Shown: positions 1 to 64,000 of the stretch, piece by piece
Position numbering within the stretch: the stretch's first letter is position 1
How the letters are laid out: every line of letters begins with the position of its first letter
Assembly: GCA_004001285.1 (NCBI GenBank)
Contig: AP018698.1
Coordinates: 90,992 to 154,991, forward strand
DNA length: 64,000 bases
Reading direction: 5' to 3'
DNA from: Arthrobacter sp. MN05-02
GTDB lineage: Bacteria; Actinomycetota; Actinomycetes; Actinomycetales; Micrococcaceae
Position numbers and translations under genes: made by a program
Notes under the pieces: model-generated
What the model was told of the DNA's origin: nothing
The model's database searches: none
The model's input: only the letters and a program-made list of their open reading frames with translations

Positions 1-938
1 CCAAGGGATGCGCAGACCTTCTCGATGACCTTCGCGTTGTATGTCTCGGATGCGGCGACGCCCATCTTGTAGAGGGTGCGCCCGTCGACGGACGACCATT
101 TCCCGTCGCTGCCCATTACCTTGTTCGCAATGACGACGTGGTCGTGCAGCTGGGGGTCCCCGGCGCGGGAATCGTAGTGCCGGAACTGGGTAGCGACCAC
201 GCCACCGTCGACGTCGATCTGACGGACACCGTTCTTTCCGCGGCGGGTGTAGAGGGCATTTTTCTCGAGGAAGGTGATTGTCTCTTTGATCGCTTCGTTG
301 TGTGCAGCCTCGACTGCTTTCCGTGCTTCATCTCCGCCGAGCGCCCACAGGAGGGAGACCGATTTGGCGGGCGAGAACACCAGGTCATACCCTGCGACGG
401 TCTGCTTCGACGGCGTCGTTTGCGCGGTGACGTAGCGGGCGAGTTCTTCGTTGCTGCGGGCGTTCCGGCCGTGAGACTCCCGGAACAACTCGCCGCCGAC
501 GCGGAACCGGATCTCGTGCATAACCTCTGTCGGCAGCGCCTTCTCGGCGTTCTCAGGGCCGCTCCAGGCGGCACCGCTGGTGCGCCGGAACCGGGCCACT
601 TCATCGTCGATCCGGCGGGTCATTTCTGTATTGGCGGCTCCGTACTGGTGGTACTTCTGACCCAGCTTGATCTGCTCAGCCGTACCGCCGGCGGCAAGGA
701 TGCTCGCCGCCTCCGGGTGCAGGCCCTCACCGAACAGTGCTTTCATCTGCGCTTCGGTGACCTCACCGGAGACCCCCAGCAGCTGCTCCGAGTGCCCGAC
801 CCACTGGCCTGGAGGCATGCCGTCGACGGTGTAATAGTCCCCCAGCTCCCGGTCGCCTGCGCGCAGCTCGTCGCCGCTGGCTACCTCGGAGGTGTAGTAG
901 GCGTAGCCGTCCCCAGCACTGAGCTTATGGACGGTCAT
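1..938 (-). CDS. MobF-type conjugative relaxase (TrwC/TraA family), 3' part outside window
   Basis: An open frame on the minus strand runs off the left edge of the window, giving about 312 N-terminal residues. It begins MTVHKLSAGDGYAYYTSEV, the usual start of TrwC-type relaxases, with Tyr residues at 12, 14 and 15 available as the nicking tyrosine. Further on, near residues 255-268, it has RHYDS followed by PQLHDHVV, the three-histidine metal-binding motif. Relaxases of this family nick the plasmid at oriT and pilot the strand during conjugation; a helicase domain normally follows and would lie beyond position 1. An in-frame ATG at 986 would add 16 residues, but neither start has a clear ribosome site. 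I prefer 938 because it matches the family N-terminus. Confidence 0.9.
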   Translation of the reverse strand, partial: MTVHKLSAGDGYAYYTSEVASGDELRAGDRELGDYYTVDGMPPGQWVGHSEQLLGVSGEVTEAQMKALFGEGLHPEAASILAAGGTAEQIKLGQKYHQYGAANTEMTRRIDDEVARFRRTSGAAWSGPENAEKALPTEVMHEIRFRVGGELFRESHGRNARSNEELARYVTAQTTPSKQTVAGYDLVFSPAKSVSLLWALGGDEARKAVEAAHNEAIKETITFLEKNALYTRRGKNGVRQIDVDGGVVATQFRHYDSRAGDPQLHDHVVIANKVMGSDGKWSSVDGRTLYKMGVAASETYNAKVIEKVCASL

Positions 939-1495
939 CACGGGCCCATTCTCGCGCAGAATTGGCGTACGGTCGACCTCACTCATTGGGATGCAAGAGG
1001 TGTGACAGATTGTGCTGGTTGGAGGGGTGTGAAATCGCTGGGTGACGACGGAGGAGGAAACGCGATGGGAGCACCGTGGAGACCAGTACGATTGGTCCAT
1101 CGAATTCTCGATGCGGTTGTGCACATGAGAATGGGCGGTGAGTAACACGGTTTTCGTTATCCACGGGTCGTTCGATTGTGTGGAACCGCTGACGGACGTT
1201 ATCCACCAGGTGGGCAGCGCAGAGACGCAACGGTTATCTCGGAGCTATCCACGTGTGGGCAACGTCCGTCACATCCAGCCCGAGTGCCAGCAAGGTCCGC
1301 ATCGGCAGCCCGTGGGCGCCGGCGGTGACGTCGGGCATGGTCGAGGATCGGTCGGTGGTCGGTTGGGTTCGCCCCCTGGTCGGTGGGCGCTGACCGTTAG
1401 GTTTGGCAGGGAAAGTGCGTCGGATCGCAAATCGCGGCCGGGACAGCATCAGGTACAGGTTTTGAACGCAGGATGAGTGAAGGGGACGAGTCATC
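939..1495. other. Intergenic region upstream of relaxase; candidate oriT/oriV
   Basis: No convincing gene lies in this stretch between the divergent relaxase and coiled-coil genes. It contains an inverted repeat with 11-bp arms, TGACGGACGTT at 1190-1200 and AACGTCCGTCA at 1261-1271. Two copies of TTATCCAC start near 1158 and 1199 and a related CTATCCAC starts near 1245; these resemble DnaA boxes (TTATCCACA). Inverted repeats next to a MobF gene are typical of oriT, while DnaA-box-like words suggest a replication origin. Which, if either, applies cannot be decided from the sequence. Confidence 0.45.
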
Positions 1496-1924
1496 ATGGC
1501 AGCACCGAGGAAGTCAGCGCACCAGGTCGCGGCACGGGAAAAGGCGCGGGCGAAAGCCCAGGAACTGACCGAGCGGCACGAGCGGTTGATCGACCTGGCG
1601 GCGGAGTTCTTCGAGCAGGAGCAGCAGGCCGAGCAGATCCGCGCCGAGGCGCGGGAGCGGGCCGATGCGATCCTGGCGAAAGCCGAGCAGGACGCCGAGG
1701 CGGCCGCGAAGGAAGCCGGCGCGAAGGTGCAGCAGATGCTCGACACCGGCGAGAGCAGGGCGGCGGTAGCGGCCCGGCTCGGGCTCAGTACCGCCGAGAT
1801 GAAGCGGGTATTGGACGGTGCCGGCACCAGTTCATCGTCCGGCGAGGCGCGGACCGAGCCGACGCTGGCGGAGACAGCGGACGACGTCGCGGAGCAGGTT
1901 GCCGCCGAAACGAAGGCCGCCTGA
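1496..1924 (+). CDS. Small coiled-coil protein next to the relaxase gene, unknown function
   Basis: This 142-residue protein starts at an ATG preceded by AAGGGGACGAG. Residues 10-85 are rich in Ala, Glu, Lys and Arg in a heptad-like pattern and probably form a long coiled coil. A stretch near residues 88-105 (RAAVAARLGLSTAEMKRVL) looks like a helix-turn-helix. The gene is divergent from the relaxase and shares the candidate oriT region, so an accessory role in mobilisation, such as an oriT-binding protein, is an inference. A strong hairpin follows the stop codon directly. I do not recognise a named family. Confidence 0.75.
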   Translation: MAAPRKSAHQVAAREKARAKAQELTERHERLIDLAAEFFEQEQQAEQIRAEARERADAILAKAEQDAEAAAKEAGAKVQQMLDTGESRAAVAARLGLSTAEMKRVLDGAGTSSSSGEARTEPTLAETADDVAEQVAAETKAA

Positions 1925-1954
1925 CGGGTGACGCTTTAGCAGGCAGCACGATGT

Positions 1955-1982
1955 GAGGGGACAGGCTGCCGTCTGTCCCCTC
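1955..1982 (+). terminator. Hairpin terminator after the coiled-coil gene
   Basis: The arms GAGGGGACAG (1955-1964) and CTGTCCCCTC (1973-1982) pair perfectly over 10 bp with an 8-nt loop and are followed by TTCTGTTG. The hairpin lies 31 bases after the stop codon at 1924. Confidence 0.75.
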
Positions 1983-2222
1983 TTCTGTTGGCAACGCAGC
2001 TGCGTGGCTCTTGCACCTGGTCGTGTCGGTGTGCAGCGCGGCCGGTGCGTGCGTACCTGGTGCGCGGCACCGGAACCGGAGTGAGCGTGAGTGCGAGGAC
2101 GGCGGTTCGTCGCCGGCGACCACAGCTCGAGGTTCCCGTAGCGGCGGCGAACCGCCCCGCCCACCAGCGGCGAGCCGACCAGCTCCCCTCCCTTGCACTG
2201 CGTTGTTCGGCCCGGGAAGGGG

Positions 2223-2258
2223 CTGGTGGTGCAGGGCTATTGCTCCCTGCACCACCGG
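2223..2258 (-). terminator. Hairpin terminator after the parB-like gene
   Basis: GGTGGTGCAGGG (2225-2236) pairs with CCCTGCACCACC (2245-2256) over 12 bp. The hairpin lies just beyond the stop codon of the minus-strand gene ending at 2267. No plus-strand gene is close. Bases 1983-2222 contain nothing else I can support. Confidence 0.7.
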
Positions 2259-2266
2259 TGCCCGTG

Positions 2267-3754
2267 CTACTCGGCGGCGTACTCTTCCGCGATCATCTCC
2301 TCTTCGTCGGCGTGGACTTCCTCGAACGTCTCGCCGCGCTCGGTGTCCTCGGTGCCCTTCGTGTCTTCGATATCCTCGCCGGGTTCGGTGGTCTGGTTCG
2401 CGCTGTCGAGGATGATCTGCTCGACCTCGCTCGGCGTGTACCCCCACGTGACCAACTGGGTGAGGTAGGTCAGGTGGCTTGCGCTCGGTGAGCGCCACGA
2501 GTCCTTGGTGATCGTCTTCTCAAATCCAGCGCAGACCAGCGCGATCAGGGGCACCTCGGGGCGGGTGGTGGTCTTCGCGACGTGGTCGCGGAGCGGGTTC
2601 CATCCCCACGATTCCTTGCCCTCGATCTTCGCTCCGGCCATGTCAGCAGCCACGGCTGACTCGTAGCCGCTGGCGACCTGAGAGTGGTGGGTCAGGGCGT
2701 GGACGGTGAAGTACTGCCAGCCCTTCGGTGCCTGCTTCTTCGCCAGCAGGGACCGAACGAAATCGCGCCGGACGACCGTCGCCGATTCCATGGCCTTGTT
2801 GTTGGCGATCAGAGTCTTTCGCTCGGCCTTCTGCTCATCGTTCATTGGTCCCTTCGGGGCCGCTGTGCTCGTGGCGTGCCGGAGCGTGAAACCCAGTTCC
2901 TTCCATCCGGTGACGACCGGGATGGTGCTGTACTCGCCGTGGTAGTTGTTGGCGATGCAGAAGGCGTTCGCGTCCTCGTCCGTGGCTCGCTCTCCGTCGG
3001 CTCGAAGCAGACCGGTGACGACCACGTTCTCGTCCGTCGGGTAGTAGCCGTAGCTCACATCTTTAACGACGACGGTCCCGGCGGCTTCCAGTTCGGCCAC
3101 CAGTGCGGCGCGGGCTTCCTCGCGTGCGCGCTTGTCGCGCATCTGCTGGGCGACGTGCGCGAGCATGTCCGGCTCGTCCGCGATGACCGATTCCAGTTCC
3201 TCGGTGGCGTCCTCGTCGCCCTCGAACTCAGCCAGCACGAGAGCTTCCTCGATGGTGCGGCCCTTGGACAATGCGGCCTCACCTGCGGCGCTCTTCTTGG
3301 CCTTCAACGCTCCCTCAACGGTGGTTTTGGCGCGTCCGGTCTTCTTCGCGATCTGCGCCGCGCTCACGCCGAGCAGGGACAGCTGGTGGAAAGCGTCGGC
3401 TTCGTCCGCGTCGGTCAACGCGGACCGTTGAACGTTTTCCACGACCTGCGTGGTGATCCGCTCGGCTTCCTCGGGGCCAGCGACGACCATGACCGGGATC
3501 AGGGGTGTCTCGGCTTCGACCGCGCCGCAGGTGCGGCGCTGTCCCATCAGGACATGCACGGTGGTGGTTTCGTCGCCGTTGTCCCGGCGGTGCGCGATCA
3601 CGGGTTCGATCACGCCGTGCTCCTTGATGCTCGCGACGAACTGGGGCGTCAGGGCGGCGTCCTTGCGCACGTTCACGTCGACGGTGAGCGTGCGCGGGTC
3701 GATCATTTCCAGCGTCGGGGCGGAGGTCGGCTGAGTAGTCAGCTGAGCGTTCAT
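2267..3754 (-). CDS. ParB-like nuclease-fold DNA-binding protein
   Basis: This 495-residue protein starts at an ATG with AAGGAG eight bases upstream. Residues 15-110 match the ParB N-terminal fold: a dipeptide-rich NVRKD..L..QF..SIKEHGVIEPVIAHRR segment, then GQRRTCGAVEA and ENVQRSALT. A helix-turn-helix (VSAAQIAKKTGRAKTTVEGAL) follows near residues 130-150. The long C-terminal part (200-495) ends in an acidic tail and matches no domain I know; it is much longer than in chromosomal ParB. No ParA is in the window. The protein could be a partition protein or a plasmid regulator of the same fold. The gene is preceded by copy A of the repeated leader, which may control it. Confidence 0.85.
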   Translation of the reverse strand: MNAQLTTQPTSAPTLEMIDPRTLTVDVNVRKDAALTPQFVASIKEHGVIEPVIAHRRDNGDETTTVHVLMGQRRTCGAVEAETPLIPVMVVAGPEEAERITTQVVENVQRSALTDADEADAFHQLSLLGVSAAQIAKKTGRAKTTVEGALKAKKSAAGEAALSKGRTIEEALVLAEFEGDEDATEELESVIADEPDMLAHVAQQMRDKRAREEARAALVAELEAAGTVVVKDVSYGYYPTDENVVVTGLLRADGERATDEDANAFCIANNYHGEYSTIPVVTGWKELGFTLRHATSTAAPKGPMNDEQKAERKTLIANNKAMESATVVRRDFVRSLLAKKQAPKGWQYFTVHALTHHSQVASGYESAVAADMAGAKIEGKESWGWNPLRDHVAKTTTRPEVPLIALVCAGFEKTITKDSWRSPSASHLTYLTQLVTWGYTPSEVEQIILDSANQTTEPGEDIEDTKGTEDTERGETFEEVHADEEEMIAEEYAAE

Positions 3755-4122
3755 GGGGTTGTGCTCCTTGGTTGCAGTGGTGAGGTCGGGGCCCTTGGTG
3801 ACCAGCAGTGGACCCTTCCCCCCGTTGTTTTTGCCTGCTGGCGAGCTCGCTCGCTCGTCCCCGACGGAGCACCGTCAACCCGCAGGGCGGGGCCGGCTAG
3901 GAAACCTCGAAGGAAATAAGCGACGCAGGAGCGCCGCAGAGGTTTTTGGCCGGCTACGTCGCGTCAGCGATTGACGGTGTGGAGCGGGGGCGCATAATCC
4001 GCAGGACAGCAGCAAAAAACATATGGACGGGATGCGACGAAGGAGCAGCCTGGCCGAACAGGCCGGAGCGAAGCGAGAGGACCATTGCCCTGGTTGGAGC
4101 GCCAGCGACAATCCTGGGAAGC
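3755..4122 (-). promoter_or_regulatory. Three-copy structured leader, copy A (upstream of parB-like gene)
   Basis: This block ends in the ribosome site of the parB-like gene and recurs at 11400-11770 and 14630-15003 in the same position before two unrelated genes. It can fold into nested helices: 3871-3878 with 3971-3978 (ACCGTCAA/TTGACGGT), 3892-3897 with 3949-3954 (GCCGGC/GCCGGC) and 3902-3908 with 3939-3945 (AAACCTC/GAGGTTT). In the other copies the same helices are built from different bases, which points to a conserved RNA. A hairpin GCCTG/CAGGC sits at 4048-4063. The conserved GGATTATGC word (4000-4008 on the minus strand) may hold a promoter -10, but this is uncertain. Confidence 0.75.
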
Positions 4123-4196
4123 ACTAGAACCGCCGGGCACCCACAAGCGCCAGCACTATTCTTGTGGCTTCCGATGTTTCGGGCTTGAATCGTTCG

Positions 4197-4349
4197 ATGG
4201 TTCCCACGCGATTGAATACGAGCGCATTACCTGACACTTTCGTGCTGATCATTACTGGGATTGCCCTGGCGTCGATCGCCTTGATCGTGGTGTGGGCAGT
4301 GGTGATGGACCGCGTGGATAAAGCAAAGGGTCCGCGATCGAAGAAGTAA
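4197..4349 (+). CDS. Small single-pass membrane protein, unknown
   Basis: The frame gives 50 residues from an ATG at 4197 (another ATG lies 33 bases upstream). Residues 14-37 (VLIITGIALASIALIVVWAVVMD) form one clear transmembrane helix, followed by a short basic tail ending KAKGPRSKK. There is no good ribosome site and no neighbour gives a clue to function. It is listed because the hydrophobic segment with charged ends looks protein-like; it could be a chance frame. Confidence 0.4.
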   Translation: MVPTRLNTSALPDTFVLIITGIALASIALIVVWAVVMDRVDKAKGPRSKK

Positions 4350-4386
4350 GGCAGGACTAGATCGTGCACGCAGCTCCGATCTTCGG

Positions 4387-4572
4387 TCAGGCCTTATAGG
4401 CGTGGTCGGGGCAGTAGTAGCGGCCGGCGTCGACGGTGATCATCCGGTACAGCCAGCCCTCGGGTAGGGGGCGGCCCTCGTCGAGGAGTTTCGTGGTGGC
4501 GCGGCAGATGCAGCACTGCGCCAGGGATGGGGTCCCCAGTGGCTGCGGCGTCCGTGGTGTCTTTGGTGTCAC
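4387..4572 (-). CDS. CxxC / CPDH mini-protein, probable zinc-binding, paralogue of the one at 12137
   Basis: The 61-residue product carries CCICRATTKL near residue 21 and ends YYCPDHAYKA, with GWLYRMI between. The same arrangement (CAEC, GWDYIADEQI, CPAH) is seen in the protein at 12137-12409. Two Cys pairs, one ending in Cys-Pro-x-His, suggest a small zinc ribbon. The gene follows the 75-residue gene at 4582 with a 9-bp gap, so the two are probably co-transcribed. Function is unknown; such proteins often sit in plasmid regulatory or replication regions. Confidence 0.7.
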   Translation of the reverse strand: MTPKTPRTPQPLGTPSLAQCCICRATTKLLDEGRPLPEGWLYRMITVDAGRYYCPDHAYKA

Positions 4573-4581
4573 TGTGGCGGG

Positions 4582-4809
4582 TTAGTCCTCGAAGAAGCGG
4601 CGTGCCTCGTCGGACGCTTCGGCGACGTCGACGGGCCCGAAGCCGCTCGTTCCGCTCGTCAACGTGCTGTCAGCCTCGAGCCGGTCCTCGAGGAGGTTCT
4701 CGAGCGTGGGCGCCTGCAGCTCGGGCAGGTGCAGCTGCAGGTTCTCTCTGAGGTCAGGGCTCAGAGCAACGGGCAGGTCGGGGTGCTCGATGTAGTCCAC
4801 GGGTCCCAT
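4582..4809 (-). CDS. Hypothetical acidic protein, 75 residues
   Basis: The start ATG at 4809 has a good ribosome site (AGGAAGAG). The protein is acidic (MGPVDYIEHPDLPV to ARRFFED) and leucine-rich in the middle (LSPDLRENLQLHLPELQAPT) with no domain I recognise. It lies directly upstream of the CxxC/CPDH mini-protein gene and likely shares its transcript. Composition and codon use match the surrounding backbone genes, which supports a real gene. Confidence 0.65.
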   Translation of the reverse strand: MGPVDYIEHPDLPVALSPDLRENLQLHLPELQAPTLENLLEDRLEADSTLTSGTSGFGPVDVAEASDEARRFFED

Positions 4810-5115
4810 GATCGTCTCTTCCTGGTTGATGAATTGGTGTCACTGTACGTGCCGGCCCTGTCACTTCACCTGCCAGTTCTCGGGGCGCTGTCCCCTGCTT
4901 GTCGCCTGGTGGTCCTGCGCGGTACGTGCAGCTCGGGGCTGGTCCTGGTGGTCGCGCCAGCGTGTATGGCGGCGGCCGGGGGAGATGTTCCTATAGACAA
5001 GCCTGCATTCAAAGCAACATGAGAACGCACCTCGAGGCTTCAGGGGACACCGACTTCTTCGCGCCACATAGATACACCTCGTTCATCAAGTGCAATCAAC
5101 TATTGTTGCTCCCTT
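4810..5115. other. No supported gene
   Basis: A minus-strand frame of 68 codons at 4861-5067 starts with GTG and ends 51 bases before the 4582-4809 gene. Its C-terminal half has high third-position GC and could be a short gene, but there is no ribosome site or known motif. I see nothing else here. Confidence 0.3.
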
Positions 5116-5149
5116 CTTGGGCTAGGTAGACTGGTCTACCTAGTCCAAG
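5116..5149. promoter_or_regulatory. Palindromic operator of the TetR-type regulator
   Basis: CTAGGTAGAC (5122-5131) and GTCTACCTAG (5134-5143) are perfect inverted arms around TG, and flanking CTTGG/CCAAG (5116-5120 and 5145-5149) extends the symmetry with a single mismatch. The site ends 10 bases before the tetR start codon, so the regulator most likely represses its own operon by binding here. Confidence 0.8.
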
Positions 5150-5159
5150 AAAGGTCGCA

Positions 5160-5732
5160 ATGCGAAGTGGTGTGGGATCGGCGCGGGAGCGGTTGCTAGG
5201 TGCGGCGTCGCGGTTGTTTTACGCCGATGGTATGGCAGCGACGGGTATTGACGCGATCACGGCGGAGGCGGGGGTGGCGAAGATGAGCCTGTACAACAAC
5301 TTTTCCTCGAAAGAGGAGCTTGTGTTGGCGTATATCGATGCCCGCCACGAGGAGTGGTTGGAGCTGTACCGTCATCGGGCTGCGAATGCTACCTCGCCCG
5401 TGGACGGGGTGATGGCGGTGTTTGACGCCTACATCGATCACGCGTCGGTCGCCTATCTGCATGGCTTCCGAGGGTGTGGGCTGCTAAATGCGGCCGCGGA
5501 GCTTCCCGTGGGAGCCCCTGGCAGGGATGCGGTGCGCCGCCATAAGGAGCAGGTTGAGTCGATCCTGGTCGGGCACCTTGCCGGGATCGTGTCCCAGTCC
5601 GAGGCCGAGGAAACAGCGGAGCATCTGACGTTTCTGCTCGAAGGGGCGATGAGCCGGGCGGGCCTCGAAGGCCAGCCCGACCGACTCGAGCGCGCCAAGG
5701 CCATCGGCCGTGAACTGGTCGGTTCCCTGTGA
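5160..5732 (+). CDS. TetR/AcrR-family transcriptional regulator
   Basis: The 190-residue protein has the TetR N-terminal helix-turn-helix at residues 8-55 (RERLLGAASRLFYADGMAATGIDAITAEAGVAKMSLYNNFSSKEEL), ending in the usual YNNF/SSKEEL recognition region. The C-terminal ligand domain is of ordinary length. Its operator lies just upstream, and the stop codon overlaps the GTG start of the EamA gene by four bases (GTGA), so the regulator and exporter form one transcript. The likely role is autorepression relieved by a ligand that the exporter handles. Confidence 0.92.
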   Translation: MRSGVGSARERLLGAASRLFYADGMAATGIDAITAEAGVAKMSLYNNFSSKEELVLAYIDARHEEWLELYRHRAANATSPVDGVMAVFDAYIDHASVAYLHGFRGCGLLNAAAELPVGAPGRDAVRRHKEQVESILVGHLAGIVSQSEAEETAEHLTFLLEGAMSRAGLEGQPDRLERAKAIGRELVGSL

Positions 5733-6678
5733 ACCGGCACCGCCTCGTCGGCCTCGGTGCGGTCAGTGTCACGTCCCTGCTCTGGGGGACGACGGGAACC
5801 GCCGCGACCTTCGCCCCGGGCGCCGGCCCGCTGGCGATCGGTGCGGCCGCCCTGGGTGTCGGCGGCCTGTTGCAGGCCCTCATCGCCCTCCCCGCGCTGA
5901 GGGCCGCAGGCCCGGCGCTGCGCGCGAACCTGTCAACAGTCCTCCTGGGCGCGGTGGCGGTCGGGATCTATCCCCTCGCGTTCTACAGCTCCATGCACTA
6001 CGCCGGCGTCGCCGTCGGCTCGGTGGTGTCCCTGGCCTCCGCGCCCCTGGCCTCCGGAGTCCTCGAGCGGCTCATCGACCGACACCCGCTGAGCCGGTGG
6101 TGGATGCTGGCCGCGGGACTCGGCGTCCTGGGCAGCGCGCTGCTGTGCCTGTCGAAGATGCAGGGCCCGGCCGGGACGCCGCCGGAACCGTCATCGGCAC
6201 GGGACTGGGCCTGGTCGCAGGCGGCACCTACGCCACCTACTCGTGGGCGGTCCATCGCCTCATGACCCGCCGGATCAGCCGGGCCGCCTCGATGGGTGCC
6301 GTCTTCGGCGGGGGAGGGCTCCTGCTGATGCCGGTCCTCCTCATCACCGGCGCCCCGCTCATCGCCACCACGGAGGCGTTCCTGGTAGCCGCCTACATGG
6401 CACTGGTGCCGATGTTCCTCGGCTACCTGCTGTTCGGGTTCGGCCTCACCCGCATCTCCGCGAGTACCGCCACCACCGTGACCCTCACGGAACCGGCGAT
6501 CGCGGCGATCCTCGCCGTCGTCATCGTCGGGGAACGGCTCGCCGCCGCAGGCTGGATCGGCCTGGGCATCATCGGCGGAGCGCTGCTGATCCTCGCCTTC
6601 GCCCCAACCAACGCGGAGCAGCCTGCGAACCGTCTCCGGGTGCGTGAACGCCAGCCGACGCTCGACGCGACAACCTAG
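5729..6678 (+). pseudogene. EamA/DMT-family exporter, one frameshift
   Basis: Two frames together encode a complete drug/metabolite transporter with about ten transmembrane helices. The first part (5729 to about 6170) reads MNRHRLVGLGAVSVTSLLWGTTGT, a typical EamA start; the second (to 6678) continues GTVIGTGLGLVAGGTYATYSW and ends with the usual second repeat (TLTEPAIAAILAVVIVGERL). The break is in CAGGGCCCGGCCGGGACG near 6170, where one added G restores the frame. Either the gene is inactive or the base was lost in assembly. The start GTG overlaps the tetR stop, so the two are translationally coupled. Confidence 0.85.
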
Positions 6679-6750
6679 AGTGCACCCGTCATTTCATTGC
6701 GCTGCCCTTCCCTTATGTCCCCCGCTTGAAGAGAACGGATTGACCACGTC

Positions 6751-7812
6751 ATGGCCCCTGATACTCAGCCAACTATCGGCCGCCCGTCATCGATTCATCC
6801 TGTCGTGGAGACGGTCGACTATCATACCGCCGGTGAGCCGTTCCGTATCGTGCCAGCTCCTCCGGTAGCGATCCCCGGTCGGACTGTCGCTGAACGGCGC
6901 GCGAACGCAATCATGGACTCGGACATCGACGGCCTGCGTCGGCTGCTGTGTTTCGAGCCACGCGGCCACGCGGACATGTATGGGGGCTTCATTACCGCGC
7001 CCGATGACGCCGGCGCACATTTCGGTGTTCTGTTCTGGCACAAAGATGGCTTCTCGACCGCCTGCGGGCACGGCACCATCGCACTGGGCGTGTGGGCCGT
7101 CGCTTCGGGCCTGGTGGCCGTCGATCCCAGCGGGTTAACAGATGTTGTCATTGATGTTCCTTCAGGCAGGGTCACAGCCCGCGTACACACAACCACCGAT
7201 GGTCGCGTGACGGAGGTCGACTTCGTGAACGTACCAAGCTCCCTAGTCGCCGCCGGTCTGCCACTATCGACCAGCCGCGGAGAAACTTTAGTAGACCTGG
7301 GATGGGGCGGAGCCCTTTATGCCTGCGTCGACGCAGCGTCCCTCGGCCTACAGGTCACCCCGAAGAACCTGACCGATCTCATCAGCCTCGGTCGCGAGAT
7401 CAAAGCGGCCCTGGCTACTGATCCCCGCATCGAACACCCGACGGACCCCCGACTCAGCGGCGTCTACGGGACCATCATCTTCGAGGATCTGGGCACCCTT
7501 CCTACCGGAGAACTGCACCAACGCAACGTGACGATTTTCGCCGACGGGCAGGTCGACCGGTCTCCTTGCGGATCAGGTTCGGCAGCACGCGTCGCAGTAC
7601 TAACCGCTACGGGCCGACTCACCAACGGTCAGACCCTGGTCCATGACTCGATCGTCGGATCCCGTTTCACCGCCCTCGCACGCACCCGCACCACCGAGCA
7701 CGGCAGGGACGCTGTCATACCCGTCGTGACCGGAACCGCGCACCGCGTCGGTACTTCAAGCTTCGAGGTCGACCCGCACGACACCCTCGTTCCAGGATTC
7801 GTGCTGCGATGA
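6751..7812 (+). CDS. Proline racemase superfamily enzyme (hydroxyproline epimerase or dehydratase-like)
   Basis: The 353-residue protein has the two active-site loops of this superfamily: TACGHGTIALG near residue 107 and DRSPCGSGSAAR near residue 270. Both hold cysteine. In the family, Cys/Cys pairs are typical of proline racemase and 4-hydroxyproline 2-epimerase, while 3-hydroxyproline dehydratases usually have Cys/Thr. The neighbour overlapping by ATGA encodes an ornithine cyclodeaminase-type reductase, the partner expected in 3-hydroxyproline breakdown (pyrroline-2-carboxylate reduction). The residues and the context point to different substrates, so I leave the substrate open within proline and hydroxyproline metabolism. 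Confidence 0.85.
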   Translation: MAPDTQPTIGRPSSIHPVVETVDYHTAGEPFRIVPAPPVAIPGRTVAERRANAIMDSDIDGLRRLLCFEPRGHADMYGGFITAPDDAGAHFGVLFWHKDGFSTACGHGTIALGVWAVASGLVAVDPSGLTDVVIDVPSGRVTARVHTTTDGRVTEVDFVNVPSSLVAAGLPLSTSRGETLVDLGWGGALYACVDAASLGLQVTPKNLTDLISLGREIKAALATDPRIEHPTDPRLSGVYGTIIFEDLGTLPTGELHQRNVTIFADGQVDRSPCGSGSAARVAVLTATGRLTNGQTLVHDSIVGSRFTALARTRTTEHGRDAVIPVVTGTAHRVGTSSFEVDPHDTLVPGFVLR

Positions 7813-8756
7813 CAACCCTCCGCTATCTGGACGAGAATGCCGTCACCGCGGCCCTGGCGCCAGCTGCAGCAGTGGACGCCATAACCGCAGCCCTCACCCA
7901 CGGGTATGACCCCGCAGCCGATACCGCACGAACATCAGCTGCCACGCGAAAGGGACATTTCCTCCTGATGCCCTCCGAAGTCGGTGACCATGTCGGCGTG
8001 AAAGTAGCCACCGTCGCACCGGACAACCCTGCCATCGGCCAGCCGCGCATTCAGGCCGTTTACCTCGCGTTCAATGCCGCAACCCTCACCCTGCAAGCCC
8101 TACTAGATGGAACCGCGCTGACAACACTGCGCACGCCCGCTGTGTCCATCGCCGCAATCCGTCCGGCCCTTCAGCGCTTCACCCGAGCTTTGCGAGTTGT
8201 CGTATTCGGTGCCGGCCCTCAAGCAATCGGGCACGTCCGCACCCTTGCCGCAGTAACCAAGGAACCTCTCGCGTCAGTCACGTTCATCGTGCGCACCCCC
8301 GCCACAGCTACCGCCGCACACCCATACGGTCAGGTCGTCAGAGCCGACACGCCTGCAGCCAACACGGCGTTAAGCTCTGCGCACGTGGTGATTTGCGCGA
8401 CCAGCGCCCGCACGCCCCTCTTCCCGGCAGACGCGATCTCCGCCCAGACAATCGTGATCGCCGTCGGATCCCACCAGCCCGACGCCCGGGAACTGGACAG
8501 CGCCCTGCTCGCCAAGGCCACCGTCATCGTCGAGGACATCGACACCGCGCTCCGAGAAGCAGGCGACATCATTCTCGCCCACGCCGAAGGCGCCCTTCAC
8601 GTAGAGAACCTCATCCCCATGAAGGGTGTCATCGACCACTCCACGACGATTCCCGAGGACAGACCAGTGGTTTTCAAGAGCGTCGGCATGTCATGGCAGG
8701 ACCTGGTCATCGCTACCGCAGTCCTCGAATCCCATACCCCTGCTATGAAGTCATGA
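7809..8756 (+). CDS. Ornithine cyclodeaminase / mu-crystallin family, probable pyrroline-2-carboxylate reductase
   Basis: The 315-residue product shows the family's substrate segment (KGHFLLMPSEVGDHVGVKVATVAPDNP near residue 50) and the nucleotide-binding motif VVFGAGPQAIGHVRTL near residue 135. Family members reduce cyclic imino acids or deaminate ornithine with NAD(P). The start ATG overlaps the preceding racemase-family stop codon, so both are made together. A role as delta1-pyrroline-2-carboxylate reductase in hydroxyproline use is inferred from this pairing. Length is normal for the family. Confidence 0.85.
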   Translation: MTTLRYLDENAVTAALAPAAAVDAITAALTHGYDPAADTARTSAATRKGHFLLMPSEVGDHVGVKVATVAPDNPAIGQPRIQAVYLAFNAATLTLQALLDGTALTTLRTPAVSIAAIRPALQRFTRALRVVVFGAGPQAIGHVRTLAAVTKEPLASVTFIVRTPATATAAHPYGQVVRADTPAANTALSSAHVVICATSARTPLFPADAISAQTIVIAVGSHQPDARELDSALLAKATVIVEDIDTALREAGDIILAHAEGALHVENLIPMKGVIDHSTTIPEDRPVVFKSVGMSWQDLVIATAVLESHTPAMKS

Positions 8757-8793
8757 CATCCTCAAGCACTGCCCCGCCGAACACACTGATTCT

Positions 8794-9897
8794 TTAGATG
8801 TCGGGACTAATTGGTACGAACTTCTTGGGTTCTAGGTCCTTCCTAAGTGCGTGATACAGCTCGCGTGCAACGTAGCGCTTGAGGCTCCGAATGGCATCGG
8901 CGGTGGAATGGCCAAGCGCCTTTTTCCGGTCACGGTAAGCCTGAGATCGAACGTCGTAACGGAGCCGGCAAATAACGATGAGGTAGATGATCTTGTTGGC
9001 TTGTCTGTTGCCGCCACGATGCAGACGCATACGGCTCGTTTTCCCTGATGCCACCGGGATTGGTGCGACGCCGCAGAGCCTGGCGAATGCTGCTTCGCTA
9101 GGGAACCGTTCGATGTTCTGACCAGCTGTTACCAGCAGCTGGGCGGCGCTCACTGGACCCACCTGAGGCAGCGCCATGAGCGTCGGTGCGACGTCATTCG
9201 CGAGTCTGGTGAGGTGCTTGTCCGTCGCGTTGATCTCGGCCGTCAGGTCGAAGATCCGGCGGCCGAGGTCCCTCAGTGCGTACTTCACCGCCTGCTCCGG
9301 CTCGTGTAACCGCGCCATATCCGGGCGAAGCGACTTCGCCTGCATGGCCTTGGCCTGCAGGGTTCTAGCTGTCAGCCGGTGACGCAGTTCCTCCGGCGCT
9401 GTTATAAGGACATCGCGCAGCTGGACTAGTGCGGCTGTCCTAGACTTCACGGCAGAATCCCGCACGAGGTGCAGATTTCGGATGGCTTCCACCGCGCCGG
9501 AGGTGTCTTTCGCAGGGGATGAGCACTCCCCTGACATAACTTTCCGGGCTGCAGCCTCGGCATCGATTGCGTCGCTCTTACCGGACCGGCTACGTACGAG
9601 GGCGTGGCCGCGGTTGACCTCTACGACGTCGACTCCGGCCACCAGAAGGTGGCGGGTGAGGCCGGCACCATAGGACCCAGTGCATTCAACGCCGACGGCG
9701 TTGATGATCCCAAAGCTTGCCGCCCAGTCCAGCAACTCCTGATAGCCCCGGGCGTCTGTAGTGAAGCGCCGCGCCCCGAGCATCACCCCGCGCTCATCGA
9801 GCACTGCGGCGTGGTGCACCTTCGAGTGGGTGTCTACGCCGACGGTAATTGTCCTGACTGACTGTTCCATCGCTGCTGTGGTTGCTGTTGTCGTCAT
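8794..9897 (-). mobile_element. IS110-family transposase
   Basis: The 367-residue protein has the IS110 DEDD nuclease residues: GVDTHSKVHHAA near residue 21, VECTGSYG near 70 and KSDAIDAEAAAR near 107. The C-terminal part has the transposase_20 motif (LPQVGPVSAAQLLVTAG and FARLCGVAPIPVASGK). It appears full length and intact. It sits 37 bases downstream of the reductase gene, in the opposite direction. IS110 elements lack long terminal inverted repeats, so I could not fix the ends by eye. Confidence 0.92.
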
Positions 9898-10298
9898 TCC
9901 TGCTCCTAACGGTTACTCATGAGCGAAGGGCGACCACGGTTGACCGGGCCGGGCGGACAAAGCACTGAACAGCGAAGGCGCACGTTCCTATCAAGTCACA
10001 ACCCCGTCCGGCCCGGTCGCCCACGGTAAGCGGCAGGAGACGAAACACCGACAGATCTCCCCGTGGACCGAACCAGCTACTGCTGGCCGTCAGCTAGCGG
10101 CCAAGTCAGGAATCCCCTCCCCTGCCGTGGCCTATTCTCCTCAGTGCGTGCGACGGAGGCCGCCGCCATACACCCAAGGAAACGCTGGGGGCTCCTGACC
10201 TGGGTGGCTGGGTACGACAAGAGGGCCGGACTCCCGTGGGGGTGAGTGTCCGGCCCTCGGCCTGTGGGTCTAGCTGGTCCCGTTACCAGGCTTGCCTG
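9898..10298. other. Non-coding stretch after the IS110 gene
   Basis: This probably holds the 5' non-coding end of the IS110 element. I see no gene. A strong terminator hairpin at 10221-10258 is listed separately. Confidence 0.5.
10221..10258 (-). terminator. Hairpin terminator after the DUF4192 gene
   Basis: GAGGGCCGGAC (10221-10231) pairs with GTCCGGCCCTC (10248-10258) over 11 bp. It lies 40 bases beyond the stop codon of the minus-strand gene ending at 10299. Confidence 0.75.
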
Positions 10299-11399
10299 TT
10301 AGTGGTGATCGCGCTGGTGGTACGCGGTGCGTTCGTTTTGCGCGGCCAGCGGGAGGATTCCGCGGCCGACCATTTCCCGCATCAGCCGTGAGAGTCGGTG
10401 CTGGGAGTCGGTCTCGATGGCCTTGTCGAAGTAGGCGGCGGCGACAGAGGACGATCCGCGGTACCAGCGTAGCCAGCCGAGGAAGCAGAACAGCGGGGCG
10501 CGGTCCTCGAGGGGCGTGTACGCGAGGACCTTGACTAGCAGCTCCTCGGTCGCTTCCACGCGGGACCAGTCGAGCTGTCCCTCGTACCTGCCGGTCATGA
10601 CCTGCTGGTAGGTGGTTTCGTCGTCGGCGCCGCTGATGGCGTCGGCCATGATCCGGTCCCGGATGGTCTTGATCAGCAGGTAGCCGGTCAGCTCACAGGC
10701 CGCCTGCTCGGTGGTGTCCTCGCCGATGGCCTCATTCCAGAGTGCGCGGGCGGCGCACATTGCGTGGTGTCCGAAGTCCAGCGCGGCGGGTGCTCCGAGC
10801 CGATCCACCCAGTAAGCGGCGTCGGAGATCGTGTTGTGTGCATCGTCGCTGCCGATGAACGCGGGGTCGGCGGTCATGTTCGCGGGGTGTTCCTGCGTGC
10901 TGTAGCCGCGATAGACCAGCTCGGCGTTCATGGCGCTGTCGCGGATCTCGTCGGTGGGGTTGAGCTCACAGCACCCGCTCTCTTCGCAGAAGTAGGGCGT
11001 CCATCCCCTGTCGGTGACAAGCCATCCGTTGCGGATGCTCATGCCGACGTGCTCCAGCTCGGCCTCGATGGCCTGCGCGTAGGCCATGTAGGGCTTGGCG
11101 TCGGGGTTCTCACCCGACTGGGCGGCTTCGGCTACCTCGTTCGTGTAGATGAACAGCAGGACGCCGTCGGCGGCGGTGTCCGCGAGCAGGTAGTGCATGA
11201 CGCCCTGCGCGAAGTCTGCCGGGCGGGTCAGGTCGGCGGGGGCGTCGAGCCTCAGGGTGGCGCCGGTGGTGTTGCCGCGCATGGTGACGAAGGCGAAGGA
11301 TTCGCGCGGCTGGAAGCCGAGTGCGCTGGGGACGAATGCGAGCAGGTCAGCGGCCGTCGTGGCGGTCAGCTGGTGGTTGTGCTGGGTGTTCTCGTTCAT
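10299..11399 (-). CDS. DUF4192 domain protein
   Basis: From the ATG at 11399 (AAGGAG seven bases upstream) the product is 366 residues. It opens with LLAFVPSALGFQPRESFAFVTMRG, the hallmark of DUF4192, a family found widely on actinobacterial chromosomes and plasmids with no known activity. The C-terminal part (GWLRWYRGSSSVAAAYFDKAIE) resembles a TPR-like helical pair. The frame stays open upstream into the leader to 11639, but the ribosome site fixes the start at 11399. Copy B of the repeated leader precedes it, so it may be co-regulated with the parB-like gene and the gene at 14192. Confidence 0.85.
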   Translation of the reverse strand: MNENTQHNHQLTATTAADLLAFVPSALGFQPRESFAFVTMRGNTTGATLRLDAPADLTRPADFAQGVMHYLLADTAADGVLLFIYTNEVAEAAQSGENPDAKPYMAYAQAIEAELEHVGMSIRNGWLVTDRGWTPYFCEESGCCELNPTDEIRDSAMNAELVYRGYSTQEHPANMTADPAFIGSDDAHNTISDAAYWVDRLGAPAALDFGHHAMCAARALWNEAIGEDTTEQAACELTGYLLIKTIRDRIMADAISGADDETTYQQVMTGRYEGQLDWSRVEATEELLVKVLAYTPLEDRAPLFCFLGWLRWYRGSSSVAAAYFDKAIETDSQHRLSRLMREMVGRGILPLAAQNERTAYHQRDHH

Positions 11400-11770
11400 G
11401 GTGTTGCTCCTTGGTTGCAGTAGTGGTGTCGGGCCCCTTGGTGACCAGCAGTGGACCCTTCCCCCGTTGTTTTTTGCCTGCTGTCGAGCTCGCTCGCTCG
11501 TCCCCGACGGAGCCGTGTCCAACCCGAAGGGCGGAGGGCCCGGCAAATAAGGGAGGAAATAAGCGACGCAGGAGCGCCGGACGCATTTGGTGGGCCCGGC
11601 GTCGGCGCAGCCGATTGACGCGGTGGAGCGGGGACGCATAATCCGCAGGACAGCAGCAAAAAGACCCGGACGGGATGCGACGAAGGAGCAGCCTGGCCGG
11701 AACAGGCCGGAGCGAAGCGAGAGGACCGTTTCCCTGGTTGGAGCGCCAGCGACAATCCTGGGGAAGCCTG
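11400..11770 (-). promoter_or_regulatory. Three-copy structured leader, copy B (upstream of DUF4192 gene)
   Basis: This copy is nearly identical to copy C over its 3' two thirds and clearly related to copy A. The nested helices seen in copy A are kept with different bases: CCGTGTCCAA (11513-11522) with TTGACGCGG (11615-11623), GGGCCC (11536-11541) with GGGCCC (11592-11597), and CAAAT (11544-11548) with ATTTG (11585-11589). The enclosed GGAAATAAGCGACGCAGGAG (plus strand) is the same in all three copies. It ends in the AAGGAG ribosome site of the DUF4192 gene. Confidence 0.75.
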
Positions 11771-11817
11771 CAAACCAGAGGGACCAACACCCGCCGGCCC
11801 GGGGTGGTTAAAGAGGT

Positions 11818-11851
11818 GGGAGTGGCAGCTGCACCACCAGCTACCACTCCC
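11818..11851 (-). terminator. Hairpin terminator after the small DNA-binding protein gene
   Basis: GGGAGTGG (11818-11825) pairs with CCACTCCC (11844-11851), and AGCTG/CAGCT inside strengthens the stem. It lies 30 bases beyond the stop of the minus-strand gene ending at 11883. The plus strand also has CGTTTTC after the stem. Confidence 0.7.
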
Positions 11852-11882
11852 GTTTTCTTGCGTTTCCCTGCAACAAGGAAAT

Positions 11883-12140
11883 CTAGTGGGCCCGGTTCTT
11901 CTCTTCCTCGAGAGTCCGTCGGCCTGGCCGGAGGGCCCCCGGTGCTACCGGTTCCCACTTCCTGCCCTGGTTGTGCTTGCGCTGCAGGCGCTTCACCTCG
12001 CGCATCACAGCTGCTTCGATCAAGTCTGTCACAGACCGGTACCCCTCGGCCTGCCCTGCGGCGAGGAACGCAGCCCGCACCTGGTCCGCGTCGGTCTGTG
12101 TGAAGTACGGCGTGAAAGACGCCGGCTTGCGCTTACTCAC
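11883..12140 (-). CDS. Small partition-like DNA-binding protein
   Basis: The 85-residue protein starts with GTG at 12140, with GAGGAG upstream, and overlaps the preceding gene's stop (GTGA). The core FTQTDADQVRAAFLAAGQAEGYRSVTDLIEAAVMREVKRLQRKHNQG looks like a ribbon-helix-helix or related compact DNA-binding fold. It recalls small ParB/centromere-binding proteins of actinobacterial plasmids (serine-rich turn, then a helix with MREVKRLQ). No ParA is next to it. It could instead be a copy-number or transfer regulator. Confidence 0.65.
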   Translation of the reverse strand: MSKRKPASFTPYFTQTDADQVRAAFLAAGQAEGYRSVTDLIEAAVMREVKRLQRKHNQGRKWEPVAPGALRPGRRTLEEEKNRAH

Positions 12141-12409
12141 CTGCTACTCCTCGTTGTCGGATGCTCCTGGCCGTGATGGCGGTTGATGCCGCTGCCCTGT
12201 TCGCCTAGCTCGCCCCACTTGTAGATCCTGATGATGTCCTGCCAGCCCTCCGGCAGCCGGTTCCGGTGTGCCGGGCAGAGGATGATCTGCTCATCGGCGA
12301 TGTAGTCCCAGCCCTTCGGCGTCCCATCCCCCGTGAGCGCCAGTGGGGAGGTTCGTCCGCATTCGGCGCACTCGGCCACCTGGTCACTTGCTGGTCGATT
12401 CGCGGGCAT
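12137..12409 (-). CDS. CxxC / CPAH mini-protein, probable zinc-binding, paralogue of the one at 4387
   Basis: The 90-residue protein has CAECGRTSPL near residue 14, GWDYIADEQIILCPAH near 35-50 and a GW repeat after it. The layout CxxC, then GW..I, then CPxH matches the gene at 4387-4572. The stop codon overlaps the GTG start of the small DNA-binding gene, so the two form one operon read toward 11883. The function is unknown. A zinc ribbon that contacts DNA or protein is a reasonable guess. Confidence 0.75.
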   Translation of the reverse strand: MPANRPASDQVAECAECGRTSPLALTGDGTPKGWDYIADEQIILCPAHRNRLPEGWQDIIRIYKWGELGEQGSGINRHHGQEHPTTRSSR

Positions 12410-12537
12410 CCGTCCAGTGTGTCAGGGAACCTGTCAGCGCTACGTTCTACGCTTCGTTGTGGAGCCCTGTCCTCAGGTGTCCGTCGTAGTCCATCTACCG
12501 TGTGCCCTGGGCAGGACTTCATGCGTGCTCCCCTAGT

Positions 12538-12915
12538 TCACCGGTAGCCCTGCCGGTTGATGGCGTTCTGTGCCTGTGCCAGTTCGGCTCCGAGCTGCTT
12601 GGCGAGGGCAGCGGCACGGGTCAGGTGATCGGTCGCTGTGGCGATCGACTGGACCGGGTCCCGGCCGTCGTCCTCGTAGACGTCGTGGGTGTCCAGAGAC
12701 TTCCCGAGGCCGGCGGCGAGCTGGTTGAGCGCCTGCGGCAGCATGTACTCGACGCCTTTGAGGTTCCCCAGCACCCTGTAAGCGACCGGGGCCGGAATGG
12801 ACCTGCCGGGCAAGCTCTCATGGCAGAGGATGCGCAGCTCCTCATAGATCGTGTCAGCGGCCTCTACAATCACAGGTGTTTCGTCATCCGTCATAGACGT
12901 TTCCTCGTCTGACAT
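12538..12915 (-). CDS. Hypothetical plasmid backbone protein, 125 residues
   Basis: Start ATG at 12915 is supported by AAAGGATCACC directly upstream; the longer frame to 12999 has no such site. The N-terminus is acidic and disordered (MSDEETSMTDDETP), and the rest is helical, with ALNQLAAGLGKSLDTHDVYEDDGRDP followed by an Ala/Gln-rich helix (AAALAKQLGAELAQAQNAI). I do not recognise a domain. It lies between the mini-protein operon and ssb, all on the same strand, so it is part of the backbone gene row. Confidence 0.65.
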   Translation of the reverse strand: MSDEETSMTDDETPVIVEAADTIYEELRILCHESLPGRSIPAPVAYRVLGNLKGVEYMLPQALNQLAAGLGKSLDTHDVYEDDGRDPVQSIATATDHLTRAAALAKQLGAELAQAQNAINRQGYR

Positions 12916-13030
12916 GGTGATCCTTTCGCTCTGATGCATCGAACGTACTCGGTCAATGGTTCTGATCGGTGTATTGGCGGCCACCGTAGGGCTGGCCACT
13001 GACGCCTGATGGTGCCGAGGTGCAGGATGC

Positions 13031-13058
13031 GGGGTGGCCGGACTCGACCGGCCACCCC
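13031..13058 (-). terminator. Hairpin terminator after ssb
   Basis: GGGGTGGCCGG (13031-13041) pairs with CCGGCCACCCC (13048-13058) over 11 bp, 10 bases beyond the ssb stop codon. Confidence 0.8.
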
Positions 13059-13067
13059 GTCACACGC

Positions 13068-13598
13068 TTAGAACGGCGGTTCGCTCTCGGGGCCGTTGCC
13101 CCACCCGCCGGCACCTGTTGCTGCGGGGGCTCCCCACGGATCATCGGCCGGCTGCTGCTGCCACGCGGCATTGCCCTGGTTGCTGTGTCCGCCGTGCTGC
13201 GCTCCCCCACCCTGGCCGTTACCGGAGCTGGCCCGCTGGGTGCGGGTGACTTTCGCGGAGGCGTAGCGCAGGCTCGGTCCGACCTCGTCGACCTCGAGTT
13301 CCATGACGGTGCGCTTCTCGCCTTCCTTGGTGTCGTAGCTGCGGGACTTCAACCGGCCCTGGGCGATGACGCGGGTTCCCTTGGTCAGTGTCTCGGCGAC
13401 GTTCTCGGCCGATTCGCGCCAGACATTGCAGCGCATGAATAGGGTTTCGCCGTCCTTCCAGTCGTTGCTCTGCCGGTCGAACGTGCGCGGGGTGGAGGCG
13501 ATGGTGAAGTTGGCGACCGCTGACCCGCTGGGGGTGAAGCGGAGTTCGGGATCCGCGGTGAGGTTGCCGATGACGGTGATGATGGTTTCTCCGGCCAT
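13068..13598 (-). CDS. ssb: Single-stranded DNA-binding protein
   Basis: The ATG at 13598 gives 176 residues; a TTG nine bases upstream is possible but too close to the purine-rich site. Residues 1-110 are the OB fold ([29 protein letters not shown], then [21 protein letters not shown] and [21 protein letters not shown]). A Gly/Gln-rich linker leads to an acidic tip ending ESEPPF, the usual site for partner proteins. Length is normal. It lies downstream of nrdH on the same strand. Plasmid SSB protects single strands during transfer and replication. Confidence 0.97.
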
Positions 13599-13712
13599 GA
13601 TGCTCAACTGCCTTATCTATGGATGCTGGTGGTGTCGTTGATTTCAGTGCTTCTGTGTCTCCGTACTCACGTACTTACAGAGTCCGGTACTCCCGCATGT
13701 GCACGCGGGTCA

Positions 13713-13970
13713 TTACTGCGTGGAGTCGAGGGCAATGACCTGGCTGATCTTGCTGGGGTTCAGGCCGGACCAGTGGTCCTCGCTGCCGTCCTTTTCGTAC
13801 ACGACGACCGGTGCCTGGCTGTAGCCGAGCTCGTCGGTGATGTAGGCCAGCGCCTGGTCGTTGGTGGTGATGTCCACGGTGGTGAACTGGACGCCAGCGG
13901 CGTCGAACAGTTCCTTCGTCTTCTTGCATCCGAAACAGCCCGATGGCTTCTCGTAGATGGTGATGGTCAT
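13713..13970 (-). CDS. nrdH: NrdH-type glutaredoxin-like redoxin
   Basis: The 85-residue protein begins MTITIYEKPSGCFGCKKTKELF, with the redox CxxC at residues 12-15, and ends with the conserved segment APVVVYEKDG..DHWSGLNPSKI typical of NrdH. NrdH passes electrons from thioredoxin reductase to class Ib ribonucleotide reductase; no nrdEF genes are in the window, so this copy would serve the chromosomal enzyme or another protein. The start codon has AAGGA 10 bases upstream, and an AT-rich palindrome lies about 75 bases upstream. Confidence 0.93.
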   Translation of the reverse strand: MTITIYEKPSGCFGCKKTKELFDAAGVQFTTVDITTNDQALAYITDELGYSQAPVVVYEKDGSEDHWSGLNPSKISQVIALDSTQ

Positions 13971-14042
13971 GGCGCTCAGTCCTTGGTTACGTATCGGTAT
14001 TAGTGAGAGTCGACTGCTTGTGCTGCTGGTACTAATTTTATC

Positions 14043-14062
14043 GTTTATTCATCTGAATAAAC
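14043..14062. promoter_or_regulatory. AT-rich palindrome upstream of nrdH
   Basis: GTTTATTC (14043-14050) and GAATAAAC (14055-14062) are perfect 8-bp arms separated by ATCT. The surrounding minus strand has TAAAAT just downstream, a possible -10. Being so AT-rich in a GC-rich region, it is a plausible operator for the nrdH-ssb transcript. Confidence 0.5.
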
Positions 14063-14145
14063 AGCACTTTTCGCGCTATTGTGTATCTTCCGGGGTCTGA
14101 TGCATGCCGTTGGCGTCGGTGATCCCGGCCGGGCAGAAGGGCTGG

Positions 14146-14176
14146 GCCGCACCCCGCCCGGTGGGCGGGGTGCGGC
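14146..14176 (-). terminator. Very strong hairpin terminator
   Basis: GCCGCACCCCGCCC (14146-14159) pairs with GGGCGGGGTGCGGC (14163-14176) over 14 bp with a 3-nt loop, 15 bases beyond the stop of the minus-strand gene ending at 14192. Confidence 0.8.
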
Positions 14177-14191
14177 TGTGGTCAGCGACTT

Positions 14192-14629
14192 CTAGCACCG
14201 GTGGATGCATCCGTAGGGCTTGGTCAACTCGTCGTCCAGCTCCTCGGCCGTGGCGGGCAGGTGAGCCGGCCGGTCAGCTTGTCCGTGCTTCCAGTACCAG
14301 AAAACCTCGGCGGTGATCGCCTTGTGGCAGGCGTCCTCAGCGCGGTACCAGTGCGTGTAGGTGTCACCCTCGATGTAAGTCCCGTACCCGTACAGGGTGC
14401 CCGTCTCGTCGTGGTGGGTGGCGGTGGCGAAGAAGACGTAGGGCCAGGATCCGGCGTCCCATCCGTCGGTCCCCCACGCGCCCATGACCTTCCACGGACT
14501 GCCGGTGAGGGTGTCGAGCCAGTCGTACCCGTCGCCGGTGCGGTCATCCACGGGCAGGACCGGGGCGTTGACGGTTTCCTCGGTGTCCTTCGTGGTGGTG
14601 CTGACCAGAACTGCGGTATCGGTGTTCAC
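14192..14629 (-). CDS. Hypothetical protein controlled by leader copy C
   Basis: A GTG at 14629, with AAGGAG eight bases upstream, gives 145 residues. The frame is open upstream to 14869, but that part is leader sequence. The protein is rich in Trp, Tyr, Asp and Thr (GDGYDWLDTLTGSPWKVMGAWGTDGWDAGSWPYVFFATATH) and ends KPYGCIHRC. I recognise no family. Because it shares its leader with the parB-like and DUF4192 genes, it is likely a backbone gene under the same control. Confidence 0.7.
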   Translation of the reverse strand: MNTDTAVLVSTTTKDTEETVNAPVLPVDDRTGDGYDWLDTLTGSPWKVMGAWGTDGWDAGSWPYVFFATATHHDETGTLYGYGTYIEGDTYTHWYRAEDACHKAITAEVFWYWKHGQADRPAHLPATAEELDDELTKPYGCIHRC

Positions 14630-15003
14630 AGTGTTGCTCCTTGGTTGCAGTAGTGGTGTCGGGCCCCTTGGTGACCAGCAGTGGACCCTTCCCCCCGTTG
14701 TTTTTGCCTGCTGGCGAGCTCGCTCGCTCGTCCCCGACGGAGCCGTGTCCAACCCGAAGGGCGGAGGGCCCGGCAAATAAGGGAGGAAATAAGCGACGCA
14801 GGAGCGCCGGACGCATTTGGTGGGCCCGGCGTCGGCGCAGCCGATTGACGCGGTGGAGCGGGGACGCATAATCCGAAGGACAGCAGCAAAAACGTCGTAG
14901 ACACGTCAGGGTCGGGTGCGACGAAGGAGCGCCCGACCCTCATCAGGCCGAAGCGAAGCGCAGGACCTTTGCCTGGTCGGAGCGCCAGCGGAACCCCGGG
15001 AAG
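14630..15003 (-). promoter_or_regulatory. Three-copy structured leader, copy C
   Basis: From 14630 to about 14892 this copy is almost identical to copy B. Upstream it diverges: the A/B hairpin region is replaced by a different perfect stem, AGGGTCGGG (14908-14916) with CCCGACCCT (14932-14940), around the conserved loop word TGCGACGAAGGAGC. The far end again matches (GGAGCGCCAGCG). The swap of stem with conserved loop supports an RNA or DNA structure under selection. Confidence 0.75.
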
Positions 15004-15065
15004 TTTGCGAAGGAGCGTCGCTTTCGAGTTCAGCGGTTGTCTGTCACGGGCGGTAGCTTGAAATC

Positions 15066-15995
15066 ATGCATACAGACCTCTTGAAAGCCTCCGCAACAGA
15101 ACGCCGGCGCCTACTAACCGCGTTGGCCATCTCGCGTGCTTCAGAGCATCCGACGTCGATAGCTGTTACTACTGATCAGGTTGCCGCCGAGCTGGTGAAA
15201 CTGGGCGAGGATCCGTCATCACTCGAGGGTGACTTTTTGATCATGAGCAACAACTACGGGTGGCTGCAGCCGCTAGAACACGCTCTCAGCGGTGGGAGTG
15301 AAGTGTGGATGCGCCAGGAAGGCATTGACGCGGCCAGGGAGGTTGCGGAGCAGATTGCTAACAAGCGCACGAGAAGGAAAGTTCTTCGCGACGAGCTATT
15401 GGCGTGGCTGTACGAGCAGCAGTATGACGAGCAAGTTCCCGACCCAATGCCAGCCGACTTTGCGGAAACCGAGAACCACTATTTCGGTGATTCATACACT
15501 GCAGAGGAAGTGGATACAGCTGGTGGAGAGCTCCTCGAGAGGGGCTTGATTGAAGGCGACATGGCGGGTGGCTATCGGAGTCCTCAGCGTGCAGTGCTCA
15601 CGGAGAAGGGCCGTCAGATGATCGACAACGATCCACCACAGGAACAGTCAACATCGGGCGGAGACAACTACTACATCAATGCGCCGTCGAACTTTGCTGT
15701 TCGTAGCTCAAATACTCAGCAGAATCTAGGCGCCTCACAACCATGGGTCCGCAAACTCTCAGACGTAGTGGAGGTAGCTCCAGCATGGTTGAGTGCGCAG
15801 GGTGCCAACGCGCCGGAAGCACGACAGGTGATTATCGAGCTGCAAGCGGTTGCGGAGGCTCCTCAACCAGACGCTTCCCGGGCACGGAAGCTGCTGATCA
15901 GATTAGGCGAGCTAATTCAGGACGCCGGCGCAGGAGCTTTGGGTGGCGTCCTGCTGTCGGCCATTGAGTCCACTCTTGGCATCATGCCCGGTTAA
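15066..15995 (+). CDS. Unknown protein, possible winged-helix N-terminal part
   Basis: The 309-residue protein starts at an ATG after GGTAGCTTGAAATC, without a strong ribosome site. Residues 90-190 are helical with a pattern like a winged-helix effector reader (LRDELLAWLYEQQYD, then GGELLERGLIEGDMAGGYRSPQRAVLTEKGRQMI). Then comes GGDNYYINAPSNFAVRSSNTQQNL (about 200-223), an Asn-rich segment also found in front of effector or adaptor regions in other actinobacterial proteins of unknown role. The C-terminal third is Ala/Leu-rich. Codon use is less GC-rich than in its neighbours, which suggests recent transfer. A defence or regulatory role is possible but unproven. Confidence 0.6.
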   Translation: MHTDLLKASATERRRLLTALAISRASEHPTSIAVTTDQVAAELVKLGEDPSSLEGDFLIMSNNYGWLQPLEHALSGGSEVWMRQEGIDAAREVAEQIANKRTRRKVLRDELLAWLYEQQYDEQVPDPMPADFAETENHYFGDSYTAEEVDTAGGELLERGLIEGDMAGGYRSPQRAVLTEKGRQMIDNDPPQEQSTSGGDNYYINAPSNFAVRSSNTQQNLGASQPWVRKLSDVVEVAPAWLSAQGANAPEARQVIIELQAVAEAPQPDASRARKLLIRLGELIQDAGAGALGGVLLSAIESTLGIMPG

Positions 15996-16039
15996 CCCTC
16001 ATTCAGAAGAAGGTTGACGCGTCAGGGACAACACCGGGG

Positions 16040-16140
16040 AGCGGGACTGGATGGTCTGTTTGTTCCATCTGTGATCGAGGAGAGCTGTGGGCAGCTGAAG
16101 GTACTTGGCTCGGACCTGGGCACGGCCGAGGCTCAGTCGA
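16040..16140 (-). pseudogene. Remnant of an HNH endonuclease gene, C-terminal segment
   Basis: Read on the minus strand, this gives LSLGRAQVRAKYLQLPTALLDHRWNKQTI, which lines up with VGRAQFRARSVELRTALLEHGWNEPII in the fuller copy at 19291-19777. There is no start, and the catalytic half is missing. It overlaps the end of the oxygenase gene by a few bases. Confidence 0.6.
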
Positions 16141-17077
16141 GCCAGTCCGGGGGGCCGGCGAGGCCGATCCGGTAGCGCGCCGCGTCCTCAGAAGGGCTAT
16201 GCGGCCCGAGGGCCAGCTGAAAGGTCCGCAACTGCAGGCGGGTGCGCTGCAAGCGGAGGCGGGCTACGGGCGAGCGGTCGCCACGGCCGGACACCCCGGC
16301 GAGGGGTGCCACGGACGGGGAGAGCACCAGCGCCCCGGCGCTGGCAAGGCCGTTGTAGAAGATCCGCTCGGCCCGGTTCAACCCGCCCGGGGCGGAGAGG
16401 AAGGCGAGGAGTTCGGCGGGGACGGGTTCGAGGTCGGGCCCCACCGCGCGCAGGGCCTCGGCAAGCTCCCGGCGACTGGCTGGCAGGTCCTCGGCCCCGA
16501 GGGCACGGGCGCTGCGGGACCAGTCAGCGATGTAGGTGTCGGCCCAGTCACGGCCGAACCGCGGGGCCAGGTCGTGGCCGACGGCCTCCTGGGCCCCGAG
16601 GAAGGCGTCCGTGAAGGCCAGGTGAACCCAGCGCAGCAGGGCGGGGTCGGAGGCGGAGTAGGCGCGGCCGTCGTCGGTGGTACCGCGGACCCGCCCGTGC
16701 ATGCCGCGAACCCGCGCCGACTCCCGCTCGGCGAGCTCCGCGGAGCCGAAGGTGCTCACGGTGAGCCAGCGCGCTGTCCCGGCGAGGCGGGCCCACGGGT
16801 CGGTGCGGTAGGAGGAATGCCGCGCCACCCCGGCCATCGCCAGCGGGTGTGCGCCCTGCCCGAGGAGGGCCGCGACCCCGCCGACAAGGGTGGACAGGTC
16901 GCCGTGCACCCGCCAGACGACGCCGTCGGGCTCGAACCAGCCCGGTCCCTCCCCCACCAGGGCGATATCGCGCACCCACTCCGGCGCCCCGGTGGGATCG
17001 CCGGAAACCCGGGCACGGAAGGCACGGCGGACGCGGTGGGCCAGCTCGGCAGGGTGCGGTATCGAGCGATCGGGCAT
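16133..17077 (-). CDS. DUF2236 / MpaB-family oxygenase-like protein
   Basis: From the ATG at 17077 the product has 314 residues. It matches the DUF2236 family, to which the fungal oxygenase MpaB and latex-clearing proteins belong, in VVWRVHGDLSTLVGGVAALLGQGAHPLAMAGVARHSSYRTDPWARL and in LLRWVHLAFTDAFLGAQE. The conserved His residues (HP, HSS, WVH) are the likely heme ligands in this family. The longer frame to 17185 runs into an HNH remnant and is unlikely to be translated. It is flanked on both sides by HNH remnants, so it may have arrived with mobile DNA. Substrate is unknown. Confidence 0.82.
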   Translation of the reverse strand: MPDRSIPHPAELAHRVRRAFRARVSGDPTGAPEWVRDIALVGEGPGWFEPDGVVWRVHGDLSTLVGGVAALLGQGAHPLAMAGVARHSSYRTDPWARLAGTARWLTVSTFGSAELAERESARVRGMHGRVRGTTDDGRAYSASDPALLRWVHLAFTDAFLGAQEAVGHDLAPRFGRDWADTYIADWSRSARALGAEDLPASRRELAEALRAVGPDLEPVPAELLAFLSAPGGLNRAERIFYNGLASAGALVLSPSVAPLAGVSGRGDRSPVARLRLQRTRLQLRTFQLALGPHSPSEDAARYRIGLAGPPDWLD

Positions 17078-17184
17078 GATGCTCCAACGACGGTAGGTCG
17101 GGTACGACGGACACCCAGGACAGGACTCCACTACGAAGCGTAGAACACAGCCCTGACACGGCGATGGCCGAGGGTGCCCTTCCA

Positions 17185-17255
17185 TGGTCAGAAGAGCATC
17201 GGTGCTTTGGGGTCGATGCCGCGAAGCAGGGGTCGGATGATCGGTTCATCCAGGG
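17185..17255 (-). pseudogene. Remnant of an HNH endonuclease gene, last residues
   Basis: The minus strand reads DEPIIRPLLRGIDPKAPMLF and a stop, matching the C-terminus NEPIIRPLLTGIDPEAPTLF of the copy at 19291-19777. Nothing of the catalytic domain remains. Confidence 0.6.
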
Positions 17256-17346
17256 CTTGGAAGGCCCATATCTCGCGCTACTTCATAGTTCAAGATAGAC
17301 ACGAACATGTATTGGCATCGGGTGAAGTCCCGAGAAGGAGGCTTTC

Positions 17347-19269
17347 ATGATGATCGAGTACAACGTCAGTGATCATTGGTCAGCTGATGATCCGGACTGG
17401 CCTAAATCTCTAGTCTCGTCACTGGACCGGCGACGCGGGCTGAGCGCCAATCCTCCTTTAACGACCGTTATGAGTGAGATATCTGCATGGGTCCAGCTGG
17501 CCAGTGGCATCGAAGCCTGGAAGCCGCGCCCGAATCGAGCTTCATTGAAGCTTGACCTGACGGAGTCCATTGGAGCAGTGGGCCCGTCACTCAAGGCTCA
17601 CATTGCCGCTCCTCTCGTGTCATTCCAAAAAGCTTTTGAACGTCTGACCGAGAGCCCGAATGCAGTCCTTGTGCAACCCCCTGGTACTCGTACCCGCTCA
17701 GAATGGGCTGCTGTAGAGAGCACTGCGAAGGACCTTCAGGATGCGCTCCTCGAAGATGATGCAGTGCGCGCTAGCTGGGACGATCTTGTTGCGGCCTCTC
17801 AGGACCGCACCTTAGTGCGACGGGAGTATCGCCCGATTGCCGAACTCCTTTTTGACCAAGTACAACGACGCGGCATGCCCGCGGAGCAAGCCGCTAGCGC
17901 CCTCGTTTCAATCGTCGCGTTTGGGCGTGATCCTGATGATTTCCCCTTGGTCGAGAACAGCACTCCCTTCAACGAACGAGTCTCGAAGGCGCGCGTCTAT
18001 GTGGGGACGCCAGTCGATGTTGAACCCACCGTGGTTTGGTTGGGTTACAAGGGACGCATGCACATCCAGCTATCAGCTGGCCGAGTCTCGTTTTACGAGG
18101 CCCAGTGGGCAATCCCAAATGCTGAGCCAGCCCCACACAGGTACGACTTCGCGGACAAAGAAGAGCTTTGGAATCTGGTACAGCACAGTCACATCTTTCG
18201 CATATCGGAGCGGGCGGACGAGGAAGACAACGTTGACACCATCGTGCGCGTTGACCTTGGCACGACCACGGGCGCCGACGCACTGGAACGTGCTATTGAG
18301 ATGATCGACATTATCCTCAGTGTCTCGATCCACCGTTCTGGAGGGATTCGCCCGCAACTCGCGGAGTACGCAGTGCTTCGCTCAGGACGGAGCAGCACTG
18401 CCGGACATCAGGCTGTCCGCGACCGCACAGGGTTTGCTAATGACACCTGGGGAGCGAGCATGACTGCTGAGGCCATCACGGCGCACGGCCCACGGATTGC
18501 GGAGGCTCTCGCTCGCGAAGATTTGCCCCGATTTCTGGCTGCAGCGATTCAGGTACAGACCGCCGCTGATCATCCGTTCAGTCGAGATATGGCGCTACGG
18601 AAGCCGTCGGAGGCGGACATCAGCAGCGTGATCCCGCTTTCGGACCGCGTAGTGCAGCACGTGGCGGCCCATGCCGCGATGAATCCAAACAAATTGTTCG
18701 CGCTACTCGGTGAGCGGTGGGCTCACGCTCGATGGCTCACTGACCTTCGGCGAGCTGTTGGCATGTGCTTACTCGGTCTGAGCGGGAATCAGGACTTGCT
18801 CAATGAGCTGACCCGCAAGTGGATGTCTGATCGTTCAGAGCAGCCCTGGGTCCTACTTATCGCCGATCGGTCTGAAGACTTTCTATCTCTCTGCCGCCTC
18901 GAGCACGAACGTGCTTGGATACAACGCATGTTCGCCAGCGTTAGTGATCACGCAAGCTACGCACTCCTCATCGAGGACTACACCCGCGAGGGAGAGGTAC
19001 TGGAAGCTCGTCGGCGCCGCGTCCGTAATGCATTGGTTCATGGAAACCCTGCAAGCTTCGACGTCGTGCAATCTGTTCGTGAGTACGCCGAGTTCTTGAG
19101 CGGCAGCGCATTGCACCTGGCGCTGGAGGCCTACGTTGACGGCTTGGATCCAGCGACCGCTCTGGCGACCAAAACGGATGAACTTATTGCAATGCAAGGC
19201 GGAGAAGATGCAGCGAGCTTTTGGCGTGGAAAAGCTCAACCAGACGATGGACTTCATCCGCTCCAATGA
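17347..19269 (+). CDS. Large protein with C-terminal HEPN-like motif, unknown, possible defence effector
   Basis: The 640-residue protein starts at ATG 17347 with AAGGAGG eight bases upstream. No known domain is evident over residues 1-520. Near residue 567 it has RRRRVRNALVHGNPASFD, followed by a helix (VVQSVREYAEFLSGSALHLALEAYV). RNALVH fits the R-x4-H ribonuclease motif of HEPN domains with the favoured Asn after Arg, and ApeA-type defence proteins end similarly. The gene is AT-richer than the backbone and lies among mobile remnants. An RNA-cutting abortive-infection role is an inference. It could also be a HEPN protein without nuclease activity. Confidence 0.6.
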   Translation: MMIEYNVSDHWSADDPDWPKSLVSSLDRRRGLSANPPLTTVMSEISAWVQLASGIEAWKPRPNRASLKLDLTESIGAVGPSLKAHIAAPLVSFQKAFERLTESPNAVLVQPPGTRTRSEWAAVESTAKDLQDALLEDDAVRASWDDLVAASQDRTLVRREYRPIAELLFDQVQRRGMPAEQAASALVSIVAFGRDPDDFPLVENSTPFNERVSKARVYVGTPVDVEPTVVWLGYKGRMHIQLSAGRVSFYEAQWAIPNAEPAPHRYDFADKEELWNLVQHSHIFRISERADEEDNVDTIVRVDLGTTTGADALERAIEMIDIILSVSIHRSGGIRPQLAEYAVLRSGRSSTAGHQAVRDRTGFANDTWGASMTAEAITAHGPRIAEALAREDLPRFLAAAIQVQTAADHPFSRDMALRKPSEADISSVIPLSDRVVQHVAAHAAMNPNKLFALLGERWAHARWLTDLRRAVGMCLLGLSGNQDLLNELTRKWMSDRSEQPWVLLIADRSEDFLSLCRLEHERAWIQRMFASVSDHASYALLIEDYTREGEVLEARRRRVRNALVHGNPASFDVVQSVREYAEFLSGSALHLALEAYVDGLDPATALATKTDELIAMQGGEDAASFWRGKAQPDDGLHPLQ

Positions 19270-19290
19270 GAACGAACCCGTTCATATGGG

Positions 19291-19777
19291 TCAGAAGAGC
19301 GTTGGTGCTTCGGGGTCGATGCCGGTGAGCAGGGGCCGGATGATCGGTTCGTTCCATCCGTGTTCGAGGAGGGCTGTGCGCAGCTCGACGGACCGGGCGC
19401 GGAACTGGGCGCGGCCGACGCCGCGCCAGCGGAAGGTTGAGGCGTTCGCGTGCCGGCCCTTTTTGGGACCGGTCGAGCATGTTCAACGCCTGGGTGCCGG
19501 GCAGCAGGTGAGTTTCTGTCCCGGTGCTCGCATGGACGCATAGCGGCACGTCGCACACATGCATGAGCGCGATTCCGGGGTGCAGGGTCTTTCCGGTGAG
19601 GTGTTCGTAGGCGTAGCGTTGCGGCCGCAGGGCGCGTTGCTCGCCGTCCCTGGTGACCCAGAACCGCCCGTAGCCGTCATCGGCCACGGCGCCAGTCCAG
19701 ATCCAGCAGTCATGCGGCCGCGGGCCCTTGACGACCTTCTCCCAGAACCGGTCAGCCTCTCCCCTGCGCGTCCTCAT
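19291..19777 (-). pseudogene. HNH endonuclease, one frameshift
   Basis: The first part reads RFWEKVVKGPRPHDCWIWTG, DGYGRFWVTRDGEQRALRPQRYAYEHLTGK and ALMHVCDVPLCVH, the pattern of small HNH homing-type endonucleases, with the CW..TG lead and H..CD..LCV metal site. After MLDRSQKG the frame shifts at a run of A/G near 19460; in the other frame it continues GRHANASTFRWRGVGRAQ and ends EAPTLF. One extra G explains the break. Related fragments at 16040, 17185 and 35355 show this gene has spread and decayed across the window. Confidence 0.8.
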
Positions 19778-19799
19778 CGGCGGCTACCCCGCCATGACG

Positions 19800-20099
19800 T
19801 CATCGGACCCTCGCTGGCCGGCGGACGATCGGCCGGCGACCCTCCATCCGCACCACGCCGACGATGACCAGTGCAGCCGCGCCAATGACCAACCACTCGG
19901 CCCACCACGGGGAGTCGGAGACGGCGACCGGAACGAGCAGCAGGAAAAACCAGAAGGCGATCGCCAAGGCGCCGGCGACCTGGTTACAGACCCGTGGCGG
20001 GATGGGCAGCAGCAGCAGAGGCAGCCGGAGGATGGCGCGGACGAACCGGTAGCTGTACCGGATGCTCGAGGTGAGCAACCAACGGATGAGTCGAATCAT
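19800..20099 (-). CDS. Small membrane protein, two helices, unknown
   Basis: From the ATG at 20099 the product has 99 residues with a basic N-terminus (MIRLIRWLLTSSIRYSYRFVR), then hydrophobic segments at about residues 39-56 (AGALAIAFWFFLLLVPVAV) and 62-82 (WWAEWLVIGAAALVIVGVV), ending in a basic tail. It lies 13 bases from the end of the resolvase gene on the same strand. I recognise no family. Confidence 0.6.
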   Translation of the reverse strand: MIRLIRWLLTSSIRYSYRFVRAILRLPLLLLPIPPRVCNQVAGALAIAFWFFLLLVPVAVSDSPWWAEWLVIGAAALVIVGVVRMEGRRPIVRRPARVR

Positions 20100-20112
20100 C
20101 GTGTTGTGCTGA

Positions 20113-20776
20113 TCATCGAGAGACCTCTGGTGCGAGCCTGGCCTGGAGTGCTTCGACCTCGGCCGCTGATTCCGCCGGCGATTTCGATCTCGGCTTTCGC
20201 CCCTTTGCAGGAGCCGCCTGGTCGCGCTTGAGCGTTCGGTAAATAGTGGTCCTGCTGACTCCAAGGACCTGACCGATCTGTTCGACGGTCATGTCCTGCT
20301 GCTCATACATTCGCCTCGCGGCCGTGGCCTGTTGAGGACTGAGTCGCGGTGGGCGGCCTCCGGTGCGGCCTCGAGCTCGGGCTGCCGCGAGACCGGCGTT
20401 CGTGCGCTCCTTAATAAGGTCACGTTCGAACTCGGCGAGAGCGGCGAAGACGTGGAAGACGAGCCGACCGCCAGGTGAGGTTGTGTCGATCGTTTCCTGA
20501 AGTGACTTGAACCCAATGCCCTTGTCCTGGAGCGCTGTGAGCTGGTCGATGAGGTTGCGGATGGAGCGGCCGAGCCGGTCGAGCCGCCACACGACGAGCG
20601 TGTCCCCCGGGCCGGAGCTGATCCAACAGCTTCGTGAGCTCCGGCCTCTGATCGAAGGATCCCGAAATGGTGTCGACGAAGACTCGATAGCAGCCGGCAG
20701 CAGTCAGCGCGTCGACCTGCAACGCGGCGTCCTGGTCGGTCGTCGACACTCGCGCATATCCGAGGAGGTATCCCAT
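20113..20776 (-). pseudogene. Tn3-type serine resolvase/invertase, one frameshift
   Basis: The start MGYLLGYARVSTTDQDAALQ holds the catalytic Ser of serine recombinases. The body continues through LLDQLRPG and, after a frameshift at a run of five C near 20606, resumes as WRLDRLGRSIRNLIDQLTALQDKGIGFKSLQETIDT and AEFERDLIKERTNAGLAAARARGR. The C-terminal helix-turn-helix (MTVEQIGQVLGVSRTTIYRTL) is complete. One extra G (plus-strand C) accounts for the break. The gene faces a palindrome and repeated sequence at 20884-21015, probably its recombination site. Confidence 0.85.
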
Positions 20777-21204
20777 GCCTTCAATGTAACGGAACTCATC
20801 ACCGAGGAGCAGAAGTGAGACATAGATTGTGGTACTGAGTATTGCTACACGAAGCGAGCTTCTACGAGCCTGTTCGCGGTGTCGCAGCCGCATGTAGCGA
20901 ATACGTTCGTATTCGCCACTCTGCGTGGGGACCACCGGACCTCCAGAACCGGCGAGGCTTGTCCCATTTCGGACACCATCACCGGTTAGAGCGACAAGCA
21001 TTCACCGAAGGACTTTAGATGGCCCCCAATTGGCATCCTTTGCTGGGTCGCGGCCTACCGCCCCTTCTGGGGTGAGCTGATGAAGTGCTGGGAATCCTGT
21101 TGCGTTCGAGTAACAGCGGCGTCGCTGCCATTCAGTGGTCCGTACGGTGGAAGAAACGGTCGGCCCGCAGTGCACTACCGGCCTGTCTCGCCGGAGGAGG
21201 ACCT
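20777..21204. other. Recombination-site region upstream of the resolvase
   Basis: A perfect 20-bp palindrome, GCGAATACGTTCGTATTCGC, lies at 20897-20916, inside a 40-bp segment that recurs with changes at 47413-47453. A second segment of about 75 bp at 20943-21015 (starting CCAGAACCGGCGAGGC) recurs at 49634-49707 in the same orientation. These are likely resolvase target sites or transposon end sequence. There is no gene. Confidence 0.6.
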
Positions 21205-21685
21205 GTGACTGATACGAGCAATACAAGGCTTCATAGGGTACGGGCGGACCGGCTGCGTGCGTTGAGCATGTGCTCACTGCTCGCCACTGGCTTGGCCCTG
21301 GTAGCGGGTTGCGCGACAGGCGGGCAGGACAACTGGAACTCCACCGCAGTCGGTGACGACAAGAGCGTGGGCGCTCGACCTGCGCAGTGTCCTCCTGGTC
21401 ACCGATGAGGAGGACAGCCCGGCCAGGCTCCTGGGTACCTTCGAGAACAACGGGGATCAGCCCGTGGAAGTAAGGATCAGCGACGAGGACGAGGACGTCA
21501 CCGTGATGGTCCCAGCACAGGGTTCCGTCGGTCTCGACACCGTTGAGACCCTCTTGCGAACGGCCGGCGATGCTCCGGGCGCCCGCACCACCTTGACGGC
21601 CACCACCGACGCCGGCGACGTCGACCTGCTCGTTCCCGTCGTCGATGGGACCCTCGACCCCTACAAGCCCTACCTTCCCGACTAA
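21205..21685 (+). pseudogene. Secreted lipoprotein, one frameshift
   Basis: A GTG at 21205 after GGAGGAGG starts MTDTSNTRLHRVRADRLRAL and a signal peptide ending LVAGCATGG, with the lipidated cysteine near residue 36. The frame breaks near 21365 and continues as WALDLRSVLLVTDEEDSPARLLGTFENNGDQPVEVRISD to a stop at 21685 (ending DPYKPYLPD). The second half is an Ig-like beta domain, as in actinobacterial lipoproteins of unknown role. One indel accounts for the break, so the gene is broken or misread. Confidence 0.7.
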
Positions 21686-21828
21686 CGTGGCTTGGCGATG
21701 GGTTAGATGACTGTTCGCACGATCCTGTAGGACGGGCTCGGTTCTCACGCTTCCCTCATCTTCCGCGCCTACAGTGAAGAACCCGGGACAAGGCATCTGC
21801 CTTTCCCCTCACGAAGAAGGAGTTTCTT

Positions 21829-22092
21829 ATGGGATTGTTTGGCAGCCGAAGTAAGGCGGGACGACTCGCGTCCAAGGCACTGGACTTCATCAGCAGCAAC
21901 CCTGACAAGGTCAACAACGGTGTCGCGAAAGCTAGCGACTTCGTGAACAAGCGGACTCACAGCAAGTACTCGCGACACATCACTGGGGCCCAAACGAAAG
22001 CCACGGACGCTGTCGCGAAGCTCAACCGGAAAAACGGTCGCGGTGGTCTCAATGGTCGTGGTGGCGGGCCGGGATCCGGGCCCGTCAGATAG
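21829..22092 (+). CDS. Rv0909/MT0933-type antitoxin-like small protein
   Basis: The 87-residue protein has AAGGAG seven bases before its ATG. MGLFGSRSKAGRLASKALDFISSNPDKVNNGVAKASDFVNKRTHSKYSRHITGAQTKATDAVAKL matches the antitoxin family named after Rv0909: a GLF start, a K..D.V..GV.K..DFV..KT...Y..HI..A core. In that family a toxin gene follows, but no toxin is next to it here, so it may be a solitary or housekeeping member. The Gly-rich basic tail (RKNGRGGLNGRGGGPGSG) is unusual. Confidence 0.7.
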   Translation: MGLFGSRSKAGRLASKALDFISSNPDKVNNGVAKASDFVNKRTHSKYSRHITGAQTKATDAVAKLNRKNGRGGLNGRGGGPGSGPVR

Positions 22093-22335
22093 CGGTCTGT
22101 CACCCGCGTGGCTTTCCTCACCCGCGACGACCAGGACATGGCGGACTTCGAACGCATCAGCACCACAATTGTCGATGAGCTTCATACACCGCAGTGAGGT
22201 AGGACGCCCAACACATTCACGCCAACGAGGATTCAGTCGACCAGGACGCGGGGCACGCCCACGCCGTCATGACCTGGCAGGCTGCCCGCGAGATGCCGCT
22301 TGGTTTTACTAGGGCCGGTGATGCCGCTGACTTGC

Positions 22336-22557
22336 TTACAGACCTTGGTTGCGAAAGGACGTCCAGTATTGAGCAGCCGCAGCCAGGCATAGACACACCC
22401 CGCTGAGGTGAAGGAAGAAGGATGGTCCGGCTATTCCGTCGCTGACGATCGCAGTCCACAACCACGCCCCTCCAAGGACGAACCACACCAACACGCCCAG
22501 CAGAGAACGCCCTCCTGCACTACCGCCGGCACGAGCCTCGCTCTCCTTCTCACCCAT
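22336..22557 (-). CDS. Small membrane protein, two helices, unknown
   Basis: The 73-residue product has hydrophobic segments at residues 18-40 (RSLLGVLVWFVLGGAWLWTAIV) and 46-65 (FFLHLSGVCLCLAAAAQYW), with a charged Gly-rich N-terminus. The start ATG at 22557 has no clear ribosome site. The amphipathic spacing looks protein-like, but function is unknown. Bases 22093-22335 hold no convincing gene. Confidence 0.45.
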   Translation of the reverse strand: MGEKESEARAGGSAGGRSLLGVLVWFVLGGAWLWTAIVSDGIAGPSFFLHLSGVCLCLAAAAQYWTSFRNQGL

Positions 22558-22687
22558 ACACCAAGCCTGTACACCCCTGCAGGATCATGCAAATCCTCCA
22601 CCTGGGGCTACTTGATGCTGTTCTGCGGATGTCTCTAGCAATTCAGATAGGGGCTCGTCGCGCGCTTCTCGTGATTCTTGGCGGGGG

Positions 22688-22834
22688 TCAGAGATGGAAG
22701 TGGTGGTCCCGGTGGTCCCGGTGGTCGAGTTCGTCGGTGATGTCCTCGAGCCTGGACTGAGTTTCGGGATCGAGGGCGCCGTGGAGCGCGTCGAACGCAT
22801 CCTCTCCCTCGACGACATCCAGTCGGGTTCACGC
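22688..22834 (-). pseudogene. Fragment of the small acidic-protein family also seen at 47947 and 58165
   Basis: The minus strand reads RLDVVEGEDAFDALHGALDPETQSRLEDITDELDHRDHRDHHFHL and a stop. It matches HPETQFRLEEVNEELDTRD and NPETEFRLAELSEDIDRRD in the two fuller genes. A stop lies just upstream and there is no start, so this is a remnant. A 9-bp repeat (GGTGGTCCC) produces the HRDHRD tract. Confidence 0.55.
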
Positions 22835-22884
22835 GTCCCTAGGTGTCGAGGGAACTGTTCCGGCCTTCACCATTTACCTCTTCC

Positions 22885-22899
22885 GGAACGCTTATGTTG
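22885..22899. promoter_or_regulatory. 15-bp palindromic operator, copy 1
   Basis: TGTTGAC (22885-22891), T, GTCAACA (22893-22899) is a perfect 7-bp inverted repeat. Similar sites at 24754 and 24806 mark the second transcription unit of the same cluster. The likely reader is the GntR-family protein at 28274. Confidence 0.75.
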
Positions 22900-22956
22900 A
22901 CTGTCAACAATGATCTGCGTAACGTGCCATAGGTCACGTTTAGAACGGTGAGGTCA

Positions 22957-23871
22957 ATGTCGATGTTCAGTCCCCTGGTCGTGTGTTCGTCCATCAGCTT
23001 CCGCCATCAGAACCTTCCGTTGGCTCTGAGCACGATGCAGAACCTCGGGTTTATGGCTATTGATCTAGGTGCTCTTCCAGGAGTATGCGATCACGTCCCC
23101 TTCGTTCTGGATCGCAGAGCAGTGGTCCAGGTAAGTTCTGAGGTGCGCTCCTCGGGCATGAGCGTGCTGTCGGTCAACGGTGACATCGGTGACCTCAATA
23201 CAGCTCTGAGTCCACTTGAGTCAGTTGACCGGAATCAGCACCTCGAGATGCTTTTAGCCCTGACTGCCGACCTTGGAGCGACTGCGCTGGTGCTTCCCTG
23301 CGGGGCCCTGTCTCATGACCCTGTCCGAACTCTCGATGAAGACCTGGATCTCATAGCGGCCACCCTGACCGCGGCGTCAACAAGCGCAGCTGATGCAGGT
23401 GTCGAGATCTGGGTTGAGGCGCCTCACTTCTTCCGACTCTGCTGGGATATGGATCGGGCGGTGGATCTTCTGTCGCGACTGCCTCCAGCAGTGGGAGTGG
23501 TCATGGATTTCAGTCATCTCGTCGCCTCCGGAGCAGACCCGGTGGAGTTCGTAACCATCTTTCATAACCGCATCCGCCATGTGCACATCCGTGACGCAGT
23601 ACCTGGCAACATCAATCTCAGCGTCGGAAACGGACAGGTTGACTTTGCCTCGGGCATCGATGCCCTCATCGCATGTGGCTACACCGGGCACTTCGCACTG
23701 GAGCTGGAGACCCGGGACGTAACCGCTGATCAGCGGCCCCAGGCAACAGCATCGGCTGCCGCCTACATCTCCCAACTCATCGAGAGGAGCGCCGCACAAG
23801 CGCCCTCCAACGCCCCCACGGCCACCTCTACAACCAAGAACCCCAAACCAGCACAGGAGCATCATGACTAG
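22957..23871 (+). CDS. Xylose-isomerase-like TIM-barrel sugar isomerase/epimerase
   Basis: About 304 residues. The frame opens at GTG 22948, but GAGG before ATG 22957 or 22963 favours one of these. It has the AP-endonuclease-2/xylose isomerase barrel features: VVCSSISFRHQNLPLALSTM at the start, LVLPCGAL and GVEIWVEAPHFFR in the middle, VVMDFSHLVASG and IRHVHIRDAVPGNINLSVGNGQVDFASGI later. The His, Asp and Glu residues there would bind a metal. It is the first gene of the cluster, under operator copy 1, and overlaps the next gene by 8 bp. Such enzymes interconvert ketoses or hydroxypyruvate; the substrate is not known. Confidence 0.85.
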   Translation: MSMFSPLVVCSSISFRHQNLPLALSTMQNLGFMAIDLGALPGVCDHVPFVLDRRAVVQVSSEVRSSGMSVLSVNGDIGDLNTALSPLESVDRNQHLEMLLALTADLGATALVLPCGALSHDPVRTLDEDLDLIAATLTAASTSAADAGVEIWVEAPHFFRLCWDMDRAVDLLSRLPPAVGVVMDFSHLVASGADPVEFVTIFHNRIRHVHIRDAVPGNINLSVGNGQVDFASGIDALIACGYTGHFALELETRDVTADQRPQATASAAAYISQLIERSAAQAPSNAPTATSTTKNPKPAQEHHD

Positions 23872-24637
23872 CATCCAGCGAACCGCCGTCATCACCGGAG
23901 CCACCTCCCCCCGAGGCATCGGCGTCACCACCGCACGCCGTTATGCCAAAGATGGCTGGGCCATCGTCGTCCTCGACCTCAACGGTGAGACCTCGGCAAA
24001 AGTTGCCACCGAGATCAGCAGCGAATTCGGCGTCCCCGGCTTCGGCTACGCAGTAGACGTCACCAGCGAAGCCTCTGTTATCGCAGCCCACGAAGCGGTA
24101 GCTGCGGAGGTCACCGCCGGCAATTTGCCTCCGATTGGGGCGCTTGCCAACATCGCGGGTATCACCTCTCCCGTCCCGTTCTTGGAGACAACCTTGGATC
24201 TTTGGAACAAGGTCATGGCCGTCAACGCCACCGGCACCTATCTGGTGACCAAAGCCTTCCTGCCGGCGATGCTCGAGAACAAGTGGGGCCGTATCGTCAA
24301 TATGTCCTCCGTTTCCGCACAGCGCGGCGGCGGCGTTTTCGGCAAGGTCCCCTACTCGGCCGCCAAAGCAGCGATCCTTGGATTCACCAAGGCTCTGGCC
24401 CGGGAACTGGCCGACAGCGGCGTCACCGTCAACGCCGTCACCCCCGGTGCCGTCGACACCAACATCAGGGTCGGCAGCACTCCGGAGCAGGAGGCGGCCC
24501 TCGCCCGGGACATTCCCCTGGGCCGCACGGCGACGACGGACGAGGTCGCAGGAGTCATCGCCTTTCTGTCCTCGGATGACTCCTCCTACCTCACCGGAAC
24601 CACGATTGACATCAACGGTGGAAGCCACATCCACTAA
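23864..24637 (+). CDS. Short-chain dehydrogenase/reductase
   Basis: The 257-residue enzyme has an NAD(P)-binding loop TGATSPRGIGVTTAR at residues 11-25, NIAGI at about 89-93 (the usual NNAG motif with Ile-Ala), Ser in VNMSSVSAQ and the catalytic YSAAK near residue 165. The C-terminal DINGGSHIH is typical. It starts within the end of the preceding isomerase gene, so the two are co-expressed. It would oxidise or reduce a sugar alcohol or ketose in the cluster's pathway. Confidence 0.92.
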   Translation: MTSIQRTAVITGATSPRGIGVTTARRYAKDGWAIVVLDLNGETSAKVATEISSEFGVPGFGYAVDVTSEASVIAAHEAVAAEVTAGNLPPIGALANIAGITSPVPFLETTLDLWNKVMAVNATGTYLVTKAFLPAMLENKWGRIVNMSSVSAQRGGGVFGKVPYSAAKAAILGFTKALARELADSGVTVNAVTPGAVDTNIRVGSTPEQEAALARDIPLGRTATTDEVAGVIAFLSSDDSSYLTGTTIDINGGSHIH

Positions 24638-24753
24638 GTAAGCCCTCCTGCCAGGAATGGCGGGGGTTTGAAGCGGTCGGAAACTTACCGGCACCCGTGT
24701 CTTCACGTCATTTGTGAATGCAATCCGCAGGGGAAGCTTCCCGCTCCCTTATC

Positions 24754-24768
24754 TGTCGACTGTTGACA
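24754..24768. promoter_or_regulatory. 15-bp palindromic operator, copy 2
   Basis: TGTCGAC, T, GTTGACA (24754-24768) differs from copy 1 by one base. It lies about 90 bp before the transporter start. Confidence 0.65.
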
Positions 24769-24805
24769 ATGCATGTGCCTCAAGTCACACTTGCAGGAAA
24801 CGCAG

Positions 24806-24820
24806 TGTTAACAGTCAACA
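24806..24820. promoter_or_regulatory. 15-bp palindromic operator, copy 3
   Basis: TGTTAAC, A, GTCAACA (24806-24820) is a near-perfect match to copy 1 and lies 21 bases before the transporter start, 52 bp centre to centre from copy 2 (about five helical turns). Confidence 0.65.
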
Positions 24821-24840
24821 CAACTTCCAGTAAAGGACCC

Positions 24841-26181
24841 ATGATGAGCAATGAAGCTCTGCAGATGCGAGGCCATGTCCATGGGACGAAGGATGCCCGC
24901 AAGGTAGCCGTCGGATCCGGGGTCGGTGCAGTCATCGAGACCTACGACTTCATCGGCTTCGGAACGGCTGCAGCTCTCTACTTCGGGCCGGCCTTCTTCC
25001 CTGGGGCGGATCCCGTCACTGCAACCCTGGCCTCGTTCGCCACCCTGGGCGTCGGCTTCGCGGCCCGCCCTCTCGGTGGCATCATCGGCGGCCACCTCGG
25101 AGACAAGGTAGGCCGCAAGCCTGTCCTTGTGGCATCACTGATCATCATGGGGCTCGCGACCTTCGCTATCGGCCTGCTCCCCACCTACGCAACCGTGGGC
25201 ATTCTCGCCCCCATCCTGCTGGTGATCGTGCGCATCATTCAGGGGCTGGCCTTCGGCGCCGAATGGGGAGGCGCGATTCTGATGAGCTACGAGCACGCCC
25301 CATGGAAGTCCAAGGGAAAGTACACCGGCATCGTTCAGGCAGGGTTCCCCGTCGGACTTCTCCTGGCGAACCTCGTCTTCCTCGCCAGCGCCAACCTGAT
25401 CGGTGACTGGGCCTGGCGGATACCGTTCCTCGCCAGCATCGTCCTCGTCGCCGTCGGCCTGATCATCCGCTCCAAGGTCCCCGAGTCGCCGGTCTTCGAG
25501 GACGTCAAGGACCAGGGCAACATCGTCAAAAATCCGATCGTGCAGGTCATCCGCCAGGACTGGCGCAGCATCGTCCGCGGCATCTGCCTCCGCGTCGCCG
25601 AAACCGCCGGGTACGCCGTCGCGGTCACCTACATGATTTCCTACCTCAACACGACCGAGCTTGCGACACGAACCGAGACCCTGACGTCCCTGTGCGTTGC
25701 ATCATTCATCGGCATCTTCGCCACCATGGGCTGGGCCCGCCTGACAGACCGTGTAGGACGGCGCCCTGTTTACATCTGGTCCTGCGCCTTCGCCGTCCTC
25801 TTCGGCATCCCGATGTTCCTGCTCGCCAACACCGGCCTGTTCATCTGCGTGATGATTACCATCGTCATCTCCTACGCCGTCTGCCAGAACTCCCTGGCCG
25901 GCGCCCAGGGTGCGTGGTTCCCCGAGCTGTTCCAGGCCAAGACCCGGGCCTCCGGAGCCTCCCTGGCCTACCAGATCTCCGCGATGGTGTCCGGCTTCAC
26001 TCCCTTCATCACCACCCTGCTGTACATCCAGCTCGACTGGCTCGGCCCGGCCCTGCTGTTCTCCACCTACGCACTCATCGGCCTCATTGCGGCAATCATG
26101 ACCCGCGAAACCTGGGGGCGCAGGGAACGACAGCTCGCCGAGGAAGCCGGCAAGTCCACCCCCCTGCCCCAGCACGTCTGA
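24841..26181 (+). CDS. MHS-family (MFS) metabolite:proton symporter
   Basis: From ATG 24841 (AAAGGA upstream) the protein has 446 residues and 12 predicted helices. VGSGVGAVIETYDFIGFGTAAALYFGPAFFP is the MHS signature at the N-terminus; HLGDKVGRKPVLVASLIIMG is the MFS loop 2-3 motif; FGAEWGGAILMSYEHAP is again typical. The family includes ShiA, KgtP and ProP. It likely imports the substrate (an organic or sugar acid) for the cluster. The longer frame to 24718 crosses two operators and is not the true start. Confidence 0.92.
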   Translation: MMSNEALQMRGHVHGTKDARKVAVGSGVGAVIETYDFIGFGTAAALYFGPAFFPGADPVTATLASFATLGVGFAARPLGGIIGGHLGDKVGRKPVLVASLIIMGLATFAIGLLPTYATVGILAPILLVIVRIIQGLAFGAEWGGAILMSYEHAPWKSKGKYTGIVQAGFPVGLLLANLVFLASANLIGDWAWRIPFLASIVLVAVGLIIRSKVPESPVFEDVKDQGNIVKNPIVQVIRQDWRSIVRGICLRVAETAGYAVAVTYMISYLNTTELATRTETLTSLCVASFIGIFATMGWARLTDRVGRRPVYIWSCAFAVLFGIPMFLLANTGLFICVMITIVISYAVCQNSLAGAQGAWFPELFQAKTRASGASLAYQISAMVSGFTPFITTLLYIQLDWLGPALLFSTYALIGLIAAIMTRETWGRRERQLAEEAGKSTPLPQHV

Positions 26182-26217
26182 CCCACACCTCGTTTCCGGG
26201 AACCAGAAAGAGCACCC

Positions 26218-27126
26218 ATGACTCTGACACCAACACCCACCACTACGCCGGACCGCGGCACTCAACCAGCTGATTTCGGCGCGCGGGTCACCAATGTCGA
26301 AGCAGCTGCCTACCGGGCCCGTCACTATGCCCTGAACATGGGCGAGGTACAGGGACAGGGCTACGTCGGCCAGGCGCTTGGCTCCGCGGACATGTTCGCC
26401 GCCGTCTACGCGGACCAGCTCCGGCACCGTCCCGAAGACCCGCACTGGGAGGACCGCGACCGGTTCCTGCTCTCCACAGGCCACTACGCCATCGGCCACT
26501 ACGCCGCCCTCGCAGAAGCCGGCATCATCCCCATCGACGAACTGGACACCTACGGATCCGACGACTCCCGGCTCCCCATGTCGGGCATGGCGTCCTACAC
26601 GCCCGGCATGGAGATTTCCGGCGGCTCCCTGGGCCACGGCCTGGGCGTCGCCGTAGGGATGGCACTGGGCCTGCGGATGAGGGGCTCGGACTCGAGAATC
26701 TTCAACTTCCTCTCCGACGGCGAATTGGACGAAGGATCGACCTGGGAAGCCGCCATGGGAGCCCACCACCATCAGCTGGGTAACCTCACCGCCCTGGTGG
26801 ATATGAACGCGTTGCAGGCCGACGGCGCCACCAAGACAGTGCTGAGCATCGAACCCGCCACCGACAAGTGGGCGTCCTTTGGCTGGTATACCCAGCGCGT
26901 GGATGGGAACGACGCCGCAGCCCTGTTGGAAGCGCTCGATAACATCGCCCGCGAGGCAACTCCGACCGGCCGGCCCTCGGTCATCCTGTGCGACACGAAG
27001 GTCGGCAAGGCCGTTCCTCTGCTGGAAGAACGGGAGAAGGCCCACTTCATGCGCATCGAAGAAGACGAATGGCAGATCTGCCGCGAGCAGCTGACCACCG
27101 GACACGACGGAAAGGCAGCCCGATGA
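26218..27126 (+). CDS. Transketolase, N-terminal (TPP-binding) subunit
   Basis: The 302-residue protein starts 36 bases after the transporter gene and ends overlapping the C-terminal subunit start (ATGA). It has the TPP motif SDGELDEGSTWEAAMGAHHH near residue 163, with DMNALQADGAT closing the metal site, and GMASYTPGMEISGGSLGHGLGVAVGMALGLRM before it. Split transketolases of this kind move two-carbon units from ketoses in specialised sugar pathways. The partner gene follows directly. Confidence 0.93.
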   Translation: MTLTPTPTTTPDRGTQPADFGARVTNVEAAAYRARHYALNMGEVQGQGYVGQALGSADMFAAVYADQLRHRPEDPHWEDRDRFLLSTGHYAIGHYAALAEAGIIPIDELDTYGSDDSRLPMSGMASYTPGMEISGGSLGHGLGVAVGMALGLRMRGSDSRIFNFLSDGELDEGSTWEAAMGAHHHQLGNLTALVDMNALQADGATKTVLSIEPATDKWASFGWYTQRVDGNDAAALLEALDNIAREATPTGRPSVILCDTKVGKAVPLLEEREKAHFMRIEEDEWQICREQLTTGHDGKAAR

Positions 27127-28148
27127 GCGCCAGCACCACCACCGAGGCCCCCGACACGACGGCAGCCGTCAAGCCGAAGCTGAAGACTTCGGCGATGATT
27201 GCCTCCTTCGCGGATCCCGGCCAGAAGACCGCACCCGCTCCTTTCGGTCACGCATTGGTCCGGGCAGCCGAGGAGAACGCGAGAATCGTCGGTCTCACAG
27301 CCGACCTCGGCAAGTACACCGACATGCACATCTTTGCCAAAGCCTTCCCCGACAGGTTCTTCCAGATGGGCATGGCTGAGCAGCTCCTCTTCGGAGCAGC
27401 CGCCGGCATGGCCGAAACAGGGCTCGTACCCTTCGCCTCCACGTACGCGGTCTTCGCGGCCCGACGCGCCTACGACTTCCTGTGCCTGGATATCGCCGAA
27501 CCGAACCTCAACGTCAACATCGTCGGCGGGCTTCCCGGCCTGACGACCGGGTACGGACCGAGCCACCAGGCGACGGAGGACATCGCCATCTTCCGCGGCA
27601 TGCCGAACCTCACCATCGTGGACCCCTGTGACTCGCTGGACATCGAGCAGGCCGTACCCCAGCTCGCCGCGTCAGAAGGACCGACCTACCTTCGTCTGCT
27701 CAGGGGTAACGTTCCCACCGTCCTGGACGAATACGACTACACGTTCGAGCTCGGCAAGGCCAAGGAACTCCGCCCCGGACGGGACGTCCTGTTCATCTCC
27801 AGCGGCCTCATGACCATGAGGGCGCTGCAGGCCGCCGAGGAACTCGGAAGCCACAACGTCGACGTCGCCGTCATCCACTCCCCCACCATCAAACCCTTTG
27901 ACAACGAAACTATCCTTCGCGAGTTGGGCAAGGACCGCCTTGTCGTCACCCTCGAGAACCACACCGAGATCGGCGGTCTGTTTGAAACTGTCGCCGGCGT
28001 GGCGGTACGCCACGGAGTGGGTGCAAAGGTGACACCCATCGCCCTCCCTGATCTGTTCCTAGATGCCGGCGCGTTGCCCACCCTGCACGAGAAGTACGGG
28101 CTGTCCCGCGACCGCATCGTGCAGAAAGTCCTCGCCGAACTGTCCTAG
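27123..28148 (+). CDS. Transketolase, C-terminal (pyrimidine-binding) subunit
   Basis: The 341-residue protein begins at ATG 27123, overlapping the N-terminal subunit stop. It has VGLTADLGKYTDMHIFAK, the GMAEQLLFGAAAGMAETGL segment with the conserved TPP-activating Glu, FASTYAVFAARRAYDF and GPSHQATEDIAIFRGMPNLTI. A C-terminal Rossmann-like domain follows. It completes an alpha2beta2 transketolase with its neighbour. A 14-bp palindrome (CTGTCCTAGGACAG) covers its stop codon. Confidence 0.93.
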   Translation: MSASTTTEAPDTTAAVKPKLKTSAMIASFADPGQKTAPAPFGHALVRAAEENARIVGLTADLGKYTDMHIFAKAFPDRFFQMGMAEQLLFGAAAGMAETGLVPFASTYAVFAARRAYDFLCLDIAEPNLNVNIVGGLPGLTTGYGPSHQATEDIAIFRGMPNLTIVDPCDSLDIEQAVPQLAASEGPTYLRLLRGNVPTVLDEYDYTFELGKAKELRPGRDVLFISSGLMTMRALQAAEELGSHNVDVAVIHSPTIKPFDNETILRELGKDRLVVTLENHTEIGGLFETVAGVAVRHGVGAKVTPIALPDLFLDAGALPTLHEKYGLSRDRIVQKVLAELS

Positions 28149-28273
28149 GACAGCACAAGGGACCTCACAGCTAGATGATGCAGGAACTAACCTCCATGAA
28201 GGACTTGTCGGTCCGTAAGATCAATGTCAACGAACAAATGTCGACACTCAGCACCGGCGGAGAAGGATTCATC

Positions 28274-28945
28274 ATGACGGCAGCACCACCATCACTTCTG
28301 GGAGGACTCGAAAAGAACAACCTCCGCCAATTGGCTCTGACCGCCCTCCGTCGCGCGATTACGACCGGTGAGCTCGCCCCTGGGACGCATCTGGTGGAGA
28401 CGGAATTGTCGGAGAAGCTGCAGATCAGCCGGGGCACCCTGCGGGAGGCCATGCGGCAGCTGCAGCAGGAAGGACTGATTTCGGCCGGCGCCCGGGGGCG
28501 GCTTGCGGTGCGACACCTGGGCAGTGCCGATGTTCGCGACATTTTCCAGGTTAGAGCAGCTTTGGAGGGACTGGCTGCTCGGATGCTGTCCGAGCAGAAC
28601 GACCGGGATGCTGTCATAAAGGAGCTTGAGGAGGGGATCCTGCGGATGGAGGAATCGGCGGATGGCACGTTGGATGAGCGCATCGAGGCCGACCTGAACT
28701 TCCACCAGATGCTCTGCTCACTCACTGGCAATCGGACGCTACTTCATTCCTGGAAGTCCCTTGAGGGGTCCATCCGGATGAGCGTCATGTACGCAGGAGT
28801 GGATCAGGCACTGAGCAACATGAGCCCCCACCGCCACGCGGGCATCGTCGAAGCAATCAAGACCGGTGATTCTCTGGGAGCAGCCCGCGCCGTCGAAGAC
28901 CACATGCATGAAACAGCACAAATCCTCACCGGCAACGGCGCCTGA
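28274..28945 (+). CDS. GntR-family regulator, FadR (FCD) subfamily
   Basis: ATG 28274 with GGAGAAGGA upstream gives 223 residues; the longer frame to 28175 is not needed. The winged-helix part reads LRQLALTALRRAITTGELAPGTHLVETELSEKLQISRGTLREAMRQLQQEGL, typical of GntR. The C-terminal FCD domain has the Asp/His metal residues (ADLNFHQMLCSLTGNRTLL, HAGIVEAIKTGD, EDHMHETAQ). It is the last gene of the cluster and probably binds the TGTTGACTGTCAACA-type sites at 22885, 24754 and 24806. TGTCAAC and TGTCGACA half-sites at 28225-28247 hint at self-control. Confidence 0.9.
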   Translation: MTAAPPSLLGGLEKNNLRQLALTALRRAITTGELAPGTHLVETELSEKLQISRGTLREAMRQLQQEGLISAGARGRLAVRHLGSADVRDIFQVRAALEGLAARMLSEQNDRDAVIKELEEGILRMEESADGTLDERIEADLNFHQMLCSLTGNRTLLHSWKSLEGSIRMSVMYAGVDQALSNMSPHRHAGIVEAIKTGDSLGAARAVEDHMHETAQILTGNGA

Positions 28946-29349
28946 CTCCGCCCATACCGGTCACACCTGACCTGCCGCGACCGGCGTGCAGTGAAGGCGC
29001 CCTCAGTGCTTACGAAGATTCTAGTGGGCAATTGTGGAGAGATTGCGATCCGATGACCGCCACCCAAGCCACGAAAAAGGCCGCCACCGCCACAACTCAC
29101 ACTTCTTAGCGTCGCAAGACTTCTCAGTGCGCAACCGGTCAAAACTGACGGACTGACGCTGAAGGGCTGGCGCGCCTGTTGCCCGCCGGCATGGCCCCGA
29201 ACAACGACGAGCTGGTCGCCCCGGGGAACGATCACTTATAGGGGCACGGTGGTCTGTGGGAAGGGGGTCGGCTGTACCTGCCATCCTGGTCATCCGCTTG
29301 CGGTGGGTGGATTTCAAAGCCGTCCACCTATGTAGCTTTGGGCCAGGAC
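28946..29349. other. Intergenic stretch with a biotin carboxylase start remnant
   Basis: Apart from the remnant at 29006-29056 and a terminator at 29350, I see no gene. The rest looks like non-coding or scrambled mobile-element sequence. Confidence 0.4.
29006..29056 (+). pseudogene. First 16 codons of a biotin carboxylase-type gene
   Basis: GTG at 29006 begins VLTKILVGNCGEIAIR and then a stop (TGA at 29054). This is the N-terminus of biotin carboxylase and pyruvate carboxylase (compare MFSKILVANRGEIAIR at 34575 here). The rest of the gene is gone. It may mark a deletion or recombination junction. Confidence 0.6.
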
Positions 29350-29404
29350 CGCCACCACCGAAGGGGTGGTGAATATCGTGTTGGCGACCCCTTTGGTGGT
29401 GGCG
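29350..29404 (-). terminator. Imperfect hairpin terminator after the SDR gene
   Basis: CGCCACCACC...AAGGGG (29350-29366) pairs with CCCCTT...GGTGGTGGCG (29388-29404). It follows the minus-strand SDR gene ending at 29428. Confidence 0.6.
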
Positions 29405-29427
29405 CGTGTGGTGCGAGGGGGCGTTAG

Positions 29428-30111
29428 TCAGGTTGTGGTGGACGTTCCGTTGTAGATAATTTCGGTGTCGGTGACGGTGCCGTCGTGCAGTTTGATGAAC
29501 TCGGGTGCAATGACTTCCGGGTCGAAGTCGGTGCCACGGGCGGTCGGGCCGTTGACGGTAAGGAGCCCGACCCGTACGCCGCTGCCGGCGAGGTCCTCTG
29601 CCAGGGTTAGGGCGATTGAGCGCATGGCGGATTTGCCAGCGCTCAAGGTACCGAAGCCGTAGCCCCTGGGTGTGAGCGCGAATCCATTGCCGGTGAAAAG
29701 CAGTGAGCCCTCGCCTGCTGCCACGAGTGCGGGTGCGAAACGGTGGACGAGGTGTTGTGCCGCGCCCGCGTTGACGATGAGGCTGTGTGCAAAGGCTGCC
29801 GGGTCGACCTGATGTGTGAAGCCTGCGGGCTGGGACGTGAACGCGTTGAACAGGATGACGCTGGGGTCGCCCCCTGCCCATGTGCGGATGTCGCGGACGG
29901 CGGCGTCGATGGAGTCGCCATTCGCGCCGTCGGCGAGGAATGCTTTTGCGGTCGCCCCGGTCGCTTCGAACTGATTGACGAGCCAATCAAGTTTCGCTCT
30001 GGTGCGGGCGACGAGAGCGAGCTGGTAGCCGAGCGCGGCGAACTCGCGGGCGGCCGCCGCGCCGATACCGGGACCCGCGCCGAAGATGACAGCGGTTCTG
30101 GTCAGTGCCAT
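29428..30111 (-). CDS. Short-chain dehydrogenase/reductase-like protein
   Basis: The 227-residue protein has the nucleotide loop VIFGAGPGIGAAAAREFAALGYQLALVART at residues 8-38. The catalytic region is atypical: NAFTSQP replaces the NNAG-type motif and YGFGTLSAGKSAMR gives Y...(S)xGK with unusual spacing. It may be an SDR with altered chemistry or a NAD-binding sensor. It reads away from the ArsR gene at 30307, and the stretch between (30112-30306) contains the C-terminal end of an ene-reductase gene. Confidence 0.82.
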   Translation of the reverse strand: MALTRTAVIFGAGPGIGAAAAREFAALGYQLALVARTRAKLDWLVNQFEATGATAKAFLADGANGDSIDAAVRDIRTWAGGDPSVILFNAFTSQPAGFTHQVDPAAFAHSLIVNAGAAQHLVHRFAPALVAAGEGSLLFTGNGFALTPRGYGFGTLSAGKSAMRSIALTLAEDLAGSGVRVGLLTVNGPTARGTDFDPEVIAPEFIKLHDGTVTDTEIIYNGTSTTT

Positions 30112-30170
30112 GGGAATCTCCTTGAAGTTAAGTGAGCGCTACTGAAGGAAGCGGTTAGTGGAGCGCGGGC

Positions 30171-30242
30171 TTAGTGATCGAGCGTGGGGTAGTTGATGTA
30201 GCCCTCAGCGGTAGGGGCGTAGAACAGTTCGGGCCGCGTGAA
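30171..30242 (-). pseudogene. C-terminal end of an old yellow enzyme-type ene-reductase gene
   Basis: The minus strand reads RPELFYAPTAEGYINYPTLDH and a stop (TAA at 30171). This matches the end of NADH:flavin oxidoreductases (alkene reductases), where FY....EGY.DYPT is usual. The rest is missing, with the ArsR promoter region beyond it. Confidence 0.6.
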
Positions 30243-30306
30243 AAGACACGCTACATGATCTACGCATAAACACGTACATCCCTCGAATGGCAGTAGGCTT
30301 CAGGTC

Positions 30307-30591
30307 ATGGCCAGCCGCACATCGTCCCCCCTTGCTCACCCGGAGGTCGACACCTTTGATCTGCTCAAGATCTTTGGTGCACTCTCCGACCCCGTGCGCC
30401 TGGGCATTATCGTTCGGCTCCACGGTGAGCCGGGCTTGAGCTGCGGCGGGTTCTACCCTCACCTGACCCCGTCAGTACTTACCCGCCATTTCAAGGTCCT
30501 ACGGGAAGCCGGGATCATCCACCAACAGGACTCAGGCGCCCGTCGCGAGAATCTCCTGCGCAAGGACGAACTCGATCAGCGCTTCCCTTGA
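30307..30591 (+). CDS. ArsR-type helix-turn-helix regulator, cut short by a stop codon
   Basis: The 94-residue product begins MASRTSSPLAHPEVDTFDLLKIFGALSDPVRLGIIVRL and has the winged-helix segment HLTPSVLTRHFKVLREAGIIHQQDSGARREN. A TGA at 30589 ends it after LDQRFP, yet the frame then continues LIDLIVSEASDSKIAGLPGK to a stop at 30652. The paralogue at 39464 has GLMDLVLQEATRAS in that place, so a GGA or GGC glycine codon probably mutated to TGA. The lost tail is in the dimer region, so function may be reduced. Confidence 0.85.
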   Translation: MASRTSSPLAHPEVDTFDLLKIFGALSDPVRLGIIVRLHGEPGLSCGGFYPHLTPSVLTRHFKVLREAGIIHQQDSGARRENLLRKDELDQRFP

Positions 30592-30773
30592 CTTATCGAC
30601 CTCATCGTTAGTGAAGCCTCCGATAGCAAAATCGCAGGGCTCCCAGGCAAGTGATCCCCTGACCGCGTGAGAGATGTGCACCGGAAGTGTCGCCGCCTTG
30701 GGAACTGATCATCCGTCAGACAAAGGTGCGTCATGGAACAGGAATCGCAGCTCGAGATCGTGCTGATCGTCGT

Positions 30774-31043
30774 TCACTGTCGTATTTCTTTTTTGATGTC
30801 CACGTCATCGCTGTAGTGGAATGCGCGTCGGCTACCGGAGCGCACGGGCAGCACCCAGATCACTGTGGCGTCATGGGTGAGGACGTCAACGACCGCTTCG
30901 TAGGGAGTCTCCTTCCCTTCCTGCACCGTGACCCGGTCGTAGGGCAGCAAATCGGCCCAGTCTTTCCGCCCGGTGCGGACGGAAAGACTGGTGGGGAAGG
31001 GGGATATGTACGGCCTCATCCGCCGCCGGAAGGGTTGTGCCAT
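30774..31043 (-). CDS. Hypothetical small protein downstream of pyruvate carboxylase
   Basis: ATG 31043 gives 89 residues (MAQPFRRRMRPYISPFPTSLSVRTGRKDWADLLPYDRV to DDVDIKKEIRQ), a basic N-terminus followed by a mixed beta-like region. The longer frame to 31415 runs through the pyruvate carboxylase gene and is not real. It lies 62 bases from the end of that gene on the same strand. I recognise no family. A perfect 12-bp inverted repeat (CCAGTCTTTCCG, 30957-30968, with 30980-30991) lies inside the coding sequence. Confidence 0.6.
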   Translation of the reverse strand: MAQPFRRRMRPYISPFPTSLSVRTGRKDWADLLPYDRVTVQEGKETPYEAVVDVLTHDATVIWVLPVRSGSRRAFHYSDDVDIKKEIRQ

Positions 31044-31105
31044 GATCGTGTGTTGCCTTTCCCACGGGGTCGCGCTGTGGGGTGGTTCTGTGGCTGGGTT
31101 TGGCC

Positions 31106-34100
31106 CTAGGCGGGGGTGATGGTGAGGAGGAGGTCTCCGCCCTGTGCGGGCCGGGTGCCGGTGAAGGTGGTGCGGCTGATGGTGCCGGTGACGGGCGTGG
31201 TGATGTTGGCTTCCATCTTCATGGCCTCGATGGTGGCGACGGTATCGCCCGCCTGGACTGTCTGGCCTTCGGTGAGGGTGATGGTGACGGATCCGGCGAA
31301 GGGTGCGGGGATGTGGCCGGGGGTTGCGGGGTCGGCTTTCTCGGCGGCCTTCACGTCGCTGGTGGCGTTCTTGTCGCGGATGGCTACGGGGCGCATCTGA
31401 CCGTTGAGGGTGCACATGACGGTGCGCATGCCTTTTTCGTCGGGGTCGGACACGGCTTCGAGGGTCGCGATGAGCCGGACCCCCCGATCGAGTTCGATGA
31501 CGTGCTCGGTGCCCGGTTGCAGCCCGTAGAGGTAGTCCGCGGTGCCGAGCACGGATACGTCCCCGTACGTGTCCCTCGTGGTCTGGAAGTCCTTGGTGGG
31601 TCCGGCGAAGAGCAGGCGGTTCAGGGCCTGCCGGCGTTCCGTCGAGGAACCCTTGAGTCGTGTTTCGTCGTCGGCGGTGATGTGTGCGTCGCGGGGTTTG
31701 AGTTCGCGTCCGGTCAGGGCCTTGGTGCGGAAGGGTTCGGGCCAGCCGCCGGGTGGGTTTCGAGGTCCCCGTTGAGGAACCCGATGACCGAGTCGGGGAT
31801 GTCGTAGTCCTGCGGGTCCTGCTCGAACGCGGCCGGGTCGGCGTCGGAGCCGACCAGGGCCAGGGCGAGGTCGCCGACGACCTTGGAGGACGGGGTGACT
31901 TTCACCAAGCGTCCGAGGATCTTGTCCGCTGCGGTGTACATGTCCTCGATGGCCTCGAAGCGTTCCCCGAGTCCGAGGGCGATGGCCTGCTGCTTGAGGT
32001 TGGAGAGCTGGCCTCCCGGGATCTCGTGCCGGTAGACCCGTCCCGTGGGGCCGGGCAGCCCGGACTCGAACGGGGCATAGATGCGCCGCACGGCCTCCCA
32101 GTACGGCTCCAGCGCGCATACGGCATCCAGGTCCAGGCCGGTGTCGCGGGGTGTGTGGGCCAGGGCCGCGACGAGGCCGAGGCAGAGGGTTGGCTGGTGG
32201 TCCCGGCCAGGGGCGCGCTGGCCACGTCCACGGCGTCCACTCCGGCGTCGACCGCGGCCAGCAGCGTGGCGAGCTGGCCTCCGGCGGTGTCGTGGGTGTG
32301 CAGGTGCACCGGCAGATCGAAGCGTTCCCGCAGCGCGGCCACCAGTTCCGCGGCCGCGGCGGGTCGGAGGAGCCCGGCCATGTCCTTGATGGCCAGGATG
32401 TGCGCGCCCGCGTCCACGATGCGCTGGGCGAGGTCGAGGTAGTAGTCCAGGGTGTAGAGGGTCTCGGCCGGATCGAGCATGTCCGCCGTGTAGCAGAGGG
32501 CGACTTCGGCGACAGCGGTGCCGGTGTCCCGGACCGCGCGGATCGCCGGTTCCATCTGGGACACGTCGTTCAGGGCGTCGAAGATCCGGAAGATGTCGAT
32601 GCCCGACGCCGCCGCCTCGGTCACGAAGGCGGTGGTGACGGCTTCGGGGTAGGGGGTGTAGCCGACGGTGTTCCGGCCCCGCAGCAGCATCTGCAGGCAG
32701 ATGTCCGGGATCTGGCGGCGCAGCGCGTCCAGGCGCTCCCACGGGTCCTCCCCCAGGAACCGCAGCGTCACGTCGTACGTGGCGCCTCCCCAGGCCTCGA
32801 CCGAGAGGAGCTCCGGGGTCAGGGCCGACACCGACGCACCGGCCGCGACCAGGTCCCGGGTCCGTACCCGGGTGGCGAGCAGCGACTGGTGCGCGTCGCG
32901 GAACGTCGTGTCCGTGACGGCGACCGCGGTCTGCTCCCGCAACGCCCGCGCGAAACCTTCCGGCCCCAGCTCCAGCAACCGCCGCCGGCTCCCCACCACA
33001 CCAGAACCACCAGCAGCACCCGCGACGCCGCTGGACGTGGCGTCGGCGCTGGTCGTGCTGGTGTCGGGCAGGGCAGATGATCCAGGCAGTTCGGGAGTTT
33101 CTCCCGCGGGTCGAGGTGCGCGGGGCCGGCACCGTTGGGCTGGTTCACGGTGACGTCCGCGAGCCAGGTCAGCAGTTTCGTGCCGCGGTCCGCCGGGATG
33201 CGGGCGGTAAGCAGTTCGGGGCGTTCGTCGATGAACGACGTCGCGACGTTCCCGGCGAGGAAGTCCGGTCATCCAGGACCGCCTGCAGGAAGGAGATGTT
33301 CGTGGAGACACCGCGGACCCGGAACTCGGCCAACGCACGCCTGGCCCGGGTGACCGCTGCCGGGTAGTCCCGACCCCGGCAGGTGAGCTTCACGAGCATC
33401 GAGTCGAAGTGCGGGCTGATCTCCGCCCCCGCGTACACCGTCCCGCCGTCCAGGCGTACCCCGGCGCCGCCGGCGGACCGGTACGCGGAGATCCGTCCCA
33501 CGTCGGGGCGGAACCCGTTCGCGGGATCCTCCGTGGTGATCCGGGACTGCAGGGCAGCCCCGCGCAGGCTCACCGTGTCCTGGCTCAAGCCCAGGTCCGC
33601 CAGGGTTTCCCCGGCCGCGATCCGCAGCTGGGACTGGACCAGGTCCACGTCCGTGACCTCCTCGGTGACCGTGTGCTCGACCTGGATGCGCGGGTTCATC
33701 TCGATGAACACGTGCTGGCCCGCCCGTTCCCCGACCGTGTCCACCAGGAACTCCACCGTGCCCGCGTTGACATAGCCCAGCGCGGTCGCGAACTTCACCG
33801 CATCCCGGTGCAGGGCCTGCCGGATCCCCTCGTCCAGGTTCGGGGCAGGGGCGATCTCGATGACCTTCTGATGCCGGCGCTGCAGCGAACAGTCCCGCTC
33901 GAACAGGTGCATCACGTTGCCCTGCGCGTCCGCGAGGATCTGCACCTCGATGTGCCGGGGCCGCAGCACCGCCTGCTCCAGGAACATGGTCGGATCCCCG
34001 AACGCCGACTGCGCCTCGCGCATCGCGGCCTCCAGCGCTTCCGGCAGCGCCTCCCGCGTATCGACCCGCCGCATCCCGCGCCCGCCACCGCCGGCCACGG

Positions 34101-34575
34101 CCTTCGCGAACACGGGGAACCCGATCTCATCGGCCGCCCGAATCAGCTCGTCCACATCAGCACTCGGCCGCGAGGACGCCAGCACCGGGATCCCCGCCGC
34201 CCGGGCAGCGTCCAACGCCTTGACCTTGTTCCCGGCCAGTTCCAGCACATCAGCCGGCGGGCCCACGAACGTGATCCCCGCCTCCGCCGCCGCCCGGGCC
34301 AGGCCCGGATTCTCCGACAGGAACCCGTAGCCCGGGTAGATCGCATCACAGCCGGCCTCCTCGGCGACCCGGATGATCTCCTCGATATCCAGATACGCCC
34401 GCACCGGGTGGCCTTCCTCACCGATCAGATACGCCTCATCGGCCTTCTGCCGGTGGATCGAATTCCGGTCCTCATGCGGGAACACCGCCACCGTCTTCGC
34501 ACCCACCTCATGACCGGCCCGAAAAGCACGGATGGCGATCTCGCCACGATTAGCTACCAGAATCTTCGAAAACAT
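31106..34575 (-). pseudogene. pyc: Pyruvate carboxylase, four single-base frameshifts
   Basis: Four frames together make a complete pyruvate carboxylase of about 1150 residues. Order: biotin carboxylase (MFSKILVANRGEIAIRAF, GGGGRGMRRVDT, RDCSLQRRHQKVIE), carboxyltransferase (TVAVTDTTFRDAHQSLLATRVRT-like, DIFRIFDALNDVSQM, VHLHTHDTAGG) and biotin carrier (IEAMKMEANI, biotin on Lys). Breaks lie near 33265, 33092, 32175 and 31761, and each is repaired by adding one G or C to a short run. The enzyme makes oxaloacetate from pyruvate. The gene is either dead or suffers from assembly errors; residues outside the breaks look well kept. Confidence 0.9.
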
Positions 34576-35354
34576 CGATGTCCTTTAGAAGTGATGGTAC
34601 GGACATTCGCCTCCCTGCTCTTGGTACTGGCAGAGAGGCGAACGGGGAGTGGGTGGTCTGCGTAGTCGGTGAGGCTTGGGGCGCGGTTGCTTTGACGCCG
34701 TCGCGGATGTCTCGCTACATCCCGTGGGGCAAGCGATGTGTGAAGGGTTTCGGCCTTCTGCCATTCATTGACGCGCTTGAACCGAGTGGAACAATCTGCG
34801 GTGAGGGCCCTCCCACGGTGAGTGTTTCAGCTGCCCGGCGTTTGAGGCTGCCGGGATCCGGAGATATAGGGGAACCTTGGTACGGGGCCTCGAGTTGGTC
34901 CTATGAGCGATCATGGTGAAGATCTGGCTGTGCCCGATAGAGATCGACACTGACTTTTTCCTCCCTTTTCTGTCGGCCCTAGAACGACTGCGTAACCAGA
35001 TCTGGATACTTTCGGTTGATGGTTGGCTCCAAGGAGTACATGAAAAATGCACTCACGACAGCTTCTGCTTGGCGGGCCTTGCAGCAGCTCAGAGGCCTCA
35101 TTCCGGCTGTAGAGCCTGCGGTATCCAGACGGGACATGAACAAAGACTAAAGTGCGGTACCCCACGTGGAGAGTCCTGCACGCGCCAACTAGTTGCTTTT
35201 TCCCGCCAGTTCCAGCAGGCCCTACTCGAGGTCAGTACTGTGAATGCTGCCACTGCCGAAGCCCCACCGCGGCATCCTCGTCGAGTTCGGCTTGTGACGC
35301 TTCAAAAAATGTCGCAGACGTACATAAGAGCGATGCCGGGGGCACGGCTTCTCC
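34576..35354. other. Long stretch without a supported gene
   Basis: Frames of 95-148 codons exist on both strands but show no domain, ribosome site or consistent codon bias. The plus-strand frame from 34913 (MVKIWLCPIEIDTDFFLPFLSALERL) is protein-like at its start and might be a remnant. I see no repeats or strong hairpins. Confidence 0.35.
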
Positions 35355-35510
35355 GATGAGGTGTTCGTAGGCATAGCGTTGCGGCCACTGCGTGCGCTGC
35401 TCGCCGTCGCTGGCGACCCAGAACCACCCCGCAGCCACCGTCCGCCATGGCGCCGGTCCAAATCCAGCAGTCCTGCGGTCGGGGACCCTCCCAAGCCGGT
35501 CAGCCTCCCC
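35355..35510 (-). pseudogene. Decayed N-terminal part of an HNH endonuclease gene
   Basis: The minus strand reads WFWVASDGEQRTQWPQRYAYEHLIGEA, matching RFWVTRDGEQRALRPQRYAYEHLTGK at 19598-19680. Upstream the frame breaks and the CW..TG lead is scrambled; downstream the catalytic site is lost. This is the fourth HNH remnant in the window. Confidence 0.65.
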
Positions 35511-35691
35511 TGCGCTGCTTTATCTTTGGCTCCCTCCGCCGGGACGTCGTCGGACCCGCGCAGGTCGGCAAATGCCCGGCAGGCAGCACTTCATCCGCAC
35601 CGAACCGATGATGATCAGCGCGGCCGCGTCCACCTACGGCACCCTCATTCTCGTCAATGGTGATGGTCTGAGCTCTACGTGTCCTGGTGCG

Positions 35692-36231
35692 CTAGTTGAT
35701 GTCGATCGACTGGGCGTCGACGAGCCCACGGAACTTCGCACCGTGCCAGATAAGTGGCTCGTTGTTACCGACACCGAGCTTGTTCACCTCGAGCAGGACC
35801 ATCCAGTGGTCCCCCGCCTCAGACACCTCGTGGATCGAGCACTCCAGCCACAGCGCTGCGTCCTCAATGAAGACCGCGCCGTTGTCGTCGACGTCGACCG
35901 CAACCTGTTCAAAGCGCGCAGCGCGGTCCTTGCTGGCGAGCTTGCGGGTCAGGTCCCCCTGGCCCTTACCGAAGATCGAGACCCCCAGCGAAGGTGCGTT
36001 CTCGATCAACGCCCACGTTTCGGAGGACTTCTGCACGGCGACCGCGACCAGGCACGGCTCCAGTGACACTCCAACCATGAACGAGGAGGCGACCAGCGCG
36101 TGCTTCTCGTCGTTGGTGTCGACCGCGAGCACCGCCACGCCGGAGGGGAACTGCGCAAAGGCCTCGCGCACAATCGTTGGATCGGCCCCGAAGGCACTCA
36201 CCTTGGGCTGATTCATGAGTTGTTGAGTCAT
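35692..36231 (-). CDS. Flavin reductase-like domain protein (HpaC family)
   Basis: ATG 36231 with AAAGGAAGAAG upstream gives 179 residues. It has the FMN-binding split-barrel pattern: FAQFPSGVAVLAVDTNDEKHALVASSFMVGVSLEPCLVAVAVQKSSETWALI, then FGKGQGDLTRKLASKDRAARF and WLECSIHEVSEAGDHWMVLLEV. Such proteins reduce FMN with NAD(P)H to feed monooxygenases. The two LLM-type monooxygenase genes that follow upstream on the same strand are the obvious partners. Confidence 0.9.
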   Translation of the reverse strand: MTQQLMNQPKVSAFGADPTIVREAFAQFPSGVAVLAVDTNDEKHALVASSFMVGVSLEPCLVAVAVQKSSETWALIENAPSLGVSIFGKGQGDLTRKLASKDRAARFEQVAVDVDDNGAVFIEDAALWLECSIHEVSEAGDHWMVLLEVNKLGVGNNEPLIWHGAKFRGLVDAQSIDIN

Positions 36232-36529
36232 GATTCTTCTTCCTTTCGCGAGGCTATTCGCCCCTTCACTGATCCGATCACGCGGAAAGAATCCGGATGA
36301 AATAGTGGTTGGCCTCCGTTAGGGGCAGCGGTGGACTCCGATGATGTCGGCGGCAGCAACCCCGAAGAGTGTGCTGCTCGTCAACGCCTAGGGAAGCCAT
36401 GATTCTGAGCATTGAGGTTCACCCATGCCGTGCCCGTGCCCCGCAGGCCCCACGTGGAGGGGCGATTTACTGACATCCGTGCGACATCTGTGCGGATAAG
36501 CCTCGGTCCCGTTCTGCCGCGTCAGTAAG

Positions 36530-36690
36530 AATCGACGGCAGTTTGCTGTTAACGCTGATGGCGATGGTGGCGATGGTGGCGATGGTGGTGCTGTTTTCGT
36601 CGTCGTGGTGCTTCCAGAGGTGCGAGACCCCTTGCATGACCCAGCGAATCCCCTGGCTGGATGGCGCGTACCTTTCCGCCGGGCGGTTCG
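36530..36690 (-). pseudogene. Remnant of a cupin gene, C-terminal part
   Basis: The minus strand reads VMQGVSHLWKHHDDENSTTIATIA, matching VMGGVPHAWKNHYDEDCTYIAITIGYNK of the cupin at 40243, with VRAIQPGDSL in another frame just before. A 9-bp repeat (GGCGATGGT, near 36560-36586) has expanded its end. It shows that a second copy of the cupin gene once lay here. Confidence 0.6.
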
Positions 36691-36717
36691 TCGTGGGCCT
36701 GAACCATTGACTCCGTT

Positions 36718-37740
36718 TTAGGCGATGTCGGCGTGGTCGAGGGCTCCGGCCAGTAGGGCGTGGGAGTGCAGGCGGGTGTCGTGGTCGGGGATGATGTCCT
36801 GCAGCATGATTTCCTGGGCGCCGGTCTCCTGTGTCATGCGCTCCAGTTGGGCGCGGACAGTGGCCGGGGAGCCTGCTAGTTGCCGTGGCCACCGGCCGTT
36901 TGTGATGACGGTGGGCTCGTCCTTTTGGGCCTCGGTGAGTATCTGTGAGGCGATGTCCACACTGGGTGCAGTGGCCCGTTGGCCCGCGGCTCCCAGTCGG
37001 GCGTATAGGGCGCGGGCCGGCCAGGTGAGGCGGCGTGCTTCCTCATCGGTGTCCGCCACGACGATGTTCATGGCCAACATGCCCTGCGGAGTACCGAATC
37101 CGAACTCCTGGGGCGTGAACTGGTCGCGATAGTGACCCAGTGCCGCTGCTGCCGCGGAGGGGTTGATGAAGGCCGCGAAGGTGTATCCGAGACCTAGCCG
37201 GGCGGCGAGCCCGGCACTGTTTCCCGAAGATCCCAAGATCCACAGCTGCGGTGCGGTGCGGGAAAGCCCGGAAAAATCGAGTTCGTGGAATGGGTGCTCT
37301 TTATCGATGAGCCCGTGCACGAGAGCGAGGATTTCCTGGACCTGCTCGGCGAAATCGTCGAGGTGCGGGGAACGACGGTCGCGTTTGAGCGCGGTGTCGA
37401 TGACTGGTCCGGCGGTAGCCCGCCCCAGACCCAGATCGATGCGCCCCGGAGCCATAGCTTCGAGTTGCATGTAGGTTTCGGCCACCCGGAAGGGGCTGTA
37501 GTGATTGAGGAGCACCGCCCCGGAACCCAGCCGAATCCGCGAAGTCTCCCTCGTGGCCGCGGCTATGAGCAGTTCGGGGGCGTGGGAGGCAAAACCGTGA
37601 GCGAGGTGGTGCTCGGCGAACCAGACCCGGTGGAACCCGGCCCGTTCAGCGTGCACTACGGCATCCAGGGCGTGCGAGAGCGCTTGGCCCTGCCCCTCGC
37701 CCTCGGACACGGTGGCGAGTTCAACGAGAGAAAGCTTCAT
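36718..37740 (-). CDS. LLM-class flavin-dependent oxidoreductase (luciferase-like)
   Basis: The 340-residue protein begins MKLSLVELATVSEGEGQGQALSHALDAVVHAERAGFHRVWFAEHHLAHGF, the fold start of bacterial luciferase-like monooxygenases. LGSGAVLLNHYSPFRVAETYMQLEAMAPGRIDLGLGRATAG is also typical, as is WILGSSGNSAGLAARLGLGYTFAAFINP. Its start lies 2 bases from the end of the next LLM gene. It would use reduced FMN from the reductase at 35692. Confidence 0.9.
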   Translation of the reverse strand: MKLSLVELATVSEGEGQGQALSHALDAVVHAERAGFHRVWFAEHHLAHGFASHAPELLIAAATRETSRIRLGSGAVLLNHYSPFRVAETYMQLEAMAPGRIDLGLGRATAGPVIDTALKRDRRSPHLDDFAEQVQEILALVHGLIDKEHPFHELDFSGLSRTAPQLWILGSSGNSAGLAARLGLGYTFAAFINPSAAAAALGHYRDQFTPQEFGFGTPQGMLAMNIVVADTDEEARRLTWPARALYARLGAAGQRATAPSVDIASQILTEAQKDEPTVITNGRWPRQLAGSPATVRAQLERMTQETGAQEIMLQDIIPDHDTRLHSHALLAGALDHADIA

Positions 37741-37741
37741 C

Positions 37742-39088
37742 TCAGGCCTGCCCGCGGTCGAGGGCAGAGGCCGGGCGCCGTCCATTGAGGTAGGGGACAC
37801 CGAGGTGTTCGCGCAAGGTGGTGCCTTCGTAGTCGCGCCGGTAAAGACCGCGTTTTTGGAGGATCGGAACGACGTGGTCCACGAAGTCGGTGAGCCCGTC
37901 AAAACTGACGTCGGGATTGATGTTGAATCCACCGCCGATGCCGGCCTCGAACCAGCGTTGCAGCATGTCAGCGACCTGTTCGGGAGTACCCAGTGCGACC
38001 GGATGGTAGTTGATGGGCCCGTGAGCGATGATCTGGCGTACCGTAAACCCTTCCCGGGCCAGTCGTAGGGACAAGGGCGACCGGGGGTCACCCGGATGGG
38101 CAAATGCCCGGGCGAGCAGATCCGGGTGGATCGGCTTGTCGAGACTTTCCGGTTCCAGCGGAATTCCCAGCTGCTGGCCCAGGTATTGCACCCGGGAGTC
38201 CAGGTCCCCCAATGCGTCCAGCTGTTCGCGCCGCTGCAGGGCTTCTCGTTCGGTCGAGGCCACGGATGTGATGATGCCGCTGAACGGGGTGATGCTTCCC
38301 GCCGGACGCCCGAAGGCTTTCACCGTTGCCTGCAGCTCCTGCCAGTAGGAAGTGGCGGAATCGATGTCGAAGGGATTGTTGTAGGTGGCATCGGCGAAAC
38401 GCCCAGCCAGCTGCAGACCATTACCGCCCCCACCAGCCTGGAAAATTACCGGCTGACCCTGCGGAGAAGGCGGCAGGTTCAACGGGCCGCGGGAGGATAC
38501 GTACTTTCCCGTGATTCCGACCGGGTTGATCTTGGAAGCATCGGCGAACCGGCCGCTCTCCACGTCGAGCAGCAACGCATCATCCTGCCAGCTCCCCCAC
38601 AGTGCCTGCACAGATTCCACGACCTCATGAGCTCGTTCATAGCGGGCTCGACGGTCGGGAATGTCGGCGCCAAAATTCAAGGCGGCAGCCGGCGTGGAGG
38701 TAGTGACCGCATTCCAACCGGCCCGTCCCCCACTGATCAGATCCAGGGCCCGGAACTGGCGGGCCAGCGTGTAGGGCTCGGTGAATGACGTCGAGGCGGT
38801 GGCCACCAGACCGATACGCTCCGTTTCCCGGGCCACGGCCGTGAGCGTAATCATCGGCTCCAACGCATGCTGCGGTGGCTCCGAGGACACATCCACGCTC
38901 AGCGCGGGAGTGTCGGCCAGGAACAACGCGTCGAACTTGCCACGCTCGGCCACCTGCGCGGCCTTCACGAACACATCAGCGTTGATGAAGGCATCCGTCT
39001 TCGCTCCGGGCCACCTCCACGCGCCCCGCTCAATCCCGTATCCACCAATGAGCTGCACCGTCAAATGCATCTGCTGCCGCTGAACCAT
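37742..39088 (-). CDS. LLM-class flavin-dependent monooxygenase (NtaA/SnaA/DszA family)
   Basis: ATG 39088, with AAGGAG seven bases upstream, gives 448 residues. Hallmarks of the NtaA/DszA branch: HLTVQLIGGYGIERGAWRWPGAKTDAFINADVFVKAAQVAERGKFDALFLAD, LVATASTSFTEPYTLARQFRALDLISGGRAGWNAVTTSTP and PQGQPVIFQAGGGGNGLQLAGRFADATYNNP. These enzymes oxidise chelators, thiophenes or related compounds with FMNH2. With the second LLM gene and the flavin reductase it forms a two-component oxygenase operon, which faces an ArsR regulator at 39464. Confidence 0.92.
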   Translation of the reverse strand: MVQRQQMHLTVQLIGGYGIERGAWRWPGAKTDAFINADVFVKAAQVAERGKFDALFLADTPALSVDVSSEPPQHALEPMITLTAVARETERIGLVATASTSFTEPYTLARQFRALDLISGGRAGWNAVTTSTPAAALNFGADIPDRRARYERAHEVVESVQALWGSWQDDALLLDVESGRFADASKINPVGITGKYVSSRGPLNLPPSPQGQPVIFQAGGGGNGLQLAGRFADATYNNPFDIDSATSYWQELQATVKAFGRPAGSITPFSGIITSVASTEREALQRREQLDALGDLDSRVQYLGQQLGIPLEPESLDKPIHPDLLARAFAHPGDPRSPLSLRLAREGFTVRQIIAHGPINYHPVALGTPEQVADMLQRWFEAGIGGGFNINPDVSFDGLTDFVDHVVPILQKRGLYRRDYEGTTLREHLGVPYLNGRRPASALDRGQA

Positions 39089-39413
39089 CACAACACTCCT
39101 TACCCTTGATCTTCAGTAAAACCATCGGAGGAATCCTCCACTCCTGCTCCCACCGCTGCGCCTGCGCCTGTGAGCGGGTACGTCCTCCACCCCCGGAATC
39201 ACCAGCCGCGCCTTGCCTGCTCGGCAATACCGGAGGCCGACGGGTCTAGCTCGATGACGACGTCGACGAGAGCCTCGGGGCCACCTGAGTCGGTAACAGC
39301 GAAGTGGCTCCCGACACCGGCCGGCAGGCCCCCCTCGCCGAAGTGATGCCCGAGACAGAGCCACCGAGTGACCGATGTGGCACCGGCAAGTCGATACGCT
39401 GTTCACTGTATCG

Positions 39414-39431
39414 TATGTTCACATCAACATA
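39414..39431. promoter_or_regulatory. Likely ArsR operator/promoter region
   Basis: TATGTT (39414-39419) and AACATA (39426-39431) form an AT-rich inverted repeat between the divergent ArsR and monooxygenase genes. Bases 39092-39413 contain a minus-strand frame reading GEGGLPAGVGSHFAVTDSGG, which may be a gene remnant but matches nothing I know. Confidence 0.5.
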
Positions 39432-39463
39432 AACATAAAAGATGCGTAGAGGATACTGGGACC

Positions 39464-39793
39464 ATGGCCAGCCGCACATCCACGCCCCTCACCCACCCCG
39501 ACACCCACGAATTCGACCTCTTCGAGGTGATGTCAGCGCTGGTTGATCCGGTGCGACGGGGCATCGTTCTCACACTGGCCACGAGCACCGAGGTGGTGGC
39601 ATGCACCGACTTCGCCCTGCCGGTGACTAAGTCGGCCGCTAGCCGCCACTTCCGTGTATTGCGCGAGGCCGGGATTATTCATCAGCACGACGTGGGTGTC
39701 CGCCGGATGAACAGCCTGCGCCGCGAAGACGTGGATAGCCGCTTCCCTGGCTTGATGGACCTCGTCCTGCAAGAAGCGACCCGGGCTTCCTGA
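39464..39793 (+). CDS. ArsR-type helix-turn-helix regulator
   Basis: From ATG 39464 the protein has 109 residues: MASRTSTPLTHPDTHEFDLFEVMSALVDPVRRGIVLTLATSTEV, then the recognition helix region VTKSAASRHFRVLREAGIIHQHDVGVRRMN. It is a close paralogue of the truncated regulator at 30307. It is divergent from the flavin monooxygenase operon and likely controls it and itself through the AT-rich inverted repeat upstream. It has no obvious metal-binding cysteine cluster (one Cys, VACTD), so a small organic ligand is more likely than a metal. Confidence 0.9.
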   Translation: MASRTSTPLTHPDTHEFDLFEVMSALVDPVRRGIVLTLATSTEVVACTDFALPVTKSAASRHFRVLREAGIIHQHDVGVRRMNSLRREDVDSRFPGLMDLVLQEATRAS

Positions 39794-40242
39794 CCCCGCC
39801 CCAGCGCGCAGGCCGAAAGCCGGAGCACAACCACCGCCGCATAATCATCGCCGCACGGTCACGGCACCCTTGACGATCTCCAGCGGGCTGCACTGGAACA
39901 GCAAAGGGGCGGTAAGCACCGGTGCTTACCGCCCCTTGCGATACAGAAAGGGTGACGTGCGCGCTTGCGAACCTAGGCCCGGCAAGCCCATGGACGTCCG
40001 GTTGATCGCCTTGGTTGGAAGACGGTTGTCAAAGAACTGGTCGCCACACCACGTCAGCGATGACCTGTGGGCGGAAACGTGCGAGAAGGCAGGAGATGCA
40101 GGTGCGCGCTCAGACGATCTACCAGTCCCTGCTCATCTCCCTGTTCATGTACCCGTTCGTTGAAGCCCCGCGGGTATTCGGGCGATGACTTGCATCAGCA
40201 CCTCCGGGCCGGCCGGGCTGCGCCGGATGCCTTGGAAGGGAG
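39794..40242. other. Intergenic region with a strong bidirectional terminator
   Basis: Apart from the palindrome at 39906-39935 I see no gene; short frames lack ribosome sites and bias. Confidence 0.45.
39906..39935. terminator. Perfect 30-bp palindrome, bidirectional terminator
   Basis: GGGGCGGTAAGCACC (39906-39920) is followed at once by its reverse complement GGTGCTTACCGCCCC (39921-39935), then TTGCG; the other strand ends with TTTGC. It lies between convergent genes (ArsR ending 39793 and cupin ending 40243). Confidence 0.8.
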
Positions 40243-40755
40243 CTATTTGTTGTAGCCGATGGTGATGGCGATGTAGGTGCAGTCCTCGTCGTAGTGATTT
40301 TTCCAAGCGTGCGGTACTCCGCCCATGACCAGCAGATCCCCGGGCTGGATGGTGCGCACCTTGCCGCAGGGCAGTTCGATGTCGACCTTGCCGGAAAGCA
40401 CGATCTCATAGTCGACGGATTCCGACGCATGCATGGAGGGGTCCTCGTGGCCGGCACCACCAGCTTCCGCGATTTTCTTATTCGTGGCGGCGACGTCCAG
40501 TTTTCCGGCCGAGTGCGCCGGGAAACACATCACCCCGAACGTCGATCCGTTGAATCCAGCGATGTTGATTGCCTCGGGAATGCGACCGAAGTTGGACTGG
40601 CTGTGACCTTCGGAGACTTCCCAGTACCAGGCTCCTTTCATGGCGCCTGGCACTTCCAACGTGGCCGGACCTGGCACGTCAAGGAAGTCAGGTTTTCCGT
40701 CGGCGTTGGTAGCTGCCACCACGAGGTTGAATTTGTCGGGAGCTGGGAAGCTCAT
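40243..40755 (-). CDS. Cupin-domain protein
   Basis: ATG 40755 with AGGAGAACCA upstream gives 170 residues. The cupin metal site is seen in ASESVDYEIVLSGKVDIELPCGKVRTIQPGDLLVMGGVPHAWKNHYDEDC, with E..G at the first motif and H of PHAW in the second. An N-terminal part (residues 1-60) includes GAWYWEVSEGHSQSNFGRIPE. Such small cupins act as enzymes or sensors of small acids. It lies 153 bp beyond the AraC gene on the same strand. A decayed copy sits at 36530. Confidence 0.85.
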   Translation of the reverse strand: MSFPAPDKFNLVVAATNADGKPDFLDVPGPATLEVPGAMKGAWYWEVSEGHSQSNFGRIPEAINIAGFNGSTFGVMCFPAHSAGKLDVAATNKKIAEAGGAGHEDPSMHASESVDYEIVLSGKVDIELPCGKVRTIQPGDLLVMGGVPHAWKNHYDEDCTYIAITIGYNK

Positions 40756-40908
40756 TGGTTCTCCTGAACGTAAGATCGGGTCTGTAATCCTGGCCCCTGC
40801 TCTGGTGACGTAGATCACCAGAAGGAAGCGGTAACCCACGATAAGAAGATTCCCAGCGCCCGCGGGAGTGCCGCCCATGCCAGTTACTTGTTACTTCACG
40901 CCACACTG

Positions 40909-41940
40909 TTACTTGATTGGAAGCGGGGATACACGGTATTGGGAGGGTGAACGACCCGACCAACGTTTGAAGGACACGGTGAAGCTCGACGGTTCCTCAT
41001 AGCCGAGCCGACGTGAGATTTCTGCGATGGGCATGTTCGTATCTGTCAGCAGTTCGACGGAGAGTTCGAAGCGAGCCAGATCACGCACTTGCCGGAAGGT
41101 CATGCCGCTTTGTTCCAGTCGCCTTTGCATGGTTCTCACCGAGGTGTTGAGCGTCGCAGCGACATCGGAGACCGCCGCACCTGCACCCACGGTTGTCTTC
41201 ATGGTGGTGATCACGGTCCGCGCCCAGTCCTGCTCGAGTTGAAATTGGCGCAGGTGTGCCTTGGCTTGGCTCACGTACGTCTCGTGCTGGAACGCGTCTC
41301 CGAACGGCAGCTGTTGTGTGGAGAGCTTTTCATCCCACGTGATCCGAAGCTCGTCACCGCCAAGGGTGATCGGGACCGGAACCATCTTCGCCAGCTCCAG
41401 GGAGACCTCTTTCAGAGGCAGATGTATGGCGGTAAGAGGGAAAGGTTTCATCGCAGTGATCATGCTGAGGGCCCGGGTGGTAGAGACCACGTCCCGGTAG
41501 ACACTGAAGGGGACAAGTTCAGGCGGAGCTCCCGGATAGGTCAGCTGATAGCCGATCAAACCTCCGGAGGTAGTGAGGATGGCCGAACCTTCGACCATCC
41601 CATAGGTGACGTCCATTTCCGTGGCTACCCGCATCCAGTGAGTCAACGTCGGTGATGTAGACAGAGCCAGACCATGGATGCCGAATGAGGAGAGGGAGTA
41701 ACCTTCTCCGGCCTTGATCCAGAGATTGGTTCGACCCGCGGTGAGCTCAACAAACTTCAGCTGGAAAGCGAGTTCCTGCTCGCCTGTGACAACTGATCCT
41801 GGATAGTGCGCTATGCCCGGCTCCAGGTCGGCCGCCTGGAACGCGGGAAGATCGTCGATCCCGGCCCCGACGAGAACGTCCCGCATGATGCGGACGCTGA
41901 GATTCGGTACCCGGACATTGCGGTAAGAGGCGATTCGCAT
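40909..41940 (-). CDS. AraC-family transcriptional regulator (OruR-like, arabinose-binding domain subtype)
   Basis: ATG 41940, with AAGGAGG six bases upstream, gives 343 residues. The N-terminal domain matches the OruR/ArgR-like sensor (GIDDLPAFQAADLEPGIAHYPGS, FGIHGLALSTSPTLTHWMRVATE). The C-terminal AraC helix-turn-helix reads VSDVAATLNTSVRTMQRRLEQSGMTFRQVRDLARFELSVELL and ISRRLGYEEPSSFTVSFKRWSGRSPSQYR. It is divergent from the SDR at 42233 and upstream of the cupin, so it probably controls both. Confidence 0.92.
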   Translation of the reverse strand: MRIASYRNVRVPNLSVRIMRDVLVGAGIDDLPAFQAADLEPGIAHYPGSVVTGEQELAFQLKFVELTAGRTNLWIKAGEGYSLSSFGIHGLALSTSPTLTHWMRVATEMDVTYGMVEGSAILTTSGGLIGYQLTYPGAPPELVPFSVYRDVVSTTRALSMITAMKPFPLTAIHLPLKEVSLELAKMVPVPITLGGDELRITWDEKLSTQQLPFGDAFQHETYVSQAKAHLRQFQLEQDWARTVITTMKTTVGAGAAVSDVAATLNTSVRTMQRRLEQSGMTFRQVRDLARFELSVELLTDTNMPIAEISRRLGYEEPSSFTVSFKRWSGRSPSQYRVSPLPIK

Positions 41941-42232
41941 GAACATCCTCCTTGACATCATGGCGCGAAATCAAAAGTAGTTGTCGCGTGATGATCTGGC
42001 AACCGCACGTGTCCAGTCATAGCGTTGTAAAAGTGGCGCAGGCCACATCAGCTCTGCCCACAGCCCACAGCTGGTGCGGTTCGTGAAGCCGAAAGCGTCA
42101 AGGTCGACGGCTGCCGTGGCTTGAACAGTGCCCATCGGCACTGCAGCGCTGGTGAGAGCTGACTCATCGCTTGCGTGCAGAACTGGAACGCATCGCGCGG
42201 TCAGATTCCGCGCACCAAGGAGAACGGACAAC

Positions 42233-43120
42233 ATGGAAAACCTTGCTGGAAAGTCCGCAGTGGTGACAGGTGCCGGCAGCGGCATTGGCCGCTCGATCGC
42301 GCTTGCACTTGCTGAGCAGAACGTGAACGTGGCGGTTGCTGACATTGACCAGGAGGCCGCTGACGCCGTTTCCCGGGAAGTCGCGGAACGGGGTGTCAAA
42401 AGCTTCGGTATGCGCTCGGACGTTTCGAAGCTTGCCGATGTTCAGGAACTCGCCGATGCCGCTTATGACCAGTTCGGAACGGTTGAGATCCTGGTCAACA
42501 ACGCCGGCGTCACTTTGCGGCCCTTCCGGGCATCCTGGGACACCAGCTACGAAGACTTCCGCTGGATCATGGATGTCAACTTCTGGGGTGTCCTGCACGG
42601 TCACATGGCCTTCATCCCGCGAATGCGAGAAACGCCGGGCGAGAAGCACATCGTCAACACCTCATCAATGGCTTCAGTGACCTCCATTGCCGGGCACTCG
42701 GCGTACTCCGCATCGAAGGCTGCGGTGGACGGACTCTCCAACGCAGCACGTGAGGAACTCAAGACCCAGAACATCGGCCTGAGCCTTCTGCACCCGGGAC
42801 CGGTCCGGACCCGCATCGTCTCCAGCGAACGGCTTCGGTCAGAGGAGGAAAAATCCGAGAACCGCGGCATCAAGCCATGGAGCGACTACGTGCAGAACGT
42901 GGGGAACGCGATCATTGCGGGACGGGCCGGTAAACCCACGGAAGACCCCGACGTCGCCACCTCACCACTGGAATACATCACTCCAGACGATGCCGGACGA
43001 CTGGTGGTCGAAGGCATCCTGGGAAACAAACCGCACATTCTGACCCATCCTGCACCCGTCGATTCACTGCAGGAGCGGCTCGATGCGCTCTTGGCCGGGC
43101 AACCCCAACCCGCCCAGTAA
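42233..43120 (+). CDS. Short-chain dehydrogenase/reductase
   Basis: ATG 42233 after CAAGGAGAACGGACAAC gives 295 residues. It has TGAGSGIGRSIALALAEQNVNVAVADID (residues 12-40), VNNAGVT near 88, and the catalytic S/Y/K in NTSSMASVTSIAGHSAYSASKAAV near 140-160. The length (295) and C-terminal extension GNKPHILTHP are those of classical SDRs acting on hydroxyacids or ketones. It opens the operon divergent from AraC, ahead of the PEP mutase-family gene. Confidence 0.93.
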   Translation: MENLAGKSAVVTGAGSGIGRSIALALAEQNVNVAVADIDQEAADAVSREVAERGVKSFGMRSDVSKLADVQELADAAYDQFGTVEILVNNAGVTLRPFRASWDTSYEDFRWIMDVNFWGVLHGHMAFIPRMRETPGEKHIVNTSSMASVTSIAGHSAYSASKAAVDGLSNAAREELKTQNIGLSLLHPGPVRTRIVSSERLRSEEEKSENRGIKPWSDYVQNVGNAIIAGRAGKPTEDPDVATSPLEYITPDDAGRLVVEGILGNKPHILTHPAPVDSLQERLDALLAGQPQPAQ

Positions 43121-43358
43121 GGTCGGGCCGGCGTCACCTGCCAGCATCCGCACCGGTCCCCCGACCGGGTTCTTCACAGCGTGGGCGTACCAGTACAGCG
43201 CGATAGCTACAGAGCACCGCATTCCGCACACCGCCCTGAAACCGCACACCGCCCTGCACGCCCGTCTATCTAAGTGCCTGTTGTGAAGCCTGGTCAACGA
43301 CGGTCGACCTCTGGGATTAGCGGATACCTCACAAACATCAAATGAAAGCGAAAACACA

Positions 43359-44312
43359 ATGAGTGATGTCAAAAAGACCACACGGCTGCGTGAGTTCTTC
43401 TCCAGCCCCCGCACGGAGCTCATACCGTTCGGGGTGCTCCCCATCCACGCGCAGATGGCCGAGGCCGCCGGTTTCGGTGCCTTCCACATCTCCGGCGGAA
43501 TGGCATCGTGGTGGCTCAACGGTGTCCCTGACGTAGGCCTGATGACCAGAACGGAAATCATCGACAACGCCCGCCGCATCGTGCAGTCCGTGGACATCCC
43601 GGTGTACTGCGACGCCGACACGGGATATGGCGGCATTCAGAATGTCCGCAAGACCGTGCAGGAGTTCATCCATGCCGGTGTAGCCGGGATCCACATTGAG
43701 GACCAGCTTGACCCGAAGAAGGCAGGCGGGCAGGCAGGCATCGCAATCGTGTCAGACGAAGAGGCGATTGGGCGGCTGAACGCGGCCGTCGAAGCCCGGA
43801 ACGAAATCGACCGAGACTTCGTCATCACGGCCCGCACCGACGGGTACGCAGTAGCAGGCGGAGGGGTAGAAGAAGCCTTGCGGCGGGGCCGGCTCTACCG
43901 CGAGAACACTGACGTCGACGTAATCTTCTACGAAGGCATCCGCACCTGGGAAGAAGTGCGCTACCTCCTTGCCGAGACGCCGGGGCCCGCCTACGTCATC
44001 GCCAGCCGCCATGCAGGACCTACCCCACCCGTAGCGCAGCTTTCCGAATGGGGACAGGCCATCAACATCGTCCCGTTCCTGCAGCCTGGCGTCCAGGACG
44101 CCTGGAAGCTGCTCTTGAAAGTGAAGAACAGCGGTGAACTGGCAGCCTTCGACCAGTACCAAGCCGATTCATTCGCCTTGGAAGGAACCGAAGAGTTCGT
44201 CGGCTTCGGCGATCGATTCGTCAAGCCCACCTACCAGCAGGTCCGCGAACTGGAGGAACGCTACCTTCCCGAGTCCCAGCAGCGGGACTACGAAAACTCG
44301 ATCAGCGACTAA
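43359..44312 (+). CDS. PEP mutase / isocitrate lyase-family protein with altered active site
   Basis: The 317-residue protein has the TIM-barrel signs of 2-methylisocitrate lyase-type enzymes: GAFHISGGMASW, YCDADTGYGGIQNV (metal-binding Asp), GIHIEDQLDPKKAGG and VITARTDGYAVAGGGVEEALRRG. The lyase motif is normally KKCGH; here it is KKAGGQAG, so the catalytic cysteine is absent. That favours a decarboxylase, hydrolase or other role over C-C cleavage with Cys as acid. It follows the SDR, with a frameshifted MFS gene after it. Confidence 0.85.
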   Translation: MSDVKKTTRLREFFSSPRTELIPFGVLPIHAQMAEAAGFGAFHISGGMASWWLNGVPDVGLMTRTEIIDNARRIVQSVDIPVYCDADTGYGGIQNVRKTVQEFIHAGVAGIHIEDQLDPKKAGGQAGIAIVSDEEAIGRLNAAVEARNEIDRDFVITARTDGYAVAGGGVEEALRRGRLYRENTDVDVIFYEGIRTWEEVRYLLAETPGPAYVIASRHAGPTPPVAQLSEWGQAINIVPFLQPGVQDAWKLLLKVKNSGELAAFDQYQADSFALEGTEEFVGFGDRFVKPTYQQVRELEERYLPESQQRDYENSISD

Positions 44313-44700
44313 GACCGGTAGGCGTTCCTCGAGACACCACCTGCCTCAGGCTGAAATCTCGAGGACGCCGCCGCTTCATCAGCTTCAGCCTTACGGGGCC
44401 TTGGTTGATACGGCTAACGAAACACCACAGCGCAGTTGTTCAGGCTCCCCTTCCCCCTCGCGAGCGAACGCGATCCCCGAGGGAATGCAGCAGTGGCAGT
44501 GCGATAAGTCTGCCGCTCTTGGCGATGACCTCACGAGGTCGGCCCGATGGTGCGGAAAGAGCGGCACGGAGAACCTGCCCTACACTCCCGCCCACCCCTC
44601 CTCAAGCGAAGTAGACGACCGGGCCGCCGAGCTCGGCCGCTCTTACTCACCCAGCACGACACCCCAACCCAAGTCACATCACAACTTTTGGAGACATCCA
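44313..44700. other. Intergenic, no gene seen
   Basis: Frames over this stretch are arginine/serine-rich shadows without ribosome sites. It may hold a promoter for the transporter gene; I see no strong repeat. Confidence 0.4.
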
Positions 44701-46106
44701 TGAAGGCATCCCTGAGCCACAAAGAAGTGACTCCTGAAACTGAGGCAGAAAAGCGCACATACCGCAAAATCATGTGGCGACTCATGCCATTCATTTGCGT
44801 ACTGTACTTCGTCGCGAACGCCGACAGAGCGGCCCTGGCCTACGCCGGTCCGGCCGGAATGAGGGGACGAACTGATGCTGACGGCGGCCGGGTTCGGACT
44901 CATCTCGGCTGTGTTCTTCATCGGCTATGTGCTATTCGAGATCCCAAGCAGCGTCCTACTGCAGAAGTTTGGTCCTCGGAAGTGGCTGGCACGCATCATC
45001 CTCACGTGGGGCATCGTGCAGGCCCTGTCGGCCTGGGCACCCAACGGACTCGTGCTCGGCATTTGCCGCGTCCTCCTGGGCATCTGCGAAGCCGGCTTCG
45101 CGCCGGGTGTGCTCTTCTACTTGACTCTCTGGCTGCCGGCACGCAGACGCGCACAAGCTTTCGGCATCTTCTTCGCCAGTGCTGGCAGCATGGCGCTTTT
45201 CGGAGGCCCGCTGATGTCGGCTCTCATCCAATGGGGTGACGCCGCGATGCTGTTCGGCCTCTCGGGGTGGCGGTTCATGTTCCTCGTAACCGGCCTGGTG
45301 CCGGTAGTGCTCGGCATCCTCACCCTGTTCGTACTCTCGGATCATCCCGGCGCCGCCAAGTGGCTGAACCGCGAGCAAAGCCAGATCGTAGCCTCCGACC
45401 TCGCTGCCGAGCAGTCGGCATTCCACGGAAGCGGACACAGCAGCGTCATGCAGAGCCTGAAAAAACTGGCGCACCTGGGCTCTCGGTCTCGCGTATTTCA
45501 CCGTACCCTTCGCGGCCTACACGACGACGTTCTTCCTGCCGACGATGGTCACGAACTTCAATACGCTCTACGGCACCGAGCTCGACGCAGTGCAAGTGGC
45601 CTGGATCGTGGCAATCCCAGCGTTGTTCGGAGTCATCGCCGCGCTCATCACCGCAAACCTGATCTCTAAGTCGCTGAAGTTCGGCGCGTGGGCTTTCGGT
45701 CTGACGATCGTGGGCGCAATCGGTGCACTCGTCGTGTCCTTCTCGACCTCGCCATTCGTGATGCTCGCGGGCCTGTGCCTGCTGGCAATCTGCACGTCGT
45801 CAGTCGGTGCTGCTGTCTTCAGCATTGTTCCCAAGCTCTTTGCCGTCGCCGCAGCCGCGACGGCGCTGGCACTGGTCAACTCGATCTGCAGTCTTGGTGG
45901 GTTCGCTGGCCCCCTTCGCGACTGGAGCAATCATCGATGCGACGGGCAGCGACACCATGCCCTTCTTCCTCATCGCTCTACTGCTGGTGCTGGGTGGTCT
46001 GACGATCTACCTAATCGATAGGTACGCTGACCGTCTGCAGCAGACGAACACGCTAACTGCCGCCGACGCTACTGTGAGCCCTAACGAAATCCTCCAAAAG
46101 CGCTGA
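44701..46106 (+). pseudogene. MFS transporter (ACS family), three frameshifts
   Basis: The protein starts MKASLSHKEVTPETEAEKRTYRKIMWRLMPFICVLYFVANADRAALAYAGPAGM, typical of anion:cation symporters such as those for phthalate or glucarate. It continues in other frames as LTAAGFGLISAVFFIGYVLFEIPSSVLLQKFGPRKWLARIILTWG, then LAYFTVPFAAYTTTFFLPTM and ATGAIIDATGSDTMPFFLIALLLVL. Breaks near 44864, 45467 and 45914 each need one base added or removed in a G or C context. It would import the substrate for the neighbouring enzymes. Confidence 0.85.
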
Positions 46107-46113
46107 ACCCGAG

Positions 46114-46150
46114 GCGGGAGGAGTCGGCGCACAGCGCCGCCTCCTCCCGC
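46114..46150 (+). terminator. Hairpin terminator after the MFS gene
   Basis: GCGGGAGGAG (46114-46123) pairs with CTCCTCCCGC (46141-46150), extended by CGGCGC/GCGCCG inside. It lies 7 bases after the stop at 46106. Confidence 0.8.
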
Positions 46151-46344
46151 TAATTCCGATGTTGAAAGCTAGCCAAGGACCACGGCGGCAACCGCGGCCA
46201 GAACCAGGACCATCGCGGCGAGGAAGACAGCCACCGTCGCCACTAGCAACACCGCTGCGACCAGTGTGCCGTCCCATTGACGGATCGGCTTTCGAACGGT
46301 GTTCTGGTCGATTGTGGGACTGCTAGGTATGCAAGAGTGACGCT

Positions 46345-46898
46345 ATGGCTGCACCACCGACGCTGCATTTGATGGTCGGGCTTCCGGGCGTGGGGAAGAC
46401 TACGCTCGCCGCGAAGATTCAGGAGGAGTCGGGGGCGCTCCGGCTTACTCCAGACGAGTGGATGGAACCGCTATTTGGCGATTCAGAAGCTGACGGCAAG
46501 CGAGATGTTCTCGAGGGCCGTCTGATTTGGATCGCGCTTCAAGCCCTACAGGGCGGCCTCTCTCTGTGGTCCTCGACTTCGGGTTCTGGTCCGCAAATGA
46601 ACGTCATGCGCTTCGAGACATCGCAGACCGGATCGGTGTTCAGTTTCAGCTTCACTACCTGAGCTTGTCCGAGGAACAACGCCGTTCCCGCGCTGACAAT
46701 CGTTGGAGGCGCGGCGATGTTGTGACCTTCCAACTCACTGCAGATGACCACGACCGCTTTGCTGAAGCCTTCACCGCACCCAGCGCGGAAGAGCTACAGG
46801 GCCTATCAAGCTTCATGCCGCCTGACCCATATCCGAATTGGCCAGCGTGGGCATCGTCGCGATGGCCCTCGCTTCCTCGCATCGATCAACTCCTCTGA
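46345..46898 (+). pseudogene. P-loop kinase-like (zeta toxin / AAA_33 type) protein, one CT-repeat frameshift
   Basis: MAAPPTLHLMVGLPGVGKTTLAAKIQEESGALRLTPDEWM holds a Walker A loop (GLPGVGKTT) and the LTPDEW motif of small phosphotransferases. Near 46560 the frame shifts at CTCTCTCTG: removing one CT unit gives GGLSVVLDFGFWSANERHALRDIADRIGVQFQLHYL and continues to the stop at 46896. The two halves together make about 183 residues, a normal length. A slipped dinucleotide repeat suggests real replication slippage. The family includes zeta toxins and nucleotide or sugar kinases. Confidence 0.8.
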
Positions 46899-46968
46899 TG
46901 TGCATTTGTTGCCGTCGAGCATCCCTCGGCGCGCGTCTCGAAGCGGGCTAAGGATCAGCTTCCATGCG

Positions 46969-47196
46969 CTATTGCTCGAGCGCGGCTCGTAGGAGGCGGA
47001 TGGCTTTCGGTCCAACTCCGTGAAGCGCCGCGAGGTGGTCAAGGCCGACGCCCTTCGCATCATCCAGGTTTCGTAACCCCGCCGCCGCTAAGGCCCTGAC
47101 GGCGGGAGCACCAATGGCCGGGAGAGGTCGCGGGGCGTCCATAGATTGGAGAATACGCTTCGTATCAACTGCCCGTAAGCCGGTGGTTCTCTGCAC
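46969..47196 (-). CDS. Small helix-hairpin-helix protein
   Basis: GTG 47196 with AAGGAGG seven bases upstream gives 75 residues. LPAIGAPAVRALAAAGLRNLDDAKGVGLDHLAALHGVGPKAIRLLRAALEQ carries two helix-hairpin-helix turns (IGAPA and HGVGPKA), a fold that grips the DNA backbone. It is similar to the short C-terminal HhH proteins found alone in actinobacteria. It is convergent with the kinase-like gene. Confidence 0.8.
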   Translation of the reverse strand: MQRTTGLRAVDTKRILQSMDAPRPLPAIGAPAVRALAAAGLRNLDDAKGVGLDHLAALHGVGPKAIRLLRAALEQ

Positions 47197-47563
47197 CTTC
47201 TGACCTCCTTACCGCGGGCAGCGCTGCCAGACCGGCGAAGGGACGTTTACCCGGAACGATGAAAGGGCGCACAAGTACCACAACTGCAACAGTTGATCCG
47301 CTCGATCGGCCGCCGAGGCGCGTCTCGAAAACCTAAAGATATCCAAGACAGGTCGAGCGCCTCCCGCCGGTCGAAAACCGCGCCGCTGCGAGTCACCGTG
47401 GGCGACGAGGTAGCGCAGCATATGTAGCGGATACGTTCGTATTCTGCACTCTGGTCCTGGGCGAATCGGCACCGCCAAGACAGCTCACGTGACCCGGTTG
47501 AGACATCGTCCGTATCCACACCGGCCACCTTCCGCACCGCTATGGAACCACACTTGGGTAGGC
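47197..47563. repeat. Recombination-site-like repeats, no gene
   Basis: A 28-bp segment at 47322-47349 starting GTCTCGAAAACCTAAAG and ending TCCAAGAC recurs at 54434-54461 with three changes. A 40-bp segment at 47413-47453 with GATACGTTCGTATTC matches 20884-20923 upstream of the resolvase. These look like serine-recombinase target sites left by transposons. No gene is supported. Confidence 0.6.
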
Positions 47564-47887
47564 CTACACGCCGGGAGTCCGGGTGGGGACTCCTTCATCC
47601 TGCAGGTAGGCTCGGGCGGCGTCTTCGAATTCTCGTGCTTCAGCCGCAAGTTGTTCGAGCAAAGGGCCGGGGGTCTGGTCCTCGATGGGTTCGGCGGCTA
47701 GAGCGTGCGTGGTCGTTGCTTGCAGACGTTGGGCTCCTGCCATGGTGGAGCTGGCGTGCAGGCTTAGCAGGGCGGTGATGAGCTCCTCCCGGTCCTTGTC
47801 TGTGAAGGCTGCCTCGATGCGGGCGATGCGCGGACCGAGTAGTGAGGTGAACGTGACCAGGAAGCTCATTGCAACGGCATGGCCCAA
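47564..47887 (-). CDS. HPt-like protein lacking the phospho-histidine, start uncertain
   Basis: The assigned part (107 residues from a TTG at 47887) reads MSFLVTFTSLLGPRIARIEAAFTDKDREELITALLSLHASSTMAGAQRLQATTTHAL. In HPt domains this place reads (A)HxLKGSSxxxGAxxL; here the histidine is Leu. The paralogue at 58404 has the same change. The homology continues upstream in frame (IPILPVLDVLVIASLAADLG) but has no ATG or GTG, so the true start is unclear or a small indel has broken it. It follows the small acidic-protein gene at 47947. Confidence 0.7.
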   Translation of the reverse strand: MGHAVAMSFLVTFTSLLGPRIARIEAAFTDKDREELITALLSLHASSTMAGAQRLQATTTHALAAEPIEDQTPGPLLEQLAAEAREFEDAARAYLQDEGVPTRTPGV

Positions 47888-47946
47888 ATCCGCGGCCAGG
47901 GAGGCGATGACCAGGACATCGAGGACGGGAAGGATGGGAATCTGCG

Positions 47947-48216
47947 CTATCCGGCCAGGACGTCGCGGGTGTCCAGTTCCTCGTTGACTTCCTCGAGCCG
48001 GAACTGCGTCTCGGGGTGGGCGTCTCCATCGGTGGCGTATTCGAAGTCCAGTTCCCGGTGCACTTTGCTGTTGATGACCTCGACCGCGTCGGTAGGGAGT
48101 TGTGTGAGGTCAGGAAAGGCGTCGTCGGGAGATAGCCGGGATTCATGCGAGGCGAACTGTCTAGCGAGGGCCTGCTTCAAGGACTCGAAGGCCTCGGGGG
48201 CCACGAAGGGCACCAC
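47947..48216 (-). CDS. Small acidic protein of the module A family
   Basis: The 89-residue product is MVPFVAPEAFESLKQALARQFASHESRLSPDDAFPDLTQLPTDAVEVINSKVHRELDFEYATDG..., ending HPETQFRLEEVNEELDTRDVLAG. The tail PET(Q/E)FRLxEL.EE(L/I)DxRD is shared with 58165-58407 and with the fragment at 22688. It stands directly before the HPt-like gene, as its paralogue does. Function is unknown; the pairing suggests a complex or signalling pair with the HPt-like protein. Confidence 0.75.
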   Translation of the reverse strand: MVPFVAPEAFESLKQALARQFASHESRLSPDDAFPDLTQLPTDAVEVINSKVHRELDFEYATDGDAHPETQFRLEEVNEELDTRDVLAG

Positions 48217-48690
48217 AAAACGACCGGCCAGTCTCCTGACCGGTGCGGTGAAGGTGATTCCTCGATAGCTCCGAGGCTCGTGCGCGAGCAGGTCTCCTTC
48301 ACAGCCCGGCTGCTTGACCTATGAAGGAGTTGCACGTTCGTGCACGAGACTTATTCTCGTGTCCACGTCAGCCTGCGAATAGCTGAGCGGACATCGATAG
48401 GACCCGTCTCTAGTATGGACAACCAACTTTCAAGGTTTGCCGCAGAACCGATCAAGCTTCGCCGTACCAGTGAGGCTTGCGGTGACGTAAGACGACCAAG
48501 AGACAAGGTGTAAAGGGGTGCGCGCAAATGGACGTCTATATACATCACGGAGTTCTGCGACGCTCATGCACGACATGCTTTGCCAGGATCCCGTTGAACA
48601 CACCCTGAGCCTGACCATCGACCTGGACCCTTTCGCAACTTTCCATCGTTCGTAAGCCGCTTGATGAAGACCCCCAGGTTTGGTGTGTCC
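48217..48690. other. Intergenic, no gene seen
   Basis: I see no convincing gene. A short inverted repeat GCACG/CGTGC lies near 48332-48343. This may be the promoter region of the module at 47564-48216 and a spacer before the GAF-ANTAR gene. Confidence 0.4.
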
Positions 48691-49436
48691 TCAGGCCTCG
48701 AAATGGGTTTCGGGGATCTGCTGGCCGATTGATGCCAGGACACGGGCTGCGACGTCGTGGAGTTTCACGTTCCGCCCGCTTGATGCTGAACGAAGAATCC
48801 GCATCGCCTCGTCGTGGCTGCACCGGTTCTGGCCCATGATCACACCCGCAGCCAGAAGGATGGCGGTCCGGGACTCCATCGCGGTCTGCAGGTTGCGGTT
48901 GGTGTCAGTGATTCGAGCTAGGCGCACCGCCAGACGCAAGGCCTTCGACGCCCCGTTCGCCATGACTTGGACCGCGGCCATCGCCTCCTCGCCGAAGGCG
49001 TCGGGCCGCCCCGAGTACAAATCAAGCGCCGCAACCGCTTCCCCGTCCAAGGGAATCGGGGTACCCAGCGCGGACAGGATGCCGTGCCCCATCACGACCG
49101 CGGAGTATCCGAAGCGGGTGTCCGTGCGGAAATCAGCAACATACTGTGCCCGCCCTGTCCGGGCTGCCCGCAGGCAGGGCCCGTCGAACCGGTACTGCAC
49201 CTCGTCGACCTGCTGGGCGCGGGCGCTGCTACTGGCGATCGTCAGCTTCTTCCGCGGCCGCAGCAACGTCACACCACACAGCACCTCAACTCCTGGTGTC
49301 GCGCATTCGGCGCCGCCCGCTCGGCCAGCAGGGTGAGCAACTCACCGATGTCACCGCTATCCAAAACCAGGTCCTGCAACTCGTCCGCGAGGGCGCGTGC
49401 GTCGATCGCCAGTTTCCGAGAGTGGAACGTGGACAT
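48691..49436 (-). pseudogene. GAF-ANTAR regulator, one frameshift
   Basis: From ATG 49436 the start reads MSTFHSRKLAIDARALADELQDLVLDSGDIGELLTLLAERAA, then the frame breaks near 49300 and continues LCGVTLLRPRKKLTIASSSARAQQVDEVQYRFDGPCLRAARTGR (GAF) through ALDLYSGRPDAFGEEAMAAVQVMANGASKAL to the ANTAR domain (TAMESRTAILLAAGVIMGQNRCSHDEAMRILRSASSGRNVKL). Its closest relative is the gene at 59923. ANTAR domains bind RNA hairpins to prevent termination. One indel explains the break. Confidence 0.82.
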
Positions 49437-49767
49437 AAGGGCCTGCTTTCACGCTTCGCGCTTGTCATCCACCACCTTGGCGAACGCGCTGAAGCTGTAG
49501 ACACCGCCCCCTGCTGAACGACAGCCCCACTGTACTCACCCATCTCCTAGCAGGTTCCCTCGGATGGGTCTTTCGGCCTCCGCGACCGGTCATAAAGCAC
49601 TGCGAGAAACGCGCCATGTACCACTACACCCACCCCAGAACCGGCGAGGCCCGTCCCAGTTCGGACACCATCACCGGTCAAAGCGGCAATGACTCGCCCA
49701 AGGACTTACAGAGCCCCGGTTAGTGCCCTCGAACGAATATCAACCAGTGGTGTCCCTGCGGTACTGC
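49437..49767. other. Intergenic with a transposon-derived repeat
   Basis: The 75-bp segment at 49634-49707 (beginning CCAGAACCGGCGAGGC) repeats 20943-21015 in the same orientation. No gene is supported. Confidence 0.5.
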
Positions 49768-50304
49768 TCAGGGCTCGAGTGCCGAGCGTAACTTTCGCAG
49801 CCCGTCTCGGATCCGGGTCTTCGCGGTGGGGACGGGAATGTCAAGATACTCAGCGACCTCGACGTAGGTGAGGTGGGAGAAGTACGCAAGAGAGACCGCT
49901 TCACGTTGAAGCGGCGATAACACGGACATGCTGGCGCGCAGTCGTGTTGCTTCGTCCCGTCCGACCACGAGATCTGTCACCTCATCGAAATCAGCAAGCC
50001 AGTTCCGGCGGCCCCACTTCTCATCGCGGGTGGTTCGCGCTATGTCCGATCGGATGCGGTCGACAGCACGCCGGTGCGTCAGCGTCAGAAGCCAGGAGAT
50101 GGGGTGGCCCAGCTCGGGGCGATACCGATGTCCTTGCTCCCAGACCAGCAGGAATACTTCCTGAGTCACTTCCGCGCTTCGGTCAGGATCCGCAAGAAGC
50201 TTGTAAGCCATGCCGTACACGCGACGTGCACACGCTACATACAAGGCCTGAAAAGCGGCTTCATCCTTCTGGCCGGCGAGAACAAGCAATGGAGCAAGAT
50301 CCAT
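49768..50304 (-). CDS. ECF-type RNA polymerase sigma factor, SigK-like
   Basis: The 178-residue protein has region 2 (FQALYVACARRVYGMAYKLLADPDRSAEVTQEVFLLVWEQ..) and region 4 (LSPLQREAVSLAYFSHLTYVEVAEYLDIPVPTAKTRIRDGLRKLRSAL). The SigK group of ECF factors in actinobacteria matches this layout (HRRAVDRIRSD in the linker). SigK is normally paired with an RskA-type anti-sigma gene; none is next to it here. It may direct stress or redox-related transcription. Confidence 0.88.
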   Translation of the reverse strand: MDLAPLLVLAGQKDEAAFQALYVACARRVYGMAYKLLADPDRSAEVTQEVFLLVWEQGHRYRPELGHPISWLLTLTHRRAVDRIRSDIARTTRDEKWGRRNWLADFDEVTDLVVGRDEATRLRASMSVLSPLQREAVSLAYFSHLTYVEVAEYLDIPVPTAKTRIRDGLRKLRSALEP

Positions 50305-50779
50305 GACTCCCGGCTGAAGCTCATCGATGACCGGATCCTGCGGCTGAGTACCTGACCGGGTACTCAGGGTGCTGACAGCAGCACCGACGTTGTCAATCGG
50401 ACGTAGGAAGGCGATGGCACGGCTTTCTGGTGAGACCGGAACAGGACCGCCCCCACCACCACAGCGGGATCAGGAGCTTCGGCCCGCGCACCCCCAGGTA
50501 CATCCGACCCTCCACGAGGACGAAAGGGCTGCACCCCTTCAACCCGAATGTAGTTCCTCTGACCGCACCGGTCTACCGTCCCGGCATATGTGTTCAGGGC
50601 TCACTGCCCTCGAATGAACAGGAACAGCCGATGAGCAGGAACAGTTGATGTCAGAGTCGAGGCGAGAGTCGACGCCAGAATAGTGAGGTCCGCTTTGTGC
50701 GTTCCGGGCGGTCCTGTGTAATGGAGACATACCGAGCTCGATGAGCGGTGCGGTGACAGGAACCAGGAAGAGGGTCGTG
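50305..50779. other. Intergenic, no gene seen
   Basis: Divergent promoters for the sigma factor and the GAF gene should lie here. Frames present are shadows of low quality; I see no strong palindrome. Confidence 0.4.
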
Positions 50780-51559
50780 ATGCTTGAAGGGCGGCCACAG
50801 CGAGCCCTTATCAGTGAGGTCTTCACACGCTCTTCACTTGGCCTCGATGACCTATGGAATGCTTACCGGGCCGGCGGAGGCGGAGCGACTTGTCATGACA
50901 TCCACGCCTACCTGCAGCGGGCCGTGGATCTGCCGGCCAGGGAAAGTAATGTGCTGGCCGATGCGCTCAACGGATTGCTGAAGCACGATCCGGCGAGTTC
51001 GCCGGTCGCAATCGCCGCGGAAGACGGACCCTACGCCTCCCCGGAAGCATCACGACAAGCACTGGGTGCCGCCGGGGCTTTCCTGCTCTCCGAGGAGGAA
51101 AAAGAACAGGAAAGGGTTCGGGCGGTCGCCCGAACCGGGCTCCTCGACACTCCGCCAGAGGAACGCTTCGAGCGCATCGCCCGCAAAGCCCAGCAACGAT
51201 TTCGATCCAGCTCGGCCATCATCACGCTCATCGACGACCGCAGACAGTTCCTCAAAGCCGTCATCGGAACCGTGCAGCAGAACATGCCCAAAACCCGATC
51301 ATTCTGCAACACCACCATCCAGACCCCGGGACCCCTGGTCGTTCGGGACGCCTTCATCGACGACCGGTTCAAATGGAACCCGCTCGTCCTCGGCGAACCA
51401 TTCATCCGCTTCTACGCAGGACACCCCATCCACGATCCCGAGGGATGGATCATCGGGACCCTCTGCGTCATTGACCAGACCACCAGGACCTTCGACGACG
51501 ACGACGAACGCCACCTTCACGACATCGCCCTGGAAGCCCAACAGGAAATCAACGCATAA
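50780..51559 (+). CDS. GAF-domain protein
   Basis: ATG 50780, with AGGAAGAGG nine bases upstream, gives 259 residues; the open frame starts at 50741 but lacks a ribosome site. The N-terminal part (residues 1-110) is helical and unknown. Residues 112-259 form a GAF domain: ARTGLLDTPPEERFERIARKAQQRFRSSSAIITLIDDRRQFLKAVIG, then TRSFCNTTIQTPGPLVVRDAFIDDRFKWNPLVLGEP and FYAGHPIHDPEGWIIGTLCVIDQ. CN..I and FYAG match GAF sensors linked to kinases or diguanylate cyclases. No output domain is attached, so it may act with a partner. Confidence 0.85.
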   Translation: MLEGRPQRALISEVFTRSSLGLDDLWNAYRAGGGGATCHDIHAYLQRAVDLPARESNVLADALNGLLKHDPASSPVAIAAEDGPYASPEASRQALGAAGAFLLSEEEKEQERVRAVARTGLLDTPPEERFERIARKAQQRFRSSSAIITLIDDRRQFLKAVIGTVQQNMPKTRSFCNTTIQTPGPLVVRDAFIDDRFKWNPLVLGEPFIRFYAGHPIHDPEGWIIGTLCVIDQTTRTFDDDDERHLHDIALEAQQEINA

Positions 51560-51690
51560 GCAGCCATATCCCCGATATGGGATCGGGGTGGGAAGAGGCC
51601 GAGCACCGCACCCCCGAGCCGGGACCACTCATGCACCGATCTGGCCAGCGCACCTCTGGTTCGTCCGCCCTCATCGACGCCAATCGGGAT

Positions 51691-51731
51691 CCCTCACCGT
51701 GCGGTGGGGGTCGTTGCCTGCACGGTGAGGG
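51691..51731. terminator. Hairpin terminator between convergent genes
   Basis: CCCTCACCGTGC (51691-51702) pairs with GCACGGTGAGGG (51720-51731) over 12 bp. It overlaps the end of the permease frame and can serve both strands. Confidence 0.7.
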
Positions 51732-53210
51732 CTACAGCGCTAGCGATGGCTTGGGCGAGGATCAGCCAGGGGGTAACAGTGCCGAGGTAGAGGGCGAGTA
51801 GGACCGGGATTAGCGCCAGGACGGTCATGTCTGTCCCGTGCAGGAGTGAGGACATTTGGTCTCGGGGCACGGACCCGAAGGGTGTCTCCACCGGTGGGGT
51901 TGTCCAGTCCGTGGGGGGGGCGTGTTGCTGCGCGGACCGCTCCCGCTCCCATCCCGGCGCCGGCCATGATCCCGAGCAGGACGAGGGCGGGCGAGCCTGC
52001 GCCCAGCACGACCAGTGCTGCGATCAGCGTTCCCATCCATGTGGCCATGGTCAGGGAGGGCATGAGTATACGGCTGCATCGCACCAGGACTGGGCTGACG
52101 GGTAGAAGTGCGTCTAGTTCGGGGATGACGGCCGTGCGTCGGGCAACGGTTCCGGTTCCTGCTGTCGTGAGGCAGCCCGCGATGAGGATGACTCGAGCTG
52201 GAGCAGGATGGGAAGGGCCGGGGTGATCAGGGCGACGCTGACGCAGATCCCGAGCCACACCAGTGCGGCGGTGGGCGGAGGCTGCAGGCGACGGAACGCT
52301 ACGATATCGGCGCGAATCACTGCCACGCCGGCCCGCCGGGTAGGGCGTGAGTAGTAGCGCGAGCCACGCATGCTGAGGGTTTGGCGTGGCCCGGCTGCCA
52401 GTGCACGGCGCAGCTCGTTGATGTCGATGAAGAAGATGGACGCCGCGGCGTGACCTGAGACTGTACCGCCGCGTTGCAACTCGGCACCGCTTACGTCACC
52501 GGTCCGGGAGAGCACGTAGGCGGCGAGCACCACCGCCGCAGTGAGTACCAGCACGAGCGGCCACACAGCGGAGGCCAGGAACGGCAGGACGGCCACGGGG
52601 GCAAGCCCGACGAGGATTCCTGTCCGGAGTGCGCCGGACGTTGGCGTCAGTTGCAGGATTGCCGCGCTGGCAACAGCCAGGACAACACCTCCACCAAAGG
52701 CCACCGCCGATCCTGTATGTGCCCACGGGGAGCGGTCGATCGCGGTGAGGAAACTGAAAGGGACATAGGCGAGGGCAGCTACAGCGCTCAGCGAAACCAA
52801 TCGCGTGCGGAATGATGCAAGGACCATTGGTCGGCGGTCGATCGGCAGCGGCAACCACCACGCGCCTTCTGCCCGGCTTACCGTGACCGGGCCAAGCTTG
52901 CGGGCCAACAGCACGATCCCGACCAACGCCAGGTAGGTGAGGATCATCCACAGAACCCCAGCAGGCAGCGCCTGCCAGTGCGCCGCTACCAAGTTCGCCT
53001 TGCCGACGCTTCGCCCTACGATTTCGTCGCGGAGGCCACGACGAGGGATGCCGCCATCATCAGCACGCAGCCCCCGGCCAGCGCGTTCGAGTACACGTCG
53101 ATGAAAAGGTCACGGGTTGAGGAATGGGCTCTGTTGTACTGCCGGGCCGCACGCCGCGTGAAACCAACGACGTCCCGGGCAAGGCACCAGATCATCGCGC
53201 ACAGCATCAT
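51694..53210 (-). pseudogene. ABC transporter permease, at least three frameshifts
   Basis: Four overlapping frames make one integral membrane protein of about 500 residues: MLCAMIWCLARDVVGFTRRAARQYNRAHSSTRD (from 53210), MILTYLALVGIVLLARKLGPVTVSRAEGAWWLPLPIDRRPMVL, MPSLTMATWMGTLIAALVVLGAGSPALVLLGIMAG and MTVLALIPVLLALYLGTVTPWLILAQ to 51694. Breaks lie near 53030, 52195 and at a run of eight G at 51912-51919. This resembles large actinobacterial exporter permeases of the DUF6297 type. Its ATPase partner follows on the same strand and is also broken. Confidence 0.75.
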
Positions 53211-53263
53211 CGCGCACCGAATTACTGTCGGGTATCACCGATCCTGAAGCTGCCCGAGCGGGG

Positions 53264-53940
53264 TCAGGAACCTGCAATGATCTGCGCTCCTCGCGCTACG
53301 TCCACCAGTTCGACGACCTCATCGATGACCAGGCACGCTGTCGCTGTCCGGACCAGCAGCCGGGGATCGTGGGTGACTAGGACGACTGCGGTCCCGGTAT
53401 CAGCACGTTCCTGGATTCGTCGGGCCAGTGCATCCCGCATCACCGGGTCCAGGCGTTGCTCGGGCTCGTCAAGGAACAATTAGGACGAGGGTCGGATGAA
53501 CCCAGCAGCCAGAAGCAGGCGGCGGCGTTGGCCGGAGGACAACGCATCAGGGACGGCATGGGCCCTGCCCGAGATTCCGAAGAAGTCCAATTCAGCATCC
53601 ACTGCTTCCTCGGGCGAGCTCACCGAGTGGCCTCGAGCCACCAGGAGCAGATGCTCGCGCACGGTCAACGAGGGAAAGAAGACATCCTCATCGAACACGG
53701 CGGCCACCTGCCGCCGGAACATCACCGCGTCAGGCGTGGCCGGCAGACCGTGGACTCGCACAGTGGGTCCTGGCGCCCTGCCAGAGTCCGGACGACCGTG
53801 GATTTGCCGGCACCGTTGAAACCCACCACCGCAAGAACCTCACCCAGGCTGACCCCGAAGGAAACCTCCCCGCACACGGGACTGCCTGCGTAACCGACCA
53901 ACAAACGATCAGCCTCAAGCACTTCCCCCACGGCAGCCAT
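53264..53940 (-). pseudogene. ABC transporter ATP-binding protein, one frameshift and one nonsense codon
   Basis: ATG 53940 starts MAAVGEVLEADRLLVGYAGSPVCGEVSFGVSLGEVLAVVGFNGAGKSTVVRTLAG (Walker A). The frame breaks near 53757 and resumes VRVHGLPATPDAVMFRRQVAAVFDEDVFFPSLTVREHLLLVARG, then ALSSGQRRRLLLAAG (signature). A TAA at 53480 precedes FLDEPEQRLDPVMRDALARR (Walker B) in the same frame. With the permease, this was an exporter operon that has decayed. Confidence 0.8.
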
Positions 53941-53976
53941 CCTCCAACCCTAAACGGCAACACCCCTACCCACCGC

Positions 53977-54420
53977 AGGCCCGCTACGGGAAGCGCTGGC
54001 TTCCTGCCGCAGAGGCGACACCCTGGTGGTAACGAAACTCGACCGCCTGGCGCGCTCGGTGATCGATGCTCGCGACATCGCCGATGAACTCACTCGCAAA
54101 GGCGTGGCCCTGAGTCTCGGCGGCAGCATCTATGACCCGACAGACCCTGTCGGCCGGCTCCTGTTCAACGTCCTGGGCATCGTGGCTGAGTTCGAGTCTG
54201 ACTGATCCGTGCCCGGACTCGAGAAGGCATGGCGGTCGCCAAAGCGAAGGGCAGGCTTCGCGGCAAGCAACCCAAGCTCTCAGAGCACCAGCGCAAGCAC
54301 CTACTCGGTCTAGTCGACAGCGGCGAGTACACCCGAGGTGAGATCGCCGAACTCATGGGTGTCTCCCGAACCACGGTCTATCGAGAGATCCAGCGACGTA
54401 GCCGAACTGCTACCCCGTAA
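53977..54420 (+). pseudogene. Truncated, frameshifted serine resolvase
   Basis: The plus strand reads LREALASCRRGDTLVVTKLDRLARSVIDARDIADELTRKGVALSLGGSIYDPTDPVGRLLFNVLGIVAEFES, a resolvase catalytic domain without its first 50-60 residues (no YARVS motif). A frameshift near 54200 leads to LIRARTREGMAVAKAKGRLRGKQPKLSEHQRKHLLGLVDSGEYTRGEIAELMGVSRTTVYREIQRR, the DNA-binding end. It was left by a Tn3-like element. The 28-bp repeat at 54434-54461 lies just behind it. Confidence 0.82.
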
Positions 54421-54433
54421 CCATTCCGCGCAT

Positions 54434-54461
54434 GTCTCGAAAACCTAAAGCTTTCCAAGAC
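54434..54461 (+). repeat. 28-bp serine recombinase site-like repeat
   Basis: The segment starting GTCTCGAAAACCTAAAG and ending CCAAGAC recurs at 47322-47349 with three differences. Its ends (GTCT/AGAC) are inverted. It lies 14 bp after the resolvase remnant, the usual place for a res or hairpin-end sequence. Confidence 0.6.
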
Positions 54462-54629
54462 GCCCCAACTGTTGAGCGCCATCCGCATGCAAGGTGAGGA
54501 CGAATCGCTTGGTACCTGCCGGGCCCTGAACTGCAGTGCACCCTGGCAGGTCCTCATCCTTACTAGTGTGGTGACGGAGGCTTGGCTTCTACGTCTCGTA
54601 GAGACGGTTACGATGAGCGCGAGGAGGAT

Positions 54630-55279
54630 ATGTCTGAAGAGGCCGGTTTGACGCCTGCTGCCCGCTTGGTGCGCGGCGTGCTCTGTGCTGTTCTGGCTGT
54701 CTTCCTCGCGGGTGCCTCGCACGCTGTCGCAGGCGGCACCGTCCCGGTCCTCGCGGTCCTTCTGTCGTTCCCGCTGGGCGCTTTGGTGTGCGTCATCCTT
54801 GCTGGCCGGCAGTTGTCCCTGCCACGAGTGGCACTGGGAGTCGGTATCAGCCAGGCCGTCTTCCACTTCCTGTTCGACCTCTTTGCTGCCATGCCCTCCG
54901 TGATGACCTCGACGATGGTCAGCGCCGGTCACCGGCATGAGGGCATCCTCGCCACTCCCCTTGCACCGATGGTGGCTGGTTCCGCGTCCTCAACGGGTGG
55001 AACAGATGGGGCCATGATCACCTCGCACCTCATCGCCGGTCTGGTGACCGTGGCCCTGGTGCGGTGCGCCGTGGAGAGTACCTGTGGTGGTCCCTCTTGG
55101 GCATCATCGAAGCAGTCGTGTCGACCATCGTCCGTCTGATCCGGCTTTGCCCGGTGACCGAGGAGAGCCGCCGCGGGTTCCTCGAGTACGCGCCCTACGG
55201 GCTGTATGAGCTGTTGCAATGCGACACTCGTCTGCGATTACGCGGCCCCCCTCCCGCCCGAGAGTTGTCCTTCCTCTAG
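54630..55279 (+). pseudogene. Four-helix membrane protein, one frameshift
   Basis: ATG 54630 (GAGGAGGAT just upstream) begins MSEEAGLTPAARLVRGVLCAVLAVFLAGASHAVAGGTVPVLAVLLSFPLGALVCVILAGRQLSLPRVALGVGISQAVFHFLFDLFAAMPSV; the His-rich loop SAGHRHEGILATP follows. Near 55068 the frame breaks and continues EYLWWSLLGIIEAVVSTIVRLIRLCPVTEESRRGF to 55279. The arrangement of helices with HRH loop resembles actinobacterial membrane proteins found beside copper or PepSY genes; a PepSY gene follows. Confidence 0.65.
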
Positions 55280-55606
55280 GTCACACGTCTGCACCCGAGC
55301 TGCGACGACCGCAACTCCCTTGGCGTCCATCCACGACTGGCTAGCTGATTCCCTCTTCAGCACGTCGCCGACTCATCGCCTTTTCGGTACAGCCTGAGCA
55401 ACACTCACCGAGCACTGATTGTCCGTCCGATGGGTCCTGCCCCTGGTTGACATGGACGCTCTATCTAGCCAATCGGTGCTCGCCCAGTTGCGCTTGCCCG
55501 GCCCGGCGGTCTGGTGCTGGCCCCTATCAAGGGGAACGCGTGGACGCCCTCCCATACTTCGCCCGACCCTGCTTGTGCAGGGCATTTCCTGAAAGACCTC
55601 ATCCCA
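55280..55606. other. Intergenic, no gene seen
   Basis: No supported gene or hairpin. It may carry the promoter of the PepSY gene. Confidence 0.4.
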
Positions 55607-57146
55607 TGACGACCACGTCTGTTCGAACACCACCCCCCGTCGAGCCCGGTTCACGATCGCCCTGGCTTACGGCGTTAGCGCTGCGCATCCATTTCTATGC
55701 CGCGATCTTCGTCGGCCCGTTCCTGCTCATCGCCGCCCTCAGCGGAGCCATGTATGCCCTGACCCCGCAACTTGAAAAGATTGTCTACGCGGAGGAGCTC
55801 ATCGCATCAGACGGACCCGCAGTACCCCTCGAGGAGCAAATCCAAGCAGCCCAGCAACACCTGAACACCTCCGACCTGCCGACCGCGGTCCGCCCCGGGC
55901 CCGATGGGGAGACCACCCGGGTAATGTTCTCCGACCCGACACTTGGTGAGTCAGAGACTCGGGCGGTCTTCGTCGATCCGGCTACAGCGGATGTCACCGG
56001 GGAAACAACCGCTTACGGGACCAGCGGGTCCTCGGCGTGCACACGTGGGTCGGGCAGCTGCACCGCAACCTGCACCTGGGTGAAGTCGGACGCCTGTACA
56101 GCGAACTCGCTGCCTCCTGGCTTGGCGTCATCGCCCTCTTCGGGCTGATCCTGTGGGTGCAGCGCATCCGAAAAACCCGGAAAGCCCGGGGTCCGTCTAC
56201 CCGACCTCAAAACCACGGGGCGGCGGAGACTTTGTCCCTGCACTCAGCCGCCGGCGTCTGGCTGGCCCTGGGCTTCTTCTTCCTCTCGGCCACGGGTCTG
56301 ACCTGGTCCACGTATGCCGGCGCGAACGTCACCGACCTCCGAGCCGCCATCGGTTGGTCCACCCCACCATCACCACCGACCTCAGCACCACCGGCACCGG
56401 CAGCTCAAGTAGCACCGGTGGTGAGCATGCCGAGCACGGTGGGAACGTTGCTGCGGGCCCCGTCGCGGAAGGAGAACCAGGGCTGAACCATCGGGAGGAC
56501 ACACCGGGCACGGCGATAGCGTCGCCCCTGCCGATATAGACGGGGTTACTCCCGCCGGTTTCGACGGCGCCATCACCGCGGCCCGGGAGGCTGATCTGAC
56601 CGCGGGCCTGATCGAGATCAAGCCCCCGGCAATGGACGGGATGGCGTGGACCGTCACCGAGATCGACCGGTCATGGCCCACGCAAGTCGACGCAGTAGCC
56701 GTGGACCCAGCCACGTTCGCTGTCACTGACAAGGCTTCCTTCGACGACTACCCGTTCGCTGCGAAACTCGCCCGCTGGGGCATCGACGCACACATGGGCG
56801 TCCTCTTTGGACTGGCGAATCAGCTCGTGCTGGCCGTGATCGCGATTGGCTCGCCGCCATGATCGTGTGGGGCTACCTGATGTGGATCAAACGCCGCCCG
56901 ACCCGCACCGCCAATGGCACACGAGCCCGTGCCGGCCGGCCACCGGCCAGAGGTGTCCTGGACGCGGTGCCGCTGTGGATCATTCCCATCGGAGCTGTCG
57001 TCACCTTCCTCGTCGGGTTCTTCGCACCCCTTCTAGGCATCAGTCTTCTCGTATTCCTCGCCGTTGACGCCGTCATCGGACATAGGCATACCCGGACGGC
57101 GGCGGCAGACGCTCAGCCGACAGGAATGGACCATCGAGCCGAGTAA
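55607..57146 (+). pseudogene. PepSY-associated membrane protein, about four frameshifts
   Basis: MTTTSVRTPPPVEPGSRSPWLTALALRIHFYAAIFVGPFLLIAALSGAMYALTPQLEKIVYAEEL is the PepSY_TM start. In other frames it goes on: TWVGQLHRNLHLGEVGRLYSELAASWLGVIALFGLILWVQ, LALGFFFLSATGLTWSTYAGANVTDLRAAI, MDGMAWTVTEIDRSWPTQVDAVAVDPATFAVTD, YPFAAKLARWGIDAHMGVLFGLANQLVLAVIAIG and MIVWGYLMWIKRRPTR. Breaks lie near 56027, 56360, 56490 and 56850. PepSY_TM proteins pass electrons or sense iron/copper at the membrane. Confidence 0.85.
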
Positions 57147-57211
57147 GCCCCGGCGCCCTGACAAGGTAAAGCTTGTCTGAGCCGAATTGGCACTTTCGCA
57201 GTGTCGGACTC

Positions 57212-57264
57212 GGAGCGTCTGGTTTGGAGTATCTGGTTTGGAGTGTCTGGTTTTGGAGTATCTG
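57212..57264. repeat. Four tandem 14-15-bp repeats (iteron-like)
   Basis: GGAGCGTCTGGTTT, GGAGTATCTGGTTT, GGAGTGTCTGGTTT(T) and GGAGTATCTG follow head to tail at 57212, 57226, 57240 and 57255. Iterons of this kind bind plasmid Rep proteins, but no rep gene is close, so this is only a suggestion. Confidence 0.6.
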
Positions 57265-57868
57265 AGCGGCTCGTCTCTCAATGTCTCCTTGGCAGGTGGG
57301 ACACAAGTGATGCAGCCCTCAATGAAACAGTAGCTAGGTTTGTTGAGCCTTCTGCCCACAGGGGCACGGCACAAGCTCCCCCCGCTTCGCTGCTTGTCCC
57401 GCACCCATGTGGACAGCAGGAACCAGGAGACCGCCTGCACACACTCATCGCTCTCCCCGACGCGGAAGGGGTTACCTTGAGCGAGCGACGCGCGTGCACA
57501 GCCTCCTTGATCGGTGGTTGATCGCCAACCGCGTCGAGCGGTGCACCGAACGAGTTGCCATTGCGCGAAAGGATCATCCGCTTGAGGGCGGCTGGAACCT
57601 GAAGGAGGCTCCACCCGCCCTTAGGTGGGTGGAGCCCCCGGACCATGCCCAGCGCACTGAGGCCTCGGCGGGTGACCCTGCAACATAACCAATGAAGACT
57701 TGCATATACACATGCATACGTGTAAGGCACAGTGAATTTGTGCGCGATACCCAGAACTGGCTTCGGTGAAAGGTTTGATTGTGTGAGGTAGCTCGTAGCC
57801 GCGACTACCGGGTAGAACGTTCACTGGAAGTGCGGCCCTTCTGTTTAGTAGTGGGCAGGGGACGCGCA

Positions 57869-57911
57869 GGGGCGGCAGGGATACTGAGCAACACTGGTGC
57901 CCTGCCGCCCC
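57869..57911. terminator. Strong hairpin, probable terminator
   Basis: GGGGCGGCAGGG (57869-57880) pairs with CCCTGCCGCCCC (57900-57911) over 12 bp. There is no gene close on the left, so what it terminates is unclear. Confidence 0.55.
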
Positions 57912-58164
57912 GCCTCACTCTCCCCCTTGGCACGCAAGCAGACTTTTTCGCCCCCTCAACAGCAGGTCCTCACCGCCCAAACAAGAAGCGAGGAGCCACA
58001 GCCCGTCACGCGTGCTGAGCGTCGTTTGGTTGTGGTCACAACGTTGGGAAAGTTGTTTCACTAAAGGGCCTAGAGACCTTATGATCATCTCGGTCCTGCA
58101 GAGTGGCCGCTGGAAAATCACCCGCGGAGCACTCTTATGAGCGCTCACATTCTGAGGAGCCACC

Positions 58165-58407
58165 ATGAACAGCAGACTCACTCCGGCAGAAGACTTCCCC
58201 AAGGACCTCAAAGTCCTGCACGACATCGAGATCCAGGTTCTTCGCAGCCGCGTGCAACGGCAGCTCGATCACGAATACGCCTACGAGTTCGAGACGAACC
58301 CCGAGACCGAGTTCCGTCTCGCTGAGCTTTCCGAGGACATTGATCGCCGCGATGCGCAGGCCGCCGCATTGCGCGTCCTTGCTCAGCACCTCATGGTGCA
58401 GCAGTGA
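58165..58407 (+). CDS. Small acidic protein, paralogue of 47947
   Basis: AGGAGCCACC precedes the ATG. The 80 residues read MNSRLTPAEDFPKDLKVLHDIEIQVLRSRVQRQLDHEYAYEFETNPETEFRLAELSEDIDRRDAQAAALRVLAQHLMVQQ. The helical pattern and the central PETEFRLAELSEDIDRRD match the gene at 47947. The stop overlaps the GTG start of the HPt-like gene (GTGA), so the two proteins are made in fixed ratio. Function is unknown. Confidence 0.85.
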   Translation: MNSRLTPAEDFPKDLKVLHDIEIQVLRSRVQRQLDHEYAYEFETNPETEFRLAELSEDIDRRDAQAAALRVLAQHLMVQQ

Positions 58408-58805
58408 AAACCACGAGGAACCAGCCCAACGGGAAATACGTCAGGATCCCCGTCCTTGATCCGGCAGCGTTCGAGGAACTCTCCGAGGACCTTGCCTCTC
58501 ACGTCCTCGCACTGGAATACATGGTCTCCTTCGAGTCCCTCCTGGCCGGCCGCATCCACCGGATAGAACAAGCCCTTAAGAACCAGGACAGGGAGGAAGC
58601 CATCACCGCACTGCTGAGCCTACAAGCCAGCGCCACGATGGCAGGCGCACGACAACTACAAGGAGCAGCAACCCGTGCACTGATTGATGAGCCAGTGCAG
58701 ATGACACTGCCGGGACCGCTTGTGCGGAAACTTCAAGGTCAGGCCGATAGCTTCAGGATTGCTTTCGCCGACTTCCGGCACCGGTGCTGCACGACCGCCG
58801 CATAA
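58404..58805 (+). CDS. HPt-like protein lacking the phospho-histidine, paralogue of 47564
   Basis: The GTG start at 58404 overlaps the preceding stop. The 133-residue protein has IPVLDPAAFEELSEDLASHVLALEYMVSFESLLAGRIHRIEQALKNQDREEAITALLSLQASATMAGARQLQGAATRALIDEP. The HPt helical bundle is clear, but where phosphotransfer domains have His-x-Leu-Lys-Gly-Ser this has Leu-Ser-Leu-Gln-Ala-Ser. It cannot accept phosphate on histidine and may act as a decoy or scaffold. GAF-ANTAR genes follow at 58986 and 59923. Confidence 0.82.
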   Translation: MKTTRNQPNGKYVRIPVLDPAAFEELSEDLASHVLALEYMVSFESLLAGRIHRIEQALKNQDREEAITALLSLQASATMAGARQLQGAATRALIDEPVQMTLPGPLVRKLQGQADSFRIAFADFRHRCCTTAA

Positions 58806-58985
58806 GGCTCACCCCTTCAGAGCCACGACAACGCCACACTGCAGGCCCTCCCCGTCGCTTTCAACCCTTGGGTAGACCCAGGAGATATGGCGGTTGGTTG
58901 CCTGAGTATGCTGATTATTTAGGTCCGTGCTGGGCAGGCCTGAGATCGTGACCGGAGTATCTAATAAAGACAGTGGGAACATCTG

Positions 58986-59744
58986 ATGACGAGCGAAGCA
59001 ACCCAGAACGACCCGGACATGCTTGGCGGCAGTGACATTCCCGGGGACATAGCCAACCAGCTCAGCGACCTGGCCCGGACCCTGCAGGCCGAGTCGGACA
59101 CGGAATCGATTCTCGAGGACATTGTCGGATCAGCGATCCGGTTGATCCCGCATGCGGCCGAAGCATCCATCAGCCTGGTCAAGGCACGCAAGACGGTTGA
59201 ATCACGCGCGGCGTCCAGCGATCTTCCCCGCGACGTCGACGCCGTCCAGAGCGAAGTCCGGCAAGGCCCGTGCCTTGATGCGGCCTACACGGAGCAGGTC
59301 GTCCGGGTTCCGAACCTCAGCGAGGAGACACGGTGGCCAAAGTTCGCCCAGCGGGCCTGGAACCTGGGCGCGCGCAGCATGATTTCATTTCAGCTATTCG
59401 TCGAGGGCGACAACCTCGGCGCTTTGAACGTCTACGGGGAGGACGTGGACGTCTTCGATGAGGAGTCCGAGCAGGTAGGGCTCCTTGTGGCCGCCCACGC
59501 TGCCGTCGCGTTCGCTGACTCTCAGGAGATCAAGCAGCTCAATGACGCCCTGACCAACCGTGATCTGATTGGTCAGGCCAAAGGCATCCTCATGGAGCGG
59601 CACAAGATCAGCGCACATCAGGCCTTCACCCTACTCACCACGGTCAGCGCGAACACGAACATCAAACTCACTCAGATCGCAGAACACCTCACCACCAGCG
59701 GTGAACTCATCCCCAAGAAAAAATCACGAACCCGAAACAGCTAG
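58986..59744 (+). CDS. GAF-ANTAR regulator
   Basis: The 252-residue protein has an N-terminal GAF domain (LSDLARTLQAESDTESILEDIVGSAIRLIPHAAEASISLV, then EVRQGPCLDAAYTEQVVRVPNLSEETRWPKFAQRAWNLGARSMISFQLF and GALNVYGEDVDVFDEESEQVGLLVAAHAAVA) and a C-terminal ANTAR domain (ALTNRDLIGQAKGILMERHKISAHQAFTLLTTVSANTNIKLTQIAEHL). ANTAR proteins bind paired hairpins in leader RNAs and stop early termination. It is intact. The conserved Cys of GPCLDA fits the family. Confidence 0.92.
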   Translation: MTSEATQNDPDMLGGSDIPGDIANQLSDLARTLQAESDTESILEDIVGSAIRLIPHAAEASISLVKARKTVESRAASSDLPRDVDAVQSEVRQGPCLDAAYTEQVVRVPNLSEETRWPKFAQRAWNLGARSMISFQLFVEGDNLGALNVYGEDVDVFDEESEQVGLLVAAHAAVAFADSQEIKQLNDALTNRDLIGQAKGILMERHKISAHQAFTLLTTVSANTNIKLTQIAEHLTTSGELIPKKKSRTRNS

Positions 59745-59922
59745 GTGCGAGATCGCGCCGAACCCTTTGGTCGGACCTGCCAGTGAGATGGCCGTATCCA
59801 TGGTGGCCAGTGACGCGTTGATGAGCCTCTTCATCAGATGCAAACAATGACCCACCGGGCAATACTGCCCACCCACCCCTTGCGACGACTCCGACTCCGA
59901 GGATCCCCGAGATTGAGGAAAC

Positions 59923-60715
59923 ATGCCTGAACACGACACAGTGAAAACACCAGCAGTCGATGGGGCAGCTGGTGAAGTAGTCGGTGAAGTAGTTCGTGAG
60001 GTGTCCTTGACGGGAATGCTCCAGGACGTGGTCCTTGAAAGCCATGATGTTGAGGAGTTCCTGACGAACCTGGCAAAACTCGCCGCCGACAAATCCTCTT
60101 CTCGAGGCACCGAAGTCCTCGGCGCGGTGATACTGCTCCGGCCACGGACGAAAGCGACTGTGGCCAGCAGCAGCGACCACGCGAAGAAGATGGACGAGGT
60201 CCAGTACTCCTTCGACGACGGGCCCTGCCTGCGTGCAGCCCGCGAAGGGAGAATCTACACCGTCACCGACTTCCGGACCGAGCCCAGGTTCGGTGAGTAT
60301 TCCCACGCGATCGCAGGTCACGGGCTGATCTCCGCGCTGGGAATCCCCCATCCCGCTCGAGGCAGACGCCCACGCAGCCCTCGATCTCTACGCGCCCACG
60401 GCCAACTACTTCACAGCCGAGGACATTGCAGAAGCCGAGGTGCTGGCACGGGAAGCATCGAAGTCACTGCGCATGGCCGTGCGGATCGCGAAACTCACCG
60501 ACACCAGCGACAACCTGAAAACAGCGATGAACTTCCGCACCATCATCGACGTCGCCGCCGGAATCATCATGAGCCAGAACCGGTGCAGCCACGACACGGC
60601 CATGACCATCCTCAAAGCCGCCTCCAGCGGCCGGAACATCAAGCTCAACGCCGTCGCCGCCAAAGTCGTCGAATCCCTCGGACAGGAAGCCCCCCGCACC
60701 CATTTCGACGGATGA
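59923..60715 (+). pseudogene. GAF-ANTAR regulator, one frameshift, paralogue of 48691
   Basis: MPEHDTVKTPAVDGAAGEVVGEVVREVSLTGMLQDVVLESHDVEEFLTNLAKLAADKSSSRGTEVLGAVILLRPRTKATVASSSDHAKKMDEVQYSFDDGPCLRAAREGR is a GAF start. At a run of five C near 60348 the frame breaks and resumes ADAHAALDLYAPTANYFTAEDIAEAEVLAREASKSLRMAVRIAKLTDTSDN and the ANTAR domain (FRTIIDVAAGIIMSQNRCSHDTAMTILKAASSGRNIKL). One C too many explains it. Confidence 0.85.
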
Positions 60716-61032
60716 CCCCTCATCCCTCGTTCATCATCGGCAACATCCTGTTCTTCAACGAAAGCACCACGACCGCGGGACATGACTGTTCCTGGCCGGA
60801 TCAGCGGGGCTCCAGATCTGCCATGTCATCCGGTTGACCCGCAACATCACATAAGGGCCATCACCAGGAACACAGCCACCAATGACTACTGGCCCCGGCC
60901 GCAATCTCCCGCGGCGCACTCTTAAAGATTCATGACCAATCGCGCGAACGGGTGCAAGCAGCACCCGCGGGTTCCGTCCCGCTCACTTCGGATCAGTAGG
61001 GTCGGGGTCATGGCAGCGACGATGGAGACAAC

Positions 61033-61803
61033 ATGGAACTGACGACTGGGCAGAGTCTGATCGGTGCCCTGATACTGACGCTTGTGCTCGCCGGACTTCA
61101 TTTGGCCGCACCCATGATCCGCAAACTGCCTCTCGTACCAGAGCGGTACACGGGTTCTTTCGCTGGTGGCCTTGCCGTCGCGTATGTCTTCCTGCATCTG
61201 CTGCCGGACATCGCCGAAGGCAACGAAGCCATCGGCGAGGCGCTGGAGGATACGGTCACGGTCACCCCACTGCTTGACCTCGGGATCTTCCTGGTCGCCC
61301 TTGCCGGATTCACGGTCTTTTACGGTTTGGAACGGATGGCGTCCCGACAGGGTATCCGCGATGGTTCGAGGGGCACCCCGTCGAGTGGGGCGTACTGGCT
61401 GCACCTCGGCTCGTTCGTGATCTACAACGTGCTAATCACCTACACCATGGCGCTGCGACTGCAGACCGGGGTGCTGTTCGCGCTGCTGTTCACCCTGGCG
61501 ATGGGTCTGCACTTCGTCCTTACCGACCGGGGACTGGAGGAACACTACGGGCAGCGATTCCAGCGCTCAGGCCGGCTGGTCCTCGTGGCCGCACTGATTG
61601 CAGGGTGGGCGCTCGATGTGTTGTTCGCGCCGAACAGCACGCTCGTCGTCGCACTCCTCACCGCGGCACTCGGTGGATCCATCCTGCTCAACGTCTTCAA
61701 AGAAGAACTGCCTTCGAACCGGAACTCGAGCTTCCTGTGGTTCACCATCGGCCTCATCCTCTACGCGGCCCTCCTCACTGCCGTGACCGCACTCGGCGAC
61801 TAG
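61033..61803 (+). CDS. ZIP-like polytopic membrane protein
   Basis: The 256-residue protein has about eight hydrophobic segments. SFAGGLAVAYVFLHLLPDIAEGNEAIGEAL resembles the ZIP metal-transport helix with His and Asp; LAMGLHFVLTDRGLEEHYGQRFQRSGR has a second His/Asp pair. Such ZIP-like proteins move zinc or iron, but some are of unknown function. Its ATG has no perfect ribosome site (GGAGACAAC upstream). It is convergent with the MarR gene. Confidence 0.75.
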   Translation: MELTTGQSLIGALILTLVLAGLHLAAPMIRKLPLVPERYTGSFAGGLAVAYVFLHLLPDIAEGNEAIGEALEDTVTVTPLLDLGIFLVALAGFTVFYGLERMASRQGIRDGSRGTPSSGAYWLHLGSFVIYNVLITYTMALRLQTGVLFALLFTLAMGLHFVLTDRGLEEHYGQRFQRSGRLVLVAALIAGWALDVLFAPNSTLVVALLTAALGGSILLNVFKEELPSNRNSSFLWFTIGLILYAALLTAVTALGD

Positions 61804-61860
61804 CTTGGGGCGCTCAGCTTTCTGATCGCTCGGATGCTGCGGCGTTACTAAGTGGTGGCG

Positions 61861-62262
61861 TTACTGGGCGGTGCGTTTGATGATCGCGGAGAGGATCGGG
61901 CGCAGGGCTTCGGCGTCGGTTGGTAGTTGAAGGGTTCGGAGGCGTTCCTGTGCTGCGGCGAGCAGCGTCCGGCCCGCCTCGGTGATGCTGACTGCCACCT
62001 GGTTCTGCGGAAGGCCGTGCTGGCGGGTGATCCAGTGTTTGTTTTCCAGCGTGGTCAGGACGACCCCGACCGTTTGTGTGCGGGCGAGGACCAGGCGGGC
62101 GAGTTCGGATTGCAGGAGCGGGCTTCGTTCGCTCAGATGCTCGAGTATGTGGACTCCTAGTTGGGGTAAGCCGAGTGAGCGCAGGTAGTCGATTGATTGC
62201 CGTTGCACGGCCCGGGCCGCAATGGACAGCAGGTGCAGGGTGGACCAGTAGTCGGCGCCCAT
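61861..62262 (-). CDS. MarR-family transcriptional regulator
   Basis: The 133-residue protein reads LRSLGLPQLGVHILEHLSERSPLLQSELARLVLARTQTVGVVLTTLENKHWITRQHGLPQNQVAVSITEAGRTLLAAAQERL, a MarR winged helix. It starts where the DUF3040 gene ends (TGATG overlap), so the two are co-transcribed with DUF3040 first. It probably senses a phenolic or oxidative signal. Its target may be the operon itself. Confidence 0.88.
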   Translation of the reverse strand: MGADYWSTLHLLSIAARAVQRQSIDYLRSLGLPQLGVHILEHLSERSPLLQSELARLVLARTQTVGVVLTTLENKHWITRQHGLPQNQVAVSITEAGRTLLAAAQERLRTLQLPTDAEALRPILSAIIKRTAQ

Positions 62263-62579
62263 CAGGAAACGTCCTTGGATGCCCTATCCGACCAGGATAA
62301 AGGCCGGTCCTTGCTCCTGGAGCGCAGGAACGTTATCCCGCCCATGATCATGAGACCGAATCCCAGGACGCCGATCAGCGGGATCTTCACGAGGACGGCC
62401 AGCAGCACGAGCGCGAACGCTACCAGCACCAACCCCGGGGAAGAACCTGTCCCTGCTGTACGAGTCACCCGACCTGTTAATTCACTGTCCATCACCGACC
62501 GTGCCAACTTCGGGTCCTCAGCGGCTAGCTGCCGCTCGAGCTCCTTCCACTGCCGGCGCTCCTCCGCTGACAACGCCAT
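62262..62579 (-). CDS. DUF3040-type small membrane protein
   Basis: ATG 62579 gives 105 residues with MALSAEERRQWKELERQLAAEDPKLARSV, the typical DUF3040 start, then two hydrophobic segments (LVLVAFALVLLAVLVKIPLIGVLGFGLMIMGGITFL). The longer frame to 62612 adds nothing. DUF3040 proteins are common in actinobacteria and of unknown role. It is translationally coupled to the MarR gene. Confidence 0.85.
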   Translation of the reverse strand: MALSAEERRQWKELERQLAAEDPKLARSVMDSELTGRVTRTAGTGSSPGLVLVAFALVLLAVLVKIPLIGVLGFGLMIMGGITFLRSRSKDRPLSWSDRASKDVS

Positions 62580-62977
62580 CTCACTTTCCCTTCCCCACAC
62601 CACGAGTAGCAAAGATGCGCATCAGGCATATAGCGCCGGCGCCCAAAATCATCCGCCCCATGCCCTGCGTCCTATGCCTGTGCCCTATGCCCTTTCGATG
62701 AAGCAAAGGACCGCATCAACTACAGGAGCGGTTCTGCCGGCCCGACGGGACCTTGCTGTCGGGACGCCCCAAATCGCGACATCTCCGATGCATCACTCGC
62801 TCGTGTCAACCTAACGCTAGGGCGCTGTCAAAGGAGAACACAAGGGTACTGATCATCAGCCTCCTTAGGTACCTTTTCTGTGGAGTCGTTCACCTCGGGT
62901 AGTTCCCGGCTCACCCGCCCGAAGGATGAACGCTAGCTGCAGACCAGACGTGCAATCCCTGATGAGAAGGACATGAC
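62580..62977. other. Intergenic promoter region, no gene seen
   Basis: Divergent promoters for the DUF3040/MarR operon and the membrane protein at 62978 should lie here. I see no gene. Confidence 0.4.
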
Positions 62978-63601
62978 ATGGCAGACAAGAACACCTCCGG
63001 GGCCAGCACCCCGAGAGCGCGGAAGAACGGCGTCGTCGCCGCGGAGAAGGAAGCCTTCGGTGGTATCAAGTGGGGTTCGGCGTTCTTCGGTTGGCTGACA
63101 GCCATCGGGCTGACCGTTCTGCTGGGCGCCCTGGCAACAGCCATCGGCGTCGGCGTGGGGGCCGCGAACACCGCCGGGGCCCAGGATGCGGCGAACCAGG
63201 CAACCCAGAACGCTGAGACACTCGGAATCGTCAGCGGGATCGTGCTCGCAATCGTTCTGTTCGTCTCCTACTACTGCGGCGGCTATGTCGCAGGGCGCAT
63301 GGCCCGTTTCGACGGTGTGAAGCAAGGCGTCGCCGTGTGGCTGTGGGGCATCATCATTGCGATCGTCGTGGCGGTCCTCGCTGCGATCGCCGGAGACCAG
63401 TTCAACGTCCTCTCCAGCATCGGGGGCGCGCCCCGCATCCCCGTCGACGGCAGCCTGCTCACCGCGTCCGGCCTGATCGGTCTGGCCATCGCCGTCCTCG
63501 TACCGCTGATCGGGGCGATCCTCGGCGGTAAGGCAGGCATGCACTTCCACCGCAAGGTCGACCAGGTCGGCATCAACCACCAAGCCGGCCTCAACAGCTA
63601 G
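62978..63601 (+). CDS. Four-helix membrane protein, stress-associated type
   Basis: The 207-residue protein starts MADKNTSGASTPRARKNGVVAAEKEAFGGIKWGSAFFGWLTAIGLTVLLGALATAIGVGVG and has helices near residues 37-60, 84-104, 123-143 and 165-186. It ends in a short His-rich tail (AGMHFHRKVDQVGINHQAG). Proteins of this build (GG..WGSAFFGWL) are common next to PRC-barrel genes in Micrococcaceae; one such gene follows at 63802. The role is unknown. Confidence 0.8.
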   Translation: MADKNTSGASTPRARKNGVVAAEKEAFGGIKWGSAFFGWLTAIGLTVLLGALATAIGVGVGAANTAGAQDAANQATQNAETLGIVSGIVLAIVLFVSYYCGGYVAGRMARFDGVKQGVAVWLWGIIIAIVVAVLAAIAGDQFNVLSSIGGAPRIPVDGSLLTASGLIGLAIAVLVPLIGAILGGKAGMHFHRKVDQVGINHQAGLNS

Positions 63602-63801
63602 CTATCAGCCTCTTCTCACTCGTCGGCTCCTAAAACCGCCTCGGGCCACGCCATGACACGGGTTTCTTCCGCCAGATAGCCGGTGTAGCCAGCAGCGGCT
63701 CTCGGACAGACAGTGCCCAGCACCAGTTGATCTTCACCACCAGGGGACCGGGCATCATGCCTTGTCTTACTTATAGGTTCTACATCTAGAAGGAGTTCCA
63801 C

Positions 63802-64000
63802 ATGATCTCGCAGAATGACATCGACACCCTCCTCTCCGGCCGCGGCCACGTCCTCGCTTCCGATGGGTCCAAAATCGGCTCCGTCGGCCAGGTGTACCTG
63901 GATGACCAGACCGGCGACCCGAGCTGGGTGACCGTCAAGACCGGCTTGTTCGGGACCTCAGAGTCCTTCGCACCCCTGCAGGGCGCGAACCTCACCGGCA
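63802..64000 (+). CDS. PRC-barrel domain protein, 3' part outside window
   Basis: ATG 63802 with AAGGAG seven bases upstream begins MISQNDIDTLLSGRGHVLASDGSKIGSVGQVYLDDQTGDPSWVTVKTGLFGTSESFAPLQGANL. The pattern V..SDG.KIG.VG.VYLDD.TG.P.WVTVKTGLFG is the PRC-barrel fold. The gene runs off the window. It is part of a stress-associated pair with the membrane protein at 62978. Confidence 0.88.
   Translation, partial: MISQNDIDTLLSGRGHVLASDGSKIGSVGQVYLDDQTGDPSWVTVKTGLFGTSESFAPLQGANLTG

Follow-up and report, generated by a model that had tools for sequence, protein, structure and literature searches.

What is the role of three similar blocks of about 370 nt that stand directly before three different backbone genes of an Arthrobacter plasmid? 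The question is raised by a 64,000-nt stretch of Arthrobacter sp. MN05-02 DNA (contig AP018698.1, positions 90,992 to 154,991; hereafter the window, whose coordinates are used throughout). A sequence-only reading had placed the blocks at 3755-4122 (copy A), 11400-11770 (copy B) and 14630-15003 (copy C), and had taken their nested helices for a conserved RNA structure, possibly a riboregulator or an attenuator. The blocks were found at these places, all three read on the - strand: copy A abuts the start of a ParB-like gene, copy B that of a DUF4192 gene (11399, - strand) and copy C that of the gene at 14192-14629 (- strand), each block ending in the ribosome site AAGGAG just before the gene start. 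The helix arms said to distinguish copy A from copies B and C were also found in the sequence. Pairwise identities in the alignment are 86.8% (A-B), 81.8% (A-C) and 91.5% (B-C), and no further copies were found in the whole genome of this strain, where both BLAST and the covariance model R1 (see below, strict filters) returned 3 matches, the three of the window. The paired cores of B and C are almost identical, so that the window alone offers two independent versions of the structure.

Comparison with 33 relatives established that the blocks hold a conserved, covarying secondary structure. In an alignment of 33 copies, which was built without structure but from which the structure itself was derived, 23 of the 38 pairs vary on both sides (shuffle mean 15.5), bearing out the compensatory changes noticed in the window. 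With the structure held fixed, 95.8% of cells are paired, compared with 80.5% in shuffles, and none of 500 shuffles reached either the paired fraction or the number of two-sided changes. When the partners were slid by one to three columns, the paired fraction was 30.7-50.4%. As the sequence-only reading had proposed, a covariance model was then searched: R1, built on the 33 copies in the + reading, gave 129 matches in 86 stretches. A length filter of 180-216 nt was passed by 120 of these, 106 were unique, and the loss of an opposite-strand reflection and a degraded chromosomal copy left 104 distinct copies, in Micrococcaceae. Clustering at 85% reduced the 104 to 37 non-redundant rows, or 36 for promoter counts once a row cut at a contig end had been dropped. 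Alignments A1 and A2 were drawn from 38 cores with the omission of 6 and 5, respectively (duplicate, truncated, overlapping, poly-C or degraded); A1 also lacks copy C of the window. All counts are inflated by related sequences.

BLAST found relatives in 51 plasmid records, all of which belong to the genera Arthrobacter, Pseudarthrobacter, Paenarthrobacter and Citricoccus. Of the 295 genomes sampled in the family, 90 gave a match, some through alignments of only 24-41 nt. With strict filters and the own genome counted, R1 matched 15 of the 297 genomes searched in the order and 2 of 246 in the class, both of the latter within the order. Some copies lie on chromosome-sized contigs. One of these, at locus L014, contains a run of dozens of C near 1637-1678 within the copy, possibly an assembly artefact.

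The core common to distant relatives is a hairpin of about 190 nt on the + strand, located at 3828-4017 in copy A (DNA fold -55.3 kcal/mol; 192.4 bits with R1, whose training alignment contains copy A itself), and at 11471-11661 in copy B (184.9 bits) and 14701-14891 in copy C (187.7 bits), where a DNA fold and a promoter scan were also obtained. The most distant relatives align only from about query position 102-113 onward, and only closer relatives share the outer third of the block. More specifically, the outer part of copy A (4018-4122, - strand) is kept in the alignment of close relatives; it contains GCGACGAAGGAGC, which is like the apical motif GCGACGCAGGAGC and possibly marks a second hairpin. 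Between the hairpin and the ParB-like gene lies a predicted 5' untranslated stretch with the ribosome site (3755-3827, - strand). The apical motif of copy A, GGAAATAAGCGACGCAGGAGCGCCG (3912-3936, + strand), ranks with the best-conserved sequence in the family, and a promoter does not need such a motif. The sequence-only reading had allowed that the block might prove to be translated in a conserved frame. This did not occur for the hairpin core: no conserved coding frame was found there, any frame being open in at most 22 of 36 rows, and the lengths of the core occupy all three classes modulo 3 in the same 36 rows.

The two strands of the hairpin are not equivalent. A function in the sense RNA predicts G.U pairs on the sense strand, which correspond to A.C on the + strand, and the deviations from Watson-Crick pairing were mostly opposite to this expectation. 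The consensus fold of 32 rows was more stable on the + strand with RNA parameters (-82.0 against -67.9 for the sense strand) as well as with DNA parameters (-43.6 against -30.5), and the excess of + over complement beat the shuffle average in 30 of 37 non-redundant rows (Wilcoxon p = 3e-7; the rows are related). When helices were chosen by Watson-Crick pairs only, the 37 rows held 53 G.T against 29 A.C, both read on the + strand, so that 53 wobbles speak for the + and 29 for the minus strand (binomial p 0.011, from cells that are not independent). Among 17 non-redundant rows, the pairs common to both folds gave 26 wobbles for the + strand against 9, and a structure chosen on the + strand gave 79 against 21; a structure chosen on the sense strand was neutral when wobble cells were counted (39 for the + strand, 44 against) and favoured the + strand when counted by pairs (19 against 9). 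Taken together, the fold energies and the majority of the wobble counts speak for the + strand, which is the template strand of the genes. Such wobble asymmetry can help to separate a folded-DNA element from an RNA leader. A possible pairing of CUCC loops in the sense RNA with the ribosome sites was given up when the + strand emerged as the favoured one. Searches of Rfam gave no match on any block of the window at the gathering threshold, none on any block within 3500-15300 at E values up to 5, and none on a block at 12 loci with diverged copies at E values up to 0.1.

In every copy of the window, the 3' arm of the 190-nt hairpin formed by the + strand reads TTGACG-N16-CATAAT, a sequence that scores 10 out of 12 as a sigma-70-like promoter. 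In copy A, the -35 element TTGACG (3971-3976, + strand) is predicted to pair with the 5' arm ACCGTCAA, and the -10 element CATAAT (3993-3998, + strand), 16 nt away, would lie in an open internal loop. The promoter scan placed the -35 and -10 elements at 11615-11620 and 11637-11642 in copy B and at 14845-14850 and 14867-14872 in copy C, all on the + strand. A 1-kb region around each copy, scanned on both strands, held one sigma-70-like site, the one in the hairpin, compared with 0.1-0.2 in shuffles. Across the 36 non-redundant rows the best spacer was 16 nt in 33 (ties being assigned to 16); at this spacing the -35 element starts with T in 34 of 36 rows, and its third base is G in 33. The -10 element is mostly T/C-A-N-A-A-T, similar to TANAAT; the A in second place and the T in sixth place were required by the search pattern itself. 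A strict 9-of-12 rule was passed inside the hairpin by 18 of 36 rows on the + strand and by 0 of 36 on the minus strand, so half of the hairpins fail it even on the + strand.

Predicted DNA folds of the 36 rows gave mean pairing values of 0.81 for the -35 element, 0.73 for the spacer and 0.91 for the base helix, as opposed to 0.25 for the first five bases of the -10 element and 0.14 for the A at -11. For the conserved T at -7 these folds mostly predict pairing (0.74), which counts against the open-promoter reading. The 3' half of the -35 element drifts (ACG, TGC, AAC); of the 9 pairs in the -35 helix, 6 show two-sided changes. Six genomes supplied eight diverged copies in which the model match ends before the -10 element; all eight carry TTG-N3-N15..17-NANNNT (8/8), a pattern with an appreciable chance per row in a set where three of the eight are close relatives and from which one further match at 11.6 bits was left out. 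Judged by eye from translations, the reading frames that follow these copies include DUF4192 genes, one ParB-like gene and a primase-like ORF. A hairpin variant with a different base and TTGCGT-N16-GATGAT was seen at loci L121 and L122, on a chromosome-sized contig of genome G024, and at L127; the first two stand before DUF4192-like genes, again by eye. The + strand, presumed to be the transferred one, is thus predicted to rebuild -35 and -10 elements within one stem-loop, as expected of an Frpo/ssi-type single-stranded promoter. In a folded promoter of this kind the 3' arm is the non-template strand, so that the template would be first the 5' arm and thereafter the adjoining single strand, and transcription would run toward the gene. 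On intact double-stranded DNA, the identical -35 and -10 elements would fire away from the genes.

The genes behind the hairpins were examined in the window and across the family. Copy A precedes the ParB-like gene (2267-3754, - strand; PF02195, 28.6 bits against a cutoff of 26.3) and copy B the DUF4192 gene (10299-11399, - strand; PF13830, 116.2 bits). Copy C precedes the gene for an acidic protein of 145 aa (14192-14629, - strand) without a Pfam match, which belongs to a first-gene cluster of 16 members, itself counted; further downstream are genes for a glutaredoxin-like protein (13713-13970, - strand; PF00462) and a single-stranded DNA-binding protein (SSB; 13068-13607, - strand; PF00436, 109.8 bits). 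PADLOC found no match among 8 proteins, including the acidic one, and Foldseek searches with confident models of the two uncharacterised downstream proteins returned nothing at E <= 0.001. The best Foldseek hits of the N-terminal domain of the DUF4192 model (pLDDT 86.9) were to RadC (probability 0.99-1.0, target TM 0.58-0.69, E 0.02-0.12) and are suggestive only, and the acidic protein (pI about 4.5, model pLDDT 88.4) gave weak, non-significant hits to PUR nucleic-acid-binding repeats.

A first downstream gene could be assigned to 101 of the 104 copies, the other 3 lying at stretch ends. The distance from hairpin to chosen start codon has a median of 76 nt (71-81 nt in half of the copies, 10-90% range 53-265), and a word resembling a ribosome site precedes the start in 95 of the 101, the ORFs having been chosen by a heuristic that favours such words. 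The largest clusters of first genes, named from one representative each, are ParB-like (27), DUF4192 (19), an uncharacterised 142-aa family (16) and DprA (8), followed by an 88-aa family (5), ArdC (3), DUF3560 (2) and DUF3846 (1); the remaining clusters are small or single, and some are probably no genes. Hence the proposal of the sequence-only reading that a common control element lies ahead of several backbone genes holds, the blocks preceding ParB-like, DUF4192, DprA and ArdC genes. The DprA genes stand behind these predicted promoters on several plasmids (for example 21759-22933 at locus L037 and 37204-38403 at L035), and a role of DprA in the establishment of incoming single strands would be new to us.

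The orientation of the copies was compared with that of the conjugation genes. The first part of a gene for a MobF (TrwC) relaxase lies at 1-986 on the - strand (start codon placed by eye) and continues to the left of the window (PF08751, 276.1 bits, at G000:C2:90718-91908 on the - strand), and all three hairpins point toward it. A candidate oriT at 976-1500 is conserved before this gene, with 83.5% identity to the corresponding stretch of pAAG24-152. No nick site could be assigned in the conserved stretch before the MobF gene, and a search of both strands over the 520 nt upstream of mobC in five MOBP plasmids did not find the motif ATCCTG. A coupling-protein domain is encoded elsewhere on the contig of the window. 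On eight plasmids with a relaxase gene in the stretch, all 24 copies point toward the relaxase (24/24); three of these plasmids are MOBF (the own plasmid, pAAG24-152 and pChr15) and five MOBP (the pNicSoilB4 record, pMK-1, FB24 plasmid 2, pADNL1 and pLDW-10), partial stretches rather than full records having been used for L034, L035, L130, L131 and L136. Eleven records hold more than one copy, and within each of them the copies (31 in all) lie on the same strand, a count that stands apart from three weak opposite-strand reflections (25.6-31.7 bits). Relaxase genes typically lie in the lagging region, according to the accessible text of PMC11541004. By this rule, the copies are expected to lie in the leading region, and the + strand would enter the recipient and act as template. 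An orientation toward the relaxase is expected of a single-stranded promoter in a conjugative leading region, and not of an attenuator. The stretch between copies A and B (5160-9897) holds genes on the + strand for a TetR regulator, an EamA protein, a proline racemase and an ornithine cyclodeaminase, together with an IS110-type transposase gene, all of them apparently cargo that was inserted into the leading region.

The switching on of plasmid genes during entry into the recipient is known from enterobacterial plasmids, and single-stranded promoters are known from E. coli plasmids. We propose, with considerable confidence, that each block is an Frpo-like single-stranded DNA promoter of the plasmid leading region that serves establishment genes. 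What was computed is that the + strand can fold with a TTG(N3)-N16-TANAAT 3' arm, that the arms covary and that the elements precede establishment-type genes and point toward the relaxase gene; the use of the folded strand by a polymerase and the steps that follow are what we infer. During conjugation, the strand that is + here would enter the recipient with its 5' end first and fold, the -35 element and spacer being paired and most of the -10 element lying in an open internal loop. The host RNA polymerase would bind this folded strand like a promoter already opened at -10, take the 5' arm as template and leave the base of the hairpin onto the single strand. Messenger RNA for the ParB-like protein, the DUF4192 protein, the acidic 145-aa protein, the glutaredoxin and the SSB could thus be made before the second strand, with a leader of only about 80-90 nt rather than 370. 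Synthesis of the complement would abolish the hairpin and silence the genes, and the transcript may also prime second-strand synthesis.

Against this proposal we weighed the original one, in which a promoter upstream on the minus strand gives a structured leader RNA that folds ahead of the ribosome site as riboregulator or attenuator. The covariation is real, the site stands directly before the genes and ends in a ribosome site, a terminator-like hairpin can be drawn on the sense strand at 3937-3920, 11579-11564 and 14809-14794, and the wobble cells are neutral if the sense strand is used to choose the structure. However, the sense strand folds worse, and the majority pairs 45-187, 50-183 and 32-199 of alignment A2 are G.T on the + strand and therefore A.C in the sense RNA. 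No hairpin among the 36 showed a sigma-70-like promoter on the minus strand, and only one of the 36 did when flanks of 250 nt were included; Rfam gave no match, and the conserved -35 and -10 elements of the opposite strand would be left unexplained. With fold energy and all but one neutral wobble count on the side of the + strand, the RNA interpretation was not supported and we consider it improbable. Another alternative is a single-strand origin (sso), at which a polymerase would read the fold only for the primer of the second strand while the genes use other promoters. The sso sites of Gram-positive bacteria are folded single-strand sites, some of them used by the host RNA polymerase, as described in the accessible text of PMC4595007, and several copies and strand dependence are compatible with such a role; but pure priming needs neither a start codon typically 71-81 nt away nor a ribosome-site word in 95 of 101 cases, and hardly any alternative promoter was detected on the sense strand. 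We regard the sso role by itself as quite unlikely, and note that promoter and sso roles may coexist, as for Frpo.

An ordinary double-stranded promoter on the + strand, directing a divergent small RNA or antisense regulator, would account for TTGACG-N16-CATAAT and its score of 10 out of 12. The homology of distant relatives ends just past the base of the hairpin, so that no conserved transcript body is present in most of them; moreover the drifting half of the -35 element sits in a covarying helix that a plain promoter does not need, and the fixed direction to the relaxase is unexplained. Its probability appears slight. The least probable alternative, which we give hardly any weight, is a partition or replication site made of parS-like repeats. 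Repeats near a ParB-like gene would suit it, and a later paper cites these repeats in connection with plasmid partitioning and conjugation (accessible text of PMC10494377). Centromere sites, however, need no compensatory change in long arms, no strand asymmetry, no -35 and -10 elements at a fixed spacer and no direction to a relaxase, and the copies precede DprA, ArdC and DUF3560 genes too.

The single-stranded promoter remains our preferred reading, and a more far-reaching form of it can be put forward only tentatively, as less likely than not. The actinobacterial single-stranded promoters, unrelated in sequence to Frpo, might combine a swappable base that holds the promoter with a near-fixed apical module, GAGGAAATAAGCGACGCAGGAGCGCCG, to which a dedicated factor would be recruited, such as primase, SSB or a plasmid protein like the ParB-like protein. 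One folded strand might then both transcribe the establishment genes and prime the second strand, and the zygotic regulon might comprise DUF4192, DprA, ArdC, DUF3560, DUF3846 and the acidic 142-aa family. If the promoter reading is true, a sequence model would mark the leading region and the transferred strand of Micrococcales plasmids, and position behind such a promoter would single out candidate genes for establishment and anti-defence, DUF4192 and the acidic 142-aa family among them. It would also explain the 'DNA repeats' reported in 2016.

These repeats themselves are already in print: Mihasan and Brandsch (2016) are cited for conserved DNA repeats 5' of DUF4192, DprA and ParB genes on 12 Arthrobacter plasmids (via PMC10494377 and PMC6305408), and the citing passages of both papers link them to partitioning and conjugation, with no single-stranded promoter. 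We found no promoter reading of the repeats in the accessible portions of the open-access literature, and no comparable entry-promoter system in actinobacteria in that literature. Samuel et al. (accessible text of PMC11541004) extended their search from known Frpo/ssi elements to candidates taken from a few islands, and a word beginning with 'actino' is absent from its main text.

Several known systems are comparable. The sites ssoA, ssoU and sso1 of ICEBs1 share a folded single-strand structure, specific orientation and, in some cases, recognition by RNA polymerase (accessible text of PMC4595007); whereas they make primers, the present elements precede genes with ribosome sites, several per plasmid. 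The EGeRS of the pLS20 family are likewise a common control element before several establishment genes of a Gram-positive plasmid, but differ in being longer, in having no promoter in the fold and in a transferred strand that is the non-template one (accessible text of PMC8708921). The closest functional relatives appear to be Frpo1 and Frpo2 of F, which the accessible text of PMC9849209 describes as stem-loops with -10 and -35 boxes, 92% alike, repeated before leading genes and required for early transient expression. Blocks of 540 nt, about 90% identical, are repeated in the F leading region, one of them before ssb, and the genes lie on one strand and run toward the transfer region; they include SSB, ParB-like and anti-restriction genes as here and, in F, also a methylase gene. 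The presumed transferred strand of the F blocks is again the more stable (-8.1 against -2.6 +- 3.5 in shuffles, and -11.6 against -4.0 +- 3.3). Our box rule did not recover clean -35 and -10 elements in the F Frpo blocks, so that the F control reproduces the strand asymmetry only. On an 18-kb stretch of F that holds the leading region, R1 gave no credible match, the highest score being 12.2 bits for a fragment of 28 nt; a similar-looking word, GCAGGACACAGCAGC, in F was accordingly rejected as a sign of homology, and descent from Frpo is unsupported, so that the element is better described as one that would 'work like' Frpo. In comparison with the Frpo and ssi elements of F and ColIb-P9, it has a core of about 190 nt with a conserved apical motif, and it occurs in actinobacterial hosts, on MOBF and MOBP plasmids alike.
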